The notes beneath the pieces are model-generated. The model did not search any database. It had not been told where the DNA came from and was given only the letters and a program-made list of their open reading frames with translations. Positions 1 through 32,377 of a stretch of 32,377 bases of DNA are shown piece by piece (within the stretch, counting starts at the first letter, position 1; each line of letters begins with the position of its first letter). A program made the position numbers and the translations under genes. Origin of the DNA: Candidatus Nutricula glyptotermitis (GTDB lineage: Bacteria > Actinomycetota > Actinomycetes > Actinomycetales > Bifidobacteriaceae). Location of the stretch: positions 1 through 32,377 of the forward strand of contig JAISFQ010000009.1 of the NCBI GenBank assembly GCA_031263495.1, given 5' to 3'.

Positions 1-376
1 CATTGCTACGCAATAGGGTCGAACGGGGTCAAATGCTCATCCGCTGGGTCAAATGCTCAATCGCATTTTCCTCCGTTCACGTTCTCCTGTTTAAGACCCC
101 GCATCGGAGTGCGGGGTTCAGCGGGGTGGAGTATGTGCGGGGTTCTGAGGTGGAGTGTGAGCGAGAGCAGTACCTTGTCATCCCGCAAGCGAATGCGATG
201 CGGGATCTGTGATTAGCGAGAAAGTACGTTACGTGCGAAGAAGCCAGATCCCGTGTCGCGCGCTTCGCACTTTTGCGGGACGACAAACAAAAAAGCACGG
301 TTGTGTGCTACCTAGATGACATGGGACGGCACTACTTCATGTACCTGAATAATGAATAATTATAGAAATTGGGCTA
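1..376. repeat. Intergenic repeat mosaic at left edge
   Basis: No credible gene is seen. The stretch holds modules that recur through the window: a hairpin with arms ACCCCGCA and TGCGGGGT near 94-119, phrases such as gggtcgaacgctcat, and the palindromic element listed separately at 175-286. The two overlapping reading frames here, one per strand, lie wholly inside these repeats and lack a ribosome binding site or family likeness. Confidence 0.7.
175..286. repeat. Palindromic element, copy 1 (pairs with 6163-6281)
   Basis: The outer arms TTGTCATCCCGCAAG (175-189) and CTTTTGCGGGACGACAA (270-286) are near-complementary. A second nested pair lies inside: GCGATGCGGGATCTG (195-209) and CAGATCCCGTGTCGC (245-259), matching at 13 of 15 positions. 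The middle is shared with the copy at 6163-6281. The outer arms differ from that copy but remain complementary within each copy. It carries no ORF of note, so it may be a MITE-like element or a structured RNA or DNA element. Confidence 0.6.
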
Positions 377-405
377 TTGCAACCGCGCACGAAACAGTGT
401 AAACT
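377..405 (+). promoter_or_regulatory. Probable promoter of the MFS switch operon
   Basis: TTGCAA (377-382), a 17-bp spacer and TAAACT (400-405) lie upstream of the poly-G leader ORF and the MFS gene. The predicted transcript would carry about 125 nt of 5' untranslated RNA containing heptamer repeats in both orientations. Confidence 0.55.
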
Positions 406-410
406 TTTTA

Positions 411-526
411 ATTAATGAGTAGTTAGTAAAAATGAGTAGTTAGTAATTAGTAATGAGTAATTGTTATGAGCGAAGCGAATTCCAAATCCCATTACTCCTT
501 ACTCATTACTCATTACTCATTAAATG
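411..526 (+). repeat. Heptamer repeats in 5' UTR, both orientations
   Basis: Forward units such as TAATGAG (about 415-462) are followed by their complements (CTCATTA, about 490-522), ending five bases before the Shine-Dalgarno sequence AAGGAG (527-532). TAATGAGTAA (451-460) can pair with TTACTCATTA (500-509, or one or two units later). A hairpin with several possible registers could therefore form directly upstream of the leader ribosome binding site and affect its exposure. Confidence 0.55.
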
Positions 527-537
527 AAGGAGTTTAT

Positions 538-594
538 ATGACAGAAACGAAACAGACCCCAAGTTTTAAGGGGGGGGGGGGGGCACACCGATAG
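538..594 (+). CDS. Poly-G leader ORF of the MFS gene (phase switch)
   Basis: The ATG at 538 has a good Shine-Dalgarno sequence, AAGGAG at 527-532, five bases upstream. With 14 G as written, the ORF encodes MTETKQTPSFKGGGG plus AHR and stops at TAG 592-594. Removing one G (13) or adding two (16) joins it in frame to the MFS gene through HTDRNAEPKYMKN. With 15 G it would stop at a TGA overlapping the ATG at 614 (ATGA). The ATG at 614 has no ribosome binding site of its own, so this leader is probably the real entry for ribosomes. A leader of the same design stands at 20220. The function of the peptide itself is unknown. Confidence 0.75.
   Translation: MTETKQTPSFKGGGGAHR
570..583 (+). repeat. 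Poly-G tract, 14 G (contingency locus)
   Basis: Fourteen consecutive G begin 32 nt after the A of the leader ATG and are followed by CACACC. Long G runs in a coding start region are classic slipped-strand phase-variation sites. The G count in an assembly may be a population consensus or an error. Confidence 0.85.
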
Positions 595-613
595 AAATGC
601 CGAGCCCAAATAC

Positions 614-1873
614 ATGAAAAACGCGTTAGATTTTACGACTAACAAATGGCGTGCGAACTTTTATGTGTTCAGAACTGGTCAATTTGTGACCAAGATTACG
701 TCGGCTGTCGTCGATTTTGCCCTAGTTTGGCAAGTCGTTCGAGAGACGAGTAGCGCGACTATGCTTTCTATGACCCAACTTGTATACATGTTGCCGATGA
801 TTCTGCTTATGCCATTCGTAGGTCCGCTTGTCGACAGAATGAACAAGAAGTTCCTGCTCATCGCACCTGATTTGGTGCTTGCCGTGCTTGCGGTGGTGCT
901 GATGGTTGTAGGCTATTTTTCCAATATACCGCTTGAACTTATATTCATTATGCTGTTTCTGCGAGGACTTGCGAGCGCATTTCAATCGCCTACTGTCTCG
1001 TCGATAAACCCAACGATTGTGCCTAGTGATTATATTACGAAAGCAGCAGGTCAGACGGCTATGATTAATTACGTAAGTTTTCTGATTGCGCCTGCATTTG
1101 CCGCTGCTGTGTTCGATATTTTACCACTGTACGTTATCATTTCGTTTGACATTTTGGGCGCGATAATCGGCACTCTCTGCACAGTGATTGCGAATATACC
1201 ATCATTCAAAACCAAAACTGCGCCACATTTTATAAAGGACGCGAAAGAGGGATTGCACCTGCTCAGAATGCACAAAGGCATTTATTATCTGCTTATCTAC
1301 GTCGCAGTATGGCATATTTTTGAAATGACAATCGGCCCACTGTTTCCACTGCTCATTACTGACTATTTCAACGGATCGTTTCAGCAAGTCGGAATCGCAG
1401 AAATCATATGGTCAGTCGGCACAATTACTGGTTCGTTCATTATTGGAGCGCGCGGAGCAGGCAAAAACCGCATGATTATGATGCTCGTTTGCACAATACT
1501 TTTCGGGCTACTCTCCATTCCAATTGCATTTTTACCACAAGATTTCACTGGTTTCGCTGTTTACATAGTGCTAATGGGAGTTTCAGGACTCGTCGTAACT
1601 GGGCTTGACGTGCCATTTAGTGCGATTATGCAGAGCAAATATCCGCCCGAAAAACTTGGTGCGGTTAATGGTGTTGCAAGTTCAATTACTATGATTTCAG
1701 GTCCGATTGGCTTGGCGCTCGTAGGTCCAGTAGTTGACGTAATCGGCATCGAAACTGTATTCACAGCAGTCGGCGTAACGACTTTGATTTTCGCACTCGC
1801 CGTCCGCTTCACACCTTCTGTTTGGCGGCTTGATAAAGATGTGCCGGATTATGTTAATAATGAGCATCAATAA
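614..1873 (+). CDS. MFS efflux transporter, Mef-like (DHA3 family)
   Basis: This 419-residue membrane protein closely resembles the Mef macrolide-efflux group of the major facilitator superfamily, which are proton-driven drug exporters. The family features are visible: the start WRANFYVFRTGQFVTKITSA, the loop between helices 2 and 3 (GPLVDRMNKKFLLIAPD, about residues 70-87), and FLRGLASAFQSPTVSSI (about 114-130). The length is usual for the family and the protein looks complete. The ATG at 614 fits the family start but lacks a ribosome binding site. The likely native start is the leader ATG at 538, which is out of frame with 14 G and in frame with 13 or 16. The gene therefore seems phase-variable, and the N-terminal module would sit in the cytoplasm. 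The substrate cannot be read from sequence. Confidence 0.88.
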   Translation: MKNALDFTTNKWRANFYVFRTGQFVTKITSAVVDFALVWQVVRETSSATMLSMTQLVYMLPMILLMPFVGPLVDRMNKKFLLIAPDLVLAVLAVVLMVVGYFSNIPLELIFIMLFLRGLASAFQSPTVSSINPTIVPSDYITKAAGQTAMINYVSFLIAPAFAAAVFDILPLYVIISFDILGAIIGTLCTVIANIPSFKTKTAPHFIKDAKEGLHLLRMHKGIYYLLIYVAVWHIFEMTIGPLFPLLITDYFNGSFQQVGIAEIIWSVGTITGSFIIGARGAGKNRMIMMLVCTILFGLLSIPIAFLPQDFTGFAVYIVLMGVSGLVVTGLDVPFSAIMQSKYPPEKLGAVNGVASSITMISGPIGLALVGPVVDVIGIETVFTAVGVTTLIFALAVRFTPSVWRLDKDVPDYVNNEHQ

Positions 1874-2032
1874 TGAGTAATGAACGCTCGCGCTTCGCGC
1901 TCGCTAATGAGTAAGGAGTAATGGGATTCGGAATTCGCGACTACGTCGCTCATAATTAATCGTGAGCGCGAAACATGAACTCTAATTCCATTACTCATTA
2001 CTCCTTACTAATTACTCATTACTCATTATCCC
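1874..2032. repeat. Convergent intergenic palindromic repeats
   Basis: TAATGAG heptamers at the left and their complements (TTACTCATTA units) at the right could pair across about 130 bp, with smaller hairpins inside (GCGCGAAGCGC-type). It lies between two convergent genes, so it may act as a two-way terminator, but there is no U-tract to prove this. Confidence 0.5.
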
Positions 2033-2746
2033 CTAAACTTCCATCCCCTCAACCTTCCGCATAAGCACAACCACCAGCAAAGTAGCGACTAACAGCGGCG
2101 AAACCACGGCAACTAGCATCGGCGGAACAGTAGCAATCGGTTGAAGCGCGTTCATCGCGAGGTTGCTGAGACTCGACGCGAGTGCGCAAAGTATGATCGA
2201 CGCAACAATCGTAACTGGAATCGATGCCTTCAAAAACCCAAAGAACAACGCAATCACGGCGATTGCCATTGCCAACAGCGATTCAATCAGCACAAACTTC
2301 ATTACCTGAGCAAGTGCTTCCGCAAAAACGCCAATGTGCACAATCGGCGCAAAATGCTCTATCGCCCCAAATATCGAAAACGTCACGAAACTGCTGACTA
2401 TAAGTCCAACGAAAGTAAACGCCAAAACGAAAATCAGTTTCGCAGCCAATATTTTCCGCCTACTGACGGGGTACGAAAACAGCAAAATCGCGCGATTACC
2501 TGTATATTCCTCCACTATAAACTTAGATAACATCACAGCAGACAGTATGCAAAACGATACAGTAATCAACATCGAGACCAGCACAAAAATGCTTGAATAA
2601 TCCATAAACTCCTCATCATTTGACATATATGGCACCGACGCATAAAAATACGTAAATCCGACCATTACTACGGTTATTACTGCAACCGCTATTAAATATA
2701 TGCGAATATTGTTTTTCGCCAGTTCAAGCGCTATTAATTTACGCAT
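2033..2746 (-). CDS. ABC-2 type transporter permease
   Basis: An integral membrane protein of about 237 residues, with roughly six hydrophobic segments in the arrangement of ABC-2 permeases of the BcrB/lantibiotic-immunity type. It follows the ATPase gene and overlaps its end by 8 nt, so the two are translated together. I choose the ATG at 2746 (MRKLIALELAKNN) because GGAGG lies 8 nt upstream; a GTG three codons earlier is open but badly placed. Together with the ATPase it should form an exporter. The substrate is unknown; bacitracin, lantibiotics or other peptides are typical of the family. Confidence 0.85.
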   Translation of the reverse strand: MRKLIALELAKNNIRIYLIAVAVITVVMVGFTYFYASVPYMSNDEEFMDYSSIFVLVSMLITVSFCILSAVMLSKFIVEEYTGNRAILLFSYPVSRRKILAAKLIFVLAFTFVGLIVSSFVTFSIFGAIEHFAPIVHIGVFAEALAQVMKFVLIESLLAMAIAVIALFFGFLKASIPVTIVASIILCALASSLSNLAMNALQPIATVPPMLVAVVSPLLVATLLVVVLMRKVEGMEV

Positions 2747-3470
2747 TATCAACACCTCCGCTCATCAGGTTAATCAGGTAATCTTCAAAATTGCCACCAC
2801 TTTCAGCCCTGAGCGCATGCATACTGGTTTCGCGAATCACACTCCCACCAGCGATAATGCCGACAGTATCCGCAATGTGCTCAATCTCGCTGATAATGTG
2901 GCTCGAAATCATAACAGTCACGCCGTCATCATGCGCAAGAGACAGCAACAACTCGCGCACTTCACGTATGCCAACAGGGTCAAGACCATTAATCGGCTCG
3001 TCCAACAGCAGTATTTTGGGCTTATGTATGATTGCGCGCGCTATCCCAAGTCGCTGACGCATTCCAAGCGAAAATGTCGCCACTTTTTGACTACCAGTGC
3101 TGGGCAAACCAACTCGTTCTAGCGTTTCAGCGATATCTGCCTTACCTTCCAAACCAAGATACGCCAAATGAATCCGCAAGTTTTCCGTAGCAGACAAATG
3201 CTCATAAAAGACTGGCACTTCAATAATACTGCCAATCTTCATTAGCACCGACCGTCGGTATGTTACGGCATTCAGCCCATCAACTTCTATCTTCCCAGAA
3301 GTCGGTCGCAACAGCGTGCATATCAGTTTCAATACGGTCGTTTTTCCAGCACCATTCGCACCCAAGAAACCGTATATTTCCCCTGCTCGGACGGATAAAT
3401 TGCAATCACATATTACCTCCCTATCGCCGAACGTTTTACTCAAGGCTCGCGCCTCAATGATTGATCCCAT
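2739..3470 (-). CDS. ABC transporter ATPase, BcrA/CcmA type
   Basis: A 243-residue ATP-binding subunit. Walker A is GANGAGKTT (37-45), the signature is FSLGMRQR (133-140, the SLGMR form seen in the bacitracin/lantibiotic-immunity subfamily), Walker B is ILLLDEP (153-159) and the switch histidine is H191 (SSHIISE). The phrase EVPVFYEHLSATENL is also typical of that subfamily. The start at 3470 has AGGAGGG five bases upstream. It is the first gene of a two-gene operon with the permease, transcribed from the promoter at 3526-3554, which contains an operator matching that of the nearby tetR gene. It powers export with the permease at the inner face of the membrane. Confidence 0.92.
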   Translation of the reverse strand: MGSIIEARALSKTFGDREVICDCNLSVRAGEIYGFLGANGAGKTTVLKLICTLLRPTSGKIEVDGLNAVTYRRSVLMKIGSIIEVPVFYEHLSATENLRIHLAYLGLEGKADIAETLERVGLPSTGSQKVATFSLGMRQRLGIARAIIHKPKILLLDEPINGLDPVGIREVRELLLSLAHDDGVTVMISSHIISEIEHIADTVGIIAGGSVIRETSMHALRAESGGNFEDYLINLMSGGVDNA

Positions 3471-3525
3471 ATCAACCCTCCTAATTACTTACTACAATGC
3501 CTTTTACAAAAAAGCACTTTTAAAA

Positions 3526-3554
3526 GTATAACATACCGGCGGTCGGTCGGTCAA
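3526..3554 (-). promoter_or_regulatory. ABC operon promoter with TetR-type operator
   Basis: On the minus strand there is TTGACC (3549-3554), a 17-bp spacer, then TTATAC (3526-3531). The spacer holds the motif ACCRACCGCCRGTATG, also present between the -35 and -10 of the tetR promoter (5338-5366). On the plus strand the site reads CATACCGGCGGTCGGTCGG (3532-3550). A repressor bound here would block RNA polymerase directly. Confidence 0.8.
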
Positions 3555-4641
3555 ATTAATGAGTAGTGAGTAGTGAGTAAGGAGTAATGAGTAATGAGTA
3601 AGGAATAAGGAGTTTAGTTAATAGTTAACAGTTAATAGTTAATAATTGGGAATCGGAATTCGCTTTCGCTCATACTAGTTTTAAGATTCCGCATCTCGTT
3701 CGCTATGCTCACGGTGCGGAATTCAGAGTAGAAGTACTGCATGGCATTACGAGTACTTCTTGTCATCTAGCAATCGAGATTTATCTCGATGTCTGGGGAT
3801 CTTACAATATGTGTGAGCGTAAGCGAACTCCATAAAGATTAATAAACTAGCAACATTATTAATGTTTCATGGAATCGGCTAACGCCGATACTTTTGATTA
3901 AGATCCTCGGGCACTTCACTTTGCTCCGTTGAGGATGACAAAGAGCGTAGCAATGCGATTAAAGGAATTCATTTCATTCATGCTTTGATTGCTCGCTCCG
4001 CTCGCGGGAATCGGCATTCGCGTTGCGAATACTTTTATTGCTCACGTTTCACGTTCGCATTGCTTGGATTTTTCAATGTGAAAAATCCAAGCCTCTGCTG
4101 TGAAGTTACTTTTTTGTTTAAGAGTTACATTGCTTAAGAGTGGCTTGGCTTGCCATAGGCAAGCCAAGCCTAAGCGCAACTTTTCAAAAGAACGAGCGTA
4201 AGCGAAGTTGTTTTGAAAGTTGCGGAGTGAGAGTGTGAGCGTAAGCGAACTCCGATTTGTACGTAGCAAGCAGTACTTCTACTCAGAATTTAGCACCGAG
4301 GAACGAAGCGTAGCGTGATGCTGAATCTTAAAATAAAAGTATGAGCAATAGCGAATGCCTTTAATCGAATTGCTACGCAATAGGGTCGAATGCTCATTCG
4401 CATTCTCCTTTCAAGACCCCGCATCGGAGTGCGGGGTTCTGAGTGGGAGTAGTGCGGAATTCGGAGTGGGAGTGTGAGCGAGAACGAAACATGTGCACGG
4501 TAATTTTAAATCCCGTGTCGCGTGCTTCGTGCGCCACCTAGATGAGAATAGCATGCGTAGTGTGCTAACTCCGAATCAATTACTCATTACTCCTTACTAA
4601 TTATTAACTATTAATTGAGCGGAGCGATTAACTATTAACTG
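3555..4641. repeat. Gene-free repeat mosaic between ABC promoter and tetR end
   Basis: This stretch of about 1.1 kb has no credible gene. It starts with TAATGAG and TTAATAG heptamers (3557-3645), followed by ATTCCGCA/TGCGGAAT hairpin modules, a gtcatcctcaacgg-type module near 3905-3945 (reverse orientation), the three-hairpin element (4058-4225), and further modules and heptamers up to the tetR stop. The minus-strand frame at 4042-4269 is an artefact of the element. Confidence 0.75.
4058..4225 (+). repeat. Three-hairpin element, copy A
   Basis: Three stems follow one another. Stem 1 is CTTGGATTTTTC (4063-4074) with GAAAAATCCAAG (4080-4091). Stem 2 is GGCTTGGCTTGCC (4142-4154) with GGCAAGCCAAGCC (4158-4170). 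Stem 3 is GCAACTTTTCAAAA (4176-4189) with TTTTGAAAGTTGC (4211-4223). Other copies are B (5614-5782), C (18143-18309, reverse) and D (30858-31023); a fifth is cut by the window end (32362-32377). Stems 2 and 3 change on both arms together between copies. Confidence 0.75.
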
Positions 4642-5274
4642 TTAAAGTCCCCTGAACATGCGCTTAATGCCATGCAAACTGCCTTCTTTTGCACCAAGTA
4701 ATCGCTCCATCATCCAGATGAAACTTTTGGCTTTTTCGCGCAAAGCATGCGTATTGAAAAGCACTATGCGATTGGCATCGAATGCGCTATTACTGTAACT
4801 CAAAATCGCCTCAACTGCTTCTTCTGGGTATGGCGTGTCAAATACACCCTGCTGAACGCCTTCACGCACAATCTCAGCCAAAATAGGCGTCGCGTCACTT
4901 AGAAGTACGCGTTCAAGCCTAGCATGCAAAAGCTCATTTTGCGGTTTATGCAGGTGTTCGACCATTTGTAAACCAGCATCATCTTTCACTTGCAACGTCG
5001 CAGCAGTTCGCACGAGACGCTCAGATACTGGAATGCTTTTGTCATTTGCAACCGTCTCAGCAGCCGATATAAGCCTTTTTCTGTGCTCATCTATGACCGC
5101 TTCCACGATGTCCTCCTTTGTGGCGAAATGGTGAAATATCGCGCCTTTGCTCATCCCCATTTCATCCGCTATATCATGCACCGCAGTGTGTTCATAGCCT
5201 TTTTCGGCAAACAGCCTGCTCGCAACATCAATAATCTTGGCAACCGTCTTCGGTCCATCACTTTTTGTTGACAT
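4642..5274 (-). CDS. TetR-family transcriptional repressor
   Basis: A 210-residue one-domain repressor. The N-terminal DNA-binding region (about 10-56) includes the helix-turn-helix TAVHDIADEMGMSKGAIFHH followed by FATKEDIV, standard for TetR proteins. The rest is the variable ligand-binding and dimer region, so the ligand cannot be read. The start at 5274 has AAAGGAGGG six bases upstream. Its promoter (5338-5366) contains a palindrome CATACTGGCGGTTGGTATG, and the same motif sits in the ABC operon promoter at 3526-3554. It therefore very likely represses both itself and the ABC exporter until a substrate of the pump binds. Confidence 0.92.
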   Translation of the reverse strand: MSTKSDGPKTVAKIIDVASRLFAEKGYEHTAVHDIADEMGMSKGAIFHHFATKEDIVEAVIDEHRKRLISAAETVANDKSIPVSERLVRTAATLQVKDDAGLQMVEHLHKPQNELLHARLERVLLSDATPILAEIVREGVQQGVFDTPYPEEAVEAILSYSNSAFDANRIVLFNTHALREKAKSFIWMMERLLGAKEGSLHGIKRMFRGL

Positions 5275-5337
5275 TATTGTCCCTCCTTTAATTCATGCAC
5301 ACTCCACAGTGCGCTACCTGAATAGTGGTACTTTTTA

Positions 5338-5366
5338 ATTATAGCATACTGGCGGTTGGTATGCAA
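5338..5366 (-). promoter_or_regulatory. tetR promoter with palindromic operator
   Basis: On the minus strand there is TTGCAT (5361-5366), a 17-bp spacer, then TATAAT (5338-5343), close to consensus. The palindrome CATACTGGCGGTTGGTATG (5345-5363, plus strand) fills the spacer, as expected for autorepression. Confidence 0.85.
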
Positions 5367-5613
5367 AGTTTGAATAAGGAGTAAGGAATAATGAGTTTAG
5401 TTAATAGTTAATAGTTAATTATGAATAAGGAGTAAGGAATAATGAGTTTAGTTAATAGTTAATAGTTAATAATGAATAATTGGGAATCGGAATTCGCGTT
5501 GCGAATGCTTTCATTGCGCTGCGCTTCACGCACCGCGTTTGATAAGGAATTCATTTTATTCATACTCTAACAGCGCTGGCGTATGGTTTCGCCTACGGCG
5601 CAACAATACTTGC

Positions 5614-5782
5614 GCATTGCTTGGATTTTTCAGTATGAAAAATCCAAGCCTCTGCTGTGAAGTGACTTTTTGTTTAAGAGTTACTCTGCAGCAGAGTGGC
5701 TTGGCAAGGCTCAGACAAGCCAAGCCTTAGCGCAACATAAAAAACAACAAGCGAGTAGCGAAGTTGTTTTGTGTGTTGCGGG
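5614..5782 (+). repeat. Three-hairpin element, copy B
   Basis: The order of stems is as in copy A. Stem 1 has the same arms with a changed loop (agtat). Stem 3 is GCAACATAAAAAACAAC against GTTGTTTTGTGTGTTGC, a different sequence from copy A that still pairs. An extra pair, CTCTGCTG with CAGCAGAG, is visible between stems 1 and 2. Stem 2 is shortened to GGCTTGGC/GCCAAGCC. Confidence 0.7.
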
Positions 5783-5957
5783 ATTAGAGTGTGAGCGTAT
5801 GCGAACCCCGTTTTGTACGTAGCGAGCAGTACCTTCTCCGTTTTGTACGTAGCAAAGAAATACTCTTAATGCCACGCAGTACTTCTATTCTGAATTCCGT
5901 AAAGGAAAACGCGATTGAGCGTTTGACCCCAGGCGAATGAGCATTCGACCCAGCCCA

Positions 5958-5973
5958 GGGGGGGGGGGGGGGG
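5958..5973 (+). repeat. Intergenic poly-G tract, 16 G
   Basis: Sixteen consecutive G lie within a repeat module, just before cgtaacgtgatgcgg. Unlike the tracts at 570 and 20252, it has no leader ATG, no Shine-Dalgarno sequence and no gene downstream. Confidence 0.85.
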
Positions 5974-6162
5974 CGTAACGTGATGCGGAATCTTGAAATG
6001 GAGGAAAATGCGAAGGAAAATGCGAATGAGCATTTGACCCCATTTGACCCTATGAGCAAAGCGAATGTATTTAATGGTGTTCGCGTGCGCTCACACTAGT
6101 TTTAAGATTCCGCATCTACGTGCGGAATTCTGAGGTGGAGTAGTGCGGGGTTCTGAGTACCC

Positions 6163-6281
6163 ACTTGTCATCTGGCAAGCGAAGCGATGCGGGATCTGTG
6201 ATTAGCAAGAAAGTACGTTACGTACTAAGAAGCCAGATCCCGTGTCGCGCTCACTTCATTCACGCTACCCAGATGACAAGT
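6163..6281. repeat. Palindromic element with 13-bp terminal inverted repeats, copy 2
   Basis: ACTTGTCATCTGG (6163-6175) and CCAGATGACAAGT (6269-6281) are perfect inverted repeats. Nested inside are GCGATGCGGGATCTG (6184-6198) with CAGATCCCGTGTCGC (6234-6248), and a central palindrome AGTACGT-T-ACGTACT (6212-6226). The whole 119 bp can fold as one long interrupted hairpin. The core matches the element at 175-286. Confidence 0.7.
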
Positions 6282-6631
6282 AGGGGAAAGTGCACCACGC
6301 GTGCGGTAGCAATGCACAACCCCAGCGGGCGCGAAGCGCACGCTGACGCAGTGCTATCAAAGTATTCGCGAAAGCGAATTCCGATTCCCGCGAGCGAAGC
6401 GAGCACGTCAAAGCGTGAGGCGTAAGCCGAACTCCGTTTCAAACGCGAAGCGCGTAAGCGCGAGCAATAAAAGTATTCGCGAAAGCGAATGCCGATTCCT
6501 TGCGAGGCGTAGCCGAGCGCAACTATTAACTGGCGCGTTGCGATTAATTATTAACTGCGCGATAGCGCAAAATGCGAATGCCATTTTTCGTGCACCCAGG
6601 GGCATGGCGATGCAAATACCTTTAACAGCGA

Positions 6632-7687
6632 TTAACTACCTCTGTTTGCGACAGCTTCGGCGTCGACTGCTTGAGTTTCAATATCGGAAAGTGCGCTGGC
6701 ATCTGCGCTGTCGATTTTTATAGTCGGCAACATGTCTTGTAAAATTGAGAATTGGTGCAATCTGCTGCCCTTTTCATATTCCTTCAACCGTTGTATATTG
6801 TCTTCAAGTCCTGCTAACGCCTGTACTCCAGTTGAAATTTGATCTTGATTGCCTGAACGGTAACGGTTCAAAAACCAACGCACTAGATTGAATTCCTCAT
6901 AAAACTTCGTGCGTTTTTCTAAGTAAATATCCTCCACATTACGCGCTTTTCTGTACGCTTCGAACAGTTCAGTCTTGTAATCTTGAAACAAATAGCCCGA
7001 AACACTCGCCAAATCAGTCGCAGGATCCTGAACGCACAGTCTGGAAAAATTGACTACGTAATTTACGGCATCGCCATTAAACAAAACCGCCGAATCGCGA
7101 AGTGCGTTGTGTGACAAAAGTGTAGTAAATTTGAACATATCTGTCTCCTCGAGCGAATCCATGAAGTGTTTATACAAATACTCACTCAAAAGCCCAGTCG
7201 TATTCATTTCGTCAAGTTCTGTGATTGCCTGCCTCCTGACTTGCTGAGCATCGATTCTGTCGAGCATAAGTTCTGATAATAGAGAAGTGTCAAATGAATG
7301 CAGTGATGCAATCGCAGTGCCTATTGAACGTGCTTGAATATCGGACAAGTCGACAAAACGAATAGCCTTGCCAAGTGGACAAGTATAAATAGTCATTATG
7401 ACATCGCCTAACTCACCAGATACTATAACTTTCGGAATCGAAAATGCAAGTATATTTTCTCTAATGTGCTTATTTAACTCGCGCAAATTTTCAGTATCGC
7501 GCAGTAACTTACTAGCATCGGCACTATCTTTTTTGGCAAGCGTCGCCAGCAACCTAGTCCCATCATCTTTTACAAGCACTATTTCCGCTGCTGAAGTAGC
7601 ACTTCTTACCTTTTGCACAGCGTCAAAAGAGGCATGCGGCATTAAGACAGTTGCAAACGCCGCTATTTCCAGTGTAGAATATTGCAT
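6632..7687 (-). CDS. APH-like phosphotransferase fold protein, probable pseudokinase
   Basis: A soluble protein of 351 residues that resembles the aminoglycoside/macrolide phosphotransferase (APH) fold commonly found in Actinobacteria. LLRDTENLRELN (61-72) suits the helix with the conserved glutamate, GTAIASLHSFD (123-133) the linker helix, and LSHNALRDSAVLF (191-203) followed by VNFSRLCVQDPATDLAS (212-228) the catalytic and metal-binding loops. In active enzymes these last two read HGDLxxxN and xDFxxxxxGDPxxDLA. Here the catalytic Asp is Ala (H193-N194-A195) and the metal-binding Asp is Asn213. It is therefore probably not an active kinase. No Shine-Dalgarno sequence is present; a -10 box ends six bases before the ATG, suggesting a leaderless mRNA. 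The role is unknown. Confidence 0.7.
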   Translation of the reverse strand: MQYSTLEIAAFATVLMPHASFDAVQKVRSATSAAEIVLVKDDGTRLLATLAKKDSADASKLLRDTENLRELNKHIRENILAFSIPKVIVSGELGDVIMTIYTCPLGKAIRFVDLSDIQARSIGTAIASLHSFDTSLLSELMLDRIDAQQVRRQAITELDEMNTTGLLSEYLYKHFMDSLEETDMFKFTTLLSHNALRDSAVLFNGDAVNYVVNFSRLCVQDPATDLASVSGYLFQDYKTELFEAYRKARNVEDIYLEKRTKFYEEFNLVRWFLNRYRSGNQDQISTGVQALAGLEDNIQRLKEYEKGSRLHQFSILQDMLPTIKIDSADASALSDIETQAVDAEAVANRGS

Positions 7688-7693
7688 AGTAAT

Positions 7694-7722
7694 ATATTAC
7701 ACTAAAACTGTGATGAATGCAC
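7694..7722 (-). promoter_or_regulatory. Leaderless promoter of the APH-like gene
   Basis: On the minus strand there is GTGCAT (7717-7722), a 17-bp spacer, then TAATAT (7694-7699). Only six bases separate the -10 box from the ATG, so transcription should begin at or next to the start codon. Confidence 0.6.
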
Positions 7723-7803
7723 GTTAACGCCAAAACACGCAGGTTTAGATTCTTCAATCAAGTTGGAGATAGTGGCGAATGGAAGTTTAGAAAGTGAGGG
7801 AAA

Positions 7804-8751
7804 ATGTCCAAAAAGAAGAAGGCGAGGGCTGTCGATTGGGGTCAAGTTCCGCCCAAGTTGCCTAGTGCAGTGTGTGATTCGCATGCACATATTGGCATGA
7901 TTAATGATTATATTGAGCCGATGAGCAGGCGAAACGTAGAAAAAGGGTTTGATGAAATTCAGAAACTGTCATATGCGGAAGTGATAGAAAAATCTGATGC
8001 TGCGAATGTAAAATACATTACAGAATGCGCATGTGAATTATCAGGTATTTTAGCATTGCCTACTGTGCTTCACGAAAACCCAAGTTTAATTGGCGCTGCT
8101 GCTATCCACCCAATAGAAAGCGCACTTCACGCTGGTATTAGAGATATTGCGCCCGACGGTTTAGAACCAAAAGTTATGCCTTGGCATGCAGTTTCTCTCG
8201 ATGACGCGCTCCAACAAACCTTTGATGTAATAAAATCTACACCTAAGATTAAAGCAGTCGGTGAAACAGGATTGGACTTTTTCAGAACTGCTGATGCTGG
8301 AATTTCTGCACAAATAAAGTCTTTTGAAGCACACATTCAGATAGCAAAAGAACTCAATCTTGCACTCCAAATCCATGATCGCGAAGCGCACAGCGAAGTT
8401 TTGGAAGTTTTAGACAGAGTTCATGCACCTGAACGCGTAATATTACACAGTTTTTCAGGAGACACTGAATTTGCCGCAGAGTGCATTAAACGAGGTTTTT
8501 ATCTTTCCTTTTCAGGAACAATCACTTTCAACGCAAACGAGCACCTGCGGAAAGCACTCAGTATCACGCCATTAGACCGCATTTTATGCGAAACCGACAC
8601 TCCATTTTTGGCGCCACTGCCATATCGCGGTTCACCAAATGCGCCATATATGGCAGGCTACATTGTGCCCAAAATGGCAGAAGTACTTGACATTCCACTG
8701 AGTGACCTGTGCGACAAGATTGGAGAGAATTACATAAGAGTATTCTCTTAA
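7804..8751 (+). CDS. tatD: TatD-family metal-dependent hydrolase/DNase
   Basis: A 315-residue TIM-barrel metal hydrolase of the TatD family (metal-dependent 3'-5' DNases linked to DNA repair). Metal ligands are visible: DSHAHI (H27, H29), GETGLDF, QIHDREAH, HSFSGD and CETDTPFL near the C-terminus (the ETD aspartate). The NAPYMAGYIVPKMAEV tail fits the family. The N-terminal extension of about 22 residues, rich in Lys and Pro, is usual in actinobacterial members. The start has GTGAGGG four bases upstream. It is divergent from the APH-like gene and stands alone; the ksgA gene that often follows tatD in Actinobacteria is not here. Confidence 0.93.
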   Translation: MSKKKKARAVDWGQVPPKLPSAVCDSHAHIGMINDYIEPMSRRNVEKGFDEIQKLSYAEVIEKSDAANVKYITECACELSGILALPTVLHENPSLIGAAAIHPIESALHAGIRDIAPDGLEPKVMPWHAVSLDDALQQTFDVIKSTPKIKAVGETGLDFFRTADAGISAQIKSFEAHIQIAKELNLALQIHDREAHSEVLEVLDRVHAPERVILHSFSGDTEFAAECIKRGFYLSFSGTITFNANEHLRKALSITPLDRILCETDTPFLAPLPYRGSPNAPYMAGYIVPKMAEVLDIPLSDLCDKIGENYIRVFS

Positions 8752-8995
8752 CTATGGGGATGACAAGGTAAGACTCAGATCCTAGCGCAACTCCACCTCA
8801 GAACCCCGCACTACTCCCACTCAGAACCCCGCACGTAGATGCGGAATCTTAATTAAAGTATTGCGTAGCAATGCGATTAAAAGGCTTTAGCCTAACGGCT
8901 CATACGATTCTTAAGATTCCGCATCACGCTCATTTCACTCGCGGTGCTAAATTCTGAGGTGAAGTACTGTGCGGAGTCAAAAACAGCGGATGTTG
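8752..8995. repeat. Repeat modules between convergent tatD and holB
   Basis: Modules seen elsewhere fill the gap. gaaccccgcac... and ACGTAGATGCGGAATCTTAA (8830-8851) recur at 15419-15440 and 18072-18093, with agtattgcgtagcaatgcg following in all three places. No gene is seen; no clear U-tract terminator is visible either. Confidence 0.65.
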
Positions 8996-10012
8996 TTAGT
9001 TTAAGTTTGAAAACAGTGCCTCGAGCAGGACTTCTAGTTTTACATTTACAAATAGTCTGCGACGTGCGGTTTGAATTGCGTTAATGCAACGTAAGTTAGA
9101 GTCTACAGAAGTGTTTTTGGCTAGATGTTGGAGTTCTTTCAGGTTTTGCGCGTTTACTATTGATTCTGCGTTTCTGGCTTGAAGTTTCGCGATGTCAGTG
9201 TAAACTGTCATGACACTTTGCAGATAGTCATCAATAAAATCAGTTGCTTGACGTTTTGTGGACTGTTCAGCACTGGAAGTGTATTGTTTTGATTTTTCGA
9301 CGACTGTTTGAGCAAGCAAATAGCCAGAAACTGCGTCACTCAATGCGAGGACGTCGCGCGTAACTTGTTCGCGTTCTGCCAGTTCATCTGAGTTTGTCAC
9401 ATAACGTTTTGCAATTCCGATGTGTCCACGCGAAAGTCTTGCGGCTTTTTCTGCTAAAGTTGCGTCAACGCCAGTTTCTTTGATTAAATATTGTGCGATG
9501 TCCCTAATGTTAGGCAGTTTTAACTGGACTTTTTGACAACGAGAACGAATAGTCGCGATGATTGACTCCAAAGTGGGCGCAAGTAGAATCCAAATAGTGT
9601 TTTCTGGAGGTTCTTCTATGGATTTGAGCAGGGAATTAAAACTCGCGTCGTTCATTCTGTCGGCATCTTCGATGATAATAATGCGTTTTTTGAGTGCATT
9701 TGGGAATTTATCAGCAAGTTTTATAATCTCGCGCGTTTCCTGCACTTTTATGACGCTTTCCTTAGGCAAAATTACTGTCACATCAGGGTTTTGATCATTC
9801 ATAACGGTTTTGCAAGTGCTACAATTTCTGCAACCTCCATTTTCGCACTCAATCGCCGCCGCGAATGCTCTTGCGAGTACGGATCTTCCAGAGCCTTGTG
9901 GTCCTGTAAATAACCACGATTGTACCAAATGTTCCCTATTGTCAAGCACATTTTGTAACACATCAATAGCGTCTGATTGCCCAACTAATGCATCGAATAC
10001 TTTTGCGCTCAT
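8996..10012 (-). CDS. holB: DNA polymerase III subunit delta-prime
   Basis: A 338-residue clamp-loader subunit that helps place the sliding clamp on DNA. The P-loop is GPQGSGRS (37-44), with Arg replacing the usual Lys, as is typical of actinobacterial delta-prime. A zinc module follows with Cys56, 61, 64 and 67 (CENGGCRNCSTC). Walker B is IIIIEDADRM, and the SRC motif lies in IRSRCQKVQ. The start ATG overlaps the tmk stop by 4 nt (ATGA, 10009-10012), so it is translationally coupled. It is last in the topA-tmk-holB operon. Confidence 0.95.
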   Translation of the reverse strand: MSAKVFDALVGQSDAIDVLQNVLDNREHLVQSWLFTGPQGSGRSVLARAFAAAIECENGGCRNCSTCKTVMNDQNPDVTVILPKESVIKVQETREIIKLADKFPNALKKRIIIIEDADRMNDASFNSLLKSIEEPPENTIWILLAPTLESIIATIRSRCQKVQLKLPNIRDIAQYLIKETGVDATLAEKAARLSRGHIGIAKRYVTNSDELAEREQVTRDVLALSDAVSGYLLAQTVVEKSKQYTSSAEQSTKRQATDFIDDYLQSVMTVYTDIAKLQARNAESIVNAQNLKELQHLAKNTSVDSNLRCINAIQTARRRLFVNVKLEVLLEALFSNLN

Positions 10013-10620
10013 TTTCTATCGCCTAGTTTTTTGAGTGTAATCTCTGAAATCTCCGCATGCAGCTCATCGACCGATTTGCCATTTGCATCGATTATGATAA
10101 AGCGGTTTCTGTGTTTTTTGGCGATTTCCAAGTATGCATAACGCGCTATTCTCTGAAATCCGACGCCTTCATTTTCTAGTTTGTCATGCTTACCTAACAT
10201 TCTAGCGAACGAAACGCTTGGGTCGATGTCAATAAAAAATGTGACATCAGGTTGAACATTGTCAATCGCCCAGTTGCCGAGTGATTCATAGTCAAAATCC
10301 ACAAAATGCCTGCCCGCAGCCTGATACGCTATACTCGAATCCAAATATCTGTCCGAAATTACGATTTTTCCTTCTTTCAAAGCAGGCAAAATCAGCGAAT
10401 CCACGTGCTCCGCTTTGTCCGCCAAAAAAAGTAACGCTTCAGTTCTAGGCGATATTTTCTCACCGTGAAGCACAAGATTGCGAACAGTTTTGCCAAGTTC
10501 AGTGCCACCTGGCTCTTTTGTTAACAAAACGTCAAACTCTCTTTCCTCCAACTCTTTTGCCAATAAAGTGGCTTGCGTAGATTTGCCAGACGCATCAATT
10601 CCCTCAAACGTAATAAACAT
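10009..10620 (-). CDS. tmk: Thymidylate kinase
   Basis: A 203-residue dTMP kinase that makes dTDP for DNA synthesis. The P-loop GIDASGKST is at 7-15, the substrate loop TKEPGGTELG at about 35-44, and the DRY motif in VISDRYLDSSIAYQ. The LID region is around FQRIARYAYLEIAKKHRNR. It begins 11 nt after the topA stop. The closest Shine-Dalgarno-like sequence, GGAGG, is formed by the last Arg codons of topA, 14 nt before the ATG, which is unusually far and suggests coupling to topA translation. Confidence 0.96.
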   Translation of the reverse strand: MFITFEGIDASGKSTQATLLAKELEEREFDVLLTKEPGGTELGKTVRNLVLHGEKISPRTEALLFLADKAEHVDSLILPALKEGKIVISDRYLDSSIAYQAAGRHFVDFDYESLGNWAIDNVQPDVTFFIDIDPSVSFARMLGKHDKLENEGVGFQRIARYAYLEIAKKHRNRFIIIDANGKSVDELHAEISEITLKKLGDRK

Positions 10621-10631
10621 AGTTCTTTTAT

Positions 10632-13271
10632 TTACCTCCGTCTTGCCCTAGTGCGTGTCCGTTTCGTAGGTCCTGCAGCGCGTTTTTCTTTCATGAGCTG
10701 GAATGCCCTCTTGGGAGTGATTTTCTCTGGAGTTTCGCCTGATGGAATCGACCTATTTACCTTGCCATCAGTCAAATATGCACCAAATCTACCACTTTTT
10801 ACCACTATTTCGTCACCAGTTTCAGGATCTTTACCAATCACGCGCATTGGAGGTTCGGCATCGCCTGCTGCATTTTTGCCAAAACGTGACGCTTTTGGTG
10901 TTGAAAGCAATTTTCTAGCCTCTTCCTCCGTAATCGTAAAGATTTCATCGTCTCTAATCAATGACCTCGTATCTTTACCACTTGAAATGTATGGACCGAA
11001 TCTGCCTTTTTGCGCAACTATTTCGACGCCTTCCTCCGTTTTGCCGACTTTCTTTGGCAATAATAGCGATTTTAATGCACTTTCAAATGTGACATCGGTA
11101 TAAGTGGCACCAGAAAGCAGTGGAGCATTTTTGCGTTTCGGCGGAAGTGTTTTCCCATCTGCGTCTTTCTCTGGAACGGCTTCGACTTCTTGGATGTATG
11201 GTCCAAACTTGCCAATCGTGACAAAAACTTCACCTTTAGTTGCAGGATTTACTCCAAGTAATCTGCGATCAGAATCTTCAGGCTTAGATTCAATAATCTT
11301 TTTAGCAGCATCAAGGGTCAGTTCCGATGGGTCAAGATCCTCAGGAATCGAGCCAGTCGCTAATCTTTTGCCACTTTTATCGACTTTTTCAATAAATGGA
11401 CCATACTGCCCAATGCGAATGCTATATCCTTCACCCAAGTCAAACGTATTAATCGTGCGCGGATCGGTTTCGATATAATCCAACAAAACACGACGCAATC
11501 CATCCTCCTCGCTATAAAACCCTTTCAGCCATTCGGTGCGATTTTCTTTGCCTTCCGCGATTTTATCTAAGTCTTCCTCCATTTTCGCCGTAAATTCATA
11601 CTCCAAATATGCTGGAAAGTTCTTTCTGAGCAGCCTAATTACTGGAAACGCAAGGTAAGTCGGGACGAGTGTTAATCCACGTTTTTTAGTGTAACCGCGA
11701 TTAATAATCGTCTGAATCGTGGATGCATAAGTCGATGGTCTGCCGATGCCTAATTCCTCAAGTTTTTTGATTAAACCTGCCTCTGAATAGCGATGTGGCG
11801 GTTTTGTTTGCATAGATTCGAAACTTATTGTGTCCAATTCTACTTTATCACCATCAGAGAGTGCAGGAAATTCGTTGTCTGCATCATTGGATTTGAAAGT
11901 GTAGATTGCAGAAAAGCCTTCAAATGTAATAATCGTGCCTCCTGCTGCAAATTCCGCCGATTTTACGAGTTTTTTATCAATTTTGACTTTGGATTGCAAA
12001 CCATCAGTTTCGATGATTAAAGTAGTCGTTAAACCTTGTTGATCAGCCATTTGTGAAGCTAAAGTGCGGGAATAAATTAGTGAATAAAGTGAAAACTCTG
12101 CTTGATTTAATACTTTTTTCAACTTACTAGGTGGCGTAAACTCCTTGCCAGCAGGGCGAATCGCCTCGTGAGCTTCCTGTGCGCCTTTCGATTTGGTCGC
12201 ATATTGTTTCGGCTTTGCGGATAGAAACTCTTCTCCTTTTGTTTTGACGACCGCGTCCCTAGCAGCAGTAATTGCCTCGCTAGAGAGTGAAACAGAATCC
12301 GTACGCATGTATGTGATGTAACCATTTTCATAGAGCGTTTGTGCTGTTCGCATCGTTTGTGCTGATGACAAGTGCAAGCGTGTACTCGCCGCTTGTTGCA
12401 ACGTAGAAGTGGTAAATGGAGGATAAGGAGTTCGCTTATATGGTTTCGTGGTAACTGATTTTACCTTGTAAGCAGCCTTTTCTAAATCTGGCAACAACGC
12501 TTCCGCATTTTCATCGTCCAAAATCGTAGCAGATTTCGTGCTCAACTCGCCATCTTCGTTGAAATCCTTCGATTCCGCAATTCTAATGCCATTTACAGAC
12601 TTCAACTTCGTCAAAAACTTCGGCTTTTTGCCATCTTTTGTAAAAATAGCATCAAAATCGACATAAGTTGCGGAAACAAAGTTCATTCGCTCTTCTTCTT
12701 TTTCGACCAACAACCTAAGTGCAGCAGATTGCACGCGACCTGCTGAAAGTCCAACTTTAATCGATTTCCACAGCAAAGGAGAGAGTTCATAGCCATATAA
12801 CCTGTCCAAAATGCGCCTAGTTTCTTGCGCATCGACTAGATTCGTGTCCAAATCGCGCGTGTTTTTTAGAGACTCATCAATCGCGTCTTTTGTTATTTCA
12901 TGGAAAACCATGCGTTTAACAGGCACTTTTGGTTGCAAAACATCAATTAGATGCCACGCTATCGCCTCACCTTCGCGATCCTCGTCAGTCGCTAAATACA
13001 GTTCGTCCGCATCTTTCAACTGCTTACGTATCTCATTTATCACCTTCTTCTTGTCGCTGTACGTGACATAGTATGGAATGAAACCATTATCAATGTCTAT
13101 TCCAAACTTCTTGTAGCCCGATTGTTTGAGCTTGTCAGGAAGTTCAGAAGGCTTGGCGAGATCACGAACATGCCCGATGCTCGCCGTCACCAAATAATCT
13201 TTCCCCAAATAACTTGCGATTTTCTTTGCCTTCGCCGGAGATTCTACGATTACTAATCTTTTTGCATTCAT
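10632..13271 (-). CDS. topA: DNA topoisomerase I (type IA)
   Basis: An 879-residue enzyme that relaxes negative supercoils. The TOPRIM domain starts VIVESPAKAKKIASYLG and includes DEDREGEAIAWHL (96-108). The catalytic tyrosine is Y321 in ITYMRTDSVSLS, and SVGLSAGRVQS-like residues lie at about 171-182. The C-terminal part (about 600-860) has several repeats of the GRFGxY type (GKFGPYIQ, GRFGPYIS, GRFGAYLT) in place of zinc ribbons and ends in a basic tail, TKRTRTRARRR, as in Actinobacteria. It is first in the operon with tmk and holB. The start ATG has GAGGTG very close (about 2 nt gap). Confidence 0.97.
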   Translation of the reverse strand: MNAKRLVIVESPAKAKKIASYLGKDYLVTASIGHVRDLAKPSELPDKLKQSGYKKFGIDIDNGFIPYYVTYSDKKKVINEIRKQLKDADELYLATDEDREGEAIAWHLIDVLQPKVPVKRMVFHEITKDAIDESLKNTRDLDTNLVDAQETRRILDRLYGYELSPLLWKSIKVGLSAGRVQSAALRLLVEKEEERMNFVSATYVDFDAIFTKDGKKPKFLTKLKSVNGIRIAESKDFNEDGELSTKSATILDDENAEALLPDLEKAAYKVKSVTTKPYKRTPYPPFTTSTLQQAASTRLHLSSAQTMRTAQTLYENGYITYMRTDSVSLSSEAITAARDAVVKTKGEEFLSAKPKQYATKSKGAQEAHEAIRPAGKEFTPPSKLKKVLNQAEFSLYSLIYSRTLASQMADQQGLTTTLIIETDGLQSKVKIDKKLVKSAEFAAGGTIITFEGFSAIYTFKSNDADNEFPALSDGDKVELDTISFESMQTKPPHRYSEAGLIKKLEELGIGRPSTYASTIQTIINRGYTKKRGLTLVPTYLAFPVIRLLRKNFPAYLEYEFTAKMEEDLDKIAEGKENRTEWLKGFYSEEDGLRRVLLDYIETDPRTINTFDLGEGYSIRIGQYGPFIEKVDKSGKRLATGSIPEDLDPSELTLDAAKKIIESKPEDSDRRLLGVNPATKGEVFVTIGKFGPYIQEVEAVPEKDADGKTLPPKRKNAPLLSGATYTDVTFESALKSLLLPKKVGKTEEGVEIVAQKGRFGPYISSGKDTRSLIRDDEIFTITEEEARKLLSTPKASRFGKNAAGDAEPPMRVIGKDPETGDEIVVKSGRFGAYLTDGKVNRSIPSGETPEKITPKRAFQLMKEKRAAGPTKRTRTRARRR

Positions 13272-13301
13272 TTCACCTCACAAAATAAATATGCAATTAA
13301 T

Positions 13302-13329
13302 ATTATACACACTTTTTAATGCAGTGCAA
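13302..13329 (-). promoter_or_regulatory. topA-tmk-holB promoter
   Basis: On the minus strand there is TTGCAC (13324-13329), a 16-bp spacer, then TATAAT (13302-13307), placing the start of transcription about 25 nt before the topA ATG. Confidence 0.75.
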
Positions 13330-13842
13330 ATTAATCTGTAACATTTAACAGTATTCGGCTCACTGCGCCTGTTATCTGGGTAGCGCGTGAAACGCGCGGC
13401 ACGAAATCTGAGTACATGACGGAATTCGCGCTTTGCGCTATCGCGCAGTTAATAATTAATCGCAACGCGCCAGTTAATAATGAGTAATGAGACTAGTTAA
13501 TAACGAATAGTTAATAGTTAATAATGAGTAATGAGTAAGGAATAATGAGTAATGAGTAATGAGTAATGAGTAATGGATGTGAGTTAATAGTTAATAACGA
13601 ACAGTTAATAACTGTTGGTAGGAGTTCGCGCGTTGCGCTCACGGGTTGTTTTAAGATTCCAGAGGGTCGAACGCTCATCCGCGTTCTCCTTCACAGAATT
13701 CAGAGGTGGAGTGTGCGGAATTCAGAATAGGAGTATTGCGCGGCACTAAGAGTGCTCCTTGCTGATGCAGATCCCGCATCGCATTCACTTGCGGGATGAC
13801 AAGTGGGGGGTATAAGTTGTGTTAACGATTTGTTACAAATTC
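13330..13842. repeat. Repeat mosaic upstream of the MATE gene
   Basis: No gene is seen. It includes a tatctgggtagcgcg module (13370 on), a GCGCTTTGCGC hairpin module, TTAATAG heptamers (13455-13530, 13585-13615), TAATGAG heptamers (13520-13575, about four perfect in a row), and a partial palindromic-element module (GATCCCGCA/TGCGGGATGAC, 13769-13801). Confidence 0.7.
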
Positions 13843-13871
13843 TTGCATTCCAAATCTGCCAGTGGTACACT
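13843..13871 (+). promoter_or_regulatory. Leaderless promoter of the MATE gene
   Basis: TTGCAT (13843-13848), a 17-bp spacer and TACACT (13866-13871). The in-frame GTG at 13879 lies 7 nt after the -10 box, so the mRNA should begin at or next to the start codon. Confidence 0.75.
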
Positions 13872-13878
13872 TTTAAGA

Positions 13879-15252
13879 GTGTCTTTTATAAAATCGGCTC
13901 TGAAAAAGAGCAAGTATGACAAATCGATTCTCGCAATCTGGCTTCCGAGCGCTGCGAGTCTTTTGGTCTACCCGCTTTTCTACATCGTCGACACGGCGAT
14001 TGTGGGTCATCTTGGCACGCAGCAATTAGCGGGACTCGCGCTCGGTGCTTCCCTGATTTCGGCGATTACGGAAGTTTTTATGTTCCTAGGTTTTGCGACA
14101 ATATCGGCAGTTTCGATAAGTTTGGGGTTGGGCGACAAAAAACGCGCAATGCGGTTGGGACTTGATTCGATTTGGCTCGCAGTCGGAATCGGCATAGTCA
14201 TTTGGACATTATTGTACTTCTTTACTGACGAAATTATCAACGCATTTCTGTCCACAACGCATGAACAAAGTGCGCTCGAAGCAGGCGAATATGCATACAC
14301 ATACTTGAAAACCATATCGTGGAAAGTGCCTTTTGTGCTGATATCGTTCGCGTGTAATGGAGTTTTGCGCGGAATGCAACGCGTCAGGTTCTCGACCTTC
14401 GTGTCGATCGTGATGAGCGGGGTAAACATCGTGCTCAACTTCTATTTCGTCTACGGTTTGGACCTAGGCATAAAGGGCAGCGCGCTTGGCACATTAGTAG
14501 CGCAAGTTTTGGGTGGAATCGCACTGTTAATCGCAGTTATGCGTCACATTTTGCATGAGAAAGTCGGCATTATGCCAAGTTGGTCAGGGTTTGCAACCAC
14601 GCTTTCGACAGGTATTCCGCTGTTCATACGCTCACTTTGTCTATGGGCGACGATTGTGTTCCTAAACGCAGTAAGCATATATTTTGGAAGCGTGGCGTTG
14701 GCAGCGATGCAAGTAGTCGAATCGATATGGCTGTTTGGGTTGCTCACACTCGATGCACTCGCAATAGCCGCACAAACTTTAATCGCCGAAGCGATAGGCA
14801 AAAAGGACGAGAAACGCATTCAGGCACTGGTCAACCGCATTTTGCAAATCGCACTAATGACAGGCATACCTTTAATCTTTTTCCAGTTCATAATGGGCTA
14901 CTTTTCAATGCCAATGTTCACTGCCGATCCTGAAGTGCAATTTTATGGCATGCTCGCGTGCTTCGAAACTGGACTCATAGTCATGATTTGCGCTGTCACA
15001 TTTCCGCTCGACGGCGTACTTATGGCAGGCGAGGACATGAAATATCTCGCGAAAGTAGCATTCTTCGGCGCAGTACCGACTGTCATTCTCGTCCTAATCG
15101 CGCGCATCGCCTTGCCACCCGAACCTTGGGGCATCATCATCATATGGTTCATTTTCGACGGCGTTTACATCGGCATCCGCGCAATTCTCAACTATCGCCG
15201 TGTCAAGAGTAACGTGTGGTATAAGCATGCGATTGAGAGCGTTAGTAATTAG
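13879..15252 (+). CDS. MATE-family multidrug efflux transporter (DinF-like)
   Basis: A membrane exporter of about 457 residues with about 12 transmembrane helices in two homologous halves. WLPSAASLLVYPLFYIVDTA, VGHLGTQQLAGLALG and GFATISAVSISLGLGDKKRA are typical of the DinF-like branch of MATE transporters, which exchange cations for drugs or other toxic compounds. The frame is open back to a GTG at 13819, but that region contains the -35 and -10 boxes of the promoter (13843-13871), so I take the GTG at 13879 (VSFIKSALKKSKYDKS) and a leaderless mRNA. The last 20 bp of the gene region are copied downstream of the restriction-modification genes (17906-17925). The substrate is unknown. Confidence 0.9.
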   Translation: MSFIKSALKKSKYDKSILAIWLPSAASLLVYPLFYIVDTAIVGHLGTQQLAGLALGASLISAITEVFMFLGFATISAVSISLGLGDKKRAMRLGLDSIWLAVGIGIVIWTLLYFFTDEIINAFLSTTHEQSALEAGEYAYTYLKTISWKVPFVLISFACNGVLRGMQRVRFSTFVSIVMSGVNIVLNFYFVYGLDLGIKGSALGTLVAQVLGGIALLIAVMRHILHEKVGIMPSWSGFATTLSTGIPLFIRSLCLWATIVFLNAVSIYFGSVALAAMQVVESIWLFGLLTLDALAIAAQTLIAEAIGKKDEKRIQALVNRILQIALMTGIPLIFFQFIMGYFSMPMFTADPEVQFYGMLACFETGLIVMICAVTFPLDGVLMAGEDMKYLAKVAFFGAVPTVILVLIARIALPPEPWGIIIIWFIFDGVYIGIRAILNYRRVKSNVWYKHAIESVSN

Positions 15253-15460
15253 TAAGGAATAATGAGTAATGAGTAATGAGTAATGAGTAATGAGTAATGA
15301 GTAATGAGTAATGAGTAAGGAGTAATGAATAATGCTGTTAGTTAATAGTTAACAGTTAATAGTTAATAATTTGGAATCGGAATTCGCCTACGGCTCATAC
15401 TCCATCTCAGAATTCCGCACGTAGATGCGGAATCTTAATTAAAGTATTGCGTAGCAATGC
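15234..15460 (+). repeat. Left direct repeat flanking the R-M module
   Basis: It begins with tgagagcgttagtaattagt (15234-15253), the 3' end of the MATE gene, then heptamers, then an 89-bp stretch (15324-15412) identical to 17955-18043, then 48 bp (15413-15460) identical to 18065-18112. The right copy is at 17906-18112 and includes a 21-bp insertion. Confidence 0.85.
15260..15315 (+). repeat. (TAATGAG)8 heptamer tract
   Basis: Eight perfect tandem copies of TAATGAG follow the MATE stop, then imperfect units. Because the unit is 7 nt and contains stop codons, any three copies give stops in all three forward frames. The right flanking repeat has only about two or three units, so the number of copies varies. 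Confidence 0.9.
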
Positions 15461-15476
15461 GATTAGCAAACTGTGG

Positions 15477-15482
15477 TAGAAT
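15477..15482 (+). promoter_or_regulatory. -10 box for leaderless dam gene
   Basis: TAGAAT lies 7 nt before the ATG at 15490, with gtgg just upstream as at the surface-protein promoter (19984). No good -35 box is visible. A start at the ATG itself would give a leaderless mRNA. Confidence 0.5.
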
Positions 15483-15489
15483 ATTAAGT

Positions 15490-16251
15490 ATGAGTTCTAT
15501 TGTTGTAGAAAAAGTTCATGCAGAAAGTGTGACTAATGCATTAAGTGCGCCTAAACCGTTCGTTAAATGGGTCGGTGGGAAGCGTCAATTGTTGCCAACC
15601 ATAAAAGACAATTTACCTGTTGGGATTGGCGAAACCATTACAAAATATGCCGAACCGTTTGTGGGTGGCGGTGCTTTGCTGTTTAACTTGCTTCCAAACT
15701 ATAACTTCAGTGACGCGTATATATCCGACATGAACGTTGGACTAATTACAGCGTACAACACTATTCGAGATGATGTATACGAACTGACCGACTTGCTAGA
15801 AGCCATACAAAATGAGTTTTACACTTACAAAACTGAAGAAACCAAAGCCAATTATTATTACAACATGCGTTCGCGCTACAATGAATTGTTAAACAGTGCA
15901 TCGTTTTATGAAATAGACAACAAAACCGAACTCGCAGCACTATTCATAACACTCAACAAAACATGCTTTAATGGAATGTACAGAGTGAATGCAAAAGGCG
16001 AATTTAACGTTCCGCTTGGCAGGTATCATGAGCCATTGATTTGTGATGCTGACAATTTGTTTGCAACAAGTGAGTACTTACAAAGTGTTACTATACATTG
16101 CGGAAACTATCAGGATGCAGATAGTTTTATTGACGACCAAACATTTGTATACTTTGATCCACCATATCGCCCAATAACACAAACATCGGCATTTACAGCG
16201 TATACTGATGGCGGGTTTAAGGAAGGAGTAGAATATGTCAAAGCAGCGTGA
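15490..16251 (+). CDS. Dam-like adenine DNA methylase (D12 class), C-terminally truncated
   Basis: A 253-residue N6-adenine methyltransferase of the Dam/DpnM type. PFVKWVGGKRQLL (23-35) and EPFVGGGALLFNLL (55-68) form the AdoMet site, NKTCFNGMYRVNAKGEFNVP (156-175) is a strong family signature, and VYFDPPYRPI (220-229) is the catalytic motif. Dam enzymes usually continue about 80-90 residues past DPPY. Here only 27 follow, ending GGFKEGVEYVKAA, so some 60 residues with the later conserved motifs are missing. The final codons double as the ribosome binding site and start of the next gene, with a 17-nt overlap. It may be inactive or a recent deletion fusion. I prefer the ATG at 15490 over an earlier in-frame one because of the -10 box 7 nt upstream. 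Confidence 0.85.
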   Translation: MSSIVVEKVHAESVTNALSAPKPFVKWVGGKRQLLPTIKDNLPVGIGETITKYAEPFVGGGALLFNLLPNYNFSDAYISDMNVGLITAYNTIRDDVYELTDLLEAIQNEFYTYKTEETKANYYYNMRSRYNELLNSASFYEIDNKTELAALFITLNKTCFNGMYRVNAKGEFNVPLGRYHEPLICDADNLFATSEYLQSVTIHCGNYQDADSFIDDQTFVYFDPPYRPITQTSAFTAYTDGGFKEGVEYVKAA

Positions 16252-16969
16252 TGATGTAATTGAAGCACTAGAAAAACTTGGCGGATATGCGACATTTGGA
16301 AAGTTGAATCAAACAATTGACTTTACAAAATGGATAACTAAAACGCCAGAAGCGAGTGTTAGGCGAATAGTACAAGATAGCACTGAGATTTTCCGTATAC
16401 GAAAAGGTTTGTGGGGTCTTGAATCAAAAAAGCGCGAAATTATGGCAAAACTTGGACTAGATAACTTAGATGAAAGCAGTTCAGAAAAGAAAAGTGTGGA
16501 CTTTACACATTCGTATTTTCAAGGGCTACTAACTGAAATCGGAAAAATGCAAGGGCTCAAGACATATGTTCCTGCACAAGATAAAAATAAGTTATTTCTT
16601 GAAACAAAACTCGGCGAGATTGCAGACACTACAACCATTTTACCATTTACGTACGAAAAAATAACTAACAAAGCAAGGACTGTTGATGCAATTTGGTTTA
16701 ACAAAGACCGAGACTTACCTAATGCATTTTTTGAGGTTGAACATTCTACTGACATTAAGAACGCATTGTCAAAGTTCTATGAATTGCAAGATTTTAGAGC
16801 AAAGATGATAATTGTTGCAGATGTTCATCGGAAACCACAGTTTGATAAAATAATGACAGATTCACTTTGGCGTAGCATTCGCAATATAGTAACATTCCAG
16901 TCATACGATAAAGTAGTGGATTTACATAAAAAGACAATAGATTTATACAGTTTGGGAGAAATATTATGA
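16235..16969 (+). CDS. Predicted type II restriction endonuclease (HTH plus PD-(D/E)XK-like)
   Basis: A 244-residue protein in a methylase operon. The N-terminal 65 residues (DVIEALEKLGGYATFGKLNQ ... RRIVQDSTEIFRIRKGLWGL) look like the winged-helix domain found on many restriction enzymes. The C-terminal part has D151 in TVDAIWF and E167/E169 in NAFFEVEHSTDI, a pattern seen in PD-(D/E)XK-like nucleases (here E-x-E rather than E-x-K). The start has AAGGAAGGAG upstream, inside the truncated dam gene. It would cleave DNA not protected by the partner methylase. The target sequence cannot be read; GATC is a guess from the Dam-like partner. Confidence 0.7.
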   Translation: MSKQRDDVIEALEKLGGYATFGKLNQTIDFTKWITKTPEASVRRIVQDSTEIFRIRKGLWGLESKKREIMAKLGLDNLDESSSEKKSVDFTHSYFQGLLTEIGKMQGLKTYVPAQDKNKLFLETKLGEIADTTTILPFTYEKITNKARTVDAIWFNKDRDLPNAFFEVEHSTDIKNALSKFYELQDFRAKMIIVADVHRKPQFDKIMTDSLWRSIRNIVTFQSYDKVVDLHKKTIDLYSLGEIL

Positions 16970-17190
16970 GCAAAAGAGTAGTAGAAGTTGAAATTGCAGA
17001 AACGCTTTATAAAACAATAAAAGTTGAAATACCTGATGAATACGCTGGTAATGTTTTTCATTATGCAGAGCGAAAAGTCACTCGTGACTACAAGGACGAA
17101 GAAATAATATTATATTCAGATGACTTTATTGGTCCAACTCAACTCAGGTCAGTATATGGTGACGAAATTATCGACTGGCACGATATGTAA
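16966..17190 (+). CDS. Small protein of the R-M operon, unknown function
   Basis: A 74-residue, acidic protein (MSKRVVEVEIAETLYKTIKV ...), starting on an ATGA overlap with the nuclease stop, so it is coupled to it. I do not recognise a family. It shares a reading frame with the next methylase; its TAA (17188-17190) is only 24 nt before the methylase GTG, and no other stop intervenes. It could be a control or inhibitor protein for the nuclease, but nothing in its sequence proves that. Confidence 0.6.
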   Translation: MSKRVVEVEIAETLYKTIKVEIPDEYAGNVFHYAERKVTRDYKDEEIILYSDDFIGPTQLRSVYGDEIIDWHDM

Positions 17191-17214
17191 AGTTTTATTC
17201 TCAAGACAACCACC

Positions 17215-17901
17215 GTGTGGAGTTTCCCAGAGCGTGGCAAGTGGGCAACTCATGATGCTGCGTGGCGTGGAAACTGGTCGCCATATATTCCACGCAACAT
17301 AATTTTACGCTACTCAAATGAAAGCGATACAGTTTTAGACCAATTCGCTGGTGGCGGAACGACGCTTGTCGAAGCAAAACTGTTGAACCGCAATGCTATT
17401 GGTATTGACGTGAACGATGATGCACTTGCGCGCTGCAACGATAAATTAAACTTTGATTACGATTCGGACTCAGTAATTGAAGTTAGAAAAGGCGATGCGC
17501 GTGACTTAAAAGATATTGGCGATGAATCAATTGACCTTATCGCAACACACCCACCATACGCCAACATTATAAAATATAGCGACGACATACCAGAAGACTT
17601 ATCACACTTTAAGTTAAACGAGTTCGTAGTTGAAATGGGAAAAGTCGCCGAAGAATCGTTTCAGGTGTTGAAAAAGGGCAAGTTCTGCGTAATTCTGATT
17701 GGTGATACACGCAGTAAAGGCATGGTTCAACCGCTTGGAATGCAGGTTATGCAAAAGTTCGCAGAAGCAGGATTCGCGCTCAAAGAAATCATCATCAAAG
17801 AACAACACAACTGCCGTGCAACTGGCTTTTGGAAAACCAACAGCATTAAGCACAACTTCCTACTTCTAGCGCATGAATACTTGTTCGTGTTTAGGAAATA
17901 G
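17215..17901 (+). CDS. Site-specific DNA methyltransferase (N4/N6 type)
   Basis: About 228 residues of a DNA amino-methyltransferase. WSFPERGKWATHDAAWRGNW (2-21) and SPYIPRNIILRYS (22-34) match the usual N-terminus of this family. The AdoMet motif is LDQFAGGGTT (41-50), the catalytic motif is THPPYANIIKYSDD (111-124), and ILIGDTR, QHNCRATGFW and NFLLLAHEYLFVF complete the conserved C-terminal part. GTG 17215 has no ribosome binding site. Upstream the same frame reads back through LKTTT to the TAA of the small ORF, so the start may be a non-ATG codon used after termination there, or the frame may once have been joined. It is probably the protecting partner of the nuclease, more intact than the Dam-like gene. 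Confidence 0.82.
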   Translation: MWSFPERGKWATHDAAWRGNWSPYIPRNIILRYSNESDTVLDQFAGGGTTLVEAKLLNRNAIGIDVNDDALARCNDKLNFDYDSDSVIEVRKGDARDLKDIGDESIDLIATHPPYANIIKYSDDIPEDLSHFKLNEFVVEMGKVAEESFQVLKKGKFCVILIGDTRSKGMVQPLGMQVMQKFAEAGFALKEIIIKEQHNCRATGFWKTNSIKHNFLLLAHEYLFVFRK

Positions 17902-17905
17902 CCCC

Positions 17906-18112
17906 TGAGAGCGTTAGTAATTAGTTAATGAATAAGGAGTAATGAGTAATGAATAATGAATAATGCTGTTAGTTAATAGTTAACAGTTAATAGTTAATAA
18001 TTTGGAATCGGAATTCGCCTACGGCTCATACTCCATCTCAGAACCCCGCACTCTCCCACTCTGAATTCCGCACGTAGATGCGGAATCTTAATTAAAGTAT
18101 TGCGTAGCAATG
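17906..18112 (+). repeat. Right direct repeat flanking the R-M module
   Basis: It starts with the same 20 bp as the MATE 3' end (17906-17925), then heptamers, then 89 bp (17955-18043) and 48 bp (18065-18112) identical to the left repeat. The copied MATE tail shows that the repeat is a duplication of the insertion site. Confidence 0.85.
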
Positions 18113-18142
18113 CAATTAAAGGAGTTCGCTCACGCTCTTACT

Positions 18143-18309
18143 CCGCAACTTTTCAAAACAACTTCGCTTGCGCTCGCTCTTTTGAAAAGTTGCGCTAAGG
18201 CTTGGCTTGGCTACGCCAAGCCAAGCCACTCTGCTGCAGAGCAACTCCCAGCCCAAAAGTAACTTTACAGCAGAGGCTTGGATTTTTCACATTGAAAAAT
18301 CCAAGCAAC
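18143..18309 (-). repeat. Three-hairpin element, copy C (reverse)
   Basis: In reverse orientation. Stem 2 is GGCTTGGCTTGGC with GCCAAGCCAAGCC, whose inner pairs differ from copies A and D but remain complementary. Stem 3 is GCAACTTTTCAAAA with TTTTGAAAAGTTGC. Stem 1 arms are identical to copy A. Confidence 0.7.
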
Positions 18310-19800
18310 GCACAACCCCAGTGGGCGCATAGCGCACGCTGATGCAGTGCTATAAAAGTATTCGCAACGCGAATTCCGATTCTTGCGAGCGAAGCAAGCA
18401 ATAAAAGCGTGAGCCGCTAGGCGAACTCCTTATCAAACGCGCTGCGTGCAACGCAGCGCAATAAAAGCGTGAAGGCATAGCCTGAACTCCGATTCAACCG
18501 CGTTGCGTGAAAGCGCAGCGCAATCAAAGTATTCGCAACGTGAATTCCTTCTACTATCCCAAAATCCAGATAGCGTCCCAATTTGTGTGTATTTTATGAA
18601 TCACTTTATAATTCTCGCAACAACCTCTCTCAGAGTTCCTGCGAAGGCAGGAATCTTAAAACGAAGTATCGGCGTTAGCCGATTCCATATCAAACGCACT
18701 CAGTGCAACGCAGTGTAATAAAAGTATTCGCAACGCGAATTCCGATTCTTGCGAGCGAAGCGAGCAATAAAAGCATTCGCAAAGCGAATTCCGATTCCCG
18801 CGAGCGAAGCGAGCGCAATAAAAGCGTGAGCCCATAGGGCGAACTCCTTATCAAACGCACTGCGTGAAACGCAGTGCTATCAAAGTATTCGCTATGCGAA
18901 TTCCGATTCCTGCGAGCGAAGCGAGCAATAAAAGCATGAGCGAAAGCGAATTCCGATTCAAACACACTGTGTGAAACGCAGTGCTATCAAAGTATTCGCA
19001 ACGCGAATTCCGATTCTTGCGAGCGAAGCGAGCAATAAAAGCGTGAGCCCATAGGGCGAACTCCTTATCAAACGCACTGCGTGAAACGCAGTGCTATCAA
19101 AGTATTCGCAACGCGAATGCCGATTCCCGCGAGCGAAGCGAGCAATAAAAGTATGAGCGAAAGCGAATTCCGATTCCTGCGAGCGAAGCGAGCAATAAAA
19201 GCGTGAGCCGCTAGGCGAACTCCTTATCAAACGCGCTGCGTGCAACGCAGTGCTATCAAAGCATGAGCGAATTCCTTTAATTGCATTGCTACGCCCTTTG
19301 TCATCCTCAACGGAGCAAAGCGAAGTGCCCGAGGATCTTAATCAAAAGCATCGGCGTTAGCCGATTCCATTTCCCGCGAGCGAAGCGAGCAATCAAAGTG
19401 TGAAGGCGTCAGGCGAACTCCTTATCAAACGCGTTGCGCGAAAGCGCAACGCAATAAAAGCATGAGCGAAAGCGAATTCCGATTCAAACGCACTGCGTGA
19501 AACGCAGTGCTATCAAAGTATTCGCGAAAGCGAATGCCGATTCCCGCGAGCGAAGCGAGCAATCAAAGTATTCGCAACGCGAATTCCGATTCCCGCGAGC
19601 GAAGCGAGCAATCAAAGTATTCGCAACGCGAATTCCGATTCCCGCGAGCGAAGCGAGCGCAATAAAAGTATGAGCGAAAGCGAATTCCTTATAATTGCAT
19701 TGCTACGCCCTTTGTCATCCTCAACGGAGCAAAGCGAAGTGCCCGAGGATCTTAATTAAAAGTATCGGCGTTAGCCGATTCCATTTCCCGCGAGCGAAGC
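18310..19800. repeat. Array of short variable-stem palindromes
   Basis: About 1.5 kb is made almost wholly of alternating modules. One has a hairpin such as GCACTGCGT/ACGCAGTGC. A second is gattcccgcgagcgaagcgagcaataaaag. A third is a short hairpin between aaaagYRT and gaaYtcc, with stems such as TTCGC/GCGAA, GCCC/GGGC or AGGC/GCCT. Longer modules (gtcatcctcaacggagcaaag ... gaggatctta) occur at about 19309-19340 and 19714-19753. No gene is present; the long minus-strand frames at 18690-19245 are repeats translated. Confidence 0.8.
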
Positions 19801-19920
19801 GAGCGCAAAAAACAAGACCAACCCAACAGAAAGAAACCAACCCCAGCCATAGCAAGCGCGGTAGCGCACCCACCCACCCCCAACCACCCCAAAAACGAAA
19901 TAAACAACAAATAGAGTTCG
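19801..19920. repeat. C/A-rich module, inverted relative to 30310-30523
   Basis: AACAAGACCAACCCAACAGA and catagcaagcgcggtagcgc (19850-19869) recur on the opposite strand at about 30460-30500 and 30320-30345 respectively. The right-hand version is split and rearranged. These partial inverted repeats bracket the giant surface gene. Confidence 0.6.
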
Positions 19921-19960
19921 CTACCGATTCCATTTTCAAAAATTTCGTTTTGTGAAAAAA

Positions 19961-19989
19961 TTGATTCTGCTACAAAAGTGTGGTAGAAT
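19961..19989 (+). promoter_or_regulatory. Promoter of the giant surface-protein gene
   Basis: TTGATT (19961-19966), a 17-bp spacer and TAGAAT (19984-19989). The leader ATG lies about 225 nt downstream of the predicted start, giving a long 5' untranslated region. Confidence 0.65.
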
Positions 19990-20036
19990 TATTATAGGCA
20001 ATTAATTTTTTTAACTTAATGAACAGTTGGTAGTGC

Positions 20037-20203
20037 ATAATGAGTAACGCGAAACGAGAGGGCGCAAAGCCCTAGGGAATGCGATTGAGCATTCGACCCG
20101 TCCGTTAAATTCATTACTCATTATTAACTACTCATTAACTTAAAAGGTGGTGGAGAATTAAATTTGTCAAGAAGACAGTGCAGTTAATACTAACTGCTGG
20201 ATT
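20037..20203 (+). promoter_or_regulatory. Structured 5' UTR upstream of the poly-G leader
   Basis: ATAATGAGTAA (20037-20047) can pair with TTACTCATTAT (20114-20124), enclosing a small hairpin AGGGC/GCCCT (20059-20073). A second hairpin, GCAGTTA/TAACTGC, lies at about 20182-20199. The MFS leader also has a TAATGAG/CTCATTA pairing in its 5' UTR. Confidence 0.45.
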
Positions 20204-20219
20204 GACACAAGGAGGACAT

Positions 20220-20309
20220 ATGTCAACACAAAAAATAACCTCTCCAATTAAGGGGGGGGGGGGGGCACACCTTATGCCCCAAAGTATAACAAGGCGCACT
20301 TTAACGTGA
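20220..20309 (+). CDS. Poly-G leader ORF of the surface protein (phase switch)
   Basis: The ATG at 20220 follows AAGGAGG at a normal distance. With 14 G, the ORF reads MSTQKITSPIKGGGG, then AHLMPQSITRRTLT, and stops at TGA 20307-20309, overlapping the GTG (20306) of the main gene as GTGA. With 12 or 15 G the leader fuses in frame through TPYAPKYNKAHFNVKRLL to the signal peptide. With 13 G it stops early (TAA). The design copies the leader at 538: the same 32-nt ATG-to-tract distance, the same CACACC after the tract, a similar peptide, and a PKYxK motif in the fused frame. Confidence 0.78.
   Translation: MSTQKITSPIKGGGGAHLMPQSITRRTLT
20252..20265 (+). repeat. Poly-G tract, 14 G (contingency locus)
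   Basis: Fourteen G after ATTAA, followed by CACACC. The tract starts 32 nt after the A of the leader ATG, exactly as at 570-583. It sets whether the leader is fused, coupled or cut off from the surface-protein gene. Confidence 0.85.
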
Positions 20310-23300
20310 AACGCCTACTTTCGCAAGTTCTAGCAGTAACTTTATTGGGTGCTACGCTTGTTTCTGTTCCAACGAATGTAAATGCAGCACCGCCAACCAA
20401 TTTTGCTGATGTGGCTCAATGCTATAACACAAGTAGCAATCAATTTGAAGATTCGTCAAATAGTGGTAAGTGCGGAGGGCAGGGCTCAAATCAAGAAGCA
20501 TTCGTGCTTGAAGTTGTTACGACTGCATCGAACCAAACTGCCTACATTCCCGTTAGAGCAGTAAGTACTGGTCCAGATATTTATAACGTTTCATACAACT
20601 GGGATATTAATTGGGGCGATACTACGGAAGAGACTAAAACTGGTGTTAGTGACAACCCTGTCGCTTTTCACCTCTCGCACCAATACACAACCGCAGGCAC
20701 ATATAACATAGTCATCACTCCAAAGGACGATGCTGCGCTAGGCTGGCTAGACGCATTTGGCAGATATAGCAGTACAACCTACAGTGCTGGTATAACGAGA
20801 ATCCTAACGCCATTTCCTGAGCTTTCAAGAACGCCAAGAGCCAATGCGTTTTATCAGACTTTCCAGCAAATGCAAGACGCTAAAAACTTGCCAGAAAACT
20901 TATTCTGGGGAATTAACACATCACAGTTAACAGACTTTTCGAACATGTTCAGCAGCACTTTTTCAAACTATGCATACAAAGCCGCCGCATTAACAGACGT
21001 GACAATCCCAGAAAATTTGTTTAGTGAACTAGATACTACATCTGGAATCACTTTCTCAAATATGTTCAATAGCACTTTCACCTATTACGCACACTCAAAC
21101 ACTGCCGCAACAAGCATAGCAATTCCAGAAGATTTGTTCGAATCAATTAACACATCAAACGGGACGACTTTCACTTCTATGTTCAGTAACACTTTCGACC
21201 ATGCATATTACTCTAATGTTAACGCAGTCACAGCAGCAATCCCAGAAGGTTTGTTTAGCGAAATCGACACATCAAACGGGACGACTCTCAATTCCATGTT
21301 CCAAGACACTTTCACCTATTATGCATACTCAAACACTGCAGCCACAGACGTTTCAATCCCAGAAGATTTGTTCGAATCAATTAACACATCAAGTGCAACT
21401 AATCAAAGTTCTATGTTCAATAACACTTTCTTCGATTACGCATACTCAAACACTACAGACGCAGACATTTCAATTCCAGCAAAGTTATTTCAATCAATTG
21501 ACACAGAAACTGCAACTAACCTAAGTTATATGTTCAGCAATACTTTCAACAACTATGCCTACTTAGATACTGCAGCAACAGATATATCAATCCCAGAAGG
21601 CTTATTTGATACAATAAAAACACCTAAAAATGTGACCTTCAATTATATGTTCCGAGGCACTTTCAATGGTTATGCAAGCAACGCACCAGTTGGAGCAAAG
21701 CAAAGTGCAACAATCCCAGAAGAATTATTCGAGGCTCTTGATTTTACTGCGGGAACGCTTTTTTCTAATATGTTCCAAGATACTTTCCTAAACTATGCAA
21801 ATCAGCGAAAAGTAACCTTTGATACAGGACAAGGCTCATTTACCAACGACCCTGACAATCCTCAGACATTATCAGGCAACGCATTCGGAGTAAAAGCAGA
21901 TAATGCATCTCCAAGCGCTAACCCGACACTCGACAAAAATTCGAAAGATATAAAGCCAGCATATAATAATAACACAGGATTAACGGTTCAAGATCCAGGC
22001 GTTCCACAATTACAAAACAGTGCGTTTAAAGGCTGGTATTTGGATGCCGATTTTTACGATCCATTTGACCTTACTGTAAACAGATTATTTGCGTCCGACA
22101 CAAGCACAGAAGTAAGCGATGCAACTCTGTATGCCAAATTCCAAATATTAGCCGCTCAAACAGTGCCAGATAATTGGGAAAGTCCTGTCTTTTGCTATGA
22201 TTTCACGACATTTGCTCCAACTACCAAAACTGATGATGCGTGCGGAGGAATAAGCGCAACAGAAGAAGAAGGCTTTATATTAGAAGCACAAGTCGAAGAA
22301 AACGATGAAGTCAATATTCCAGTTGCAGGAAAAACGCACAACAATGCTTTTGGCGTTCCATACAATTGGAGAGTGGATTGGGATGATGGTCGCGAAACAG
22401 TCACAGGAGAGCAAATTTCCGCTGCTAGCAAAGTAATCACTCATAAATATACAGAGGAAGGAACGTACCAAATCAGGATAACTCCGATTGATATTGATGC
22501 TACTGTTTTAGGATGGTTTGACGCATTTGGCAGCCTTACTTCTGGTGCTGACACAAAAATAACAAGGATTCTGACGCCATTTTCTGCTCTTGCCAAAACT
22601 CCAAGACCTTACGCATTCTATGAAACTTTCTATAACTTCCAAAATATGCAAAACTTGCCAGCAAACCTGTTTATTTCAGTAGACACAAAAAACGTGCAGG
22701 ACTTTTCTTATATGTTCCACCGCACTTTTGCAAATTATGCACGCGTGAGTGAAGCGGATGATTTAGCAATCACAGATGATTTATTTAATACAATAGACAC
22801 ATCAAACGGAACTAATTTCTCTCTTATGTTCTGCCAAACTTTCTCTGATTTTGCAAGGGACGTATCAACTGATTTGAAACTAAGTTTAACGATTCCATTA
22901 GATTTGTTCGCTGATCTTGTTGTTTCAAATGGAACGACTTTTACGTATATGTTCGAAGGAACTTTTGGTGGCTACGCAAACATAAGAGAAGTAACTTTTG
23001 ACTTAGATGGCGGAACACTTCCAGATGACCCTGCCAATCCTCAAACTTTATTAAACAACACATGGGGTGTAAAAGCAGATAATGCAACGACAGGATTAAC
23101 TAATCCACAAATCACAAAAGATTCAACAAACATAAAGCCATCATACAATGTAGGGCTATCTGTCACAAATCCAGGAAACCCGACTAAAGCAGATAATTTG
23201 TTTAGAGGCTGGTATCTTGATAGTAACTTTGAATTTCCATTTAACATTACGACAGATAAAGTCTACACATCTGATATAAGCACATTGGAAACTGATGTGC

Positions 23301-26300
23301 ATTTATACGCAAAGTTTATAAGCGATTCTAGCGTATACGTGCCAGATACTTGGGCAGATGATGCTTATTGCTACGATTTCAACGCTGGAACGTCAGATTA
23401 TTCATACACTGACCCCTGCGGAGGAAACGGAAGTACAGATAAAGAAGGCTTTATATTAGAGGCGACAGTCGAAGCAGGAGATGATGTTCTGATTCCGGTC
23501 GCAGGAAAGGACGAAAACAATGCTTTCGGCGTTCCATACAATTGGAGCATAGATTGGGATGATGACGCTGTCACTGAAACGACTGAATTAACTTCTGCTA
23601 GAAACAAAACAATCTCGCACAAATATCAAACAGCAGGAACTTATCAAATCAAGATAACTCCAGCACAAACTCCGTCAAGTGCAGGCTGGTTTGATGCATT
23701 TGGAGGTCTTAGTTCTGTTGACACAAAGATAACTAGAATCCTGACGCCATTCTCTGTTTATGCAAGAACTCCACGACCTTATGCTTTCTATCAAACTTTC
23801 CAGAATTTCCAAAACATCCAAAACTTGCCAGAAAACTTATTTGCAGGAGTTGATACAAAGAGTTTAACTATTTTCTCAAGCATGTTCCGTGAGACTTTCT
23901 TAAACTATGCTTACAATACTCAAGCAGAAGACATATCGATTCCAGCAGATCTATTCGCTGAATTAGACACAGAGGAGGCAACTAACTTCTCTAGCATATT
24001 CCAAAGCACTTTCTCAGGTTTTGCGTATTCTAACACAAAAGCAGAGGACATATCAATCCCAGAAGGTTTATTTGACGCACTTGATGGAGAAAAAGTAACT
24101 AATTTCTCAAGCATGTTTCGTGAGACTTTTGCTAATTATGCGTATTCTGCGACAAATGAAGTGAAAGCAGAGGCAACGATTCCAGAGGAGCTGTTTGCTG
24201 AAATTAGCGTGAGTGCTGGAACAAGTTTTGGTTATATGTTCCAGAACACTTTCCAAAATTATGCGAACAAGCGTAAGGTAGAGTTCAATTTAGATGGTGG
24301 TGCACTTCCAGATACTTCTAGCAATCCACAGATATTGTCAGGCATTAATGCTTGGGGAGTTGCAGCAAGCACTGCAGAAGCAGGAGCTAATCCAAGAATC
24401 ACTAAAGATTCTGATGATATAAAGCCCTCGTATAACAATGAAACAGGGTTATCCGTCGCTAATCCTGGGAATCCCACTAAAACTTCTACTACGTTTATTG
24501 GCTGGTATGCAGATGACCAATTTGAAACTCTGTTTACGTTTACAACAGATAAAGTATATACTGCCGACGTGGATACAGATACGAACGCTGTGACTTTGTA
24601 TGCAAAATTCCTAACAATCACGGCGCAAACTGTTCCAAGCACTTGGTCTGCGGATGCTTTATGCTATGATTTTGTGGGTTTCGCACCAACTGATGCTAAT
24701 GATGCTTGCGGAGGAGAAGGTAACACGAAGGAGGAAGGCTTTATACTCCAAGTCACTACGACAGCAGAAAATGAAAGTGCTTCTATTCCGGCTGCTGGAG
24801 TTAGCGGAACCCAATGGGGTGCGCCAGTGTATAATATCCCATTCAACTGGACTATCGAATGGGGAGATAGCAGCGCTAGGACTGTAACAGGCGTTTCGTA
24901 TTCGTATCTTTACACTGTAATCTCTCACGTCTATAAAGAAGCAGGAACTTATCAAATTAAGATAACTCCGACTGGGGAAGCCGAAGCGGGTTGGTTTGAT
25001 GCATTTGGCTATGGAACTGCTACAAACAATGCTAACATAACTCGCATTCTAACTCCATTTTCCAAACTCGCAAGAACTCCAAGGGCGTACATGTTTTATT
25101 ATACTTTCAGCAATATGCAAAACATTCTAAACCTACCAGAAAACTTGTTTGAAGGAGTCGACACATCAAAAGTGATAGACTTTTCTAATATGTTCAATTA
25201 CACTTTCTTTAACTACGGTTATAATGGTGCTAACTTGCAAAATATGCAGATTCCAGAAGATTTATTTGCGGAATTGGACACAGGAGATGGAGAAAACTTC
25301 TCGTATATGTTCCAGAGAACTTTTGAGCAGTATGCGCGTATGAATACCTCAGTAAATGACACATCGATTCCAGAAGGTTTATTTGCGGAATTGGACACAG
25401 AAAGTGGAACTAATTTCTCATATATGTTTGACAGCACTTTCTTAAACTATTTCTATATGAACGGTGCATCAGCTGACATAGAGCTTCCAGAAGAATTGTT
25501 TGAATCAATCGACACATCAAGTGGAGAAAACTTTTCTCATATGTTTAACAGAACTTTTGCATATTATGCTCAGGCTGGTAACGATGACCAAGTCGAGATA
25601 GCGATTCCAGAAGGTTTGTTTGCATCAATCGACACATCAAATGGAAAAGATTTATCGTACATGTTCACAGAAACCTTCCGTCAATATGCCTATCGCGCCA
25701 CAGGAGAAGATGCAAGCAACTCACCTCTAATCCCAGACAAGTTGTTTGAAGCAATCAACACAAAAAGTGGAACTGATTTCTCTTACATGTTCTATAACAC
25801 TTTCAATTCTTATGCTTATGCTAACACAGAACTTAGCGTAAAAATTCCAGGCGAATTGTTTAGCAAAGTAGATACATCAAACGGAGAAAACTTCTCTAAC
25901 ATGTTCTATGGCACTTTCCAAAGTTTTGCTGATAATGCTGCATATTCATCCGACATCAAGATTCCAGAAGAGTTATTTAACTCGATATATACGGGGAATG
26001 GCAAAAACTTCTCGTATATGTTCGCCTACACTTTTGGAAATTACGTCGGCTCTAATGCTACTGCAACAGATGTAACAATCCCAGAAGGCTTGTTTAGTTC
26101 ATTAGACACAACAAACGGTGAGAATTTTGCTTATATGTTCCAAAGCACTTTCAATGGCTATGCTTCATTGGCAAAAGCAACAGACATATCAATTCCGGAA
26201 AACTTATTTGCTGGATTAGATACTACAAATGGAAAGAACTTTACTGGAATGTTCTTTGCAACTTTCGTATACTATGGAAATGGAGCGACAGATGCTGTAA

Positions 26301-29300
26301 AAGCAAGTGCAACGATTCCAGAAAACCTGTTCTCTGGCATTAAAGTAACGAATGGAGCGACCTTTACTGACATGTTCAATGGACCTTTCACTAACTACGC
26401 AAACAAGCGAAAAGTGACTTTTGAGTTAGGTAATGGAAATTTTTCAGGTAGCCCTGATAATCCTCAGATATTAACCAATAACGCTTGGGGAGTAAAGGCA
26501 GGCACTGGAGCACCAGCAATGAACCCTACAATCGACAAAAACTCTGTAAACATAAAGCCATCGTATTACAATAGCACGGGATTGCCTGTTGCAGATCCAG
26601 GTGAAGTGACTAATAGCAGTGGGACATTTGAAGGTTGGTATAAAGATGACGCAGCAGCAAGTCGATTTATCATTGGCACAGACAAGTTATACACAAACGA
26701 TGTGAGCACAGAGGAGAATAATTTGACTTTGTATGCTGGATATGGTTATACATTGACATATAACGCAAACTCTGGCACTGGAAATGCACCCACTGGAATT
26801 GTCTCATGCGCTCTGAAACCTGGCGATTCTTCCTGTGAAATAACTGTCCTAGATAACGCAGGGTTTGAAAAGAAAGGCTTTACATTCACTGGCTGGAACA
26901 CTCAGGCTGACGGCACGGGAGATGCTTACGTTGCAGGTGACAAAATATCCATTAGTAGCAATGGTGAAATATATGCTGTTTGGGAAGCCAACACATACAC
27001 TCTAACCTATAACGGAAATGGCAACACTGGAGGCACTCAGCCTACTGGACCTCATACATGCACAGTTACGCAAGACACATGCGATATAGATGTCGCAGGT
27101 AACACAGGGGATTTTGTCAAAACAGGTTACACATTTGACACGTGGAACACTCTTGCTAACGGTTCGGGTAATGATTATACAGCAGATGCCAAGATAACCA
27201 TGGACGGCGACGCTGAGCTCTATGCTAAATGGAACGCTGACACTTATACGATAGAATTTGACTTAACAAGTGCTGAAAATAATGATGCTGAATGCGCTCA
27301 ATTTGATGTAACATATGATGTGGCTGTGCCGTCATTTACTTGCACCGTGCCTCCCACTAAGGCAAATCATGCAGTTGATGGCTGGCAAATTGGAAGCACT
27401 GATATTACGCTGTTTGATGAAAACGGTGCTATTATAAAAGGTGTTAGCGGCTATACAGACGCTTCGGGCAAATGGATAAACGCAGATGGTGGTGTGACGC
27501 TAGAGCCAAAATGGAAAGTTACGGCTTATACAGTAACGTTTGTTTCTAATGATGGGACAAGTGTTCCTCCTAAAACAGTGCCAGTAGGCGAAACAGTGGA
27601 TAAGCCAGATGATCCTACTAAGACTGATTACACATTTGTTGCTTGGTATAGTGACATCGATTTGCAAACTGAGTGGGACTTTGAAACAGACCTTATAACA
27701 GAGGATGTTGCTCTATACGCTAAATGGGTTATTACCACTTATACTGTTTTGTTCAATTCTGCTGGCGGAACGGATGTTGAGTCTAAAACAGTGCAAACAG
27801 GCGAAAAAGTAGATAAACCAGATGACCCTACTAGGACCTATTACACATTTGATGCTTGGTATAAAGATGACGCTTTGCAAACTGAGTGGGACTTTGGAAC
27901 AGACGTTGTAACAGGAAACATTACTCTATACGCTAAGTGGATTATTGACACTTATACTGTTTCGTTTGTTTCTAATGATGGGACGAGTGTTCCTTCTAAA
28001 ACAGTGCAAGTAGGCGAAAAAGTGGCTAAACCAGATGATCCTACTAGGCTTTATTACACATTTGTTGCTTGGTATAAAGACATTGATTTGCAAACTGAGT
28101 GGAACTTTGCAACAGACGTTGTAACAGAGGATGTTATTTTATATGCGAAGTGGGTTATTGACACTTATACTGTTTCGTTTGATTCTGATGGTGGAACGAG
28201 TATTGCTCCCAAAACAGTGCAAGCAGGCGAAAAAGTAGATAAACCTGTTAATCCAACTAAGGCTGATTACACATTTGTTGCTTGGTATAAAGATTCTGCG
28301 CTACAAACTGAGTGGAACTTTGGAACGGACATAGTAACAAGCGATATTACATTATATGCCAAGTATATGTATATTTCACCCACACCCACACCCACTCCTC
28401 CTACTCCTGCTTCAAAAGATGCACCTACTCCAACTGGCGTCAAACTCGCTACGACAGGTAAGGCAAATGAACTAAAAGTCACTTGGAGTGTCCCTAGTGC
28501 TAATAATGTTGCTAGTTTCAAAGTAACGCTGGACAATGTATTAGGAACTGCGAAGAACGAATCTATTTTGTCTGCTGTTCAAGAAACAGTAAGCATAACT
28601 GTTCAGGCAAATAAACGAGAGGCTATATTCACTAATGTGCCTACGGGAACGTACAGAGTGTCTGTTCAAGCGATTGCTAAAAGTGGAGGAAAATCGTCGG
28701 CTATCATTTGGTCCAACCAACTCTTACATAAATTAGATGTTGCGAAAACATATAGTTTCGTAGATTTAAAGGGCGTTGCGAAAGATAGAGCAAATGATAT
28801 TGCTTGGTTATCTTCTGTCGGAGTAACTATTGGAACTAATTGTAATGCGGATGGCACAGGTTCTGCTTGCAAGTACAACCCAACTACTTCGGTAAATAGA
28901 GGTGCTATGGCAGAGTTTCTATACAAATTGTCTGGAAAAACTGTGACAGTGAACAAGATTCCAAAGATTTCGGATATATCTAAACTTACTACTCCTAGGA
29001 AAGATGCTATAAAATGGCTAGCATCAGAAGGAATTACTGTATTATCAAGCGGTAAGTATAATCCGCAAAACACAGTAAACAGAGGAGCAATGGCTGAGTT
29101 CATGTATAAACTTGCAGGTCATCCTGGAAGTGTCAAGTATGGAGACGCAAAAAGCGACCACGTGGATCCAAAGACAGTTGTGGCACAGGAAAAGATACTC
29201 AAAAATGACAAAAAACTCCAAGCACTGAAGAAGTCCAATCCGAACCGTTACTACGACATTCTATGGCTTGCAAAGATGAACATTACTGTGCCGATTGATG

Positions 29301-29425
29301 GAAAATACTACAATCCACAGAGCGCGGTAAACAGAGGAGCAATGGCTCAATTCATGCATAAACTGTACTATGTTATGATGACTGGACAAGCAGTACCTGC
29401 AAGTGGTGATGTACCTAATGTATAA
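20306..29425 (+). CDS. Giant repeat-built surface protein with SLH-like C-terminus
   Basis: A secreted protein of 3039 residues. The signal peptide (MKRLLSQVLAVTLLGATLVS, cleavage likely at VNA-A, about 29) is followed by four similar modules starting near residues 38, 628, 1025 and 1452. Each has a header with two cysteines (CYDF...CGG), a PKD-like domain (W-I-D-W-G-D ... HKYxxAGTYQIKITP), then a row of about 39-residue units, I-P-E-x-L-F-x-x-I-D-T-S ... F-S-x-M-F-x-x-T-F-x-x-Y-A, resembling DUF285/BspA-like repeats (8, 3, 4 and 11 units), and an InlB B-repeat-like end. Further B-repeats follow, including four of 71 residues (27524-28375), then a Pro/Thr linker (about 2690-2712), an FnIII-like domain, and three actinobacterial SLH-like repeats (VNRGAMAEF). 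It has no LPXTG motif. It is likely an adhesin held to the wall by the SLH-like part. The GTG start has only a weak upstream site; expression depends on the leader at 20220. Confidence 0.88.
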   Translation: MKRLLSQVLAVTLLGATLVSVPTNVNAAPPTNFADVAQCYNTSSNQFEDSSNSGKCGGQGSNQEAFVLEVVTTASNQTAYIPVRAVSTGPDIYNVSYNWDINWGDTTEETKTGVSDNPVAFHLSHQYTTAGTYNIVITPKDDAALGWLDAFGRYSSTTYSAGITRILTPFPELSRTPRANAFYQTFQQMQDAKNLPENLFWGINTSQLTDFSNMFSSTFSNYAYKAAALTDVTIPENLFSELDTTSGITFSNMFNSTFTYYAHSNTAATSIAIPEDLFESINTSNGTTFTSMFSNTFDHAYYSNVNAVTAAIPEGLFSEIDTSNGTTLNSMFQDTFTYYAYSNTAATDVSIPEDLFESINTSSATNQSSMFNNTFFDYAYSNTTDADISIPAKLFQSIDTETATNLSYMFSNTFNNYAYLDTAATDISIPEGLFDTIKTPKNVTFNYMFRGTFNGYASNAPVGAKQSATIPEELFEALDFTAGTLFSNMFQDTFLNYANQRKVTFDTGQGSFTNDPDNPQTLSGNAFGVKADNASPSANPTLDKNSKDIKPAYNNNTGLTVQDPGVPQLQNSAFKGWYLDADFYDPFDLTVNRLFASDTSTEVSDATLYAKFQILAAQTVPDNWESPVFCYDFTTFAPTTKTDDACGGISATEEEGFILEAQVEENDEVNIPVAGKTHNNAFGVPYNWRVDWDDGRETVTGEQISAASKVITHKYTEEGTYQIRITPIDIDATVLGWFDAFGSLTSGADTKITRILTPFSALAKTPRPYAFYETFYNFQNMQNLPANLFISVDTKNVQDFSYMFHRTFANYARVSEADDLAITDDLFNTIDTSNGTNFSLMFCQTFSDFARDVSTDLKLSLTIPLDLFADLVVSNGTTFTYMFEGTFGGYANIREVTFDLDGGTLPDDPANPQTLLNNTWGVKADNATTGLTNPQITKDSTNIKPSYNVGLSVTNPGNPTKADNLFRGWYLDSNFEFPFNITTDKVYTSDISTLETDVHLYAKFISDSSVYVPDTWADDAYCYDFNAGTSDYSYTDPCGGNGSTDKEGFILEATVEAGDDVLIPVAGKDENNAFGVPYNWSIDWDDDAVTETTELTSARNKTISHKYQTAGTYQIKITPAQTPSSAGWFDAFGGLSSVDTKITRILTPFSVYARTPRPYAFYQTFQNFQNIQNLPENLFAGVDTKSLTIFSSMFRETFLNYAYNTQAEDISIPADLFAELDTEEATNFSSIFQSTFSGFAYSNTKAEDISIPEGLFDALDGEKVTNFSSMFRETFANYAYSATNEVKAEATIPEELFAEISVSAGTSFGYMFQNTFQNYANKRKVEFNLDGGALPDTSSNPQILSGINAWGVAASTAEAGANPRITKDSDDIKPSYNNETGLSVANPGNPTKTSTTFIGWYADDQFETLFTFTTDKVYTADVDTDTNAVTLYAKFLTITAQTVPSTWSADALCYDFVGFAPTDANDACGGEGNTKEEGFILQVTTTAENESASIPAAGVSGTQWGAPVYNIPFNWTIEWGDSSARTVTGVSYSYLYTVISHVYKEAGTYQIKITPTGEAEAGWFDAFGYGTATNNANITRILTPFSKLARTPRAYMFYYTFSNMQNILNLPENLFEGVDTSKVIDFSNMFNYTFFNYGYNGANLQNMQIPEDLFAELDTGDGENFSYMFQRTFEQYARMNTSVNDTSIPEGLFAELDTESGTNFSYMFDSTFLNYFYMNGASADIELPEELFESIDTSSGENFSHMFNRTFAYYAQAGNDDQVEIAIPEGLFASIDTSNGKDLSYMFTETFRQYAYRATGEDASNSPLIPDKLFEAINTKSGTDFSYMFYNTFNSYAYANTELSVKIPGELFSKVDTSNGENFSNMFYGTFQSFADNAAYSSDIKIPEELFNSIYTGNGKNFSYMFAYTFGNYVGSNATATDVTIPEGLFSSLDTTNGENFAYMFQSTFNGYASLAKATDISIPENLFAGLDTTNGKNFTGMFFATFVYYGNGATDAVKASATIPENLFSGIKVTNGATFTDMFNGPFTNYANKRKVTFELGNGNFSGSPDNPQILTNNAWGVKAGTGAPAMNPTIDKNSVNIKPSYYNSTGLPVADPGEVTNSSGTFEGWYKDDAAASRFIIGTDKLYTNDVSTEENNLTLYAGYGYTLTYNANSGTGNAPTGIVSCALKPGDSSCEITVLDNAGFEKKGFTFTGWNTQADGTGDAYVAGDKISISSNGEIYAVWEANTYTLTYNGNGNTGGTQPTGPHTCTVTQDTCDIDVAGNTGDFVKTGYTFDTWNTLANGSGNDYTADAKITMDGDAELYAKWNADTYTIEFDLTSAENNDAECAQFDVTYDVAVPSFTCTVPPTKANHAVDGWQIGSTDITLFDENGAIIKGVSGYTDASGKWINADGGVTLEPKWKVTAYTVTFVSNDGTSVPPKTVPVGETVDKPDDPTKTDYTFVAWYSDIDLQTEWDFETDLITEDVALYAKWVITTYTVLFNSAGGTDVESKTVQTGEKVDKPDDPTRTYYTFDAWYKDDALQTEWDFGTDVVTGNITLYAKWIIDTYTVSFVSNDGTSVPSKTVQVGEKVAKPDDPTRLYYTFVAWYKDIDLQTEWNFATDVVTEDVILYAKWVIDTYTVSFDSDGGTSIAPKTVQAGEKVDKPVNPTKADYTFVAWYKDSALQTEWNFGTDIVTSDITLYAKYMYISPTPTPTPPTPASKDAPTPTGVKLATTGKANELKVTWSVPSANNVASFKVTLDNVLGTAKNESILSAVQETVSITVQANKREAIFTNVPTGTYRVSVQAIAKSGGKSSAIIWSNQLLHKLDVAKTYSFVDLKGVAKDRANDIAWLSSVGVTIGTNCNADGTGSACKYNPTTSVNRGAMAEFLYKLSGKTVTVNKIPKISDISKLTTPRKDAIKWLASEGITVLSSGKYNPQNTVNRGAMAEFMYKLAGHPGSVKYGDAKSDHVDPKTVVAQEKILKNDKKLQALKKSNPNRYYDILWLAKMNITVPIDGKYYNPQSAVNRGAMAQFMHKLYYVMMTGQAVPASGDVPNV
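27524..28375 (+). repeat. Four tandem 213-bp coding repeats (B-repeats)
   Basis: Four copies with a period of 213 nt (71 codons), starting at about 27524, 27737, 27950 and 28163. Each encodes TYTVxFxSxxGT ... KTVQxGEKVDKPDDPT ... AWYKD ... LQTEW ... LYAKW. They are similar enough in DNA to recombine, so copy number may vary between strains. Confidence 0.85.
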
Positions 29426-29460
29426 GTAAAGATTCGGAGTTCGCCTCACGCCTCACGCTT

Positions 29461-29570
29461 TTATAGCGCAATAAATATAACACTAGCCTATGGCTAGTGT
29501 TATATTTGCGCAAGCACTGCAACGTTACACTGGGCTTATACAAACCAATCAAAATGTTTTTTGCTTGTCA
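29461..29570 (+). repeat. Hairpin-bearing repeat, copy 1 (pairs with 29859-29970)
   Basis: It contains a long hairpin: AATATAACACTAGCC-type arms at 29466-29488 and 29492-29511 with loop TAT. Then follow gcaagcactgc, aacgttac, and aaaccaatcaaaatgttttt. Because it lies just after the surface-gene stop, it may act as its terminator, but no U-run directly follows the stem. Confidence 0.75.
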
Positions 29571-29858
29571 TCTAGGTAGCGCGTGAAACGTTTTTTTGTT
29601 TGTCATCTAGGTAGCGCGTAGCGCGACACGGGATCTAAGTACACAAAGAATTCGCCTAACGGCTCATACTCCACCTCAGAATTCCGCACACTCCCACTCA
29701 GAATTCCTGCGTAGGCAGGAATCTTAAACAGGAGAACGCGGATGAGCGTTCGACCCTATTGCGTAGCAATGCAATTAAAGGCATTCGCATAGCGAATACT
29801 TTGATAGCACTGCGCTCCACGCAGTGCGTTTGATTCGGCATTCATTTCATTCATACTC

Positions 29859-29970
29859 TTATAGCGCAATAAATATAACACTAGCCTTTGGCTAGTGTTA
29901 TATTTCGCGCAAGCACTGCTGTAACGTTACTCTGGGCTTACACAAACCAATCAAAATGTTTTTTGCTTGT
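29859..29970 (+). repeat. Hairpin-bearing repeat, copy 2
   Basis: The same hairpin (29864-29910) with loop TTT instead of TAT, and the same right part up to ttttttgcttgt, after which the copies diverge. At the divergence point a different structured sequence begins (29953-30070). Confidence 0.75.
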
Positions 29971-30070
29971 TCTAGGCATCAGCACCATTACCTCCACCAC
30001 ATCGCAATTCTTGCGCTTTTGGTGGAGATATGGCACAGATGCTTTTACGAACCGCGCATAAAAACATTTT
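29953..30070. ncRNA. Candidate structured RNA: long nested hairpin
   Basis: Five arm pairs nest in order: AAAATGTTTTT (29953-29963) with AAAAACATTTT (30060-30070); GCATC (29976-29980) with GATGC (30038-30042); CCAT (29985-29988) with ATGG (30030-30033); CTCCACCA (29992-29999) with TGGTGGAG (30020-30027); CGCA (30003-30006) with TGCG (30012-30015). Five nested pairs in about 118 bp are unlikely by chance. I recognise no known RNA family; it could also be the remnant of a palindromic mobile element. The strand is undecided. Confidence 0.45.
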
Positions 30071-30118
30071 ACTTAGTTTGTAAGTTACATACATATAGAG
30101 AAAAAGAAGTTCCATGGA

Positions 30119-30151
30119 GTAAGGTATTTTGCATACTGCAAAATACCTTAC
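30119..30151. terminator. Perfect 15-bp hairpin
   Basis: GTAAGGTATTTTGCA (30119-30133) and its exact complement TGCAAAATACCTTAC (30137-30151) with loop TAC. It has no U-tract, so a role as terminator is uncertain; it could be another palindromic module. Confidence 0.4.
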
Positions 30152-31137
30152 ACTCTGATAGCGCCTAGCGTTGCCTTCGCGTTACTTTGTTTAATAAGTT
30201 ACTGCAGATTATTTTGAAGTTAATCTACTTTTAAGTTACTGCTCTCAGATTTCGCAACTTGGCGCATTCTAACTCTTCGCTAAGTTTATGCTTTGTGTAT
30301 AAAGTTGTTTCTTCGCTTTTGTGGGTGCGCTACCTAGCTTGCTATGGTTGGGGTGGGTTTCTTTGTGTTAGTACTCCCACTCAGAACCCCGCACTCCGAT
30401 GCGGGGTCTTAAAACAAAGCGTGAGCGTAAGCGAACTCAATTTGTTGTTTTATTTTGAGTTGGGTTCTTTCTGTTGGGTTGGTCTTGTTTTTGTTGGTCT
30501 CTTTTCTGCGCTCGCTTCGCTCGCGCCCTTTGTCATCCTCAACGGAGCAAAGCGAAATGTCTGAGGATCTTAATCAAAAGTATCGGCGTTAGCCGATTCC
30601 CGTACTCTAATGTACATGAGTTCGCGCTTCGCGCTCACACATTTATTAAGATTCCGCATCACGCTACACTACGTTTCGCGGTGCGGAATTCAGAGCAGAA
30701 GTAGTGAGCGATAGCGAACACAAACAATGGAATTCATTTCATTCATGCTCTTATTGCGGTGCGTTTCACGCACCGCGGTTGATTCGGAGTTCAGGCTGCG
30801 CCTTCACGCTTTTATTGCGCTGGCGTATGGTTTCGCCTACGGCGCAACAATACTTGCGCATTGCTTGGATTTTTCAATGTGAAAAATCCAAGCCTCTGCT
30901 GTAAAGTAACTTTTGGACTAAGAGTTACTCTGCAGCAGAGTGGCTTGGCTTGCCTATGGCAAGCCAAGCCTTAGCGCAACATAAAAAACAACAAGCGTAG
31001 CGAAGTTGTTTTGTGTGTTGCGGAGTAAAAGCGAGAGCAATAGCGAACTCAGATTTGTACTTAGCAGCAGAAGGGTGAACTCCGTTTTGTACGCATTGCT
31101 ACGCAATACTTTTTCGCACCTAGCGAGAAGCACTCCC
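30152..31137. repeat. Gene-free repeat mosaic before the YhhQ-like gene
   Basis: No credible gene. aagttactg-type phrases recur at 30196-30245. The inverted counterpart of the C/A-rich module (30310-30523) follows, then a gtcatcctcaacggagcaaag module (30531 on), ATTCCGCA hairpins, the GCGGTGCGT/ACGCACCGC hairpin (30756-30776), and three-hairpin copy D. Confidence 0.7.
30858..31023 (+). repeat. Three-hairpin element, copy D
   Basis: Stem 1 arms and loop are as in copy A. Stem 2 is GGCTTGGCTTGCC with GGCAAGCCAAGCC. Stem 3 is as in copy B (GCAACATAAAAAACAAC with GTTGTTTTGTGTGTTGC). CTCTGCTG pairs with CAGCAGAG between stems 1 and 2. The preceding module gctggcgtatggtttcgcc is shared with copies B and E. 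Confidence 0.72.
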
Positions 31138-31749
31138 CTACTTCTCATAAACTCTAATCACTCTATACGTCACAGGTAGTAATAATATCTCAATTGCGCA
31201 CTTGTAAACATAGCCTGTGAGCAGGTAGTTTAAGAACTCTGAGCCAGTTATTATGCCATAGAAGGCGATGGTGCAGAATATTAATGTGTCTGCGAGTTCG
31301 CCAATTAGTGTTGAGGAAAGTAAACGAAACCATAGATGTTTTTCATGCGTGAACTGCTTGACCTTAGTGAGCACAAATGCGTTAATTAGTTGTCCTACTA
31401 AATATGCTGCAAGAGACGCTGCAACAATTCGTGGCAAAAATCCAAGTATTGCATGAAACGATTCGCCATACTCGTAGGACGGTGCGACAGGCAAAACGTC
31501 GATTATCCAAAACGAAACACTAGCCAGTGCGCCAATAAAAAATGAAACGAAAATCGCTCGAGACGCTTTCTTGAAGCCGTAAACTTCGGAAAGAACATCG
31601 CCCAAAATGTATGTCAGTGGGAATAATAGTGCTCCACCGTCAAAAATGAGCGTGCCAACATTGATGAGCTTCGTAGCAGCGATATTAGAAACTAAGAATA
31701 GTGCCACGAAGATTGCCAGAGTTACATCATAATACCTATCAGCACGCAT
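31138..31749 (-). CDS. yhhQ: YhhQ/VUT-family transporter (queuosine precursor type)
   Basis: A 203-residue membrane protein with about six helices. LVSNIAATKLINVG, GGALLFPLTYILGDVLSEVYGFKKA, and the C-terminal SSTLIGELADTLIFCTIAFYG are signatures of the YhhQ family (COG1738, formerly DUF165), whose studied members take up queuosine precursors (preQ0/preQ1) used to modify tRNA. The start has GGAG 7-8 nt upstream. It lies 38 nt downstream of ptsH on the same strand and probably shares its promoter. No preQ1 riboswitch is seen between them. Specificity is inferred from the family only. Confidence 0.88.
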   Translation of the reverse strand: MRADRYYDVTLAIFVALFLVSNIAATKLINVGTLIFDGGALLFPLTYILGDVLSEVYGFKKASRAIFVSFFIGALASVSFWIIDVLPVAPSYEYGESFHAILGFLPRIVAASLAAYLVGQLINAFVLTKVKQFTHEKHLWFRLLSSTLIGELADTLIFCTIAFYGIITGSEFLNYLLTGYVYKCAIEILLLPVTYRVIRVYEK

Positions 31750-31787
31750 AATGTAACTCCAGAAAATAGACGTTCAAAAATTACAAA

Positions 31788-32045
31788 CTACAAGTTCTCT
31801 TTTAGAAACGCCTCAATGCCTGCAGCAGCGGCATCCTCATCCTCACCGTCAACCTCAATGCTGACAGTCTCGCCTTGCTTAACGCCAAGCGACATAATGC
31901 CTATGATACCCTTCAAATTGGCTTTTTTACCGCCTTTGATGATATCAATCTTGCTAGCGAACCCTTGCGCTAACTTCACAAGCATTCCTGCAGGACGAGC
32001 ATGAATTCCCAGCTCATCCGTAACTGTATACTCAACTACTTTCAT
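31788..32045 (-). CDS. ptsH: HPr phosphocarrier protein
   Basis: An 85-residue phosphocarrier of the sugar phosphotransferase system. It passes phosphate from enzyme I to the EIIA units through His15 in LGIHARPAG. The length is standard. In HPr proteins with the regulatory serine the later motif reads about KSIMGVMSLG; here it is KGIIGIMSLG, with Gly46 in place of Ser46, so HprK-type regulation is not possible, in keeping with an actinobacterium. The start has AAAGGA five bases upstream. It is first in a likely two-gene unit with yhhQ. No enzyme I or EII gene lies in the window. Confidence 0.95.
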   Translation of the reverse strand: MKVVEYTVTDELGIHARPAGMLVKLAQGFASKIDIIKGGKKANLKGIIGIMSLGVKQGETVSIEVDGEDEDAAAAGIEAFLKENL

Positions 32046-32079
32046 ATGTATCCTTTCGTATTTTCAATGGACAGTATTA

Positions 32080-32108
32080 ATTGTACACCATTTCCAAAGT
32101 GAATGCAA
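32080..32108 (-). promoter_or_regulatory. ptsH-yhhQ promoter
   Basis: On the minus strand there is TTGCAT (32103-32108), a 17-bp spacer, then TACAAT (32080-32085), with a short leader before the ATG at 32045. This is the same -35 and spacing as the MATE and tetR promoters. Confidence 0.8.
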
Positions 32109-32377
32109 GTGATTTTGGTGTTTTAAGTTTGTAGCATATAATAATGAGTAATTAGTAAGGAATAATGAGTAATGAGACTAGTTAATAACGAATAGTTAAT
32201 AGTTAATAGTTGCGCTCGGCGCGCCTCGCGCGGGAATCGGAATTCACTCTCGTTCATACTCTGATTGCTCGCTTTCGCTCGCATTAAAAGGAGTTCAGGC
32301 TACGCCTTCACGCTTCTATTGCGCTGGCGTATGGTTTCGCCTACGGCGCAACAATACTTGCGCATTGCTTGGATTTT
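32109..32377. repeat. Repeat mosaic at right edge, with cut three-hairpin copy E
   Basis: TAATGAG and TTAATAG heptamers (32142-32210) are followed by short palindromic modules, the gctggcgtatggtttcgcc module (32321 on) and the first 16 bp of a further three-hairpin element (32362-32377), cut by the window end. No gene is seen. Confidence 0.7.

Follow-up and report, generated by a model that had tools for sequence, protein, structure and literature searches.

A poly-G tract between a leader ORF and a Mef-like exporter gene as a probable translational phase-variation switch, one of a genome-wide set in Candidatus Nutricula glyptotermitis

In Bifidobacterium breve, pili are switched by replication slippage at the sortase-pilus G tracts of bbr_0113 and bbr_1889 (PMC9187656). 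In the "phasomes" of Campylobacter, Helicobacter, and Neisseria, many G/C tracts shift the reading frames of surface, glycan, and RM genes (PMC6321876, PMC2823697, PMC5084427), as we propose for the tracts described here. The organism considered here is an uncultured member of the Bifidobacteriaceae that is linked to termite-gut flagellates and has a reduced genome. The description of Nutricula glyptotermitis, for which one genome is known (assembly of 1.54 Mbp, corrected to 2.01 Mbp; GC content 43.55%; Xfp absent), reports genome erosion, missing mutS/mutL, and an absence of sortase pili for the lineage, and leaves homopolymers, frameshifts, and phase variation unmentioned (PMC11707648). Among the papers covered by our search, we found nothing relevant on phase variation in endosymbionts of termites. 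The MAG comprises 1,546,520 bases, is 77% complete, and lacks Xfp, which is present in nearly all genomes of its family. The window, by which we mean the whole 32,377-nucleotide stretch that was analyzed (contig C100), has a GC content of 42.8%.

The window contains an MFS exporter gene behind a short leader and a G homopolymer, and a second switch of the same build in front of the gene for a giant surface protein. The features, in window coordinates, are the following.

370-416, plus strand: promoter-like segment shared with the region upstream of the paralogue C102 (TTGCAA at 377-382, 17 nt, TAAACT at 400-405)
417-526, no strand: AT-rich intergenic repeat DNA between the promoter-like segment and the leader, missing before C102
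527-532, plus strand: Shine-Dalgarno (SD) sequence AAGGAG of the leader, with 5-nt spacing to ATG 538
538-594, plus strand: leader ORF as assembled (14 G), MTETKQTPSFKGGGGAHR, 18 codons, TAG at 592-594
557-569, plus strand: conserved sequence on the 5′ side of the tract (CCCC followed by AAGTTTTAA), which could pair with the first Gs; a hairpin appears in the minimum-energy fold
570-583, plus strand: 14-G homopolymer, the proposed slippage tract
584-613, plus strand: linker in which the MFS frame is open; the third frame closes at TGA 615-617, on the MFS start
614-1873, plus strand: MFS exporter of 419 amino acids, a distant relative of the Mef macrolide exporters
20209-20265, plus strand: second switch, built in the same way (SD AAGGAGG; leader ATG 20220; flank CTCTCCAATTAA, 14 G at 20252-20265)
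20306-29425, plus strand: giant surface protein of 3039 amino acids (PKD, Listeria-Bacteroides repeats, SLH), downstream of the second switch

We enumerated the frame outcomes for tracts of 11 to 18 G and found that tract length modulo 3 decides how the exporter gene is read. With 13 or 16 G, the leader reads through into the MFS frame (product of 444 or 445 amino acids); with 12, 15, or 18 G, the leader stop TGA 615-617 overlaps ATG 614; and with 14 G, the leader closes at TAG 592-594 after 18 codons. The fusion at 13 or 16 G, the ATGA overlap at 15 G, and the early stop at 14 G had all been claimed in a first-pass annotation of this DNA and were borne out by the enumeration, while direct reading confirmed the strong SD of the leader ATG 538 and the run of 14 G that it had described. 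The same annotation regarded ATG 614 as devoid of a ribosome-binding site, and we found no SD match of at least 4 nt before this codon. Because about half of the control ORFs in this genome are also without an SD, its lack before this codon counts for little by itself. The claim that the exporter is off as assembled is not directly supported: a homopolymer count from a fragmented metagenome assembly is unreliable, and the off state is therefore uncertain. At the second switch, 15 G gives a fusion, and 14 G places the leader stop across the GTG start of the giant protein.

We propose that the tract in front of the exporter is a translational phase-variation (contingency) switch that works via replication slippage and is one of a genome-wide set, a reading to which we assign a probability of about 0.8. 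In the mechanism that we infer from the sequence, ribosomes would start at ATG 538, and slippage of the G tract during replication would set the frame. Tracts of 13 or 16 G would then yield the leader-exporter fusion (on), 14 or 17 G would make the leader stop some 20 nt short of the native start (off), and 15 G would lead to termination on the native start, maybe with weak re-initiation (intermediate). Phase variation is supported by the presence of one leader build at unrelated genes and by target classes that are typical of contingency genes. The slippage measured at the B. breve pilus tracts (PMC9187656), a precedent from the same family, and the missing mutS/mutL reported for the lineage (PMC11707648) also speak for it. 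With such switches, the bacterium could probably vary its surface proteins, its transporters, and a restriction enzyme randomly between on and off.

The genome contains 39 G runs of at least 8 nt. Runs of at least 11 nt number 30 in 1.55 Mb, where Markov models of the genome's own sequence predict 0.008 to 0.09, and most family members have few tracts. About 15 tracts lie in gene leaders or inside genes. The genes bearing tracts include two Mef-like exporters, two ABC ATPases, SLH/Listeria-Bacteroides repeat proteins (among them the giant protein of the window), a VanY-like carboxypeptidase, a GtrII glucosyltransferase, lipoprotein-like proteins, and a type I RM gene. Of 12 leader ATGs, 9 have an SD match of 5 nt or more, versus 2 of 12 native starts. 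The assembled states of the 12 leader loci are mixed (3 fused, the rest not), and the nearest thing to an observed length change is a trio of homologous upstream cassettes within this genome (C42, C105, and C109), which carry 17, 14, and 12 G, respectively. Assembly near the tracts is poor, because 13 of the 30 are no more than 800 nt away from a contig end, where 5 are expected; G tracts are also known to disturb Illumina reads and to deviate from reference assemblies (PMC9187656).

Some G tracts occupy other positions. A 12-G tract in the type I RM gene (L047:2073-2084, G000 contig C40, gene on the minus strand) lies between two specificity domains, with the methylase fused, and slippage there would change DNA specificity. 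A 13-G tract (L041:2040-2052, G000 contig C14, minus strand) is found in a promoter-like spacer right before an ATG and is possibly a promoter-type switch in this genome too. In a related genome of the family (G062, L205-L224), probably Ancillula, 14 of 20 fetched G tracts are located in promoter spacers of 17 to 21 nt (TTGACA-like..G11-15..TATAAT), and many of the downstream genes look secreted; these tracts likely represent transcriptional phase variation in that lineage. Within the window, a 16-G tract at 5958-5973 is intergenic and has no TAA flank, and the ORFs at 15457-17901 resemble, by eye, DNA methyltransferases and a restriction-type protein.

At 8 of the 12 leader loci, one of the frames without fusion terminates at the native start codon (ATGA, GTGA, or TAATG), compared with 26% of control ORFs (binomial test, P = 0.003), although the support from this test is only moderate because the starts were picked manually and the loci include two homologues. 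No frame is fused at C103 and C89, where the overlap is the sole link from leader to gene; the native start of C103 has its own SD. Given that the overlaps recur at 8 of 12 loci, a coupled state, in which re-initiation would take place at the overlapping start, is plausible. The slipped-strand switching between fused, coupled, and off states that was postulated in the first-pass annotation is supported in part. The switch as such has strong support from the genome context, with about 15 similar loci, contingency-type target genes, a shared flank, an intact exporter gene under purifying selection, and cassette copies of unequal tract length. The fused and off outcomes are clear in the sequence, the coupled one has gained support short of proof, and we consider the three-output reading plausible.

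A profile search assigned the exporter to MFS_1 (E = 1e−26). The gene product scores 238.5 bits against TIGR00900, which is under the cut-off, and 237.5 bits against the Mef(A) model, with lower scores for the other Mef models. The earlier label "Mef-like" is fair in that similarity to the Mef macrolide exporters extends along the whole length, but the Mef(A) score is far under the cut-off of 675 bits and sets the window exporter apart from them. The gene is intact, and dN/dS is about 0.23 for all three exporter genes of the genome (the window gene, C102, and C146), indicating purifying selection. The paralogue C146 (59% identical) has the switch again, whereas C102 (64% identical) is without leader and tract and starts, with no SD, at the ATG equivalent to 614. 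Local alignment revealed that a 47-nt segment is common to window positions 370-416 and the upstream region of C102. In C102 this segment directly precedes ATGAAAAATGCG, while in the window it stands about 200 nt away from ATG 614, with the leader and the tract in between. The segment may function as a promoter, at 8 of 12 consensus matches only and under the threshold of the scanner, and the promoter scan gave no match above threshold. Because the ATG of C102 adjoins the promoter-like segment, its transcript may be leaderless. Because C102 starts at the equivalent ATG behind the shared segment, the window locus probably gained its leader and tract by insertion between the promoter and the gene, an event that would have left ATG 614 internal and without a ribosome-binding site. 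This arrangement suggests that an older gene, possibly a leaderless one, acquired the switch later, and the native start ATG 614 seems older than the leader start.

Two kinds of repeat were also noted. AT-rich intergenic (ATGAGTA)-like repeats in both orientations flank the exporter gene (415-524 and 1862-2027). A TetR-operator-like palindrome, ACCGACCGNCGGT, occurs in 52 exact copies genome-wide and is absent from the reversed control; it is found in the window at 3247-3259, 3535-3547, and near 5345-5363, and also before the paralogue C102 and the switched ABC gene C38.

TAA directly precedes 18 of the 30 tracts of this genome versus 3 of 1,048 tracts in 188 other genomes of the family (Fisher test, P = 2e−28), and only surface, transport, and RM genes have tracts with the shared flank. 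Among the 18 TAA-type tracts, CC is present 5 to 9 nt upstream in 16 (background at TAA sites, 13%) and a CCC-like run in 15 (background, 4%), a pattern that was defined after seeing the data. The motif CC-N3-WW-TAA-GGGG has 11 copies in the genome, all 11 of them before a long tract, and none in the reversed control. The flank usually consists of a C-run, an AT-rich spacer, TAA, and G(n), and it occurs in both coding orientations. It is kept where the tract is read as poly-G (leaders ending ..IKGGGG or ..FKGGGG) and where it is read as poly-C, with several leaders starting M(K/I)NL(L/V). Its occurrence in both orientations therefore points to constraint or common descent at the DNA level. A peptide-level reason for the flank was dropped, since the flank persists with the tract read as poly-C. 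A hairpin between C-run and G tract is possible and appears in 3 of 4 minimum-energy folds. Leader folding energies were no better than those of shuffled sequences (z-scores not significant), and the case for the hairpin therefore comes solely from the C-run statistics; we hypothesize that it could play a role in slippage. A scan of genome contigs for WWTTAA-G10 gave, among the matches listed, scattered matches in which no second motif-rich genome was recognized, and the full flank in viral contigs yielded 10 scattered single matches. We suggest, tentatively and with considerable doubt, that the C-run, AT-rich spacer, TAA, and G12-18 could form a dedicated slippage element that was selected at the DNA level and spread to, or arose at, many genes of one lineage, with the hairpin tuning tract mutability and the leaders built for fused, coupled, and off outputs.

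Long homopolymers can slip during transcription too, and the tract might act mainly via slippage of RNA polymerase, which would give mixed transcripts in every cell and set an expression level instead of a heritable state. A short hairpin in the transcript, seen in the folds above, would fit this explanation, but the folds have no significant z-scores, the DNA itself differs in length between copies of one cassette, and at bifidobacterial G tracts the measured effect was replication slippage (PMC9187656); we consider such a mode of action unlikely. Distinctly improbable, in our judgment, is neutral decay, by which slippage in the absence of MutS/MutL would have lengthened the tracts while selection was relaxed, and genes now out of frame would be pseudogenes. 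The exporter gene is intact and under purifying selection, the flank is conserved and restricted to tracts of three functional classes, and tracts are few in most family members, even though the erosion and the missing repair genes described for the lineage (PMC11707648) would be in line with decay.

The leader could instead be a bystander, with the exporter always translated from ATG 614 at any tract length, as the many SD-less control ORFs and the SD-less start of C102 would allow. However, the C102 ATG adjoins the promoter-like segment, so that its transcript may be leaderless, while ATG 614 lies about 200 nt further downstream and is internal, and a leader with a strong SD runs toward it in a build that recurs at unrelated genes, making this explanation very improbable to us. 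That the poly-G runs are sequencing errors absent from the genome is barely credible: the excess of tracts near contig ends and the disturbance of Illumina reads by G tracts (PMC9187656) would agree with it, but a coherent leader and gene flank the tracts on both sides, the tracts have a specific flank in common that is followed by a long tract 11 of 11 times, and the doubt concerns no more than their exact length. We favor replication slippage that causes translational phase variation as the explanation.

Phase variation is best known from animal pathogens, and here a large switchable set would be present in a reduced genome of an uncultured member of the Bifidobacteriaceae. If this is true, changing selection, arising from the host flagellate, from phage, or from inter-host transfer, would be strong enough to maintain random switching, and some "pseudogenes" in such MAGs may be off-state genes. 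The shared flank offers a way to test whether sequence context tunes the mutability of homopolymers.

The pilus switch of B. breve, a member of the same family, resembles the exporter locus in that replication slippage at a G tract joins two ORFs and the second ORF has no active initiation (both putative here). It differs in that each pilus cluster has a single tract, located in the first pilin gene, whereas about 15 unrelated genes carry tracts here, with short leaders that have an SD, a conserved flank (C-run/AT/TAA), and stop/start overlaps that recur; the gene proposed to be switched in the window encodes an MFS exporter and not a pilin of a sortase cluster. The phasomes of Campylobacter, Helicobacter, and Neisseria belong to a different phylum, and the present set differs from them in its tract flank, shared in both coding orientations, and in its short leader ORFs before the native start. 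We know of no shared tract flank in those phasomes. The novelty lies in the lineage concerned, in how large the set is, and in the shared flanking DNA.

Follow-up and report, generated by a model that had tools for sequence, protein, structure and literature searches.

The window analysed here, a stretch of 32,377 nucleotides that forms contig C100 of the draft genome of Candidatus Nutricula glyptotermitis, carries actinobacterial genes, topA, tmk and holB among them; the closest relatives of its TopA are found in the Actinomycetales including the Bifidobacteriaceae, at an identity of about 50% or less. N. glyptotermitis is a termite-associated member of the Bifidobacteriaceae with a completeness-corrected genome size of 2.01 Mbp and 43.5% GC (PMC11707648), and the draft genome itself comprises 1,546,520 bases in 157 contigs, is 76.95% complete and has 43% GC. 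A sequence-only reading of the window had reported four full copies and one cut copy of a hairpin-rich repeat, and all five were located at the positions claimed for them (Table 1). A search of the draft genome with a 20-base core pattern, allowing up to 3 mismatches, gave 150 matches (70 forward and 80 reverse) against none for the reversed-pattern control; the repeat is present in at least 150 copies in this one genome of a termite-gut symbiont, and 104 near full-length copies out of the 150 core matches make up the aligned set. The contigs C5, C23, C37 and C88 as well as the window itself (at copy E) start or end in or beside a copy, which makes the repeat one likely cause of the fragmentation of the assembly into 157 pieces.

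Table 1. Coordinates of the repeat copies, their hairpins and modules, and other features
Feature	Position	Strand	Remarks
Copy A	4058-4225	+	Core element
Left flanking module (inverted h1) of copy A	4013-4038	-	
H1 of copy A	4062-4092	+	14-bp arms GCTTGGATTTTTCA / TGAAAAATCCAAGC, loop ATG
M of copy A	4093-4140	+	Imperfect stem beginning CTCT; missed by the sequence-only reading
H2 of copy A	4142-4170	+	Base constant (GGCTTGGC/GCCAAGCC); tip variable and compensated (TTGCC-ATA-GGCAA)
H3 of copy A	4176-4223	+	Block allele T1; inner loop GAGC-GTAA-GCGA
Right flanking module (h1) of copy A	4225-4253	+	GTGAGC-GTAA-GCGAAC
Copy B	5610-5781	+	Core start 5614; H3 type T2; H2 tip non-complementary
Copy C	18141-18311	-	Core 18143-18311; H3 type T1; H2 tip TTGGC/GCCAA
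Tandem array of two-hairpin units beside copy C	18330-19810	+	Other repeats interrupt in places
Copy D	30854-31027	+	Core start 30858; H3 type T2
Copy E	32362-32377	+	First 16 bases only; contig end cuts the rest
Seven-base-type repeats	3557-3655, 5391-5489, 13480-13620, 15218-15380, 17926-18010, 32121-32211		TAATGAG/TAGTTAA/TAAGGAG
Second dispersed element	~29450-29620, ~29860-30030		Long AT-rich hairpin TAGCGCAATAAATATAACACTAGCC...GGCTAGTGTTATATT
Poly-G tracts	569-588, 20251-20270		12-15 G, close to short-ORF starts
Gene for 3039-aa repetitive protein	20306-29425		
AbiP2-type reverse transcriptase	L253:859-2433	-	PADLOC E = 1.8e-146

Among the genomes searched, the element is confined to this one. 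The core pattern gave no match in 58 other genomes, 36 of them from Bifidobacteriaceae, and none in the plasmid and phage collections; neither the GTDB genomes nor IMG/VR, both of which may lack the window's own genome, contain an exact H1 palindrome, and the tandem-array modules gave in relatives a single 21-base match, at chance level, in genome G008. In a 160-kb sample of the draft, sequence recurring within the sample accounts for 15% of the total and 58% of the intergenic DNA, compared with 0-1.6% and 0-7%, respectively, by the same measure in five relatives, whose samples were smaller than 160 kb; a bigger sample favours the detection of repeats, though not on the scale observed.

The core measures about 170 bp (168 bp in copy A) and is built in the order H1-M-H2-H3. 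Three hairpins had been claimed for it and all three exist, but the true count is four, since the segment M folds too. Folded as RNA, copy A reaches -79.5 kcal/mol, whereas its dinucleotide shuffles give -44.2 ± 4.0 kcal/mol (z = -8.9) and none of 200 folds as well; folding it as DNA gives z = -8.4. Both strands fold well as RNA, the minus strand at -67.5 kcal/mol. Across the copies the arms of H1 are nearly invariant, and its loop is hypervariable and present in both orientations.

The core sits in a composite of about 280 bp that consists of an inverted mini-hairpin module, a left hairpin, H1-M-H2-H3 and an outward mini-hairpin module, and that is usually nested in longer arrays of related modules. 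By a strict pattern, flanking h1 modules were found on the right side of 98 of 104 copies, directly after H3, and on the left side of 74 of 95, where the inverted h1 lies mostly 19-21 or 42-56 bases from the core; most of the misses look like failures of the pattern. These end modules vary, and they are also found core-free in tandem arrays, alternating with h2 hairpins, so they are not unique termini; in the array beside copy C, the units combine an h1 mini-hairpin with h2 hairpins such as GCGAGCGAAGCGAGC or CACTGCGTGAAACGCAGTG. Modules of the main h1 class follow the scheme T-GA-stem-loop-stem-GA-A(C/T); their stems differ in sequence and length (GC, AT, GCC, AGGC, GCACGC and others) yet stay complementary. 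Both closing pairs are formed in 273 of 279 h1 modules, against 140 ± 6 by arm-swap, and the closing pairs are present in 56 of the 62 distinct interiors, against 36 ± 2.4. The flank modules, which lie outside the coordinates of the sequence-only reading, are the clearest case of compensation in the data.

Other sequences share this intergenic space. The left module sometimes precedes a different sequence beginning (A/G)TTGCTACCGC (L056, L065, L075, L077, L122 and L004), a second dispersed element lies in a similar module context (Table 1), and seven-base-type repeats edge many of the intergenic arrays, between the gene and the hairpin modules.

Compensation in the core was assessed against arm-swap, column-shuffle and slid controls, the first two of which do not adjust for kinship among the copies. 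Standard pairs make up 92.1% of the pair cells in 70 aligned copies, and both sides are changed in 131 cells, where column shuffles give 60 ± 5 and slid controls at most 45. The number of pairs that show a double change is not in excess (9 versus 8.9 in shuffles); independent compensatory events may therefore be few and spread by conversion. With about 100 copies, the arms of H1 pair better than expected by arm-swap (z = -13), and so do those of H2 (z = -12.6, and z = -8 within length and tip classes). The reported change of stem 2 from TTGCC/GGCAA to TTGGC/GCCAA is real, and the compensated tips of H2 number at least four, TTGAC/GTCAA and AAGAC/GTCTT being the others. The 3′ tip arm of H2 is missing in about 16 of 102 copies, and the window itself holds a counter-example to compensation in copy B, where the arms of stem 2, AAGGC/GACAA, are not complementary. 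Hairpin M shows no covariation (arm-swap z = +1.8, about 100 copies) and keeps G.U pairs on the plus strand. For H3, the alleles of 101 copies comprise 51 T1/T1, 42 T2/T2 and 8 hybrids with mismatched arms; the link of the inner-loop base to the arms (V 0.83-0.88) is as strong as that between the arms themselves (V 0.83), which indicates that H3 is mainly two haplotype blocks and that its arm changes reflect block exchange. The within-class arm-swap signal of H3 is weak (z = -2.6 to -2.8), and its second form, GCAACATAAAAAACAAC/GTTGTTTTGTGTGTTGC, contains one T.G wobble and one A.G mismatch. The change in both arms of stem 3 that had been quoted as compensation thus exists, but mainly as two block alleles plus the hybrids. 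The wider proposal that selection or some mechanism keeps the fold stands for H1, H2 and the flank modules, all of which beat arm-swap, but not for M, which gave no signal, or for the block-like H3.

The loops of the 279 h1 modules are GNA in 135, GNRA in 64 and GNYA in 54, making 253 GNA/GNNA loops together; the stems are mostly G-C rich, and 45 of them are AT/AT and hence fall outside the GNA/GNNA mini-hairpin motif. Loops of this type on at least two G-C pairs give DNA mini-hairpins of exceptional stability; GCGAAGC, for example, melts at 78 °C (PMC4686876). The flank modules share the GNA/GNNA loops and the mostly G-C stems of that d(GCGAAGC) class, which is a biophysical motif and no repeat family, whereas here the motif recurs hundreds of times within a tandem G.A frame. 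The window contains 48 occurrences of the pattern GA-stem-GN(N)A-stem-GA, where 2.5 would be expected; two sampled relatives are near expectation. Left of the core the GA strand is the minus strand in 216 cases and the plus strand in 12; right of the core it is plus in 135 and minus in 16, and inside the core plus in 50 and minus in none. The folding-prone strand switches at the element, and the GA strand shows no relation to the strand on which the nearest gene lies (58 to 56).

Outside H3, alleles of neighbouring modules are only weakly associated (V mostly 0-0.36), which indicates that the copies are mosaics; some of this mosaicism could be repeat misassembly in a draft MAG. Three-base loop spacers occur both ways round, in H1 (GTA 44 and TAC 10; TTC 14 and GAA 9) and in H2 (ATA 19 and TAT 6), as expected if perfect palindromes invert, and partial duplications of the H3 end are found downstream of some copies. 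Mosaicism, two-way spacers and partial duplications fit template switching and conversion among copies. We propose that the element is, with fair probability, the conserved central part of a dispersed DNA-hairpin repeat that is non-coding and non-autonomous and is homogenised by recombination and template switching; its spread we infer from the pattern of the copies. A DNA-hairpin mobile element was one of two readings offered earlier, and it is the best fit. In such a process the hairpins would form in single-stranded DNA, at replication gaps or as extruded cruciforms, and one arm of a hairpin would template the other, the arms staying matched while the loops drift. Loop spacers would invert, and modules would be duplicated, swapped and re-joined as copies interact through template switching and gene conversion. 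Because no Y1/RAYT or rve-type transposase was found, we attribute the amplification to DNA hairpins undergoing replication and recombination, or else to an activity that may have been lost or may be missing from the draft genome. A more specific version, which we offer tentatively and hold to be unlikely, is that the modules are kept as one-strand ssDNA mini-hairpins that switch strand at the 168-bp core, and that they propagate and diversify without a transposase via arm-templated repair and template switching as the DNA is replicated; if true, this would be a bacterial counterpart of the organellar hairpin elements.

The main rival to the hairpin-recombination account is a MITE- or REP-like element moved in trans by a transposase that has been lost, is encoded by the 23% of the genome absent from the draft, or is of a non-Y1, non-rve family. 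Such an element would explain the inverted module at each end, the lack of coding capacity, the high copy number and the intergenic location, and REPs elsewhere are thought to behave in this way (PMC3733652). The genome also encodes, by inspection, one XerC/D-like and three phage-integrase-like tyrosine recombinases, and the latter count in favour of this rival; the array-module motif lies near only one of the tyrosine recombinases. A look for a RAYT-like or other transposase had been suggested, and none was found among the two types sought: Y1/RAYT (PF01797) gave no match in the 77%-complete genome, with 5 of 14 control genomes positive, and no rve-type transposase was detected in the same draft. 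In the publication on this lineage, too, none of the MAGs is reported to hold transposable elements (PMC11707648), yet repeats make up more than half of the sampled intergenic DNA here. Against a transposase acting on defined ends stands also the core-free occurrence of the end modules in tandem arrays, and we regard this rival as possible but rather doubtful.

Two further candidates were considered and rejected. A reverse transcriptase is disfavoured as the agent, the sole one found being AbiP2, a defence gene (Table 1) beside which lies a gene with no assignment. SbcD, part of the hairpin-cutting nuclease SbcCD, was not found in the draft and is missing from most of the sampled genera of the family; those of them that were sampled for repeats show no such expansion, and loss of SbcCD would be at most permissive.

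According to the second rival, the element is a structured RNA or cis-regulatory element whose plus strand is transcribed and whose stems are maintained because selection acts on the fold of the RNA. The greater stability of the plus-strand RNA, the tolerance of hairpin M for plus-strand G.U pairs and the covariation in H1 and H2 speak in its favour; the same selection would be expected to act on M, which shows no covariation, and it would have to accommodate the loss of the H2 tip arm and the mismatched H3 arms in the copies counted above. RNA hairpins are expected to prefer GNRA over GNYA loops, and such a preference is not clearly seen in the 279 h1 modules. The Rfam covariance models gave no match at gathering score in the window, and related genera, among the 58 other genomes searched, hold no equivalent. 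The 104 near full-length copies are apparently all intergenic and occur in every gene configuration; where both neighbouring genes were seen, 14 are convergent, 12 divergent and 13 and 11 tandem, and nine overlaps involve ORFs of 110-130 aa that we judge to be spurious open frames in arrays. The copies have no preferred position or orientation relative to genes, and a role in gene regulation or as a terminator is disfavoured by this lack of orientation bias. The novel structured RNA family suggested by the sequence-only reading has found little positive support, and we consider it improbable.

Least probable of all, and in our judgement very unlikely, is that the copies are neutral debris of an old repeat homogenised by gene conversion, a few alleles having been copied around with no hairpin-dependent process: H3 alleles travelling as blocks, the lack of any excess over shuffles in the number of doubly changed pairs and the mosaic copies all agree with it, but the 62 distinct flank interiors with freely varying yet complementary stems, the persistence of H2 compensation within length and tip classes and the spacers in both orientations do not.

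Read as a DNA-hairpin repeat, the element appears by analogy to work most like the hairpin-forming repeats of organelles, and less closely like REPs or MITEs. The double-hairpin elements of fungal, algal and sponge mitochondrial DNA, whose mode of spread is unknown or disputed, are likewise short, non-coding and intergenic, with one to three hairpins, and fill the intergenic regions of some lineages while differing or being absent in relatives (PMC2800124), a distribution similar to that seen here. Unlike them, the present element resides on a bacterial chromosome and has a larger, four-hairpin core, a composite with GA-framed GNA mini-hairpins and a strand switch, the comparison being one of features and not of sequence. 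With REPs and BIMEs it shares the intergenic location in bacteria, the high copy number of palindromes, alternative complementary stem residues and the suspicion of being non-autonomous mobile DNA (PMC3733652). However, REPs are 20-40 bp long, carry a GTAG tag and usually have a RAYT gene, whereas here the core of about 170 bp has four hairpins, Y1 was not found, and no constant GTAG tag was recognised at the ends of the aligned copies; by the features tested, the element is not a REP. The M1 and M2 repeats of pithoviruses are also palindromic, massively colonise non-coding DNA in ordered clusters and have no certain transposase (PMC10664404), but they are viral single long palindromes with 47-54 bp arms and a putative TA target duplication, in contrast to the bacterial four-hairpin mosaic described here. 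Size, the four-hairpin core, the GA/GNA modules and the strand switch set the element apart from these known kinds. Its compensating stems and DNA-type loops provide a clean case for asking whether hairpin repeats can propagate and maintain their fold with no transposase involved; the same can be asked of the organellar hairpin elements.

Two other features of the genome are recorded here. Tracts of 12-15 G lie near the start of short ORFs, both in the window (Table 1) and on other contigs (L258-L266), and the ORFs share the motif ...KGGGG(A/H/T). A length of 13 or 15 G keeps a long frame open at two loci (L259 and L258), and 14 G close the frame elsewhere; the tracts resemble phase-variable leaders of genes for membrane or surface proteins. 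Directly downstream of one such tract in the window lies the gene for a repetitive protein of 3039 aa. This protein matches the List-Bact repeat eight times and, less strongly, SLH and PKD, and is likely a giant surface protein.

What the first reader, a model, noticed from the sequence alone, without database searches (positions are those of the whole stretch)
20220..20309. Poly-G switch in front of the giant surface protein, currently in the coupled frame
Seen: a leader ATG with AAGGAGG, 14 G, and a TGA overlapping the GTG of the 3039-codon gene (GTGA). 12 or 15 G fuses the leader to the signal peptide; 13 G stops early at a TAA. Inference: depending on G number, the surface protein has an N-terminal extension of about 28 residues before the signal peptide, starts by reinitiation, or is not made. 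An extended signal-peptide region could change export.
Basis: partly seen in the sequence, partly recalled or inferred. Interest (0 to 1): 0.9.

Follow-up and report, generated by a model that had tools for sequence, protein, structure and literature searches.

The report
Genome-wide poly-G gene on/off switches
A run of 14 G's sits inside the first codons of a giant surface-protein gene and, as it gains or loses G's, should switch that protein on or off; the same genome carries about 19 such switches that share an unusual short flanking DNA signature, so the bacterium probably shuffles its whole surface this way.

Summary
The tract is one of 36 runs of ≥9 G in this 1.55-Mb draft genome (Bifidobacteriaceae, inferred). 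Nineteen of these form a class: most lie just after a leader start codon, two lie mid-gene. They control giant SLH/List_Bact_rpt proteins, lipoproteins, MFS and ABC transporters, GtrII, VanY and a methylase-specificity gene.

Best reading: slipped-strand phase variation. The fused frame is the full-length ON form, because unswitched paralogues encode the same kind of N-terminal stretch in one frame and main starts of most fused-type genes lack an SD. The assembled 14-G state is probably OFF or weak by reinitiation. Stop/start overlaps occur at 8 of 13 loci (P 0.02), so a third 'coupled' state is possible but unproven.

The TTAA–G9–CAC form was not found in the other 395 order genomes sampled. 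Closest precedent: the B. breve pilus G-tracts. New variant of a known kind; no reads, so length variation is untested.

The parts
20146..20153 (+). GGTGGTGG element 74 nt before the leader ATG; seen 35-74 nt before the leader ATG of 7 switched genes
20209..20215 (+). Shine-Dalgarno AAGGAGG of the leader (duplex energy -11.2 kcal/mol)
20220..20309 (+). leader frame at 14 G: ATG ... TGA (29 codons); probably the true N-terminus of the surface protein when in frame
20238..20251 (+). 5' flank of the tract, ACCTCTCCAATTAA: C-rich block plus AATTAA, shared by the switch class
20252..20265 (+). poly-G tract, 14 G in the assembly: the slippage site
20266..20271 (+). 3' flank CACACC, consensus of the coding-strand-G loci (+1 C in 11/11)
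20274..20276 (+). ATG 8 nt after the tract, in the coupled frame; the G tract could serve as its SD, which would make the overlap with GTG independent of G number
   Evidence: sequence; frame
20287..20289 (+). TAA that ends the leader at 13 or 16 G (OFF)
20306..29425 (+). 3039-codon surface protein from GTG: signal peptide, PKD-like and BspA/DUF285-like repeats (the latter by eye), List_Bact_rpt repeats (PF09479), SLH at the C-terminus
538..613 (+). second switch of the same class in the window: leader ATG 538, G14 570-583, flanks ACCCCAAGTTTTAA and CACACC; fused at 13/16 G, ATGA overlap at 15 G, early stop at 14 G
614..1873 (+). MFS transporter controlled by the 570-583 tract

Best explanation
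The G tract is a contingency (phase-variation) switch that works by slipped-strand gain or loss of G's during replication. Ribosomes load at the strong leader SD. At 12 or 15 G the leader runs in frame into the signal peptide and the full-length surface protein is made (ON). At 13 or 16 G translation stops at TAA 20287 and little or no protein is made (OFF). At 14 G it stops at a TGA overlapping GTG 20306, giving OFF or a low level by termination-reinitiation. The site is one of about 19 such switches in the genome, all in one flanking context (C-rich block, AATTAA, Gn, CA[C]) regardless of which strand or frame is coding, so the context probably acts in the DNA, for example by tuning slippage. 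Shown from sequence: the frames, the SDs, the set, the shared flanks. Inferred: slippage, expression states, role of the flanks.
For: Frames at this locus. 36 tracts of >=9 G in the genome; 19 have the flank class, in front of or inside surface proteins, lipoproteins, transporters, GtrII, VanY and a methylase-specificity gene, the usual content of phase-variable gene sets. A fused class exists at 11 of 13 leader loci; the other two (C89, C103) have a stop at or near the main start. Leader SDs are strong (mean -8.0 against -4.5 for other genes); for 8 fused-type loci the main start is weak (mean -1.1). Assembled states are mixed: C104, C120 and C62 are fused, the others not. Tract-free paralogues C96, C151, C105 and C55 encode the N-terminal stretch in frame with strong SDs. 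Flank motif: C-rich run in 17/19 against 7.8% of background sites (P 2e-17) and 2/17 other tracts; far flanks are not alike except in three paralogues. Precedent with measured length variation in the same family: B. breve pilus loci (PMC9187656).
Against: No reads, no strain comparison, no expression data; one genome only, and no related surface protein was found in the 18 family and order genomes searched besides this one. The tract length in the assembly may be wrong by one or more. C51, C62, C103 and C150 have decent SDs at the main start, so fusion is not strictly needed there. MutS and NucS were not found, but the genome is only 77% complete.
Confidence: 0.78

Rival explanations
1. Three-level switch: 15 G gives an extended protein, 14 G gives a protein from GTG by translational coupling, 13 G gives none; the assembled state is ON by reinitiation.
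For: GTGA overlap here; ATGA or TAATG overlap in the equivalent class at 570, C146, C104, C51, C62, C120 and C103; 8/13 against 0.306 expected, P 0.02. At C103 and C89 no fused class exists, so coupling may be the only ON mode there. Different expression levels from different frames are known for H. influenzae lic2A (cited in PMC4235727).
Against: Enrichment is mild; the main starts of most loci have no SD; C108 and C105 have no usable overlap; C108 has no start before its signal peptide.
Confidence: 0.3
2. The G tract itself acts as a Shine-Dalgarno for ATG 20274 (8 nt away), so a mini-ORF MPQSITRRTLT ending on the GTG is always translated and the gene is always expressed by coupling, whatever the G number.
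For: Spacing is ideal. By eye, the sites after the tracts at 570, C146, C120 and C104 also have a start codon 7-14 nt after the tract in the frame that ends on the main start (sequences). Duplex energy -10.7 was computed for such a start at C89.
Against: The C-strand loci cannot work this way; the C-rich block upstream could pair with the G run; not tested against chance.
Confidence: 0.1
3. Assembly or sequencing artefact of homopolymers, or a decayed gene.
For: Poly-G is hard to sequence; PMC9187656 found annotated lengths differing from measured ones.
Against: 36 tracts at distinct loci, 19 with shared flanks, and an intact 3039-codon frame; shuffles give none.
Confidence: 0.04
4. The length is decoded at RNA level (transcriptional or ribosomal slippage on G14) so that every cell makes some full-length protein.
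For: Long G or C runs are slippery for polymerases and ribosomes in general (background knowledge).
Against: It may add leakiness to the main mechanism.
Confidence: 0.1

Closest known systems
Bifidobacterium breve UCC2003 sortase-pilus G-tract switches bbr_0113 and bbr_1889 (Penno et al. 2022, PMC9187656)
   Same: Short upstream ORF with SD, G tract, second ORF lacking an SD; fusion needed for the surface protein; replication slippage measured; same bacterial family (inferred).
   Different: There the secretion signal lies in the upstream ORF and the genes are pili; here the signal peptide lies after the tract, the proteins are SLH/List_Bact_rpt proteins and many other genes, and the tracts share a strand-independent flank motif. 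Termite-associated Bifidobacteriaceae are reported to lack sortase-dependent pili (PMC11707648).
Haemophilus influenzae lic2A multi-start tetranucleotide switch (Dixon et al. 2007, cited in PMC4235727)
   Same: Repeat number in the 5' end selects among frames with possibly different expression levels.
   Different: Tetranucleotide repeats and alternative start codons upstream; no stop-start coupling.
Poly-G/C phasomes of Campylobacter and Neisseria (e.g. PMC6321876, PMC5953494)
   Same: Many homopolymer switches per genome on surface and modification genes.
   Different: No shared flank motif around the tracts is known to me for these; that is recall, and one narrow literature search did not turn one up.
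Poly-G promoter-spacer tracts in same-family genome G026
   Same: About 15 G tracts of 12-19 in one conserved flank context.
   Different: There the flanks are TTGACA and TATAAT, i.e. transcriptional switching; here the tracts are inside leaders or genes.

Membership tests
Slipped-strand (SSR) translational phase-variable locus | Homopolymer long enough to slip, located in the 5' coding region | tested here: met
   G14, 32 nt after the start of the leader ATG
Slipped-strand (SSR) translational phase-variable locus | One unit more or less changes the frame between full-length and truncated product | tested here: met
   12/15 G fused, 13/16 G stop, 14 G stop at the start codon
Slipped-strand (SSR) translational phase-variable locus | Tract length varies within a population or between strains | not testable with these tools
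   no reads and no second strain held
Slipped-strand (SSR) translational phase-variable locus | Expression follows tract length | not testable with these tools
   needs protein or reporter data
Bifidobacterial pilus G-tract switch (bbr_0113/1889 type) | Upstream ORF with SD, downstream ORF without | tested here: met
   SD -11.2 at leader, -3.0 at GTG 20306
Bifidobacterial pilus G-tract switch (bbr_0113/1889 type) | Secretion signal in the upstream ORF; product a sortase-linked pilin | tested here: not met
   signal peptide after the tract; SLH and List_Bact_rpt domains, no pilin or sortase-anchor family among the Pfam hits
Translational coupling (termination-reinitiation) | Stop and start overlap at more loci than chance | tested here: inconclusive
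   8/13 against 0.306 expected, P 0.02

The most novel reading that the evidence does not exclude
The flanks (C-rich block, AATTAA, Gn, CAC) are a dedicated cis-element, read in double- or single-stranded DNA in either orientation, that creates, maintains or tunes hypermutable G tracts genome-wide, i.e. localized mutation directed by a sequence signal and not only by repeat length.
Probability: 0.22. Interest if true: 0.85.

Novelty: new variant of a known kind. Interest (0 to 1): 0.6.

Why it matters
It indicates a phasome of surface, export and cell-wall genes in an uncultured member of a beneficial-bacteria family, possibly a symbiont of termite-gut protists, where I found no report of phase variation. 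The strand- and frame-independent flank signature makes a general question testable: whether repeat-based mutation rates are set by repeat length alone or also by evolved flanking DNA.

Tried and rejected
TTAA-G9 hits in other family genomes were read one by one: no C-rich block or CAC, so chance. A coding reason for the flanks was rejected because the same bases occur on both strands and in four codon registers. A promoter reason was rejected because the orientation relative to the gene is not fixed. A mobile-cassette origin has no support: outside the core the loci are not alike except three paralogues. The simplest structural idea, a C-block/G-tract hairpin, is possible (mean fold energy -3.8 for the class, -1.9 for other tracts, -2.4 for background) but weak and not claimed. 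Some folds use the tract only partly, and at 20252 the predicted fold does not use the C block. Stop-start overlap as the general ON mode was demoted after the null test.

Full report
OBSERVATION. The leader ATG is at 20220, behind AAGGAGG (20209-20215). Fourteen G's run from 20252 to 20265. The leader's TGA (20307-20309) overlaps GTG 20306, which opens a 3039-codon frame. Reading all three length classes: 14 G gives a 29-codon leader ending on the GTG; 15 (12) G gives one frame of 3068 codons; 16 (13) G gives 23 codons ending at TAA 20287. Dinucleotide shuffles of the window give 0.01 eight-G words where 23 are found. The window holds two other tracts, 570-583 and 5958-5973.

THE GENE. The protein has a signal peptide, PKD matches, many List_Bact_rpt repeats (PF09479, E 9e-117) and an SLH domain near the C-terminus. 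It is a wall-associated giant surface protein. BspA/DUF285-like repeats are visible by eye, but no Pfam hit was returned for them.

A GENOME-WIDE SET. The window's assembly (1.55 Mb, 157 contigs, 77% complete) has 36 tracts of at least 9 G. I read all of them with their neighbours. Nineteen form one class. Nine have the leader ATG on the G strand (C11, C38, C89, C100:570, C100:20252, C103, C104, C120, C146). Two lie inside genes on the G strand (C40, C121). Eight have the gene on the C strand (C42:108, C42:3180, C51, C62, C105, C108, C109, C150); C42:3180 lies at the end of a frame and C42:108/C109 lack a clear leader SD. Genes by Pfam: MFS (570, C146); ABC ATPases (C38, C150); GtrII glucosyltransferase (C89); VanY carboxypeptidase (C120); List_Bact_rpt/SLH giants (20252, C108, C104, C51, C62); and an N6_Mtase plus Methylase_S protein with the tract between two specificity regions (C40). 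Lipoprotein-like (by eye): C105, C103. In the assembly C104, C120 and C62 are in the fused frame; the others are not.

WHICH FRAME IS ON. For the 13 leader loci I scored Shine-Dalgarno pairing: leaders average -8.0 kcal/mol, background genes -4.5, and the main starts of eight fused-type loci -1.1. C51, C62, C103 and C150 do have good main-start SDs, so they could also start independently. C108 has no start codon before its signal peptide except through the leader. Unswitched paralogues settle what the leader is. C96, C151, C105 (second gene) and C55 start with a strong SD and run 17-37 residues before the hydrophobic core in one frame; C96 begins MKNLYRN, matching the switched leaders MKNLLGN and MKNLLGT. 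The leader is therefore most likely the normal N-terminus and fusion the full-length form. C55 has an interrupted C5TC4-TTAA stretch upstream of its start, possibly a relic.

COUPLING. The overlapping stop/start occurs in the equivalent class at 8 of 13 loci (20252, 570, C146, C104, C51, C62, C120, C103). Ordinary genes of these loci, treated the same way, give 0.306, P 0.02. That null includes truly coupled operon genes, so it is conservative. I regard a weak reinitiation state as possible, not shown.

THE FLANKS. The class was defined by AA before the tract (TTAA, ATAA or ACAA); the C-rich block was not used to select it. Both strand groups have the same consensus on the G strand: a C-rich block at about -13 to -8, A/T, AA at -2/-1 (19/19), then C at +1 (16/19, P 4e-7) and A at +2 (15/19). 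A pyrimidine run with at least 3 C ends 5-9 nt before the tract in 17/19, against 7.8% of 7577 background TTAA/ATAA/ACAA sites (P 2e-17; 14/16 and 3e-14 with paralogues removed) and 2/17 of the other tracts. Core identity at -12..-5 is 0.43 against a null mean 0.26 (maximum 0.33 in 2000 draws). Codon register differs between loci (ATT-AAG and TTA-AGG on the G strand; CCC-TTA and C-CTT-AA on the C strand), so coding constraint does not explain it. Outside the core the loci are unrelated except for C42:108/C105/C109. The pattern TTAA-G9-N0..9-CAC occurs in 1 of 396 genomes of the order, this one; TTAA-G9 occurs 14 times here and at most once in any of 188 other family genomes. Function of the flanks is unknown; tuning of slippage is my inference.

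RELATIVES. Poly-G tracts are common in the family (109 of 189 genomes have at least one run of 12) but built otherwise: in G026 they are promoter spacers, TTGACA-AGC-G12/13-TGC-TATAAT. The family is inferred to be Bifidobacteriaceae from the genome-count pattern and sizes; size and GC resemble the termite-associated genera of PMC11707648. That paper reports no mutS/mutL in the family; here MutS_V and NucS were not found either, which would favour unstable tracts. The paper does not mention phase variation.

COMPARISON. The principle equals the B. breve pilus switches. The differences are the position of the signal peptide, the gene content, the size of the set and the shared flanks. Class: new variant of a known kind.

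Noticed in passing
window 20146-20153; also L086, L094, L096, L103, L104, L112: GGTGGTG(G) element 35-74 nt before the leader ATG of seven switched genes (five giant surface proteins, a lipoprotein, an ABC ATPase), not seen before six other switched leaders or, by inspection, the unswitched paralogues: possible shared regulatory site.
   Followed up: partly
G026 loci L175-L193: A same-family genome has about 15 poly-G tracts of 12-19 G inside promoter spacers TTGACA-AGC-Gn-TGC-TATAAT, i.e. a genome-wide set of transcriptional phase-variable promoters.
   Followed up: partly
L092 4030-7798 (C40): N6_Mtase plus Methylase_S protein with G12 between two specificity regions; tract length would add or remove the second region (phase-variable methylation candidate).
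   Followed up: partly
window 5958-5973 and intergenic tracts at C2, C66, C81, C97: Other long G tracts lie in intergenic repeat elements (...TTCGCTTGCTAGATGACA-Gn) and lack the switch flanks.
   Followed up: no
window 18340-19860, 3500-3650, 13480-13620, 15218-15420: Dense families of short intergenic repeats (GCGAGCGAAGCGAGC.., TAATGAGTAATGAG..) in many copies and both orientations.
   Followed up: no
L275 (C55) about 100 nt upstream of the 5265-aa gene: GTG-CTCCCCCTCCCC-TTAA: looks like an interrupted, perhaps locked, C-strand version of the switch.
   Followed up: partly
window 15457-17901: D12-class adenine methyltransferase followed by a 244-aa unknown protein and an N6/N4 methyltransferase, just upstream of the giant gene.
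   Followed up: no
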